From IMG/VR virus record IMGVR_UViG_3300024518_002777, positions 1-28,837 of that record: a DNA stretch of 28,837 nucleotides; one strand, given 5' to 3'. Under the pieces are notes generated by a model. The model had not been told where the DNA came from and did not search any database. It saw nothing but the letters and a program-made list of their open reading frames with translations. Below, one piece after another: positions 1-28,837 of the stretch. This stretch comes from a virus. Made by a program: the position numbers and the translations under genes. Within the stretch, counting starts at the first letter, position 1. Every line of letters begins with the position of its first letter.

Positions 1-225
1 TGCCGTGATGTTCATTAGCTTGGCCTCGACGCTGCCCTTACTGCGATTGATTAGCGGCGCCTCGGGGTTGCCTTCGGGGTTGGCCGGCGTCGGCGCTCCG
101 ATTATCTCGCGGAGAAACTGCGCCTTAACGTATGGCGAGCCGCGAGCCTCAAGTACTCTGAACGACAGATAGAGCGCGATTGCGCTGTCAATCTCTGCCG
201 GGGTCCAAGGTGGTGATCTGGTCAT
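1..225 (-). CDS. N-terminus of HNH/restriction-type nuclease-like protein (partial, runs off window)
   Basis: This is a leftward open frame of 75 codons starting at ATG 225 and still open at base 1, so only the N-terminus is visible. The residues show a WTPAEI start, an aromatic/Leu-rich helix, then SPYVKAQF and later RSKGSVEAKLMNIT. This order (W-T-x-E, a Y-x-K patch, then an RSxGSxExKxxNI block) matches my recollection of the short N-terminal module found ahead of HNH nuclease and DUF3883-type domains in phage and restriction proteins. The catalytic part would lie outside the window, so nuclease function is inference. A GGCAGG Shine-Dalgarno-like stretch lies just upstream, and a very good sigma70 promoter reads into it from 265-293. 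It is divergent from the structural operon, so it is probably expressed on a different schedule. Confidence 0.6.
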   Translation of the reverse strand, partial: MTRSPPWTPAEIDSAIALYLSFRVLEARGSPYVKAQFLREIIGAPTPANPEGNPEAPLINRSKGSVEAKLMNITA

Positions 226-264
226 AGTCCTGCCCTCGATTGTGAATTGTGAATTGACCATACG

Positions 265-293
265 TGTATACAGCATGCAGCATCGCCTGTCAA
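265..293 (-). promoter_or_regulatory. Strong sigma70 promoter, leftward
   Basis: On the minus strand the sequence reads TTGACA (293-288), exactly 17 bases, then TATACA (270-265). The -35 is a perfect consensus and the -10 matches 5 of 6. Transcription would start near 258 and give a leader of about 33 bases before the ATG at 225. This is the best promoter match in the window. Confidence 0.75.
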
Positions 294-364
294 CATATGT
301 TTACAAGCCTTATGCCACAAGGGCTACAGCGGGTTTGGGGGTGCTGGTTTGGTGCCTGATCTGC

Positions 365-381
365 GCGTCATTTTGTGACGC
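365..381. promoter_or_regulatory. Palindromic operator-like motif, copy A
   Basis: GCGTCA-TTTTG-TGACGC is a perfect 6-base inverted repeat with a 5-base centre. It is the first of three related palindromes in gaps of this window (others at 1209-1223 and 24115-24129), sharing GTCAYWWWGTGAC. It overlaps the -35 of the likely rightward promoter, which is where a repressor or activator of the late operon would be expected. The binding factor is unknown. Confidence 0.5.
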
Positions 382-401
382 ATCGCCGAGCCTGATATCA
401 T
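373..401 (+). promoter_or_regulatory. Probable rightward sigma70 promoter for the late operon
   Basis: TTGTGA (373-378), a 17-base spacer, and TATCAT (396-401) match sigma70 consensus at 4/6 and 5/6. It lies about 85 bases upstream of the terS ATG, and its -35 sits inside the palindrome at 365-381. It is the best forward candidate in the gap, but weaker than the leftward promoter. Confidence 0.45.
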
Positions 402-438
402 TCTGTCAGCTACTAGACGATACGCGCGCGCGACCTGG

Positions 439-450
439 GTACGCGCGTAC
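439..450. repeat. Perfect palindrome GTACGCGCGTAC
   Basis: This is a 12-base perfect palindrome of alternating purine and pyrimidine. It also forms a larger inverted repeat with TACGCGCG at 421-428 (second arm 442-449). It lies between the presumed transcription start and terS, so it could be an operator, a leader hairpin or part of a packaging recognition site. Nothing in the sequence decides among these. Confidence 0.4.
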
Positions 451-485
451 AATCTTGTTGATTATTGACCCAGAGGATTAGAGCC

Positions 486-989
486 ATGGCTGCAACCTAC
501 GACCCTGAATTAGAGGCGCTGCTTAAAGCCTTGCCGACACCTAAGATGGAGCGCTTCTGTCGCGAGTACTTCGTTAGCCTTAGCCCCATTGATTCCGCGC
601 GTAATGCTCACTACAAAGGCAATGACCGCACGCTTTCAGCGATAGGCGTTGAGAACCTATCAAAACCTAGCATCATTGCCGTTATGGACTTGTTTTTCGA
701 GCGCAAGGCCAATGAAGTTGAGATAAACGCGGGCGTGATTGAGCGTGAGTATTGGAAGCTGTACAACCTGTGCATGAATGAGGGCGACAAGTCCGTTGCG
801 CGGCAGTGCCTTAAGGATCTGGGCGAGCACCACGCCATGTTCATCAAGGTAGTAGCTAGTGCCGAGGCTAGTGAGCTGGCGCTGAGGCTTGCTTCTGGCC
901 GCAGCCGTATGAATGACGCACGTAGCCAGCGTGAGGCGGGTGCGGAGCCCGGCCCGGTGGCCGTAGGCGCAGGCCCGGCCGCGTTGTAG
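486..989 (+). CDS. terS: Terminase small subunit
   Basis: The 167-residue protein would recognise phage DNA and hand it to the large terminase for packaging. The residues KMERFCREYFVSLSPIDSAR followed by a spaced helix, then a segment KPSIIAVMDLFFERKANEVEI and a VIEREYWKLYNLC helix follow the Terminase_2-type small subunit pattern: an N-terminal helix-turn-helix arm, then the central oligomerisation helices. I chose ATG 486, which has AGAGGA at 472-477, over the upstream TTG at 465. The C-terminal 25 or so residues are Ala/Gly/Pro-rich and probably disordered. It is the first gene of the rightward operon. Unlike the usual TerS-TerL pair, it is separated from terL by three small genes. Family assignment is by motif reading only. 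Confidence 0.8.
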   Translation: MAATYDPELEALLKALPTPKMERFCREYFVSLSPIDSARNAHYKGNDRTLSAIGVENLSKPSIIAVMDLFFERKANEVEINAGVIEREYWKLYNLCMNEGDKSVARQCLKDLGEHHAMFIKVVASAEASELALRLASGRSRMNDARSQREAGAEPGPVAVGAGPAAL

Positions 990-1217
990 CCCGGTGAGGC
1001 GCGCCATCTTTCACCGTGGTGCTTGGCGATCAGCACCCACACCCGTGCAAGCAGCAGCATGGACGGCCCGCGTCTCTCTCTTTAGTCGTGCGGTGTGTGG
1101 CGTGAGCGGTGCGCTCCGGCCGGGGGTATGGGGACTGTGGGTATACACGTTCGCTTGGGTAGCCACTTTCCCACCGCGTCAAATTTTGAAAAAAATCCAA
1201 AAAACCAGTGTCACAAA
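990..1217. other. GC-rich gap after terS with inverted repeats
   Basis: No convincing gene lies in these 228 bases. Two adjacent inverted repeats can form hairpins: CGGTGA (992-997) with TCACCG (1011-1016), flanking a GGCGCGCC octamer, and GGTGCT (1018-1023) with AGCACC (1032-1037). Neither has a following T-run, so they do not look like intrinsic terminators. An A-rich stretch at about 1184-1205 precedes palindrome copy B. The position next to terS would suit a packaging (pac/cos) site, but no direct evidence shows that. Confidence 0.4.
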
Positions 1218-1223
1218 GTGACG
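1209..1223. promoter_or_regulatory. Palindromic operator-like motif, copy B
   Basis: TGTCA-CAAAG-TGACG (with GTCAC-AAA-GTGAC as the perfect core) sits directly before the GGAGG ribosome site at 1223-1227. As RNA it would fold a 5-bp stem beside the Shine-Dalgarno, so it could act on translation as well as at the DNA level. It differs from copy C (24115-24129) at only a few positions. Confidence 0.5.
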
Positions 1224-1586
1224 GAGGATCTATGGCTCACGAATGGTGAGTCGCAGTTATCGACGCCGGATCACACGAACGATCACATTGAGGTAGATGT
1301 ATCGGGTACGTACATGGTGATGGTGAGCATATCGGCGGCGAACTCGGCGGGGGTTGGTCACAAGATAGTGGTAGATGTTTACAAGAACAATGGAGCGACG
1401 GCGTTCGCCAATTTACATGCACACAGGACGTTAGCGGCGGGCACGGACACGGGTTCGATGTCGTTGAGTGGGTTAATTGCGGTTGATCTTGGGGACACCT
1501 TGGAGTTATGGGCTGACACGGATTCGGCGATAGACAGGACGGTGATATTTGAAGATGTGACGTTTTCGATTCGTCAGATTGTGTGA
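1218..1586 (+). CDS. C1q/jelly-roll-like virion accessory protein (start uncertain)
   Basis: The open frame encodes about 115 residues of a beta-sandwich. Alternating beta strands run from STPDHTNDHIEVDVSGTYMV through KIVVDVYKNNG, the LHAHRTLAAG turn and LSGLIAVDLGDTLELWAD to the final strand. This is the pattern of C1q/TNF-like domains in small phage head or tail decoration proteins. The start is a problem. The only good Shine-Dalgarno (GGAGG, 1223-1227) serves ATG 1232, which is in another frame and stops after MAHEW at TGA 1247. In the coding frame the nearest start is GTG 1218, without a ribosome site. The gene may therefore use a weak GTG start, need a +1 shift near 1244-1249, or be broken by a one-base change. 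A virion-surface role is inference. Confidence 0.6.
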   Translation: MTEDLWLTNGESQLSTPDHTNDHIEVDVSGTYMVMVSISAANSAGVGHKIVVDVYKNNGATAFANLHAHRTLAAGTDTGSMSLSGLIAVDLGDTLELWADTDSAIDRTVIFEDVTFSIRQIV

Positions 1587-1699
1587 TGGTTACAAGAGGG
1601 GCTATACTCGGCTGCACACTCATTAGGGTTTCAGGAGAGAGGTCATTGTTGACGTTTATTACGAGCGGTTTCCGAGCGTTCTGGTGAACGATTAGGGCC
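1587..1699. other. Short gap with an orphan ribosome site
   Basis: AGGAGAGAGG at 1633-1642 is a good Shine-Dalgarno, but the only frame it could serve is 16 codons from an ATT at 1645 to TAG 1693-1695. That would encode a peptide ending YYERFPSVLVND. I do not call it a gene. No terminator was seen. Confidence 0.3.
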
Positions 1700-2041
1700 A
1701 TGTGTGGGTTACCCAGTAGGGATTTGGGTACGCAGTCTTTGTTGTTTGGGCCTGCCGGCTATACGTTGAACAAGACGTTTGGCAAAAAGACCACGCAGCG
1801 GATATCTGACAAGCTGGACAAGATTCATATGTCTACGGTTGGCAAGGTGATTGACAAGGACTTCATCAGGAGTCAGGGTTTTTTGCCTGAGAACAATCCC
1901 ACCAATCTTGTAGATCCTGTGGATCTGAAGCAGCAGCGCAAGGACAAGAAGCGTCGTGCCGAGGCGGTGGAGCGCGGCAATACGTTGCGGGCTCTTGGTC
2001 AGACCGGGCGACAACAATCGACATCGATATTAGGAGGCTGA
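1700..2041 (+). CDS. Small basic phage protein starting Met-Cys
   Basis: The product is 113 residues. It starts MCGLPSRD, has a Lys/Arg-rich middle (KQQRKDKKRRAEAVERG) and ends GRQQSTSILGG. I do not recognise a named domain. The Met-Cys start and the GR-x-STxIL tail motif resemble those of the small protein at 4925-5125 and of small proteins next to portals in related phages, so the two may be paralogues or share a virion role. ATG 1700 is preceded by a weak TTAGGG. The stop (2039-2041) lies one base before the next ATG, so the two genes are probably translationally coupled. Confidence 0.65.
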   Translation: MCGLPSRDLGTQSLLFGPAGYTLNKTFGKKTTQRISDKLDKIHMSTVGKVIDKDFIRSQGFLPENNPTNLVDPVDLKQQRKDKKRRAEAVERGNTLRALGQTGRQQSTSILGG

Positions 2042-2042
2042 A

Positions 2043-2426
2043 ATGGCCCGCGAAGTAATTTTGTTTGCAAGTGAAGCCAGGATTCTGACCGAGAACAGCG
2101 AGAAGGTGGTTCAGGTTGGTAACGAGGATTATCGTGGTGTTTGGTTGTATTTGAATGTCACGGCCGGTTCAGGTACGACGCCGACGCTGGACGTGAAGTT
2201 GCAGCGTCAGGAGCCCGCTGGTGATGCGTGGTTGGACATAGCTGGCGCGGTATTTGTGCAGGCGACGGGTACCACCACTGATCAGTTGACGGTGTATCCG
2301 ACCATGACAGCCGCGGCGAACGATGTCGTCAGGGAGCATATCGGTGGAGCCTTCAGGGCGGTGGCGACCATTGGCGGCACTACGCCGAGCTTCACCTTTA
2401 CGCTGGCGGGCTACCTGTTGCGCTAG
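2043..2426 (+). CDS. Beta-rich head decoration-like protein
   Basis: The 127-residue product has alternating hydrophobic strands and a TPTLDVKLQ strand followed later by FRAVATIGGTTPSFTFTLAG. The same strand pair appears in the cement protein at 8788-9219 (TSPTLDVTLE and VGGTTPTITVTAG), so the two likely share a jelly-roll fold. The predicted role is a virion surface or stabilising protein, which is inference. TAGGAGG at 2031-2037 gives the ATG a strong ribosome site, the clearest one in the packaging section, which suggests high expression as expected for a structural protein. It lies directly ahead of terL. Confidence 0.65.
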   Translation: MAREVILFASEARILTENSEKVVQVGNEDYRGVWLYLNVTAGSGTTPTLDVKLQRQEPAGDAWLDIAGAVFVQATGTTTDQLTVYPTMTAAANDVVREHIGGAFRAVATIGGTTPSFTFTLAGYLLR

Positions 2427-2429
2427 TGC

Positions 2430-3980
2430 ATGACTTCCCTGCTCAGGGACATTGATCTCCAGATAGCTGACGAGTCGGCGCAGTATTACGCTGATCCGTT
2501 GGGCTGGGTGATGTGGGCCTTTCCGTGGGGTGAGGCTGGCTCTGAGCTGCAAAACTACACGGGACCGGACGAATGGCAGATCGACGAACTGACGGCGATT
2601 GGCCGCTCGGTTATGGAGCGGAATTTCGATGGTGTGAACCCGGTTTTACCTCTCCAGCGGGCTACGGCTTCTGGGCATGGTATCGGCAAGTCAGCCCTCA
2701 CTTCGTGGTTAATTTTGTGGTTGATGTCTACACGCCCGAAGTGCCGTGGGACAGTGACAGCCAATACTTCGGACCAGCTCAAAACCAAGACCTGGGGTGA
2801 GTTGGATAAGTGGCGTCACCTGTGCATAACCGGTCACTGGTTCGTTTATCACAACTCAAAGGGAAATATGAATCTCAGGCATGTCTCGAATCCTGAGAAA
2901 TGGAGGGTGGATGCCTATACCTGTCGTGAGGAAAATTCCGAGGCGTTTGCTGGTCAACATGCCATCGATTCAACGTCGTTTTATATCTTCGATGAAGCGA
3001 GCAACGTACCTTCAAAGATATGGGAGGTGGCTGAAGGTGGGCTGACTGACGGCGAGCCGATGTTCTTTGTGTACGGCAACCCGACGCGAAACCACGGCAG
3101 ATTCTTTGATTGCTTCAATCGTCAACGCGAGCTGTGGGACACGCGGCAGATAGACTCTCGCGACTGCAAGTTCCCGAACAAGGAGCTGCACAAGCGCTGG
3201 ATCAAGATATGGGGCGAGGATTCAGATTACGTTCGAGTTCGAATACTGGGAAGATTCCCGAGGGCGGGCGATATGCAGTTTATTCCAAGTGACGTCGTGA
3301 CTGAGTGTATGGCGACTGACCCGATCTACGTGGATGACGATCCGCTCATTATGGGCATTGACGTTGCTCGAGGCGGTGAGGACCGCAATGTCATTTGTTA
3401 CCGCAAGGGCAGGGATGCGCGATCCTGGCCGACCTACATCATTCCCGGCGAAAAGACGCGCGACTCGATGTTGCTGGTATCGAAAATCACTGATCTTTGC
3501 GACCCGCAACGGACACGGAGCTACAAGGGAATTCCAATGCTGCCCGATGCGATCTTTGTCGATGAAACGGGTTTGGGCGGGCCAATCGTGGATCGGCTGC
3601 GGCAGTTGGGCCTGAACGTGTTTGGCGTTAATTTTGGCTCCTCGCCGTTTGATAAGCAGCATTTTGTGAACCGTTCGGCCGAGATGTGGTTCCGGATGAG
3701 GGAATGGCTGATCGCCGGTGGCGCGCTCAAGGATCATCCCGAGCTGGAAATGGATCTTACCGCCAGAGGCTTTACGCACAATGCCAAGGATCAACTGGTG
3801 CTCGAATCCAAGGATGATATGAAAAAGCGCGATCTGGCCTCGCCTGACTGGGGCGATGCCCTGGCACTGACCTTCGCGCTGAATGTGACCAAGATCGAGC
3901 GCGATCAGCGCGGCAGGATCAGGCAAGGCAATGCCGGCGCCGCCATAACTGACTACGACCCGATGGAGTTCAACTTATGA
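2430..3980 (+). CDS. terL: Terminase large subunit (packaging ATPase and nuclease)
   Basis: The 516-residue protein is the motor that pumps and cuts phage DNA at the portal. The N-terminal ATPase shows the Walker A loop GHGIGKS (residues 82-88) and the Walker B/catalytic pair FDEAS (D188, E189). The C-terminal RNase H-like nuclease shows the three acidic positions expected for metal binding: D311 in GIDVARGGEDRN, D378 in FVDETGLGG and D476 in PDWGDAL. Length is normal for the family. The ATG at 2430 has no clear Shine-Dalgarno and lies 4 bases after the previous stop, so it probably relies on coupling. Its stop overlaps the next gene as ATGA. Confidence 0.95.
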   Translation: MTSLLRDIDLQIADESAQYYADPLGWVMWAFPWGEAGSELQNYTGPDEWQIDELTAIGRSVMERNFDGVNPVLPLQRATASGHGIGKSALTSWLILWLMSTRPKCRGTVTANTSDQLKTKTWGELDKWRHLCITGHWFVYHNSKGNMNLRHVSNPEKWRVDAYTCREENSEAFAGQHAIDSTSFYIFDEASNVPSKIWEVAEGGLTDGEPMFFVYGNPTRNHGRFFDCFNRQRELWDTRQIDSRDCKFPNKELHKRWIKIWGEDSDYVRVRILGRFPRAGDMQFIPSDVVTECMATDPIYVDDDPLIMGIDVARGGEDRNVICYRKGRDARSWPTYIIPGEKTRDSMLLVSKITDLCDPQRTRSYKGIPMLPDAIFVDETGLGGPIVDRLRQLGLNVFGVNFGSSPFDKQHFVNRSAEMWFRMREWLIAGGALKDHPELEMDLTARGFTHNAKDQLVLESKDDMKKRDLASPDWGDALALTFALNVTKIERDQRGRIRQGNAGAAITDYDPMEFNL

Positions 3981-4411
3981 CAGATTCTGACCGAACAGCA
4001 AACCTGAAAGCGTGGGCCAAAGTCATATTCCTGGGGCTGTTGAAATGGCCGTTAAAGCTGCTGGCCTTGGTGGTGGTGCCGTTTCTGGGTGATGAGGCTC
4101 GGGTCAATCATCGTGTCTTCGGGGTGAATGATGCGACCGACCTGAGCTGGAAGAACATTGCCGTGACCAACGGCATTCACAATCTCACCGACAGGCCGCA
4201 GGTGGAATTCACCAGCAAGGGTGAAATCAATGAGAAGGTTGCTGGCCTGCAAGTGCGTTGGCGCGTCAGTAAAGATGGCAAGTATGTGAGCTATCGCAGG
4301 GCATGGGGTCCGCCCAGACCGAAAAAGGGCAAGCGCGAGGTGTACGTTGGCTGGACCATGAACGAAACAGCGACCATGCGCCTGACGTTCTTTCAGTTGA
4401 GATTCTGGTGA
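3977..4411 (+). CDS. Small membrane-anchored phage protein
   Basis: The product is 144 residues. A single hydrophobic segment lies at about residues 16-38 (FLGLLKWPLKLLALVVVPFLG) and is followed by a soluble, mostly beta domain. The C-terminus has GWTMNETATMRLTFFQLRFW, similar to the ending of conserved membrane proteins of unknown function that sit beside large terminases in other phages (DUF7338-like, from memory). Start ATG 3977 overlaps the terL stop. Its own stop overlaps the next start as GTGA, so expression is coupled on both sides. Its role is unknown; it could act at the membrane during packaging, lysis or exclusion. Confidence 0.7.
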   Translation: MTDSDRTANLKAWAKVIFLGLLKWPLKLLALVVVPFLGDEARVNHRVFGVNDATDLSWKNIAVTNGIHNLTDRPQVEFTSKGEINEKVAGLQVRWRVSKDGKYVSYRRAWGPPRPKKGKREVYVGWTMNETATMRLTFFQLRFW

Positions 4412-4920
4412 TCGTAGTTGCGTCGGTGTATCACACCGGCACTAATTTCATATTTCAGCACCTTCTCAAGGGCATGACGCAAGTCGGCATCGCCCCTGAC
4501 AGCAAGTACGTCAAAGGGTTGCCGCGCAACTCTTTCGCGCGCATTCACTGTGATCTGTCACAGCATGTTTACCTGCAATGGTGGCTACTGCGCTGCCTGT
4601 GCGTGGTTCCGATGCGCCATCCGGTGTCGGTGGCCGAGTCGTGGAAGGCTCGCGGCAGAGATCTGGCGAATCTCGCAATTCAGTGGAATATTCTGAAAAC
4701 CGAGGTGGATCCATACGAGCCGATGTACCTGCCGATTGACTCTCCAGACAGGATGAACTGGCTGGACACCATAAGCCGTAACATCGATCGAGAATTACAA
4801 ACGGACTGGCCTGTGGTAATGTCCTGCAACAAGAGCGCCACGCTGACCGAGACAGAACGCGAGGCCGTTGTTGAGGTCATGGATGATGGCTTCTTTGACC
4901 GATTTGGTTACGAGGAATAA
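4408..4920 (+). CDS. Sulfotransferase-like P-loop protein
   Basis: From GTG 4408 (overlapping the previous stop) the product is 170 residues. It opens with strand VVASVY followed by HTGTNF (residues 9-14), which fits the 5'-phosphosulfate-binding loop of sulfotransferases. It then has PMRHPVSVAESW (68-79), resembling the RxPxxxxxS 3'-phosphate motif, followed by a helix with IQWNIL. A GFFDRFGYEE tail ends the protein. These features support a sulfotransferase-like fold. Donor, acceptor and activity are unknown, and the protein is shorter than typical enzymes (about 250 or more residues). A longer frame upstream to ATG 4303 exists but would overlap the previous gene by over 100 bases, so I rejected it. 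It could modify a virion or host glycan, or be a non-catalytic relative. Confidence 0.6.
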   Translation: MIVVASVYHTGTNFIFQHLLKGMTQVGIAPDSKYVKGLPRNSFARIHCDLSQHVYLQWWLLRCLCVVPMRHPVSVAESWKARGRDLANLAIQWNILKTEVDPYEPMYLPIDSPDRMNWLDTISRNIDRELQTDWPVVMSCNKSATLTETEREAVVEVMDDGFFDRFGYEE

Positions 4921-4924
4921 CGCA

Positions 4925-5125
4925 ATGTGTTTTGCATCCACGCCCGACCTTCCACCCGTACCAGCCGCACCACCACGATTACCTGATGAAGGCGTAAGGC
5001 TCGCCAGAGCTGATGAGATATCAAAAAGGCGGCGAGCTGCCGGGCGCGCATCCACCATTTTGACAGGACCGGGCGGCGTAACCAGTCAGGCCAATACCAC
5101 TGGCAACACGCTTCTGGGCCAGTAA
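4925..5125 (+). CDS. Small Pro-rich phage protein ahead of portal
   Basis: The product is 66 residues. It starts MCFASTPDLPPVPAAPPRLP (proline-rich), then has SKRRRAAGRASTILTGPGG and ends NTTGNTLLGQ. Small proteins with a Met-Cys start, Pro stretch, GRxSTILTG and a LLGQ end are common just before portal genes in many tailed phages. Their role is not established to my knowledge. I chose ATG 4925, just after the previous stop, over longer frames. Its stop shares a base with the portal ATG (TAATG), implying coupling. It shares the GR-x-STxIL motif with the protein at 1700-2041. Confidence 0.75.
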   Translation: MCFASTPDLPPVPAAPPRLPDEGVRLARADEISKRRRAAGRASTILTGPGGVTSQANTTGNTLLGQ

Positions 5126-6801
5126 TGAGAACGCGCATCCAGCACTACAACAAGCGGCTTGAGGCGCTGCGCACCGAGCGCTCTACGTTCGAGTCGCACT
5201 ACAAGGAGCTTTCCGACAACATCCTCGCCGCCAGAGGGCGCTTTCTGACCACGGATCGCAACAAGGGTCACAAGCGCAATACCAAGCAATTCAACAATAC
5301 TGGTAGACGGGCATCACGCTCGCTGTCTGCTGGCATGATGGCGGGTATGTCCTCGCCGGCACGGCCATGGTTCAGGCTCGGCACGCACAACAAGGCGTTG
5401 CGCGAGATTGGCGCGGTGAAGCGCTGGCTTAATGATGTTGAGCGGCTGCTGTTCGCGATCTTTGCTGAATCCAACTTTTACAACACGCTGGCCCAGGTCT
5501 ACAAGGAACTGGGCACGTTTGCGACCGCTCCGATGGCGATCTACGAGAATTTCGAAAATGTCATAAGGTGCCAGCAGTTCACGGTCGGATCATACTTCCT
5601 TGGCGTCAACGGCACGGGCTTTGTAGACTCGTTCTATCGCGAATATCAGCTCAGTGTCGCGCAAGTGGTGAAGCAGTTTGGCTATGAGAATTGCTCAACC
5701 TCGGTGCAAAACAACTGGACAAATGGCACCACCGAGGCGTGGGTCGACATCATCCATGTCATCGAGCCGAACGACAATAGCGACTCTCAATTGACGTTGC
5801 CGCCACCAATGGCCTATCGCTCGGTGTATTACGAGAAATCCGAGACTGAAAAACTTCTGGCTGAGAAGGGCTTCGAAGAATTCCCGATCATGGCCCCGCG
5901 TTGGGAAGTCACCGCGGAGGACGTCTACGGTAACGAGTGTCCCGGTATGACGGCGCTCGGCGATGTCAAACAGCTCCAGATTCAGGAGAAGAAGAAAGCA
6001 CAAGCCCTTGATAAGTTGGTGGACCCGCCACTACAGGCACCCGCGGAGATGCGTGGGCAACGTATATCGCTGATACCGGGCGACACCTCGTACGTCGATC
6101 AGCGTGGGCCGGGCACGGGTATTTCGTCAATTTATGACATCAGCCCTGATTTCAATGCTATCTCGGCCGATATTATGAATACCGAGCATCGCGTCAATCA
6201 GGCGTACTTCGTTGACCTGTTCCTGATGTTCACCAACATTCCCGATCGCGAGCGCGTCACGCAAGAGGAAATAATCAAGAAGCACGAAGAAAAGCTGTTG
6301 ATGCTGGGTCCGATGTTGCAGCGCACACAGACTGAGCTGTTCGATAAGGTCATTGAGCGCACGTTCAATATAGCGCTAAGGTCAGACATCGTGCCTGACG
6401 CACCGCAAGAGCTTGAGAACCAGCAGCTTCGTGTGGAATACATCTCGCCGCTGTTCCAGGCTCAAAAGTCGGTTGCAACGGCGTCGATTGAGCGTTTCTC
6501 AGGGTTTGTGGGGCAACTTGCACAAACGAGCCCAGAGGTGATGGACAAGTTTGATGCCGATCAGGCGGTAGATGAGTACGCAGACGCCATTGGTGTGAAT
6601 CCGAGCATTGTGCTGACAGATGATGAGGTGATGGATATTCGAGCGCAGCGTGAACGCCAGCTCATGGCCCAACAAGCCGCAGCAATGGCCGCGCCAGCCA
6701 AGGATGCCACACAGGCGGTGAAGAACCTTGCTGATGCCGAGCAATCTGACGGTAGCGCACTGGATGGCCTGTCAGGGGCTATCCAACAGGTGAACCAATG
6801 A
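5125..6801 (+). CDS. Portal protein, T7 gp8-type head-tail connector
   Basis: The 558-residue product forms the dodecameric ring at the packaging vertex. Its N-terminal helix RIQHYNKRLEALRTERSTFE, the RRASRSLSAGMMAGMSSPARPWF segment and FAESNFYNTLAQVYKELGTFATAP follow the Head-tail_con family (Pfam PF12236) used by T7-like and BPP-1/epsilon15-like podoviruses. The central PRVEYISPL-type strand is seen as LRVEYISPLFQAQ, and the Ala/Gln-rich C-terminus resembles the portal barrel and tail. Length is close to the epsilon15 portal (about 556 residues, recalled). The start overlaps the previous stop, and ATG 6798 of the next gene overlaps this stop. Confidence 0.93.
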   Translation: MRTRIQHYNKRLEALRTERSTFESHYKELSDNILAARGRFLTTDRNKGHKRNTKQFNNTGRRASRSLSAGMMAGMSSPARPWFRLGTHNKALREIGAVKRWLNDVERLLFAIFAESNFYNTLAQVYKELGTFATAPMAIYENFENVIRCQQFTVGSYFLGVNGTGFVDSFYREYQLSVAQVVKQFGYENCSTSVQNNWTNGTTEAWVDIIHVIEPNDNSDSQLTLPPPMAYRSVYYEKSETEKLLAEKGFEEFPIMAPRWEVTAEDVYGNECPGMTALGDVKQLQIQEKKKAQALDKLVDPPLQAPAEMRGQRISLIPGDTSYVDQRGPGTGISSIYDISPDFNAISADIMNTEHRVNQAYFVDLFLMFTNIPDRERVTQEEIIKKHEEKLLMLGPMLQRTQTELFDKVIERTFNIALRSDIVPDAPQELENQQLRVEYISPLFQAQKSVATASIERFSGFVGQLAQTSPEVMDKFDADQAVDEYADAIGVNPSIVLTDDEVMDIRAQRERQLMAQQAAAMAAPAKDATQAVKNLADAEQSDGSALDGLSGAIQQVNQ

Positions 6802-7112
6802 GTCAGGAAAACATGAGCAAGGCGGAAGAAAAGCGCCAGCGTCAGGAAGCGACGAATGACATCATTGCTGTGATGAACACTGCGCCGGGGCGTCGATATA
6901 TTTGGCGGCTACTTGAAAGCGCCAGGGTGTTCGGTTCATCATACGCGCACCAAAGCAACCAGACATTTTTTCGGGAAGGGCAACGCAACGTGGGACTCGC
7001 AATTTTTACCGCCGTGCTCGCTGCCAGTCCCGAGCTTTTCTTACTGATGCAAAAAGAGCATTATATTTTAGAGACGCCGGACACGCCGGCAGAGGAAACA
7101 TCCAATGACTGA
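6798..7112 (+). CDS. Bbp19-like small head protein
   Basis: The product is 104 residues. The central part GRRYIWRLLESARVFGSSY, then FREGQRNVGLAIFTAVL, matches the Bbp19-like phage domain pattern (Gly-Arg, aromatic/Leu helix, then Gly-x-Arg-Asn/Arg, Ala/Leu helix) found between portal and scaffold genes in BPP-1-like phages. The exact role is not known. The start codon overlaps the portal stop and the gene overlaps the scaffold ATG by 8 bases, which indicates tight translational coupling in the head-assembly cluster. No membrane segment or signal is seen. Confidence 0.75.
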   Translation: MSQENMSKAEEKRQRQEATNDIIAVMNTAPGRRYIWRLLESARVFGSSYAHQSNQTFFREGQRNVGLAIFTAVLAASPELFLLMQKEHYILETPDTPAEETSND

Positions 7113-7728
7113 CGAAGGTATGCAACCAGACGGCTCAGGTGCTACCCCACCAGTAGACGGAACCCCACCAGTAGACGGTACGCCGCCTGTTGATGGAACC
7201 CCAGAGGCTCCGGCCGATGGGACTGTTCTAACTGATGATAAGGGACCGCAAGGAGCACCAGAGACATACGCCGATTTTACTGTGCCCGACGGCATGGAGA
7301 TTAACTCTGACTTACTGGAACAGGCATCGCCTGTTTTCAAAGAGCTTGGCCTTAGCCAAATTCAAAGCCAGCAGTTGGTCAATATGTACGCGACGCAGAT
7401 CCAGGCCGAATCTCAAGCGAATTCGGATTCATACAATCAGACGGTAAAAGGTTGGGTCGATGAGGCCAAAGGTGACACGGAGATCGGCGGGGATGCGTTC
7501 GACGAGAATGTCGGCATCGCCAAACGTGGCATCGATAGCTTCGGCACACCCAAGCTGGTAGAGGTACTGAACCAGACAGGGCTGGGGTCACACCCCGAGT
7601 TCATCAGGCTCTTTACCCGCATCGGCAAAACTATCAAAGAGGATGAGCCAGGCAGTACCGGTGGTGCTACTGGTGATGACCTCACGGGCGCTCAGATTCT
7701 GTATCCAGATTTGATTAAGAGCGCGTGA
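7105..7728 (+). CDS. Capsid scaffolding protein
   Basis: The 207-residue, strongly acidic protein lies just before the major capsid gene, the usual scaffold position. It has a disordered N-terminus with three PPVDGT repeats (residues 15-32) and then YADFTVPDGMEINSDLLEQ, a signature-like start of the helical part in many phage scaffolds. A long helical segment to about residue 175 follows, with a short C-terminal tail that could contact the capsid protein. The chaperone role (guiding procapsid assembly, then leaving) is known for the family and inferred here. ATG 7105 has GAGGAAA upstream. Confidence 0.85.
   Translation: MTDEGMQPDGSGATPPVDGTPPVDGTPPVDGTPEAPADGTVLTDDKGPQGAPETYADFTVPDGMEINSDLLEQASPVFKELGLSQIQSQQLVNMYATQIQAESQANSDSYNQTVKGWVDEAKGDTEIGGDAFDENVGIAKRGIDSFGTPKLVEVLNQTGLGSHPEFIRLFTRIGKTIKEDEPGSTGGATGDDLTGAQILYPDLIKSA
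7147..7200 (+). repeat. Three 18-base repeats encoding PPVDGT
   Basis: Three tandem copies of an 18-base unit encode PPVDGT. The first two copies are nearly identical at the DNA level and the third uses different synonymous codons. They lie in the disordered N-terminus of the scaffold, so copy number could vary without breaking the frame. Confidence 0.9.
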
Positions 7729-7757
7729 TTGTAATGAACTAAACCTGAGGAAAGATA

Positions 7758-8759
7758 ATGGCTACATTAGGAGCTACCTACTTGACCCTTGTTGACCTGT
7801 TCAAACAACAGGAAGGCGATGGAAAGGTCACCGCTCAGATTATCGAAATGCTGGCTGAAACAAACCAGATTCTCGATGACATGGTGGTAATGTCGTGTAA
7901 CAACGGCACCAAGCATCTTACGACCTCTCGCACCGGGCTCCCTGCCGGTACGTGGCGTAGGCTGTATCAAGGCGTTCAGCCAACCAAGTCGGAAGTCCGT
8001 CAGGTAACTGACACGACTGGTATGTTGGAAAGCTGGTCAGAAGTCGATTCAAAGCTGGTGTCATTGTCAGCTAATCCTGGTCAATTCAGGATGAACGAGT
8101 CGGCGGCATTCATCGAAGGCATGTCAAACGACATGGCGAATACGATCTTCTACGGAAATACCGATACCGATCCTGAGCAGTTCATGGGATTTGCACCACG
8201 CTTCAATTCGCTGAGCGCCGAAAATGGCGGTCAGATTATTGATGCTGGCGGCACTGGTTCGGATAACTGTTCGATCTGGTTTGTCGTGTGGGGCGAACGC
8301 ACTTGTCACGGTATCTATCCTGGCAGCGAATCTGCTGGTTTGGGTCGCGCAGACAAGGGCATGGTTACCAAGACGAACTCTGACGGCTCGCTGCTTGACG
8401 TCCATCGTGAGAAATTCACATGGGATCTTGGCCTGAGTGTTCGTGATTGGCGCTATGTGTCTCGCATCGCCAACATCGATAACAGCCTCGCACTGGCTGG
8501 CTCGGTGCAACTTTACGACTTCATGCGCAAAGCGTACTACCAGCTTCAGCAACGCCGGGTTACTGGCGGTCGTGCTGCGATCTACTGCAACACGGACATG
8601 CTGGAAGTGCTGGATGCACTGGCGAGCAACCAAGGTGCCTCAGACAGTTTCGTACGTCTGACCCGCGGCCAGCTCGACGGCAAAGAAGTTGTGAGTTACC
8701 GGGGAATCCCGATCCGTGAATGTGACGCCCTTCTCAACACAGAGGCTCAAATCACGTAG
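7758..8759 (+). CDS. Major capsid protein (Bbp17/epsilon15 gp7-like)
   Basis: The 333-residue product builds the icosahedral shell. It is close to the length of epsilon15 gp7 (335, recalled). Recognisable blocks are an N-terminal helix LTLVDLFKQQEGDGK, then QILDDMVVMSCNNGTKHLTT, GLPAGTWRRLYQGVQPTKS, the IWFVVWGERTCHGIYPGSE strand region, and the FTWDLGLSVRDWRYVSRIAN block near residues 221-240. These match the BPP-1-like capsid family, reported to have a permuted HK97 fold. GAGGAAAG at 7748-7755 gives ATG 7758 a good ribosome site, fitting high expression. The gene is followed by its cement protein in the same transcript. Confidence 0.92.
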   Translation: MATLGATYLTLVDLFKQQEGDGKVTAQIIEMLAETNQILDDMVVMSCNNGTKHLTTSRTGLPAGTWRRLYQGVQPTKSEVRQVTDTTGMLESWSEVDSKLVSLSANPGQFRMNESAAFIEGMSNDMANTIFYGNTDTDPEQFMGFAPRFNSLSAENGGQIIDAGGTGSDNCSIWFVVWGERTCHGIYPGSESAGLGRADKGMVTKTNSDGSLLDVHREKFTWDLGLSVRDWRYVSRIANIDNSLALAGSVQLYDFMRKAYYQLQQRRVTGGRAAIYCNTDMLEVLDALASNQGASDSFVRLTRGQLDGKEVVSYRGIPIRECDALLNTEAQIT

Positions 8760-8787
8760 TCGTGGTTTAGTCAAAGAGGAAATCAAA

Positions 8788-9219
8788 ATGATTCTCGATA
8801 TGCAAAGTTTGTTCTCCGACGATCAGGCTGTCGCTGGCTCAAACGTCGCGTCTACCAATATCATCGATCTTGGTGCTACTGGTACGCCGCCGCTTTCGGC
8901 AACAGCTCTGATCCGTGATATCGGCAAGGGCACTCCAGTTGAAATCCTGATTCAGTGTACTGTCGCGCACGCTGGCACCTCGCCAACGCTCGACGTCACG
9001 CTGGAAATGGATACGACGGATGCGTTTGGTTCTGCAACCACCGTAGGCACGGCCGTTCAAATGGCTGGTGCTGTAGTTGGTGACAGGGCCAGTATTTTCT
9101 TCCTTCCTGAAGGAATTACTGAAAGGTATCTGCGGGTTTTCTACACCGTTGGTGGAACCACGCCGACCATTACGGTTACGGCTGGTATCGCATTGGGCAC
9201 ACAGTCCAATTTCCAATAA
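8788..9219 (+). CDS. Capsid cement protein (Bbp16-like)
   Basis: The product is 143 residues from ATG 8788, which has AGAGGAAA at 8775-8782. It starts MILDMQSLFSDDQAV, contains LIRDIGKGTPVEILIQCT, later FFLPEGITERYLRVFYTVGG, and ends in beta strands. This is the order of the Bbp16 family, the jelly-roll cement protein that locks BPP-1 capsomers; the equivalent in epsilon15 is the gp10 staple. It binds the capsid exterior (family knowledge). It follows the capsid gene by 28 bases and is closed by the terminator at 9233-9263. Its TPTLDVxL and VGGTTPTxT strands resemble those of the protein at 2043-2426. Confidence 0.88.
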   Translation: MILDMQSLFSDDQAVAGSNVASTNIIDLGATGTPPLSATALIRDIGKGTPVEILIQCTVAHAGTSPTLDVTLEMDTTDAFGSATTVGTAVQMAGAVVGDRASIFFLPEGITERYLRVFYTVGGTTPTITVTAGIALGTQSNFQ

Positions 9220-9232
9220 GTAAGTAAGCGGT

Positions 9233-9263
9233 AAGGGGCTTCGGCCCCTTGCTGCTATTTTTT
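9233..9263 (+). terminator. Intrinsic terminator-like hairpin with UUCG loop
   Basis: AAGGGGC (9233-9239), a TTCG loop and GCCCCTT (9244-9250) form a perfect 7-bp stem. T6 follows at 9258-9263 after a 7-base gap. The stable UUCG tetraloop favours folding. The gap before the T-run suggests partial termination, which would raise capsid and cement mRNA relative to the tail genes. Confidence 0.75.
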
Positions 9264-9281
9264 GGCCGAGGGAGAAGCTAA

Positions 9282-9542
9282 GTGGCAAAGTTCAGGGCAA
9301 TAGCAAAGGGTTACTACGGTGACGTAATTCACGATCCCGACACTGACCACCACGTTATTTTTGAGGGGCCAGATGACCTTGAGGGTAGCTGGTTCGTGAA
9401 GGTCGATGACGACACTCCGGTGCAGAAGGTCGCCGAGGTTTCAGAGGAGACGGCTGAGGCCGAGGAGATCCTTGAGACTGAGGCTGATGCTGCGTCTGAT
9501 GATGTTGACATCAATAAAGAAACTGGCGTTGAAACACTGTAA
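9282..9542 (+). CDS. Small acidic head-completion-like protein
   Basis: The product is 86 residues from GTG 9282, which has GGGAGAAGC upstream. It starts (M)AKFRAIAKGYYGDVIHDP, continues with FEGPDDLEGSWFVKVDDD and ends in a very acidic tail rich in Glu, Asp and Ala. The opening (basic, GYY/GFxG, then a G-x-x-x-x-P turn and a GSWF motif) is common in small proteins coded between capsid and connector genes in many tailed phages. Their role is not well defined. The stop shares a base with the next ATG (TAATG). No domain is assigned. Confidence 0.7.
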   Translation: MAKFRAIAKGYYGDVIHDPDTDHHVIFEGPDDLEGSWFVKVDDDTPVQKVAEVSEETAEAEEILETEADAASDDVDINKETGVETL

Positions 9543-10144
9543 TGACCTCGGTTGTCTCCATATGCAACATGGCATTGGGGCGGTTTCGCGGTAGGCAAAT
9601 AGCTGCGCTCACCGACCAATCCGTCGAGGCCAATGCCTGCACGACGTACTACGAGGCGTCGCGTGATCTTGTGCTGGCTGACTTTCCGTGGAATTTTGCC
9701 GGCAAGTCGGCAGTACTGGGGCTACTCAGTGAGGAACCTGAAGAATGGTCTTTTGCGTACGCTTACCCGAGCGACTGTCTGAAGGTTCGCTACCTGCACG
9801 CCGAGAGTAAGCTAAGGCAGAATCAAGACGCCATCGCGTATGACGTCAGCCTGGCATCGGATGACAGCAAGGTTATTGTTACCAATCTCGATCTGGCGCG
9901 CTGTCGCTACACGATGAAACTGACGAACGTGAATCACTTCGATCCGCACTTTGTGACGGCGCTGTCGTGGTATCTGGCGAGCGAGATTGCCATTCCGATA
10001 GCGGGTGTTTCCAAGGGTCAACTGCTTGCCAATCGTGCTGCCGAGGGTTATCGAAATGCCATCAAGGCGGCGTATGCGGCGAATGCTAACGAGAGCGATA
10101 CGGGTCTGCCGCGCGAGCCTGAAACGATAAGAGCCCACCAGTGA
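9542..10144 (+). CDS. Tail tubular protein A (T7 gp11-like adaptor)
   Basis: The product is 200 residues. It starts MTSVVSICNMALGRFRG, followed by an ACTTYYEASRDLVLADFPWNFA helix that is diagnostic of the gp11/tail tubular A family. The middle has PSDCLKVRYL, and the C-terminal helices include FVTALSWYLASEIAIPI. This adaptor ring joins the portal to the tail nozzle (family knowledge). Start ATG 9542 shares a base with the upstream stop. The next start lies one base after the stop, so both tail genes are likely made in step. Confidence 0.9.
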   Translation: MTSVVSICNMALGRFRGRQIAALTDQSVEANACTTYYEASRDLVLADFPWNFAGKSAVLGLLSEEPEEWSFAYAYPSDCLKVRYLHAESKLRQNQDAIAYDVSLASDDSKVIVTNLDLARCRYTMKLTNVNHFDPHFVTALSWYLASEIAIPIAGVSKGQLLANRAAEGYRNAIKAAYAANANESDTGLPREPETIRAHQ

Positions 10145-10145
10145 C

Positions 10146-12242
10146 ATGCCTGAAATCCCACAAAGGAATTTTACGGGCGGCGAGCTAGATCCGGCACTGC
10201 ACGCGCGCTCCGACCTCACCAAATATCGCAACGGTCTTGCGACACTGCGTAACTTCAAGATCCACCCGCAAGGCGGTGTGTCGAATCGTGAGGGCACGGA
10301 GTTTATCTACCCAACCAAGGATTCAAATGCCGTATCGCGGCTAATTCCGTTCGAGTTCAACAAGGATCAGGCGTACGTTCTCGAGTTCGGCAATCTCTAC
10401 ATGCGCGTTTTCAAGGATGGTGGCGCCGTGCTCGATGGTGCCGGGCCGGCGGTTTACGAGCTGGTGACCCCCTATGTGACGGCGGATCTGCCACTACTGA
10501 AGTTCACGCAGTCGGCAGACACCATGACGATCTGCCACCCTGACTATTCCGAGAAGGACCTGACGCGCACCGATCACGATGCGTGGACGTTGAGTGAAAT
10601 ATCCTACGCACCAACGATATCGACGGTTGTTGCCCTGTCTGCTACCGAGGGCGGCAATGGTGGTGGCGATTTTGATAAAACCTACGCTTACGTTGTCACT
10701 GGCGTTAATCCAGATGGCGAAGAATCCTTGCGCAGCAATGTCGTTACGGAAACGACGAAATCTCTGGATGGCACCCATTACGTTGATATCACCTGGGGCG
10801 CTCTGTTCGAAACGCCCGATTATTACAACGTCTACAAGGCCGAGTCTGAAACCTCTGATATCTTTGGCTGGATTGGTGAATCAAACACACTCACCTTTCG
10901 AGACTACAACCTGTTACCTGATATCTCGGACACGGCTGATGCCGATGCTCGCGATCCATTCCCAAGCCTGACTGGAGATGACTTCCCAGGTGTTGTCACG
11001 TACTACCAGCAGCGGCAGATATTCGGTCGCACCAACAACAACCGGCAAACGATCTTCGCCACGCAATCTGGCAACTACAAGTCGATGCGCCGCTCGAGGC
11101 CGACAAAGGCTGATGATTCCATAGAGCGCACCATTGCGGCTCAAACGGTGAACGAGATCCGGCACTTTGTGGAGCTGGACGCACTGCTGATCTTGACCTC
11201 TGGTGGTGAGTGGCGCGTCACAGAAGGTCAGGATGGCGTTATGACACCGGCCTCAGTCGGCTTTCGCCAGCAAACAGATTACGGATCATCCGATGTGCCA
11301 CCGGTAAAGATCGGCAACTCTGCGCTGTTCGTGCAGACAGGCGGTAAGACGGTCAGGGATCTGGCATATACCTTCCAGTCAGACGCCTATGCCGGCAATG
11401 ACCTGTCACTACTTGCCAAGCACCTATTCAAAAACAGGACGGTGAAGGAATGGGCATACGCTCAAGAGCCGGACGGTATCGTTTGGACGGTTATGGACGA
11501 TGGCGAAATGCTGGGCCTGACCTACCAAAAAGAACATCAGGTATTCGGCTGGCACCATCACGACACACAAGGCACGTTCGAGTCGGTCGCGGTGATACCG
11601 GAAAACGATCTCGATGCTGTGTATGTGATCGTGAAACGCACCATCAACGGAGCGACCAAGCGCTATGTCGAGCGCATGAAGCCGCGCGACTGGCTGGTTG
11701 CCGAGGACGCTTTTATCGTTGATTGCGGGCTCACCTATGACAGTACGCCGGCGACGACAATCTCTGGCCTGGATCATCTTGAGGGCATGGTGGTAGTAGC
11801 ACTGGCTGACGGCAATGTGGTTACAGCCGACGACTCGGGAACTCCCCTAACCGTTTCAAGTGGCGCTATCACATTGCCGACCTCAGCGAGCAAGGTGCAT
11901 ATCGGGCTATCGTACACTTCAGATTTTGAAACGCTGGACGTTGATCCGGTGCAGTCAATCATTCAGCGCGATGCGTTCCGCGGCAAGCCCCTGAATGTCG
12001 GTGAGGTCATTGTCAAGGTGAAGGACTCGCGCGGCGGCTACATTGGGCCCGATGAGACAATGTTGAACGATCTGCCATCGCGTGAGGTTAGCGACAGCTA
12101 CGATCCGCTGGCCTTACAGACGACTGAGTACAGGGTATCGCTTGAGGAGGACTGGACATCGAACGGCAAAGTTTTCATACGTCAGACTGATCCACTGCCA
12201 ATGACGATCCTGGCAGTGATACCAGACGTCGATGTCGGCTGA
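10146..12242 (+). CDS. Tail nozzle protein (T7 gp12-like, tail tubular B)
   Basis: The 698-residue product forms the lower tail tube through which DNA exits. The start MPEIPQRNFTGGELDPALHA, then RSDLTKYRNGLATLRNFKIH and GGVSNREGTEF, is the hallmark opening of podoviral nozzle-type proteins. An Ig/fibronectin-like insert lies at about residues 150-250 (KTYAYVVTGVNPDGEE to NVYKAES). Further beta-rich propeller-like repeats include GKTVRDLAYTFQSDAY and VFGWHHHDTQGTFESVAVIP, and the end is a short beta domain. Length is near T7 gp12 (794) but shorter. The stop lies 11 bases inside the next gene. Confidence 0.88.
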   Translation: MPEIPQRNFTGGELDPALHARSDLTKYRNGLATLRNFKIHPQGGVSNREGTEFIYPTKDSNAVSRLIPFEFNKDQAYVLEFGNLYMRVFKDGGAVLDGAGPAVYELVTPYVTADLPLLKFTQSADTMTICHPDYSEKDLTRTDHDAWTLSEISYAPTISTVVALSATEGGNGGGDFDKTYAYVVTGVNPDGEESLRSNVVTETTKSLDGTHYVDITWGALFETPDYYNVYKAESETSDIFGWIGESNTLTFRDYNLLPDISDTADADARDPFPSLTGDDFPGVVTYYQQRQIFGRTNNNRQTIFATQSGNYKSMRRSRPTKADDSIERTIAAQTVNEIRHFVELDALLILTSGGEWRVTEGQDGVMTPASVGFRQQTDYGSSDVPPVKIGNSALFVQTGGKTVRDLAYTFQSDAYAGNDLSLLAKHLFKNRTVKEWAYAQEPDGIVWTVMDDGEMLGLTYQKEHQVFGWHHHDTQGTFESVAVIPENDLDAVYVIVKRTINGATKRYVERMKPRDWLVAEDAFIVDCGLTYDSTPATTISGLDHLEGMVVVALADGNVVTADDSGTPLTVSSGAITLPTSASKVHIGLSYTSDFETLDVDPVQSIIQRDAFRGKPLNVGEVIVKVKDSRGGYIGPDETMLNDLPSREVSDSYDPLALQTTEYRVSLEEDWTSNGKVFIRQTDPLPMTILAVIPDVDVG

Positions 12243-12696
12243 TGTCGTCAATGCAACGTGGGAGCATATCGAGCCGATAGCATCGAACATGCGTGAGGCT
12301 GATGTGATTGAGGTTTGGTTGTCGTCACACCGGACGCCACACCAAGCGATGAAGGAAGCATTTGAAGTGTCGGTAAAGGCTTGGACGATCATGGAGGACG
12401 GCGTGCCCATTGGCATGTTTGGTGTATCCTCGGTGTCAGTGCTTGGCACGACAGGGATACCGTGGCTACTTGGGACAGATGGAATGCTAAAAATTAAACG
12501 TCAGTTTGTCCGCGAGTCCGCGAAATATCTGCGTGCGTCGCACAAACTGTATCCGCGGCTGGCTAACTTTGTTCATGCGAACAATGCGGAAAGTCTGCGC
12601 TGGCTGATGTGGCTTGGATTCGATTTTTCTGGGCCGGTAAAGGCTGGCCCTGACGGTGCCGAGTTCTACAAATTCGAGAGGGTATCCGATGTGTGA
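12232..12696 (+). CDS. GNAT-fold internal virion protein (T7 gp13-like, DUF2833)
   Basis: The product is 154 residues. Strand-helix blocks ADVIEVWLSSHRTPHQAM, AWTIMEDGVPIGMFGV and a late helix with FVHANNAESLRWLMWLGFDF give an acetyltransferase (GNAT) layout typical of the T7 gp13/DUF2833 family. The usual acetyl-CoA loop (RxxGxG/A) is not clear, and T7 gp13 is needed for virion assembly, so a structural rather than enzymatic role is likely. The final FYKFERV strand is also family-like. ATG 12232 overlaps the nozzle gene by 11 bases, and the gene overlaps the next by 8 bases, an order matching T7 genes 12-13-14. Confidence 0.78.
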   Translation: MSADVVNATWEHIEPIASNMREADVIEVWLSSHRTPHQAMKEAFEVSVKAWTIMEDGVPIGMFGVSSVSVLGTTGIPWLLGTDGMLKIKRQFVRESAKYLRASHKLYPRLANFVHANNAESLRWLMWLGFDFSGPVKAGPDGAEFYKFERVSDV

Positions 12697-13249
12697 ACCG
12701 ACTACCTGGATAATGATCGGCGGCATGGTGCTCAGTGCCGTCGGTCAGCAACAGCAAGGGCAGGCATCGAAAAAGGCGGCTGAGGCGAACGCTAAAGTGC
12801 AGCTATTTCTGGCTGAAGATGCCGAGGCTCGCGGTGAGGCTGATGTAGCGAGCCAGAAGCGCGTAACTGAGGCGGCGAAGGGTTCACAGGTGGCGAAATT
12901 CGGTGCCAGTGGTGCCGAGATCAATACCGGCAGCTCGCTGGAAATCATTGCCGACACAGAGGAGTTCGGCAAGCTCGATGAACTGCGTATCAGGAGCAAT
13001 GCCGAGCGTGAGGCGTATGCCTACCGGTCTGCGGCGGCGATTGGTCAATCGGCGGGTATCAACGCAGCGCGCAGCGCGAATTTAACGGCACTGGGCACGG
13101 TTCTAGGCGGTGCCAGCACAGTGTCTGGAAAATGGCAGGTGTTCAGGGCCGACAATCCTGGTAGCACATGGCGCGACTTCTTGGGCAACAATGCCGTCAG
13201 TCGGGACTTCCAAGGGCGCGTAATTCGAAATACACCGCTGACTGGATAG
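12689..13249 (+). CDS. Internal virion protein B (T7 gp14-like)
   Basis: The 186-residue product starts MCEPTTWIMIGGMVLSAVGQ with a hydrophobic segment. A long Ala/Glu/Gln helix follows (KKAAEANAKVQLFLAEDAEA and EINTGSSLEIIADTEEFGKL). This is the layout of gp14-type ejection proteins, which enter the outer membrane at infection (family knowledge). I chose ATG 12689 in the ATGTGTGA overlap with the previous stop, with GAGAGGG at 12676-12682. The middle repeats the sequence feature GAS/GAE, common in these proteins. It is the first of three successive genes that match the gp14-gp15-gp16 ejection set by order. Confidence 0.8.
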   Translation: MCEPTTWIMIGGMVLSAVGQQQQGQASKKAAEANAKVQLFLAEDAEARGEADVASQKRVTEAAKGSQVAKFGASGAEINTGSSLEIIADTEEFGKLDELRIRSNAEREAYAYRSAAAIGQSAGINAARSANLTALGTVLGGASTVSGKWQVFRADNPGSTWRDFLGNNAVSRDFQGRVIRNTPLTG

Positions 13250-13252
13250 ATA

Positions 13253-15076
13253 ATGGGCCTAACAGTACCTACAGTCGTAACAGAGAGCGTTCGCAGCGCG
13301 CCTATTAACGCGCCACTACAGCCGGTCAAAGGGGCTGGTGTTGACGTTAGTGGCCTGACGCAAGGGCTGGATGCTGGTCAAGCGGCGCTGGAAAGTGCTG
13401 AGTTGCAGCTATCTCAAATCCGTATCTCCAGCGCCGAGACTGACATTCTGAATCGCTGGAACGCGCGCCTTAATGAGGACGACGACGCCTACTTCAAGAG
13501 TGGCGGTCAGGATGCTGTTGAACGGCTTGACCCATCCATGCAGGAGCTGGATCAGATTGCCTCAGAGGTTATGGGCGGGCTGAAGAACGGCACTGAGCGT
13601 CGCATTTTGACAGATGCCCTTGCTCTGAGGCGCATGAACAACCGTACCAAGATGTCGTTGCACTCGTTCGATTCGCGGCAGGAGTGGGATGAGAACACCG
13701 CGCTGGGTAATCGTGCCGCTCAAATCGAATCGGCAATCAATGATCCGTCGCCTGAGAATCTAAGGCTTTCTCGCGAACGAGTCATTGACGAAACCAACGC
13801 GATATCAAAGATCAACCACCTACCGCCGGAGGCGGCTGAGGTTAATGCCGCTGTGGCGGTCAGTGCTATGTATAAGGCGGTGATCGACAACCTTATCGCG
13901 CAGCAAAAGCCGTTCGAGGCAATGGAAGCCTTTGCTCGCTACGGGCCGGCCGGTACTGATGAAATTCTCGGCGACGATGAAACTAAATTAACCGCGGATC
14001 TGGCTGAAATGACGATCTCTGTGCAGTCCAGTGCGCTCGCGCTTGAGGCTCGTAACAGTAGTGACAATGCCAAGGAACAGCTAGCTCACGCCAGAAACAA
14101 GTTTGGCCCGACGCCAACCCCGCAAGAGATTGCGATCATTGAGGCGGCGACAGCCAAGGTCACGGCACAGCGGAGCCAGGAAGAAACTGCCGACACTATC
14201 GCCAACAAAGAGAATTACGATTATCTTGGTGAGCAGATTATGGCTGCGTTGCGTGTTCCAGGTGCATCCAGAGGCATCGAACTCATTGAGGGTCTGCGGT
14301 CCACGCACCGAGAGCGATTTGATGATTTATCGACAGCACAGCGAGCAAGTCTTGTTGCACTTGCAGGCGCTGGCACGCCAACACAAACGACGCCAGAAGG
14401 GCTGGCGGTCAGGGCTCAGATACTTGATCTGGCGGCTCTGAACCCAGCCGAACTCAAGCGCATCGTTACCGACGAAGAAGGTAACAGGTCGTTTGCTTAT
14501 GACGCTGGAAACTACCGCTCGATACTAAGTGAGTCAGATTGGAAGGAAGTTGATAAGGCCATCCGTGACGCGAAGGGTGCAGGAATAACCAGCGATACAA
14601 GTTACTTGCAGTCCCAGCAAACGACGCTGAATGAAAGAGCTGGTCAAGCTGGTATTGACCTGACCGTTTCCGCTGATGACTTGTCGGATACTGCGATCAG
14701 GCTGCAAAGAGAAACACAGCAGCGCGTGAGCGATTTTGAGTGGATACAGGGTCGTAAGCCACTTGCGCCAGAGTATGACGAAATTCTCGATAGGGTCTTT
14801 ATGCGGGTTCTTTTGCCTGACAATAGGACGCGCCCCGAGCTGTTTAGTGTATTTGCGCCAATCCAGCAGGCACTATTTGAATCAGGCGCTGCTGACCCAG
14901 TGTTTGCCTTCAAGTTGGAGCTAAAGGACATTCCAGCCAGTCACCGCGAAGAACTCAGACAGGCGTTCTTCAATACAAAGGGCAGGTTCCCTAATGAGAA
15001 CGAGGAACTTGATTTTTACGCTGATATTTTGAGCCGGCGCGGCTCGCGCGAGAAACTGTTAGGTGAGGGCCGTTGA
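13253..15076 (+). CDS. Internal virion protein C (T7 gp15-like)
   Basis: The 607-residue product is almost entirely predicted helix. It has a short Pro/Val-rich start, then VSGLTQGLDAGQAALESAEL, LNRWNARLNEDDDAYFKSGGQDAVERL, and long acidic/Ala helices with turns. The position between gp14-like and the giant gene, together with this helical make-up, fits the gp15-type tube protein that is ejected into the periplasm. Sequence resemblance to T7 gp15 itself is not obvious; the call rests on order and general features. The short spacing (3 bases after the previous stop) suggests coupling. The stop overlaps the next start as TTGA. Confidence 0.7.
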   Translation: MGLTVPTVVTESVRSAPINAPLQPVKGAGVDVSGLTQGLDAGQAALESAELQLSQIRISSAETDILNRWNARLNEDDDAYFKSGGQDAVERLDPSMQELDQIASEVMGGLKNGTERRILTDALALRRMNNRTKMSLHSFDSRQEWDENTALGNRAAQIESAINDPSPENLRLSRERVIDETNAISKINHLPPEAAEVNAAVAVSAMYKAVIDNLIAQQKPFEAMEAFARYGPAGTDEILGDDETKLTADLAEMTISVQSSALALEARNSSDNAKEQLAHARNKFGPTPTPQEIAIIEAATAKVTAQRSQEETADTIANKENYDYLGEQIMAALRVPGASRGIELIEGLRSTHRERFDDLSTAQRASLVALAGAGTPTQTTPEGLAVRAQILDLAALNPAELKRIVTDEEGNRSFAYDAGNYRSILSESDWKEVDKAIRDAKGAGITSDTSYLQSQQTTLNERAGQAGIDLTVSADDLSDTAIRLQRETQQRVSDFEWIQGRKPLAPEYDEILDRVFMRVLLPDNRTRPELFSVFAPIQQALFESGAADPVFAFKLELKDIPASHREELRQAFFNTKGRFPNENEELDFYADILSRRGSREKLLGEGR

Positions 15077-18000
15077 CAGACAAGCCCATCAGCATAGGGC
15101 TTGATCAGGACAGCGAGCCGGAAGAAGTTGTCACAGATAAGTTCACTCCTGCACAGAGCAACCTGGATAGCGTTATAGAGTTTCGTGAGGCACAGACTCG
15201 CCAAGCGGTGAGTGTGGGTGTTGAGAAGAACCCCGACCAAGAGGCCAAGGTAGTAAGCCTGTCGGAACAGACCGGCCTACCACCTGACACCGTTGAGCGA
15301 CAGCTTAGCGATGTTGAGAAGCGCCAGAAAACCTTAGACCTTTTGGCGCAGGATTACGGTCGACGGGCTCCGTCACTCCGAAATAAATTAGCCGACCCGT
15401 CGTTCGTCGGCATGACCCACGACGACATGGAGAACCTTGTTCGCACCGAAGAAGTGATGCGTAACAATGACATGGGCTACCTGGAGAAGATCGGGGCCAA
15501 CTATAAGAAGAACCGCGCACTGGTGGAGTCGTCAGAGATTGGTGTCGCGCGCTGGCAAGCTCAGCTTGGTATTGGTGATGAGGTGAGCGAGCGTCAATTA
15601 CTACGGCTCGAGAACCTTGAGAAAGATACCGGCTTCACGCACGAAACCGGCTTCTTTGCTGGTATCCCTGTTGAGTCGGTCGGTATGTTGCCGATGGTGT
15701 TCGACGTACTGGCCGAGGGTGGTATTGCTGGAACTGGTGGTGCAGCCCTTGGTGGCGCTATCGGTTTTGCAGCGACGCGCACACCAGCGGGCGCTACGGC
15801 TGGCGCTAAGTTCGGTGGTGGGCTGGCGTTCAAAATGGGTGCGTTTCACTCCGTTTTTAACATCGAATCAGGACTTGCCTACAACGATTACGTTCAGACT
15901 GATGGCATTGACCGTGACATGGCGGCAAAGGCGTCAATCGTGGTTGGTGCCATCAATGGTTCGCTTGAGTTCTTCTCGCTGTCGCTCATAGGGCGCACTG
16001 TAACGCCAGCTCTGCGCTCCGTTATCCGCTCCAGAGTAAGGCGCATGATGGCGACTGAAACTGGCAGACAGGTAATTCAGCGCATTGCAGGACGCTATTT
16101 GGCCGCTGCCGGCGGTGAAGGGCTCACCGAGGGGATGCAGGAAGTCTCGACCATGGCCGGCGAAGTGTTTGCCGGCATGTTCAAAGAGGGCGAGGAGGTC
16201 ACCGAAGAAAATCTCAACACTGCCTTTGATGAGATGCAGGGGGCGCTGCCGGAGATAATCAAGTCAGATGAGGTGAAGGGCGCTGCGCTGGTTGGGCTTC
16301 AGGCTGGTCTTGGCCTTTCGTTCCCAGGCTCGGTTGCCAGTAGCGTTAGCCAAACCCGCGGCAAGAAAACAAAAACGAATGTTGAGCAAGGGCGCATCGA
16401 TAAGATCGTTGAGCTGTCAACCGATGCCAAGCTACGGCCACGCTCGGGCAAGGTCTACCGGCAAACGATTGAGGAGATCGCCGAGGAGATCGAGGCAACC
16501 ACTGGTGAGGTCAATGAGATCTACTGGACCGCCAGCGAGGCCCTGAAGTGGCTTGAAGCTGAGGAAATAGACATAAACGAGCCGCCCCCTTCTGCTGGGG
16601 TGGCTTCCATTCTCGAGCAACTGTCAGACGCACTGGCTACCGACGGCGATATTGTGCTGTCGATCGCTGACTTTGCGACTGACATAGCGCCGAGCGAGAA
16701 CTTTGCCGAGACTGTCAGGGCTCACGTAAAGATGAGCGACGATGCGTTCACCCAGGGCGAGCTAAAGGACGTCGATGCAACGGTCGAGAAGCGCATTAAA
16801 AAGCTGATCGACGACGCCAAGATATCGGTCGAAACTCAGCGACAGGTTGAGTTAATTGCAGCACAGGTGACGGAACAGCTTATCGACACGAACAAGCTGG
16901 ACAAGGAATCTGCGAAAACCTCTGCCTCACTGATATCGAACTACGTGCTGACCAAAGCCGCGCGCACTGGTATGTCGGTCGAGGACGTATTCGCCAAAAT
17001 GGGGATTGAGATTGTCGGACCCGAACACGCGCCGCTTGAGGGCGATGCGATTCTGGATCAGGTGATCGAGGCGAACCGGATGGCCGAAGTGCAGCTCGCT
17101 AGGCTGGATGAAGAAGGCGCACGACTGGATCAGGAGTCGGAAATTATTGGCGCCCAGATTGGGCAGTTCGATAATTTTGTCGAAATGCTGTCACGTAATC
17201 TTGGGATTGATTTTCGGGAGGCGACTGACACTGACCTTGAGGGTAATTTCTTTGAGGCGCTGAGTCAGGAAACGCTACCGAAAGGATCGAACTTTGACTT
17301 CGGGCCGGCTGGTGTGGCTGTTTTCCCGTTTCAGGATATTGAGGGTACTCAGGCGACCCCCTCGGGGCTGACGCAACAGGTTCGCGGCTTGCAGGAAGCG
17401 AATCAGGCCAACATTGATCGCCAAGCTGAGATTGAGGCTCGCCGCGAAGAAATAGGCCAGCAGCGGTCACAGATTGACACTGGCGCTCGGTTCTTCAATC
17501 AGGGTCCGGTCGATGAGACTGGCGACCTGTTCGCCAAAATGGAGGAAGAAATTGACTTTGCTCCGATTGAAGAAGGCGAAAGCGCGGTCGAGGTAAAGGC
17601 TGATATCAACCGCCTGTCGAAGATGCTGGGACCGCAGCTCTACGGCAACATGAGTGATATGCCGCGGGTCACGATCAAGGAGCTGGTGCAGAATTCGTTT
17701 GACGCCATCAAGGATTTAATCGGCACTGAGAACGAAGTCGACGATCCGATTATCCAGGTCACAACCGATCCGAGCGAGCGCACCATTACGGTTGAGGATA
17801 ACGGCATTGGTATGACGCCTGACATTATCCGCGATGCCTTCCTGACGATAGCTGGGACACACAAAGAAAGCGACCGACCATCGGGTAGCTTTGGTGTGGC
17901 GAAAATGCTGTTCCTGTTTGGCGCTGACCGAATTCAGCTCACAACCGTTCGCGACGGCTTCCGCACCACAATGGATACCACTGGTGAGGAATTACTGAAT

Positions 18001-21000
18001 AGTTCTTCCGAGGGCGGGACGCAGCCGACGATCAAGACTGAAAGGACCGATCAGCCGTCCGGCACGACTATAGTGGTCACAATTCCGGCGAGCTACAACG
18101 ATACGTCGACCGGCGAGCAACGAAACATCTTCTCGCCGTCTGGATACATGGTCGAAGAAGTCTTGCAGCATAGCCCGCTGCTCGAGGACGTCCAGGTAAT
18201 CAGTAACGGCCAGTCGCTTGATATTGGCTCCGAGTTCCCGATTGAAAACTACGCGCCGCTGGCGACGGTCAGATTTGATTGGGGCGAAATCGATGTACTG
18301 ATAAGCAAGGATGAGCAACCGGGCGCTACTGCCGGCAAGAATATGCACATTCTGTCGAACGGCTTGTGGCAATTCAGCTCGGCGCTCAAAGAAAATCCGT
18401 TTGCGTTCATGGGTCCGAATGTCCCGAGAGTCGTTTACATCAACGTGAAGCCAGCCGGTACGCCGGCCCAACCTGGCTATCCGTTTGTGCTGAATCGTCA
18501 AGCAATGACAACGGACGCTGGTAACGACCTTGCCAAGATTCAGAACTTTATGTCGGCGATCTTCGGTGCAGACCAGACCGAGGAACTGGCGAAAGGCTTT
18601 GGCGTTATCAGGCAGATTGACGCCGAGGGCAATCTGACTGAGGAAAAGAATCTCACGCCGGATACGTCGACCATCGTTCGACCGACTTTCAACTTTGATC
18701 CTGGCGATGTGATTGAGGTCAAAGAGGGCGTACTGACGCGCAATGGCGAGGTGATCGAGCCTATCGATCAGGATGGCTTTGAGGCGGCACGAATCGACGT
18801 TTCAGCGTTCAGGGTCGATGAGGGCGTTGTCGATCCGAACCTGCCGATCATTCATAACGCGGTGGTCCGTGAGGGTGACGGCAAAGCGTTGCTCGATGTG
18901 CTGTTCGAGGAATTCGGCGAGCAACGGGTAGTCGCTTACTTCGCCAAGTTCACGACCATTTTCACCAGTCTGCGTGACACCCTGAACGAGAAGGGCCGGA
19001 CTGACTTTGACGGCGTAGATAAATTCCCGGTGGGTACGTTCTTCGATAAGGCCGGTGGCAACTTCACTGAGAATAATCCCGGCGCGGTATTCGGCATCAA
19101 TATCCGAGTGCCGTTCGACGGTATGTTTATCAATCCGGCGCAGAGTTCGATCGATCCGCAAATCAATCCCGACTCAAAGGAAACAGTGTTTGACAGCCAG
19201 CGGCACAGGGCTGAGATTATCGCCGCGAACATGATTACGACCATGATTCACGAAATGGCTCACTTCTCGGAAATGAACCACGAACTGTCATTCATCAACG
19301 CCTTGCAAAGCGCTATGGCAACGCTCACGATCGAGGCCGATTTGCAGACCGTTACATCGCAGCTCGGTCGGCACATAGGAGAGAATCTTGACATCTTCAA
19401 TTCAGCAAACGAAAAGCTCTACTCAAGGGATTACCGGAATCCTGGGGCAGCTCTCGAAGACAGTGGCACCGCAGCTTCCCAAGATGCGCGCGGCGATACA
19501 GGGGGAGATACGGCTGTCGGCGAGCGAGGGGAACAAACCGGAGTATCTGGACCGGATGCAGAAAGCACTGGCGTTGCTGGATCAGAGCAAGTCGATGAAG
19601 GGTTTTCTGAAGGAGTCGGCAAGTCTAAGGCTGTAAACTCTGCGCCGGGTAGCGTTCATCCAGAAGCCGGTAACGGCTCGCAGCTCAACCAGATATTTAA
19701 CCAGGACACCAGCGACACTGAGTTTAGTGAGGAAATACTTACTGCGCATGGCCGCGTGGTCAAGGCGGCAGAAAAGCTAGATAGTCATTTTTCTGAAGGG
19801 CCGGAAGGTTCGACTGTTTCTTCTGGCGTTGCTGGCCCTCAAAAGGCGGCGGTTACAAGGGCGCAAAATGCGCTATCCAAAGCAATTCGTGAGCAGTTTC
19901 CAGATGCTACGCCGCAAGAAAATGTGAACATAAGGACGGCGCTCGCTGAAGGTGAAACGGTACTCAAGCAGGACACGCGCGGCGAAATCTTATTCGACAA
20001 CGAGGCTGAAACCGCGATCATTCGGCTCACTGAGGCGGCTGATCTTTCGACCTTCCTGCATGAGTCCGGCCACCTGTTTCTCGAAATGGAAAAGCGGTTC
20101 TTCAATGATCCGTCAATTTCTGACAGCGCCAAAGCCGACAGTCAGGCGATCCTCGACTGGCTGGGTGTCGACTCGTTCGAGGACATTGAAACCAAACACC
20201 ATGAGAAGTTTGCTCGGGGCTTCGAGGCTTATCTTTACGAGGGTAAGGCTCCAAGCGCCGAGTTACGGGGTGCGTTCCGTAGGTTCTCGGCATGGTTGCA
20301 GAAAATCTATCAGGGGCTCAGGCAGCTCAATGTGCAGCTCAGTCCTGAAATCATCGGTGTGTTCGATCGGATGCTGGCGACGGATGAACAGATAGCCGAG
20401 GTCAAAGAGCAAATGGCGCTTGAGCCGTTGTTCAAGACGGCTGAAGAAGCTGATATGACGCCCGAGGAATTCGTCGAGTATCAGGAAAAGAGCCAGGGTC
20501 GTGCCGAAGAAGAACTCCGCAAGAAGGTACTGGCGCAGCTCACTCGAACGGCGACGAAGTGGTGGCGTGAGGAACTGGCGAAAGTACAGGATGAGGTTCG
20601 TGAGGAACTGTCGGCGCTTGAGTTGTACCGGGCGATCGCCTTCCTGCGCGCCGCTGACCCGCCGGAAGGCTTTGAAGAAAACAAAATGGACCGGGATACG
20701 GTCTATCAGATGCTCGGGCTGGCCTCACCAACCGAGGTGCGCCGAGATCCAAAGGCCGTACACCCTGACGTTGATTCGCTGAGCGTAGCAATAGCCAAGC
20801 TGGGTGGACTGGATCGCGAGGAGGCCGAGTTACAAGGCGTCGATCCCGCTCACTGGCGCAACATAAAGGTACTCAAGACCGACAAAAAGACCGGGCAGAA
20901 GGTACTTCGCAGCGTACCGAATCCAGAGAACATGCCGGCAGGGGTTACCAAGCGCCTGTTCAAGGCTGAGGGCGGGCGTACCTTTGATGAGATGCGCGAG

Positions 21001-24000
21001 CTGCTGGCCGAGCAGGGCATGGACTACCTGGACGAAGATACAACGGCCAGCGATCTACTTGAAAAGCTGCTGGAGGATCTATCCGGCGACACGCAGTATT
21101 CCAAGCAAGCCAACTTTGACCTGCTGTTCGAGAACCCGAACGAGGTTCCCAAGGAGCGGTTCAAGGCTCCGGCGCAGCTCCGCGGCCTGACCAAAAAAGG
21201 TGGCATAAGTCCTAGCTCGGTGGCTGAGATATTCGGTTTTGCGTCAGGATATGAGCTGGTGACGCAGATTATGGAGTCGCCGACGCTTAACTTTGCTGTT
21301 GAGCGCAAGTCGAATGAGGTCATGGTGCAGCGTCACGGTGACATTCTCAATGACGGTACGCTCGAGCGAGAGGCGATTGAGGCGTCGCACAACACGGAAC
21401 AGGGCTCAGCATTGCTGGCGGAACTTCGTGCGCTGTCGGGGCAGACGAACATACAGGCGATCAGTGAGCGCAAGGCCATCAAGGATGCGGCAGAGCGGAT
21501 CATCGGCGGCAAGCGTATTAGTACCTTGCGGCCAGCCCAGTACCACGCCGCTGAGGTCAAGGCAGCAAAGGCCGCTCAAGAGGCTATGGACACTGGCGAC
21601 CTTGAGGCAGCACAGGCGGCGAAGCAAAAACAGGTGTTCAACTTCTACCTGTGGCGAGCGGCGACCGAGGCCAGGACGAAAGCTGACAAGATGCAGAAGC
21701 GGCTGCGCACCATGCAGACGAAGAACTATCCGGCCTCAGCGGTGCGGGCTGACTATGCCGGCCAATTGAAGCAATTCCTCGCGGCCTATGATTTCAGGCG
21801 CTCCAATTCTCAGGCACGGCACAACGGCCAGCAGCTACTTGATTCGGTTAAGAAGTGGATTCGGGACCAGCAGGAAGATCCCAAGTCGCCAGCGAACATC
21901 ATTGATGCCGACCAGCTCACGACGATTATTCACTATCGGGACATGACGCTCGATCAGCTACAGGCAGTGCATGACGTAGCGAACAGCTTACTCAATGCCG
22001 GCCGCAAGAATAGCAAGGCCGAGAAAGAACAGTTCAACGCCAACATGAAGATCATGGCTGAGCATATTGCTGAGGTCGCCGCAAAGAAAAAAGACCTTGG
22101 TATCGAGGACACCAAGGCACGCCGCAAGACACAGTGGAGCCGAGCCGTATTTGCCTATCATCGCAAGCTGGAAAGTTTCGTGCGCGAACTGGATGCGTTC
22201 GAGGAGCTGGGACCGTTCTGGAAGCTGATTATCAAGCCGCTACTGGACGCCAATAACAAGAAGCTGAAGATGCAGGAAGCTGCACATGACAGCCTGGATG
22301 CGATATTTGAGGGCCATGACGGGCTGTTCAACGAGAACAAGGATAAGCGCAGTTTCACGCTGGAGAGTGGCCGTAAGATTCAGCTTTCTCTGGGTGGTCG
22401 AATCGCGATGCTGCTTAATTGGGGCAATGAGGGGAGCCGGGCGGCTACCCTGAATCAGCATGACTTGGTGCTGACGAACAAGGACGTGGAAACAATACTC
22501 GCCACATTGAGCGATACCGATCTGGATTTAGCGCAAGACATCTGGGACTACATCGATACGTACTGGCCTGAAATAGCCAAGCAAGAGCGCGACCTTACCG
22601 GCGTTGTTCCTGTCAAGGTTGAGGCCAGCGAGTTCACGGTGAATGGTCGCAAGATGAAGGGCGGCTACTATCCGCTGGTCGAAGATATCGCGCGCGGTCG
22701 GTTCGTTGAAAGCGACGCACAGCGCGAAGCCCGACAAGCAAGGGAGAAGATTGGCGGCACGACCCGCGCCATGACGGCACACGGCTGGACAAACGAGCGC
22801 CGCAACTTCGCCGGCAAGAGCATAGACCTGAATATTGACGTGGTGTTCAGCCATGTCGAGGCAGTGATTCACGATTTGAGTCACCGCCAAGCCGTAATGG
22901 ACGTTGACCGCGTGCTGAGCAACAAGGATATCGCTGACGCGATCAAGAACTCTCTGGGTAGAGAAGCACACCAGTCCATGAAGAACACGGTTGCGGAGGT
23001 TGCTGGCGGTCAGGTGAATACCAGGGAGTTGAGTCAGGTACAGGCAACGCTGCGCTGGTCGCGTTTGGCAATTACTTACGGCGCGCTGGGATTCTCACTG
23101 AAAACCGGGTTCTCACAGATGCTCGGCTTTGCTACCGCGGTCGGCGAGTTCGGTGGCCGTGAGGTGGTGGTGCGCGGGGTGATTGACTACATGAGTAACC
23201 CTGTCGAAAACAGGGCATTCATTGAAGCAAACTCTGTTTTTATGCGCGAGCGTGGCAAGACAATGCACCGCGACGTAACCGACATCCTGCAAGGGCTGAA
23301 GGGCTCCACGACAATGAACACTCTCAGGAAGAAAGCGTTTCTGTTCCTGCTCTCTGGTGACCGCGCTATCTCGCTGCCGGTGTGGTGGGGTCAGTATCAG
23401 GTCGGTATGGATCGGGTGGCCGACCCTGCGTTTGAGGGGTTTGTCACGGAGCAAGATGCAATCGATTGGGCTGATCGCTCAGTTTCGCGCACACAGCAGT
23501 CCGGCCTGCTTATGGATCTGGCGAACATTGAGAGCAAAAACGAGTTCATCAAAATGTGGACCGTGATGTATTCGGCCTTCTCGGCGATTTACCAAATTGC
23601 CGTGGAACAAGGGAAAAAGGCACAGCTCGGCAAGATCAACCGTATTGAGTACGTCTACAACATGATGTGGATTCTGGTTATCCCGCCGCTGTTCGAGGAG
23701 CTGATGACAGGTCGCGAGGACGATGACGACGAGGATAGCAATATCGTCAACAACCGCTGGACTAAATCTGTCGCCGGATTTTCGCTCGGCACGATGGCCG
23801 GCTTGAGAGAGATTGGCTGGCTCATGGAAGCCGGCATGAACAGTGAGCTGCCAATGCAGAGGGTTCTGAAAACACCGTTCGACCTGGGTACGCAGATCGC
23901 GCAGTTTGAGATTGACGCCGCCTTTATCCGCGCTGCCTTTGCGGTTCCGCAACTCTTTCACATACCGGGCGGTTCGCAACTAACCCGCACGATGCAGTAT

Positions 24001-24114
24001 TTGTTAGCATTGGAAGAAGGCGACGAGGAAGGCTTCAATGCTTGGGAGTTCCTGGTGACCGGCCCGCGCGAGGAAAGCGACGAGGCCCGACGCAAGCGCG
24101 AGGATTCGCAGTAG
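15073..24114 (+). CDS. Giant polyvalent internal/ejection protein with GHKL ATPase and two metalloprotease motifs
   Basis: The 3013-residue product (about 330 kDa) sits where T7 gene 16 would be, and takes 31% of the window. Start TTG 15073 overlaps the previous stop and has AGGTGAGGG upstream. In order: helical N-terminus; a Gly/Ala-rich hydrophobic, pore-like part (191-275); a LPD-like segment with DIVLSIADFATDIA (about 520-540); a GHKL/HSP90-type ATPase with ELVQNSFDAI (870-879), DNGIGM (909-914) and GSFGVAK (938-944); then a zinc-type HEMAHFSEMNH (1393-1403). A Gly/Asp-rich linker follows (about 1456-1522). Next come a second HESGH (1663-1667) with a following FARGFEAYLYEGKAPS block, a GGLDREEAELQGVDP segment near 1912, long helices, and a hydrophobic patch near 2862. 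The pattern matches phage polyvalent proteins that are injected with DNA. Enzyme activities are predicted, not shown. Confidence 0.85.
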   Translation: MTDKPISIGLDQDSEPEEVVTDKFTPAQSNLDSVIEFREAQTRQAVSVGVEKNPDQEAKVVSLSEQTGLPPDTVERQLSDVEKRQKTLDLLAQDYGRRAPSLRNKLADPSFVGMTHDDMENLVRTEEVMRNNDMGYLEKIGANYKKNRALVESSEIGVARWQAQLGIGDEVSERQLLRLENLEKDTGFTHETGFFAGIPVESVGMLPMVFDVLAEGGIAGTGGAALGGAIGFAATRTPAGATAGAKFGGGLAFKMGAFHSVFNIESGLAYNDYVQTDGIDRDMAAKASIVVGAINGSLEFFSLSLIGRTVTPALRSVIRSRVRRMMATETGRQVIQRIAGRYLAAAGGEGLTEGMQEVSTMAGEVFAGMFKEGEEVTEENLNTAFDEMQGALPEIIKSDEVKGAALVGLQAGLGLSFPGSVASSVSQTRGKKTKTNVEQGRIDKIVELSTDAKLRPRSGKVYRQTIEEIAEEIEATTGEVNEIYWTASEALKWLEAEEIDINEPPPSAGVASILEQLSDALATDGDIVLSIADFATDIAPSENFAETVRAHVKMSDDAFTQGELKDVDATVEKRIKKLIDDAKISVETQRQVELIAAQVTEQLIDTNKLDKESAKTSASLISNYVLTKAARTGMSVEDVFAKMGIEIVGPEHAPLEGDAILDQVIEANRMAEVQLARLDEEGARLDQESEIIGAQIGQFDNFVEMLSRNLGIDFREATDTDLEGNFFEALSQETLPKGSNFDFGPAGVAVFPFQDIEGTQATPSGLTQQVRGLQEANQANIDRQAEIEARREEIGQQRSQIDTGARFFNQGPVDETGDLFAKMEEEIDFAPIEEGESAVEVKADINRLSKMLGPQLYGNMSDMPRVTIKELVQNSFDAIKDLIGTENEVDDPIIQVTTDPSERTITVEDNGIGMTPDIIRDAFLTIAGTHKESDRPSGSFGVAKMLFLFGADRIQLTTVRDGFRTTMDTTGEELLNSSSEGGTQPTIKTERTDQPSGTTIVVTIPASYNDTSTGEQRNIFSPSGYMVEEVLQHSPLLEDVQVISNGQSLDIGSEFPIENYAPLATVRFDWGEIDVLISKDEQPGATAGKNMHILSNGLWQFSSALKENPFAFMGPNVPRVVYINVKPAGTPAQPGYPFVLNRQAMTTDAGNDLAKIQNFMSAIFGADQTEELAKGFGVIRQIDAEGNLTEEKNLTPDTSTIVRPTFNFDPGDVIEVKEGVLTRNGEVIEPIDQDGFEAARIDVSAFRVDEGVVDPNLPIIHNAVVREGDGKALLDVLFEEFGEQRVVAYFAKFTTIFTSLRDTLNEKGRTDFDGVDKFPVGTFFDKAGGNFTENNPGAVFGINIRVPFDGMFINPAQSSIDPQINPDSKETVFDSQRHRAEIIAANMITTMIHEMAHFSEMNHELSFINALQSAMATLTIEADLQTVTSQLGRHIGENLDIFNSANEKLYSRDYRNPGAALEDSGTAASQDARGDTGGDTAVGERGEQTGVSGPDAESTGVAGSEQVDEGFSEGVGKSKAVNSAPGSVHPEAGNGSQLNQIFNQDTSDTEFSEEILTAHGRVVKAAEKLDSHFSEGPEGSTVSSGVAGPQKAAVTRAQNALSKAIREQFPDATPQENVNIRTALAEGETVLKQDTRGEILFDNEAETAIIRLTEAADLSTFLHESGHLFLEMEKRFFNDPSISDSAKADSQAILDWLGVDSFEDIETKHHEKFARGFEAYLYEGKAPSAELRGAFRRFSAWLQKIYQGLRQLNVQLSPEIIGVFDRMLATDEQIAEVKEQMALEPLFKTAEEADMTPEEFVEYQEKSQGRAEEELRKKVLAQLTRTATKWWREELAKVQDEVREELSALELYRAIAFLRAADPPEGFEENKMDRDTVYQMLGLASPTEVRRDPKAVHPDVDSLSVAIAKLGGLDREEAELQGVDPAHWRNIKVLKTDKKTGQKVLRSVPNPENMPAGVTKRLFKAEGGRTFDEMRELLAEQGMDYLDEDTTASDLLEKLLEDLSGDTQYSKQANFDLLFENPNEVPKERFKAPAQLRGLTKKGGISPSSVAEIFGFASGYELVTQIMESPTLNFAVERKSNEVMVQRHGDILNDGTLEREAIEASHNTEQGSALLAELRALSGQTNIQAISERKAIKDAAERIIGGKRISTLRPAQYHAAEVKAAKAAQEAMDTGDLEAAQAAKQKQVFNFYLWRAATEARTKADKMQKRLRTMQTKNYPASAVRADYAGQLKQFLAAYDFRRSNSQARHNGQQLLDSVKKWIRDQQEDPKSPANIIDADQLTTIIHYRDMTLDQLQAVHDVANSLLNAGRKNSKAEKEQFNANMKIMAEHIAEVAAKKKDLGIEDTKARRKTQWSRAVFAYHRKLESFVRELDAFEELGPFWKLIIKPLLDANNKKLKMQEAAHDSLDAIFEGHDGLFNENKDKRSFTLESGRKIQLSLGGRIAMLLNWGNEGSRAATLNQHDLVLTNKDVETILATLSDTDLDLAQDIWDYIDTYWPEIAKQERDLTGVVPVKVEASEFTVNGRKMKGGYYPLVEDIARGRFVESDAQREARQAREKIGGTTRAMTAHGWTNERRNFAGKSIDLNIDVVFSHVEAVIHDLSHRQAVMDVDRVLSNKDIADAIKNSLGREAHQSMKNTVAEVAGGQVNTRELSQVQATLRWSRLAITYGALGFSLKTGFSQMLGFATAVGEFGGREVVVRGVIDYMSNPVENRAFIEANSVFMRERGKTMHRDVTDILQGLKGSTTMNTLRKKAFLFLLSGDRAISLPVWWGQYQVGMDRVADPAFEGFVTEQDAIDWADRSVSRTQQSGLLMDLANIESKNEFIKMWTVMYSAFSAIYQIAVEQGKKAQLGKINRIEYVYNMMWILVIPPLFEELMTGREDDDDEDSNIVNNRWTKSVAGFSLGTMAGLREIGWLMEAGMNSELPMQRVLKTPFDLGTQIAQFEIDAAFIRAAFAVPQLFHIPGGSQLTRTMQYLLALEEGDEEGFNAWEFLVTGPREESDEARRKREDSQ
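19388..19636 (+). other. Overlapping +1-frame coding-like segment inside the giant gene
   Basis: An 82-codon frame (TTG 19388 to TAA 19636) reads +1 to the long gene. It has AGGAGAG at 19377-19383 as a possible ribosome site. Its codons (CTG, CAG, AAG, GAG, GCG) look like those of neighbouring genes, and its peptide contains LSKTVAPQLPKMRAAIQGEI and PEYLDRMQKALALLDQSK, a normal helical protein. The long frame here gives a Gly/Asp/Ser-rich linker using rarer codons (GGG, GGA, ACA). It may be an overprinted gene, the true C-terminus of an originally separate upstream gene, or a frameshift in the assembly. Confidence 0.4.
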
Positions 24115-24129
24115 TGTCATAATGTGACA
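24115..24129. promoter_or_regulatory. Palindromic operator-like motif, copy C
   Basis: TGTCA-TAATG-TGACA is a perfect 5-base inverted repeat directly after the giant gene's stop and 14 bases before the tailspike ATG. Copy B reads GTGTCACAAAGTGAC and this copy GTGTCATAATGTGAC, so 13 of 15 bases match. Both also lie just before a GAGGAT-type ribosome site, so the shared stretch may extend to the start codon. Confidence 0.5.
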
Positions 24130-24143
24130 GCGAGGATGAATAG

Positions 24144-26972
24144 ATGACCATCAATACAACGTCGACATCGAGCGGACCCTATACCGGAACTGGTGCGGTT
24201 GATACCTATGCGTATGACTTCAAGATCCAACTTTCATCGGAAATTGTGGTTGTTGAAACTGATGCAGCAAGTGTGTCGACGACCCTGGTTGAGGGAACAA
24301 ATTATTCAGTGACCGGTGTTGGCGTCAACGGTGGTGGCAATGTTGTGCGAACGGCCGGCAACCTTCCGACCGGCTACACATGGTTTATTTCAAGGGCTAC
24401 GGCGCAGACGCAAGAGGCTGATTTTGCCGGGCAGGGTCCGTTCACGCCGCTTTCGCATGAAAATGCGTTTGACAAGCTGACGCAGATACTTCAGGAAATC
24501 GACGACAAAACGATCGACATTCCTGCGTCGGTGCGCGCGGGCAATATCTACTCGTTTGACGATGCTGGTGACAGTGAGGCAAACATTGATGCTGACGCTG
24601 TTCGGGCTGTAGTGGCTGGCGCCTTGGCGACCGGCGTTGCAATGACTGTAGATAGCTTTACTGGTGATGGCAGTACAGCCGGCTTCACGATGTCTATATC
24701 ACCGCCGAGCGCCAATTCAGTACTGGCAACCATCGACGGTGTGATGCAGTTACCGGGCACTGACTTCACGATATCCGGTGCGGTTGTGACGTTTAATGCA
24801 GCGCCGCCGAATAGCTCTAGCGTTGTGCTGAGGAACATCGGTAATACTGCGCCGGCATTGACGGTCGACTCCACGAATGTATCGCACCTGGTATCGAAAA
24901 CAGGTGCAGTAACGAGAAACGTTCAATCTGCCCTGATGGAGCGAACCAGCATTTCTGATTTTGGGGCTGTTGGTGATGGAATTGCTGATGATACTGTGCC
25001 CATTCAAAACGCCCTCGATGCTCTTGAGGCCAGTGGTGGCATCGTCTTTGGTGATCCGTCTGCGAACTACTTTTTTACCACCAATATAATCGTTCCCACT
25101 GGCGTCACGCTCGATGGTCAGGGCTGTACGTTCACGGCTGATTCAACCGGGTTTACCCTGGTCAAGGTGGCGTCCAATCCTGCCGGCGTGATGACCAACA
25201 AAAACAGGTTTAGCTTTGGCTCTGCGCCTGATGTTGTTCACTTCCGTAACTTCACGCTGGACTGCGGAATTCAGGAGTTGTCGGCTGGAATCATGCTGTC
25301 GAACACGACCGGATCAAGTATTGATAACGTCCGAGTCATTACGACAGCGGGCACGTCAATGTCGGCCCTGATCGATCTTGATGGGCAAAATACTCATGTA
25401 AGGATAACGCGCAACCGCCTCGAGCAAATACAGGGCGCCGGTGTAAATGGTGCATGTATTGCAATACGGAACCCCGATCAGGTAATCATCTCAGAAGATA
25501 TCGTCATCAGAGATAACTACCTGAAGAAAATCGGCCCATCGAATACTGATGAGCTTATGTGGATCAATGGTGCGGGTGGTGATACGCGCAACGTGCGTGT
25601 ACTGAGCAATACCTTTGAGACTGGCGCAACGGATACATCCTCGTCGGCCCTGACCATCTACCGCTTCACTAACAGCGGCGCCATTCCGAACGCTCTTTGC
25701 TCTGACATCATTGTGTCTGACAATTATTTCAACTGTGAGCACTCAACCTTCACGGTAATCCTGCTTGGCTTTACTGGTGATACCACTGGCACGCCTTTGC
25801 ACAATGTTCGCATTCGCGGCAACACGATCAAATTCAAACTCGGCGCCGGCATTGCTGCGGCCAGCAATATCTCGGATATTCTGATTAACGAGAACTCCTT
25901 TGAAAACACCAACACCGACACCACGACACTGACCGCGATCAGCTTGTCAACGTGGCCGAATGAGCCGGCGACTGTCAGTGGTAACAGGGCTTTCGGTAAG
26001 ATTTCCAGATTTGCGATTGGCCTTGCAGATGTTGTCGATAATTATGTCGACGACTGCCTGATCTTTGCCAAGGGCTGTAATTCTGTGAAGGGCAATAATG
26101 CGAACTGCCGCCAGATGGCTACCATGATCGAGGTTGATTGTGACGTAACAGACAACCTTTTCAAGATGACCGAGTACTCAGGCGATGCCAGTGAGGGTGG
26201 ACTGCACTACACGTTCTATGTCACTGGCGCTGATATTGGCTCAAAGATTCAAGATAACAAGGCGGTCATATACGATCCGCGCATTGGCATTCATCGCTCG
26301 TCAGCGGCGCTCACGCCGAAGCTGCAATTCAGCCGCAATGAGATTAGCGACAAGGTGTTCACAATCACTGGTGCGGCCAATAACGGTGGTGGTCTGATTC
26401 GCATTACCTCGGTGGCGCATCAAATGACCACGGGCAAGCAATGTGTGATTAGCGGGGTGGGTGGTACGACCGAGGCAAACGGCACCTGGACAGTGACATT
26501 TGTTGACGCTGACAACTTCGATTTGGACAGCTCGACGTTTACAAACACCTACACTTCAGGTGGTGAGTTCTACGGAATCAATACCGGGTTCCAGGTGTTC
26601 TCAACAGCCTTTCGTGACCTGTACGACAATTTCTTCAACGGCGTCGCTCAACGCAGAACCTCTTATGTAAGCGGACAGCCTAGCGGCCTGGTGATGCACG
26701 AAGAAGAAGCGCTCACCACTTTGGACAACACCGGAACGCCGACCGTGCGCGGTGGTCATGTATTCAAGACCGGTGGAGCCACAGCGATTACAGACTTTGA
26801 CAATGGCGTGGTCGGTCAGACCATCAAAGTCATAGCGGCTCATACGGTTACAGTAACTGACGGTGCGCCAATAATTCTGGCTGGCAGTTTTGCAATGACC
26901 CCATCTGATACACTGACCCTGACGATGTTTGACGATCAGGTGTGGCAGGAAGTCTCTCGTAGCGTGAACTAA
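24144..26972 (+). CDS. Tailspike 1: virion-anchored beta-helix (pectate lyase-like)
   Basis: The product is 942 residues. Residues 1 to about 140 match the T7 gp17-type virion-binding N-terminus (YTGTGAVDTYAYDFKI, then LPTGYTWFISRA and QGPFTPLSHENAFDKLTQIL). A small beta domain with FTGDGSTAGFTMSISPPSAN follows (about 166-235). A pectate-lyase-3-like parallel beta-helix begins at SDFGAVGDGIADDT (D272) and runs to about residue 750. The C-terminus has TPTVRGGHVFKTGG to VWQEVSRSVN, a module shared by many phage spikes. The likely role is binding and perhaps cleaving a surface polysaccharide. The exact substrate and catalytic residues cannot be read here. The gap before it holds palindrome copy C and a GAGGATG ribosome site. 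Confidence 0.88.
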   Translation: MTINTTSTSSGPYTGTGAVDTYAYDFKIQLSSEIVVVETDAASVSTTLVEGTNYSVTGVGVNGGGNVVRTAGNLPTGYTWFISRATAQTQEADFAGQGPFTPLSHENAFDKLTQILQEIDDKTIDIPASVRAGNIYSFDDAGDSEANIDADAVRAVVAGALATGVAMTVDSFTGDGSTAGFTMSISPPSANSVLATIDGVMQLPGTDFTISGAVVTFNAAPPNSSSVVLRNIGNTAPALTVDSTNVSHLVSKTGAVTRNVQSALMERTSISDFGAVGDGIADDTVPIQNALDALEASGGIVFGDPSANYFFTTNIIVPTGVTLDGQGCTFTADSTGFTLVKVASNPAGVMTNKNRFSFGSAPDVVHFRNFTLDCGIQELSAGIMLSNTTGSSIDNVRVITTAGTSMSALIDLDGQNTHVRITRNRLEQIQGAGVNGACIAIRNPDQVIISEDIVIRDNYLKKIGPSNTDELMWINGAGGDTRNVRVLSNTFETGATDTSSSALTIYRFTNSGAIPNALCSDIIVSDNYFNCEHSTFTVILLGFTGDTTGTPLHNVRIRGNTIKFKLGAGIAAASNISDILINENSFENTNTDTTTLTAISLSTWPNEPATVSGNRAFGKISRFAIGLADVVDNYVDDCLIFAKGCNSVKGNNANCRQMATMIEVDCDVTDNLFKMTEYSGDASEGGLHYTFYVTGADIGSKIQDNKAVIYDPRIGIHRSSAALTPKLQFSRNEISDKVFTITGAANNGGGLIRITSVAHQMTTGKQCVISGVGGTTEANGTWTVTFVDADNFDLDSSTFTNTYTSGGEFYGINTGFQVFSTAFRDLYDNFFNGVAQRRTSYVSGQPSGLVMHEEEALTTLDNTGTPTVRGGHVFKTGGATAITDFDNGVVGQTIKVIAAHTVTVTDGAPIILAGSFAMTPSDTLTLTMFDDQVWQEVSRSVN

Positions 26973-26985
26973 CTTGAGGTAAATC

Positions 26986-28713
26986 ATGGTTACTAAGGCA
27001 CACAGTAGGATCCTGGCTCACGTACAGGCCGTTGGCAATGTTGATGACTATGGTGCTGCTGGTGATGGCAGCACTGACGATACAGCAGCCATTCAGGCAG
27101 CGGTAAGTGCTGAAAGAATCCTTGTATTCCCAGGTGACAACTACAAAATTAGTGGCACCGTTACGCTGCCGGCGACCGGGCTCGAGATTGATTTTCTTGG
27201 CGCCACGATCACAGACGGAACGCCCGGCACGGCTCACGATATGTTCCAGTGTGTCGGCGCTGAAAGTTACCTCACTTTCCGCAATGGCAACTTTGTATCG
27301 ACCGGTGTTCTGACTACCTTCTTTGGTCGATCAGGGGCCTCGGCGGTAAATAAGGCGTTCTGGGATGGTTGCAGCTTTACCAAGGGACTGTTTGGCGTGG
27401 ATGTCACGCTGACAACAAATTGCAGGGTGAGTGACTGCAATCTGGTGAACTGCGACAGTGGCGTGAAGTTCAGCAATGCCCTGGATCTGTATATTGTAGA
27501 CAACTATTTTGCTGGTGATGGCACGGCCACAGTGATGAAAACGGCTATCAATGCCTCAGCCTCAAGCGCTGGCACTGCGCGGCGAATTCACATTACCGGG
27601 AACAATGTCAAGGACACTGGCGACTCATCCATATTTGTGCGGTGTTTCGCGGGCTGCACGCTTGAGGACGTCGTTATCAGCGACAATATCCTGCTCAACT
27701 GTGGCAAGGCGGGGATCAAATTTACCTCGCCCAGCGGCAACGAAAATGTACTGATGCGAAATTGCACGATCAGCGATAACGTGGTGCGAGGCTATTCAGT
27801 CAACGTCTCAGGATCAGGGATCATGTCGTTTGTCGACAGCAGTACGGTAACTTTTGTTCTTGAGAATGTTTCGATCACCGGTAACGTCGTTGATGGCAGG
27901 GAGCTGGGTGTTACCAGAAACTTTGGCGGTGCCGGCATCGTAACAAGAAGAATTGACAACCTGACGCTTTGTGATAACGCGGTGAATTACAGTCATCTTC
28001 ATGGCGTTGATGTGTCGAATTGCAACAACGTCACCATGCTTGGAAATGCTGTCGATGAATCAGGACAGGACTGGGTTGGTCTGGATGATGACCACGCTGG
28101 GTTCAAGATATTCCAGATGGTTGATTTCGTATTCGATTCGATCGTCAGGAACACAAACTTCGGTGGTGGTCTGAACTCAGAGAAGATGCAGCATGGCCGT
28201 ATTGGCGGTGTGTTTGCCGCCAATGATGATTATGGCGCTTATCTCAATAGCGGCGGCACAGCCGCAAACAGAACGGCTGACTGCATCTTTGATTTTGTCT
28301 CTCACGACAACGCGGTGGACGACATCAAGTTACCAGTTTCGCCGCTGCTGGCCCGCTGTATGTATACGCTTGGCTGCTCTGATACAACGGGTCCGGTTAC
28401 CGCTGGCAGCACAGCTCGCCGCGATCTGCTGTGGAACAATCAAATCAGCGTCGGTGGGATCTATGCGAATTCTGATACCACGTCGCTTGATCTAAAGGTC
28501 GATGCTACAAACTGGATCAGCTTTGCAGATGCCAGGACGTCGACTACTGCGGCTCTGGCAGCTATTGGAGACGCGATCAACACAAGTGACGCAAAGGTGG
28601 CCGGCTGGACGGTCTGGAACATTAACACGTTAAAGCTGGTAACGGCCTCTGGCAGTGCAGCAGGTAGTGTTTGGGTCGATGCTACGGGCGCAACCGTCCA
28701 TAGTCCGGCGTAG
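26986..28713 (+). CDS. Tailspike 2: beta-helix without own virion anchor
   Basis: The product is 575 residues. It begins with only about 18 residues before DDYGAAGDGSTDDTAAIQAA, the usual entry into a pectate-lyase-like beta-helix. Regular strands with stacked Asn/Asp-rich turns (ITGNNVKDTGD, ISDNILLNCGKAGIK, ITGNVVDGRELG) follow to about residue 450. The C-terminus carries AAIGDAINTS to WVDATGATVHSPA, a repeat ending seen in phage tail proteins. It lacks the gp17-type anchor of the previous gene, so it probably attaches to another tail protein or to spike 1. GAGGTAAATC precedes ATG 26986. It starts 13 bases after spike 1 stops. Confidence 0.85.
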   Translation: MVTKAHSRILAHVQAVGNVDDYGAAGDGSTDDTAAIQAAVSAERILVFPGDNYKISGTVTLPATGLEIDFLGATITDGTPGTAHDMFQCVGAESYLTFRNGNFVSTGVLTTFFGRSGASAVNKAFWDGCSFTKGLFGVDVTLTTNCRVSDCNLVNCDSGVKFSNALDLYIVDNYFAGDGTATVMKTAINASASSAGTARRIHITGNNVKDTGDSSIFVRCFAGCTLEDVVISDNILLNCGKAGIKFTSPSGNENVLMRNCTISDNVVRGYSVNVSGSGIMSFVDSSTVTFVLENVSITGNVVDGRELGVTRNFGGAGIVTRRIDNLTLCDNAVNYSHLHGVDVSNCNNVTMLGNAVDESGQDWVGLDDDHAGFKIFQMVDFVFDSIVRNTNFGGGLNSEKMQHGRIGGVFAANDDYGAYLNSGGTAANRTADCIFDFVSHDNAVDDIKLPVSPLLARCMYTLGCSDTTGPVTAGSTARRDLLWNNQISVGGIYANSDTTSLDLKVDATNWISFADARTSTTAALAAIGDAINTSDAKVAGWTVWNINTLKLVTASGSAAGSVWVDATGATVHSPA

Positions 28714-28716
28714 ATC

Positions 28717-28837
28717 ATGGCAGGACGAATCAACAGGCACGTCATCGAGGAACGCGATCCATCAATCTATAATCGTGCTGCAATTCAGGCTATTCGCCAG
28801 GCTGGTGACGGCATCCCTGCTCATGCGTCGGCAGAGT
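28717..28837 (+). CDS. Unknown gene, N-terminus only (cut by window edge)
   Basis: ATG 28717 lies 3 bases after the tailspike stop and opens a frame that stays open for 40 codons to the edge. It begins MAGRINRHVIEERDPSIYNR and continues AAIQAIRQAGDG. No domain can be named from this. There is no clear Shine-Dalgarno, so translation is probably coupled to the spike gene. It could be a third tail or spike-associated protein, or the start of the lysis or accessory section. Confidence 0.55.
   Translation, partial: MAGRINRHVIEERDPSIYNRAAIQAIRQAGDGIPAHASAE

What the first reader, a model, noticed from the sequence alone, without database searches (positions are those of the whole stretch)
17640..18560. 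GHKL/HSP90-type ATPase embedded in an ejection protein
ELVQNSFDAI, DNGIGM and GSFGVAK are the N, G1 and G2 boxes of GHKL ATPases in correct order and spacing, and a possible transducer-like region follows (about residues 1050-1165). Such a domain in a protein placed like T7 gp16 suggests an injected ATP-driven chaperone, clamp or MORC/MutL-like DNA-acting module with anti-defence or host-takeover function. I do not know of a studied example in this setting.
Basis: partly seen in the sequence, partly recalled or inferred. Interest (0 to 1): 0.65.

Follow-up and report, generated by a model that had tools for sequence, protein, structure and literature searches.

The report
HSP90-like ATPase–protease cargo in phage protein
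A short-tailed phage carries, inside the giant protein it probably injects into bacteria, a swappable two-part machine made of an HSP90-like ATPase joined to a zinc protease; the same pair turns up in more than 160 uncultured phage contigs and in none of about 50,700 deposited phage records searched, which points to an undescribed injected weapon or helper.

Summary
Confirmed and extended. ORF 15073-24114 (3013 aa) contains a real GHKL ATPase (aa ~843-1005; HATPase_c_3 E=3.8e-9), with all catalytic boxes intact. An AlphaFold2 model (pLDDT 86.8) matches HSP90 structures first (TRAP1, E=1e-14). The other half is a zinc-protease domain (HExxHxxxxxH, aa 1393-1403), closest to Wss1/WLM/YgjP zincins. 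In 52 non-redundant relatives from uncultured phages, the N-box Glu/Asn, DNGxGM, GxxGxAK, transducer Arg and all zinc ligands are practically invariant. The two halves are linked in 78 of 79 loci found by the protease alone; the exception is a truncated contig. Most of these giant proteins share nothing else with the window protein. The window protein is a Bbp10-type (BPP-1) polyvalent protein in the T7-gp16 position. Its conserved N (LPD22) and C scaffolds flank a cargo slot that holds PBECR nucleases in BPP-1 and Carin1, is empty in Vibrio phage MZH0603, and holds the ATPase-protease here. Best reading: an injected, ATP-gated protease effector of HSP90 type, not MORC/MutL. Virion presence, injection, both activities and the target are untested.

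The parts
15073..24114 (+). Giant polyvalent protein of Bbp10 type, 3013 aa, host of the module
   Evidence: Open frame; phrog_9880 over aa 1633-2994 E=4.9e-286; tblastn to BPP-1 Bbp10, Carin1 gp32 and others
15184..17028 (+). N-terminal scaffold (aa ~38-652) with LPD22 at aa 43-132
   Evidence: LPD22 E=1.4e-14; LPD22 in 13 of 13 Bbp10-family members; shared with L008, Carin1 and others
17599..18087 (+). GHKL (HSP90-type) ATP-binding domain, aa ~843-1005
   Evidence: HATPase_c_3 3.8e-9; invariant E870, N874, D877, D909, G913, M914, G928, T929, K931, G938, G941, K944, G997 in 52 of 52
17680..17706 (+). N box ELVQNSFDA (E870 predicted catalytic, N874 predicted Mg-binding)
   Evidence: Sequence; E870 and N874 52 of 52
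17797..17814 (+). G1 box DNGIGM
   Evidence: D909, G913, M914 52 of 52
17884..17904 (+). G2 box GSFGVAK
   Evidence: G938, G941, A943, K944 52 of 52
18100..18612 (+). Transducer-like domain (aa ~1010-1180) with invariant G1097, Q1100-F1101, Y1136-P1137 and R1142 (YPFxLNR)
   Evidence: Secondary structure of the AF2 model; conservation; not detected as an HSP90 middle domain by sequence
18868..19452 (+). Zincin metallopeptidase domain, Wss1/WLM/YgjP-like, aa ~1266-1460
   Evidence: AF2 model pLDDT 89.5; Pfam YgjP-like in 39 and WLM in 31 of 52 members, weak; only Wss1 leads the PDB fold matches, not significant
19249..19281 (+). Zinc site HEMAHFSEMNH (HExxHxxxxxH), aa 1393-1403
   Evidence: H1393, E1394, H1397, H1403 52 of 52
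19495..19872 (+). Gly/Glu/Ser-rich linker between module and C-terminal scaffold (aa ~1475-1600)
   Evidence: Sequence composition; end of the modelled region has low pLDDT
19879..24054 (+). C-terminal scaffold (aa ~1603-2994), beginning with a second zincin motif HESGH (aa 1663-1667, 20059-20073)
   Evidence: phrog_9880; HExxH invariant in all 13 Bbp10-family members aligned
12232..13249 (+). Two internal virion protein genes upstream (12232-12696, 12656-13249)
   Evidence: phrog_308 2.8e-38 and phrog_418 1e-33, 'internal virion protein'
13253..15076 (+). Endolysin/transglycosylase-like structural protein, Bbp11 position
   Evidence: phrog_1044 1.8e-8; same order as BPP-1 bbp11-bbp10

Best explanation
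The finding is a swappable effector module carried in the cargo slot of a virion-cassette polyvalent (Bbp10-type) protein. An HSP90-type GHKL ATPase with its transducer is joined by a short linker to a Wss1/WLM-like zinc protease. Most likely working: the giant protein is packaged and ejected with the DNA (inferred from position and relatives). Inside the host, ATP binding closes the GHKL dimer on a client protein (inferred from family knowledge) and presents it to the attached zincin, which cuts it (inferred). The likely targets are host defence or host regulatory proteins met in the first minutes of infection (speculative). Shown here: the predicted fold, intact catalytic residues, obligate coupling of the two enzymes, spread between otherwise unrelated giant phage proteins, and exchange with nuclease domains at one slot.
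For: GHKL identity. AF2 model and HSP90 first among solved structures. Catalytic residues of both enzymes invariant in 52 non-redundant relatives at 38% mean column identity. Linkage 78 of 79 when searched by protease alone, GHKL always upstream, 40-175 aa apart. In most relatives only the module matches the window protein. Same slot holds PBECR1 in BPP-1 and PBECR5 in Carin1, and is empty in MZH0603; ART and GNAT domains occur elsewhere in the Bbp10 set. Other carriers of the module also carry ART-PolyVal, LPD38, LPD39, NUDIX and DarB-like antirestriction matches. Ejection-protein position; neighbours of other carriers include 'DNA ejection protein' and virion structural matches.
Against: No experiment shows the protein in virions or in cells. 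No relative of the full module was found in the 50,697 phage records searched by tblastn, so no host or mutant is known. The zincin-to-Wss1 link is weak in structure search (best E 1.9). The transducer is not recognised by sequence. Whether protease and ATPase act on the same substrate is inference; the target is unknown.
Confidence: 0.5

Rival explanations
1. Self-service module: the HSP90-like part helps the giant protein refold after passing the tail channel, and the zincin cuts the polyprotein to release its domains. No host protein is attacked.
For: Iyer et al. 2017 propose autoproteolytic processing for zincins of polyvalent proteins (PMC5512222). Ejection proteins are described as conformational gymnasts (PMC8954989, title and abstract only). 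Module flanked by a low-complexity linker.
Against: The scaffold has its own zincin motif, invariant in 13 of 13 members, and exists without the module in many isolated phages, one with an empty slot. HSP90 acting on its own polypeptide would be unusual (general knowledge).
Confidence: 0.25
2. DNA-acting clamp-protease: the GHKL dimer encircles or slides on the entering DNA and the Wss1-like protease strips bound host proteins such as restriction enzymes or silencers, like a DNA-protein crosslink protease.
For: Wss1/WLM affinity of the zincin; topoisomerase VI-B as a weaker sequence match of the ATPase; DarB-like antirestriction matches in some carriers.
Against: HSP90 outranks MutL and topoisomerase VI-B in sequence, and the top 50 structure matches are all HSP90. 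No DNA-binding domain was recognised in the module. Wss1 match not significant on its own.
Confidence: 0.15
3. rIIA-like counter-defence: the GHKL part blocks a membrane or abortive-infection defence as T4 rIIA does, and the zincin is accessory.
For: rIIA proteins are the best GHKL matches in isolated phages (tblastn E=3e-6; BFVD fold matches about 1e-11); rIIA GHKL is described as counter-defence (PMC7824862).
Against: Only the ATPase domain matches; the module lies in a giant protein of the virion cassette and always has the zincin.
Confidence: 0.07

Closest known systems
Polyvalent proteins of phages and conjugative elements (Iyer et al. 2017, PMC5512222), specifically the Bbp10-type protein of BPP-1
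   Same: LPD22 N-terminus, conserved C-terminal scaffold with HExxH, position after the structural transglycosylase, exchangeable effector domains (PBECR1 in BPP-1, PBECR5 in Carin1)
   Different: No GHKL or HSP90 domain is mentioned in the text of that paper (supplements not seen), and its zincins are said not to belong to previously defined clades, whereas this one leans to WLM/YgjP
HSP90 family (HtpG, TRAP1)
   Same: ATP-binding domain with N, G1, G2 boxes; model and sequence match HSP90 first
   Different: Scores far below the HSP90 family cut-offs; the ATPase half is followed by a protease, not by the HSP90 C-terminal domain
T4 rIIA family
   Same: Phage GHKL ATPase linked to counter-defence (PMC7824862)
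   Different: rIIA is a separate protein and matches only over the ATPase domain; here the ATPase is cargo of a virion-cassette giant and is joined to a zincin
Wss1/SPRTN (WLM/SprT) proteases
   Same: HExxHxxxxxH zinc site; WLM and YgjP-like profiles match many members; Wss1 entries lead the fold matches
   Different: Window protein below the YgjP-like cut-off, fold matches not significant; fused to an HSP90-type ATPase
Phage T7 gp16 and other ejection proteins
   Same: Last and largest of the internal virion protein genes, just before the tail fibre
   Different: No sequence relation tested or seen; carries multiple enzyme domains

Membership tests
GHKL ATPase superfamily | N, G1 and G2 boxes in order with catalytic Glu and Mg-binding Asn | tested here: met
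   52 of 52
GHKL ATPase superfamily | Bergerat fold | tested here: met
   AF2 model pLDDT 86.8; Foldseek to HSP90 E=1.1e-14; predicted, not solved
HSP90 (HtpG) family | Reaches the curated family score and has the full N-middle-C architecture | tested here: not met
   36.9 bits against a cut-off of 455 and 30.5 against 371; the ATPase half is followed by a zincin
MORC/MutL | Nearest GHKL relatives are MutL or MORC | tested here: not met
   MutL E=1.9e-3 against HSP90 1.7e-6 in the same search; top 50 fold matches all HSP90
rIIA | Similarity along the whole rIIA protein | tested here: not met
   tblastn matches limited to the ATPase domain, 26% of the query or less in the rows shown
Polyvalent proteins, Bbp10 type | Several unrelated enzymatic domains plus LPD domain in one large protein of the virion cassette | tested here: met
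   LPD22, GHKL, two zincin motifs, phrog_9880; gene order
Polyvalent proteins, Bbp10 type | Packaged and injected with the DNA | not testable with these tools
   No virion proteomics found in the papers searched
WLM/Wss1/YgjP zincins | HExxHxxxxxH zinc site | tested here: met
   52 of 52
WLM/Wss1/YgjP zincins | Significant profile or fold match to the family | tested here: inconclusive
   Best member E=8.6e-6 (WLM) and 2.4e-5 (YgjP-like); window 17.8 bits against a YgjP-like cut-off of 26; Wss1 first in fold search but E=1.9
Ejection (internal virion) proteins | Gene position within the internal virion cassette | tested here: met

The most novel reading that the evidence does not exclude
Phages inject a self-contained, ATP-driven HSP90-type chaperone-protease that captures and destroys chosen host proteins before any phage gene is expressed, carried as an exchangeable cartridge in giant ejection proteins across many uncultured phages.
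Probability: 0.35. Interest if true: 0.82.

Novelty: new variant of a known kind. Interest (0 to 1): 0.62.

Why it matters
The polyvalent-protein catalogue text names no GHKL or HSP90 domain, and I found no paper describing an HSP90-type ATPase fused to a zinc protease in phages. If active, it would be an energy-dependent protease delivered with the phage genome, a way to remove host proteins at time zero. The empty-slot and nuclease-bearing relatives give natural controls, so the question is testable. The conserved scaffolds and exchangeable slot also give a rule for finding more injected effectors.

Tried and rejected
Single-protein scan of viral contigs with the ATPase alone found nothing because the chosen peptide patterns were poor; alignment-based scans then gave 98, 138 and 164 relatives. 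Scan of genome contigs gave one hit, in a Deltaproteobacteria MAG contig of 6.4 kb, so no cellular family was found. Profile comparison of the transducer with HSP90 middle domains failed (E=0.33); my impression that YPFxLNR corresponds to the HSP90 catalytic-loop Arg is a guess. MORC/MutL and histidine kinase readings rejected on ranking. Chance or frame artefact rejected: the module is conserved end to end in dozens of contigs. Paper searches for virion proteomics of Bbp10 relatives gave nothing usable. Sphingobium/Ensifer plasmid matches proved to be HtpG-like proteins.
Full report
What was checked. The window is a 28,837-base IMG/VR virus record. The reported motifs lie in one open frame, 15073-24114, 3013 aa. 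Pfam HATPase_c_3 matches aa 866-973 at E=3.8e-9, above its curated cut-off, and LPD22 matches aa 43-132. NCBIfam's HSP90 models match at 1e-9 to 1e-7 but far below their family cut-offs, and HSP90 structures match by sequence at 4e-8.

Surroundings. PHROG matches give the order terminase, portal/adaptor, protease, major capsid, tail tubular protein, tail nozzle, two internal virion proteins, endolysin/transglycosylase-like protein, giant protein, tail fibre, tail spike. This is the order of Bordetella phage BPP-1 bbp17 to bbp9 and of Cobetia phage Carin1. The giant protein is a Bbp10 homologue: phrog_9880 covers aa 1633-2994 at 4.9e-286, and the C-terminal part finds 48 phage records by tblastn. 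Placement like T7 gp16 is thus supported; packaging and injection were not testable.

The unit is a two-enzyme module. Three first relatives aligned from aa 843 through about 1500, past the ATPase into a second domain with the motif HEMAHF. Scans with alignments gave 98, 138 and 164 related stretches in viral contigs and one in a MAG contig. In 52 non-redundant modules (mean column identity 38%) the following are invariant: E870, Q873, N874, D877, D909, G913, M914, G928, T929, K931, G938, G941, A943, K944, G997, Q1100, F1101, Y1136, P1137, R1142 and the zinc site H1393, E1394, H1397, H1403. Among 79 ORFs found with the protease half alone, 78 carry the ATPase upstream at 40-175 aa distance; the one exception starts at a contig end. 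The first scan used only ATPase-half patterns and all 52 have the zinc site, so the linkage holds from both sides.

Structure. An AlphaFold2 model of aa 830-1476 from 52 sequences has pLDDT 86.8 and pTM 0.78. The top 50 solved-structure matches are all HSP90, led by TRAP1 at 1.1e-14. Among viral models the best match is one unnamed protein with the entire module (A0A516L4L2_1, E=3.8e-60, 36% identity), followed by chaperone-like and rIIA proteins. The protease half was modelled alone (pLDDT 89.5); Wss1 entries rank first to fourth but with E of 1.9 and above. Pfam YgjP-like and WLM match 39 and 31 of 52 members weakly. I call it Wss1/WLM/YgjP-like, with family membership inconclusive.

Cargo behaviour. 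Outside the module most of the 52 proteins show no match to the window protein. Within the Bbp10 family the N and C scaffolds are conserved and the segment between them varies: about 950 aa with the ATPase-protease here and a longer one in L008, about 880 aa with PBECR5 in Carin1, about 170 aa with PBECR1 in BPP-1, about 440 in Vibrio phage 1.185.O, about 510 in CP2, and 25 aa or less in Vibrio phage MZH0603. LPD22 is present in 13 of 13, while ART, GNAT, LPD23, PBECR1, PBECR5 and the GHKL domain are each in one or two (positions of ART, GNAT and LPD23 were not mapped). In L009 the N scaffold appears to be a separate gene (phrog_9880 match in the upstream ORF) and the module is N-terminal in the next. 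Other carriers hold ART-PolyVal, LPD38/39, NUDIX and DarB-like antirestriction matches. Neighbour genes of other carriers include virion structural and DNA ejection protein matches. This pattern is that of an exchangeable effector rather than of a part needed for ejection.

Mechanism. Shown: predicted fold, intact catalytic residues, obligate coupling, cargo distribution. Inferred: ATP-dependent closure of a GHKL dimer on a client and cutting by the attached zincin, inside the host after ejection. Speculative: identity of the client. Rivals are self-processing and refolding of the polyvalent protein, a DNA-bound clamp-protease, and an rIIA-like defence blocker. The self-processing rival is weakened, not excluded, by the scaffold's own conserved HExxH and by relatives that lack the module.

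Literature. The polyvalent-protein paper (PMC5512222) names no GHKL, HSP90, WLM or SprT domain in its text and treats zincins as processing enzymes or effectors. The jumbo phage survey (PMC7824862) describes rIIA GHKL proteins as poorly understood counter-defence. Searches for GHKL with polyvalent or metallopeptidase found no description of this fusion. The library holds only open-licence papers, and supplements were not readable.

Verdict. A real, conserved variant of a known kind that I found described nowhere: a polyvalent ejection-type protein with an HSP90-type ATPase-zincin cartridge.

Noticed in passing
window 20059-20073 (aa 1663-1667): A second zincin motif, HESGH, opens the conserved C-terminal scaffold and is invariant in all 13 Bbp10-family proteins aligned. 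It may be the family's own processing protease; deposited annotations call the protein a crystallin-motif or lysis protein.
   Followed up: partly
L091 5105-10813 (Vibrio phage MZH0603): Bbp10-type protein with an empty cargo slot (25 aa or less between the scaffolds), a natural control.
   Followed up: yes
L003 2-16645: The relative with 48% identity sits in an open frame reported as 7075 aa, an extraordinarily large phage protein.
   Followed up: no
L009 5503-8184 and 9848-18280: The Bbp10 scaffold appears split into two genes, with the ATPase-protease module at the N-terminus of the second.
   Followed up: partly
window 24144-26972 and 26986-28713: Two tandem tail fibre/spike genes with pectate-lyase-like beta-helix matches, probable polysaccharide depolymerases.
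   Followed up: no
L086: The only hit in bacterial genome contigs is a 6.4 kb contig of a Deltaproteobacteria MAG, perhaps a phage fragment binned with a host.
   Followed up: no

Follow-up and report, generated by a model that had tools for sequence, protein, structure and literature searches.

Overlaps of the phiX174 type are a familiar case of gene overlap, and gene-calling programs whose rules exclude long overlaps on the same strand would probably overlook genes of this kind. The closest known arrangement to the one described here is that of the two-component phage spanins, in which the small gene Rz1 lies wholly within the larger phage gene Rz in the +1 frame (PMC6139136). In the IMG/VR virus record IMGVR_UViG_3300024518_002777, analysed over its full length of 28,837 nucleotides and referred to below as the window, a small +1 gene is likewise predicted to be nested in a phage gene. 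However, unlike the Rz1 lipoprotein, the window peptide contains no cysteine and so does not qualify as an Rz1-type o-spanin. In addition, its coding sequence would lie centrally in a multidomain gene of 9 kb, whereas Rz1 is found towards the end of a small gene, and the peptide, unlike Rz1, goes together with a single domain module in a variety of host proteins.

The surrounding gene is comparable to those of the polyvalent proteins of phages and conjugative elements, which, like the giant ORF of the window, are multidomain and carry zincin-like metallopeptidase motifs and the LPD22 domain (Iyer et al., 2017; PMC5512222). In the main text of that paper, the terms “GHKL”, “HATPase” and “overlapping” have no occurrence, and no description of embedded genes in polyvalent-protein genes was found among the open-access papers listed, including the available parts of PMC5512222 and PMC13299392. 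A module within the giant protein shares the fold, the N-box, G1 and G2 with the Hsp90 family (HtpG, TRAP1), but unlike this family it includes an HExxHxxxxxH peptidase-like domain, and the identity is only about 11–16% among the alignments listed. With toxin-immunity pairs such as colicin D/ImmD, the likeness is by analogy only, namely a small helical protein encoded beside an enzyme domain; ImmD and the embedded protein match neither in sequence nor in fold, the Foldseek E-value of 3.6 being meaningless.

The giant gene, its Hsp90-like module and the sample of relatives

The giant ORF extends from 15073 to 24114 on the plus strand, on which all features described here are located, and encodes 3,013 amino acids from a TTG start codon with AGGTGA 6 nt before it; it is of the polyvalent type and harbours the candidate embedded gene. 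Residues 43–132 (15199–15468) correspond to LPD22 (large polyvalent protein associated domain 22; Pfam PF18834, E 1.4e-14). The conserved C-terminal part, residues 1633–2994 (19969–24054), matches phrog_9880 (E 4.9e-286) and resembles proteins of Bordetella phage BPP-1 and of Caulobacter and Vibrio phages according to tblastn. Upstream of this part lies a 0-frame linker rich in Gly, Asp and Ser (19444–19740), which has about 190 bases in common with the embedded gene, and 3' of the linker a second HExxH motif, HESGH, is present at 20059–20073. With LPD22, an HATPase domain and two HExxH motifs, the giant ORF displays the features of a polyvalent protein, and from this family membership only, packaging of the giant protein in the virion and its delivery into the host would be expected. 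Just 5' of the giant ORF, a 607-aa ORF (13253–15076) overlaps its start by 4 bases, and the first 220 residues of this ORF match phrog_1044 (endolysin). On the 3' side, two genes at 24144–28713 of the window show tail-fibre- or tail-spike-like matches and beta-helix domains.

The module at 17602–19479 (residues 844–1469) combines an Hsp90-like (GHKL) ATPase with an HExxHxxxxxH metallopeptidase-like domain. The assignment as an Hsp90-like GHKL ATPase is based on a match to HATPase_c_3 (E 3.8e-9) and on an AlphaFold model with a pLDDT of 85.5, whose best Foldseek matches are TRAP1/Hsp90 (E 3e-14, with about 11–16% identity among the alignments listed). The residues of the N-box, G1, G2 and HExxH are invariant in the module alignment, and we take the first three sets of columns to be the N, G1 and G2 boxes of the Bergerat fold; the zinc-site motif reads HEMAHFSEMNH (HExxHxxxxxH) at 19249–19281. 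An Hsp90-like ATPase fused to an HExxHxxxxxH peptidase-like domain is abundant in metagenomic viral contigs but hardly ever encountered in named phages or plasmids. The window module yielded only a short partial match in named phages, in Rhodococcus phage Peregrin, and only HtpG or ATP-binding-protein matches in plasmids, and the module of the relative L068 had no match in named phages.

The relatives were collected with a profile of this upstream 0-frame module and not by means of the +1 peptide. The best 80 of 98 related viral loci were taken together with one contig of a bacterial MAG (L085), and three further loci were added, resulting in 84 relatives, all of which (84/84) contain the module. 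Including the window, the dataset comprised 85 loci, which were reduced to 70 distinct loci by collapsing identical +1 segments. Some loci share one contig (e.g., L002 and L071), and the counts over loci given below ignore shared ancestry.

The +1 frame in the linker and its conservation

In the window, the +1 frame contains no stop codon between TAG at 19376–19378 and TAA at 19634–19636, so that an open stretch of 85 codons begins at 19379. The SD-like site AGGAGAG (19377–19383) overlaps the upstream +1 stop, and SD sites are conserved in the relatives. The first +1 start codon is TTG at 19388, with AGGAG ending 6 nt earlier. The candidate gene at 19388–19636 (82 amino acids from TTG, with a core conserved from about 19424) is thus located wholly within the same-strand CDS at 15073–24114 in another frame, as is characteristic of an embedded gene. 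The RNA structure near its start is unremarkable (z 1.18).

The open length alone is not unusual, as the genes of the window contain 11 stop-free +1 runs of at least 85 codons and 33% of the synonymous recodings of 19379–19636 remain open in +1. The codon usage is distinct: the +1 coding log-ratio of +0.052, compared with a recoded mean of -0.303 (sd 0.069), was reached in none of 5,000 synonymous 0-frame recodings, and the 0-frame codon-adaptation score over 19379–19636 is 0.59, which ranks at the 0.3rd percentile within the giant ORF. The frequency of T at the middle codon position is 0.14 in the linker as opposed to 0.27 in the giant ORF. The preliminary description had noted a +1 frame open after TAG 19376 with AGGAGAG, operon-typical +1 codons that encode a helical peptide, and a Gly/Asp/Ser linker with rarer codons in the long frame; the coordinates, the residues and both codon statements agree with the present data, as does the helical character, for which AlphaFold gives four helices.

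All 70 distinct loci, the window included, carry a +1 ORF of at least 70 open codons at this linker, within the giant ORF. When each locus was scored with a profile purged of itself and of all sequences at least 50% identical, 69 of the 70 +1 peptides reached at least 25 bits. In the recoded null of 4,200 peptides the 99.9th percentile is 22.8 bits and the maximum 29.3 bits, against which the L006 peptide is marginal (25.5 bits). The window peptide scores 46.5 bits (E 2e-16) with a profile built without the window, L005 and L026, whereas the 0-frame linker of the window scores -1.7 bits against that profile and 2,000 synonymous recodings of the window give a mean of 0.0 and a maximum of 14.7 bits. 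The exception is L085, the Deltaproteobacteria MAG contig, whose +1 peptide shows no significant similarity to the embedded family (7.5 bits, inside the recoded range); in this contig (3108–5064), the module is accompanied by a +1 ORF with AAGGAGGT and ATG. In a separate scan of viral contigs with an 11-sequence profile of the embedded protein, 33 loci were obtained, all within an ORF of more than 1,000 codons. No standalone copy was detected by tblastn of the window or L068 peptide in 50,697 phage records, and the window peptide itself as query found no relative in the viral contigs.

Linkers poor in middle-T codons could open in +1 by default and yield helical peptides by chance, an artefact of composition in keeping with the low middle-position T and with the proportion of recodings that stay open. 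However, composition accounts in part for the openness, but not for the codon log-ratio (0/5,000). The +1 peptide also fits a profile that the 0-frame linker does not match, and the substitution phase is reversed over the overlap, so that this explanation is very improbable.

The 3,013-aa giant ORF is one intact gene, neither a fusion nor an error. In the relative L005, collinearity with the window holds almost throughout, within a single ORF of 3,355 amino acids that matches window residues 36–650, 829–1528 and 1603–3003. The ORF extends at least 187 residues beyond HExxH in every locus and hundreds in nearly all of them, and a 0-frame linker of the Gly/Asp/Ser type, judged by eye, is kept in frame at the same place in the relatives. 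The leading reading of the preliminary description was that an indel had recently joined two neighbouring genes and that the upstream gene had formerly terminated at 19636 in the +1 frame. The differing codon character of 19379–19636 would fit this reading, as would the L084 locus, in which the giant ORF terminates 187 residues past HExxH; but this stop is situated about 50 codons past the embedded ORF of L084 and so is not the predicted junction. Furthermore, both halves are in one frame in L005, the 0-frame homology extends beyond 19379 (DIFNSANEKLYSRD), and the relatives carry the 0-frame linker plus the +1 ORF at the same place. As the module ORF is continuous in the relatives and L005 is collinear in one frame, a recent fusion is unsupported and its probability is very small. 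In L084 (11150–11260), where the giant ORF stops after about 187 residues, the sequence seems to go on in another frame, which points to a true split of the gene or to an error in sequencing.

A base-calling or assembly error that creates an apparent frame change, which the preliminary description had also considered, would be conceivable in that the window is a single metagenomic contig. However, the same two-frame layout recurs in 70 distinct sequences from many samples and the 0-frame of the window is unbroken through 19379–19636; an error is not required to explain the data and its likelihood is negligible. Among the outcomes outlined beforehand for homologues was a linker kept in frame together with a +1 peptide lacking conservation: the first part was found, yet the second was not, and both frames are conserved.

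Start signals and selection on the two frames

The start column was chosen without reference to the start codons of other loci. An SD site of at least 4 nt, located 5–9 nt before ATG or GTG, is present in 63 of 70 loci, compared with 21.6% of recodings; for sites of at least 6 nt, the values are 27 of 70 loci and 5.2%. ATG or GTG occurs at one alignment column in 51 of 70 loci. Where the 0-frame third base at this column is a synonymous choice, it is T in 51 of 57 cases as opposed to 24.5 expected (p 2.7e-13, with ancestry ignored). The window reads CAA at this commonest start column; it and its close kin lack ATG and GTG there, and the window must use TTG 19388. This codon is homologous in position to the ATG of L005, L004 and L020, upstream of the common column. 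The SD sites of these three loci are weak, and L026 has an ATG with AAGGAGG in the same area as the window TTG. A ribosome-binding site and start codon of its own were thus found for the embedded gene in 63 of 70 loci, and in the window these consist of AGGAG, a spacing of 6 nt and TTG.

Based on sequence comparison, 19388–19636 very probably represents a genuine gene embedded in the giant gene and internally initiated from the same mRNA. Ribosomes would enter the shared mRNA at the embedded gene's own SD site and start codon, and the peptide would be made in cells. A real overlapping gene had been listed as a minor option in the preliminary description; it is now strongly supported by the conservation of the +1 frame, the reversed phase, and the conserved start and SD site. 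The same text had named programmed frameshifting, that is, a +1 slip after the protease domain which would produce the ATPase-protease with a helical tail ending at 19636. The conservation of the +1 protein directly past the protease domain in 70 of 70 distinct loci is compatible with such a slip, which an SD-like site, as is generally known, can also stimulate. However, the ATG/GTG column is kept in 51 of 70 loci by a third-base choice that is silent in the 0-frame, the SD spacing is typical of initiation, and in 46 of 70 loci the start is preceded by a +1 stop no more than 15 codons away, which leaves little room for slippage. No slippery motif was seen by eye in the window. The conserved start codons and SD sites disfavour frameshifting, which is considered quite unlikely.

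The substitution pattern likewise points to a second coding sequence in the overlap. Here, in all four clades of relatives that were compared, the phase of substitutions is inverted, and the third codon position of the 0-frame turns conserved. For pairs that are 5–15% divergent, the overlap shows differences of.154/.086/.081 at codon positions 1/2/3 of the 0-frame, compared with.073/.044/.238 upstream and.065/.029/.232 downstream. The reversal is seen with either the +1-frame or the 0-frame alignment, with a normal phase on both flanks, and also in sliding windows in the four clades, for which the variable-site counts gave p values of 6e-6, 1.2e-5, 5e-5 and 1.8e-5. The dN/dS values of the four clades, calculated by the simple Nei-Gojobori method, which ignores double coding, are 0.30, 0.27, 0.27 and 0.35 for the +1 frame versus 1.00, 0.81, 1.33 and 0.54 for the 0-frame. 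The phase and dN/dS tests cover these four relative clades, the window being without a close relative, and indicate that the +1 frame is under purifying selection there. Selection on the overlap would act mainly via the +1 frame, with the Gly/Asp/Ser linker as a tolerated by-product, and the odd 0-frame codons of the linker may be explained in this way.

The embedded protein and its possible role, and a second family

The embedded protein constitutes a previously unnamed family as judged by database comparison. When 54 members were compared with Pfam, PHROGs and NCBIfam, no family was matched by more than three members (best E 0.0014), and no match of the family in named phages was obtained. 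PADLOC gave no hit. The AlphaFold model of the +1 peptide, with moderate scores (pLDDT 72.8, pTM 0.53), consists of four helices, and the product is probably a small four-helix protein. A Foldseek search with this model gave nothing at E≤0.001, and the best hit of a profile search against the PDB had an E-value of 0.21.

When the giant proteins are clustered by sequence, the module and the embedded gene occur together in 6 clusters of the C-terminal part and 11 of the N-terminal part, from which it follows that the embedded gene tracks the module rather than the remainder of the protein. Because the two stay together in giant proteins that are otherwise unrelated, we infer a dedicated module partner, and the embedded protein would work with the adjoining Hsp90-like ATPase/metallopeptidase module. 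By analogy with immunity proteins, our preferred, though tentative, proposal is that in the producing cell it would bind to the module and keep it inactive, so that the module would remain silent until the giant protein is delivered. Other roles as a partner, for example as an assembly factor or a co-packaged subunit, are, taken together, about equally probable.

A second +1-embedded family was observed in 57 of 84 relatives (E<1e-5), in a different linker upstream of the Hsp90-like module, with examples at L002:2341-2544, L068:7268-7471, L023:7244-7417 and L040:8111-8314. Its members are always in the +1 frame within the giant ORF, share a conserved Trp and Leu and have SD sites, and a second stretch of reversed phase was noticed post hoc in the phase scan of each of the four clades. 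The family is absent from the window and has no match in PHROG, Pfam or named phages. The two embedded families are unrelated according to a profile comparison (probability 2.3%).

Together, these observations suggest, as a possibility still open to considerable doubt, that the disordered linkers of giant phage polyvalent proteins form a hidden coding layer with at least two unrelated families of small proteins, and that the one in the window is a mobile cassette carrying a regulator of the module. The embedded protein of the window would then be a dedicated inhibitor or activator, with the module working only after injection. If this is true, there are phage protein families that are absent from databases, and some “disordered linkers” of giant proteins owe their sequence to a second gene. 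A small protein that is co-inherited with a phage-borne Hsp90-like protease module would also provide a handle on the control of delivered effector domains.
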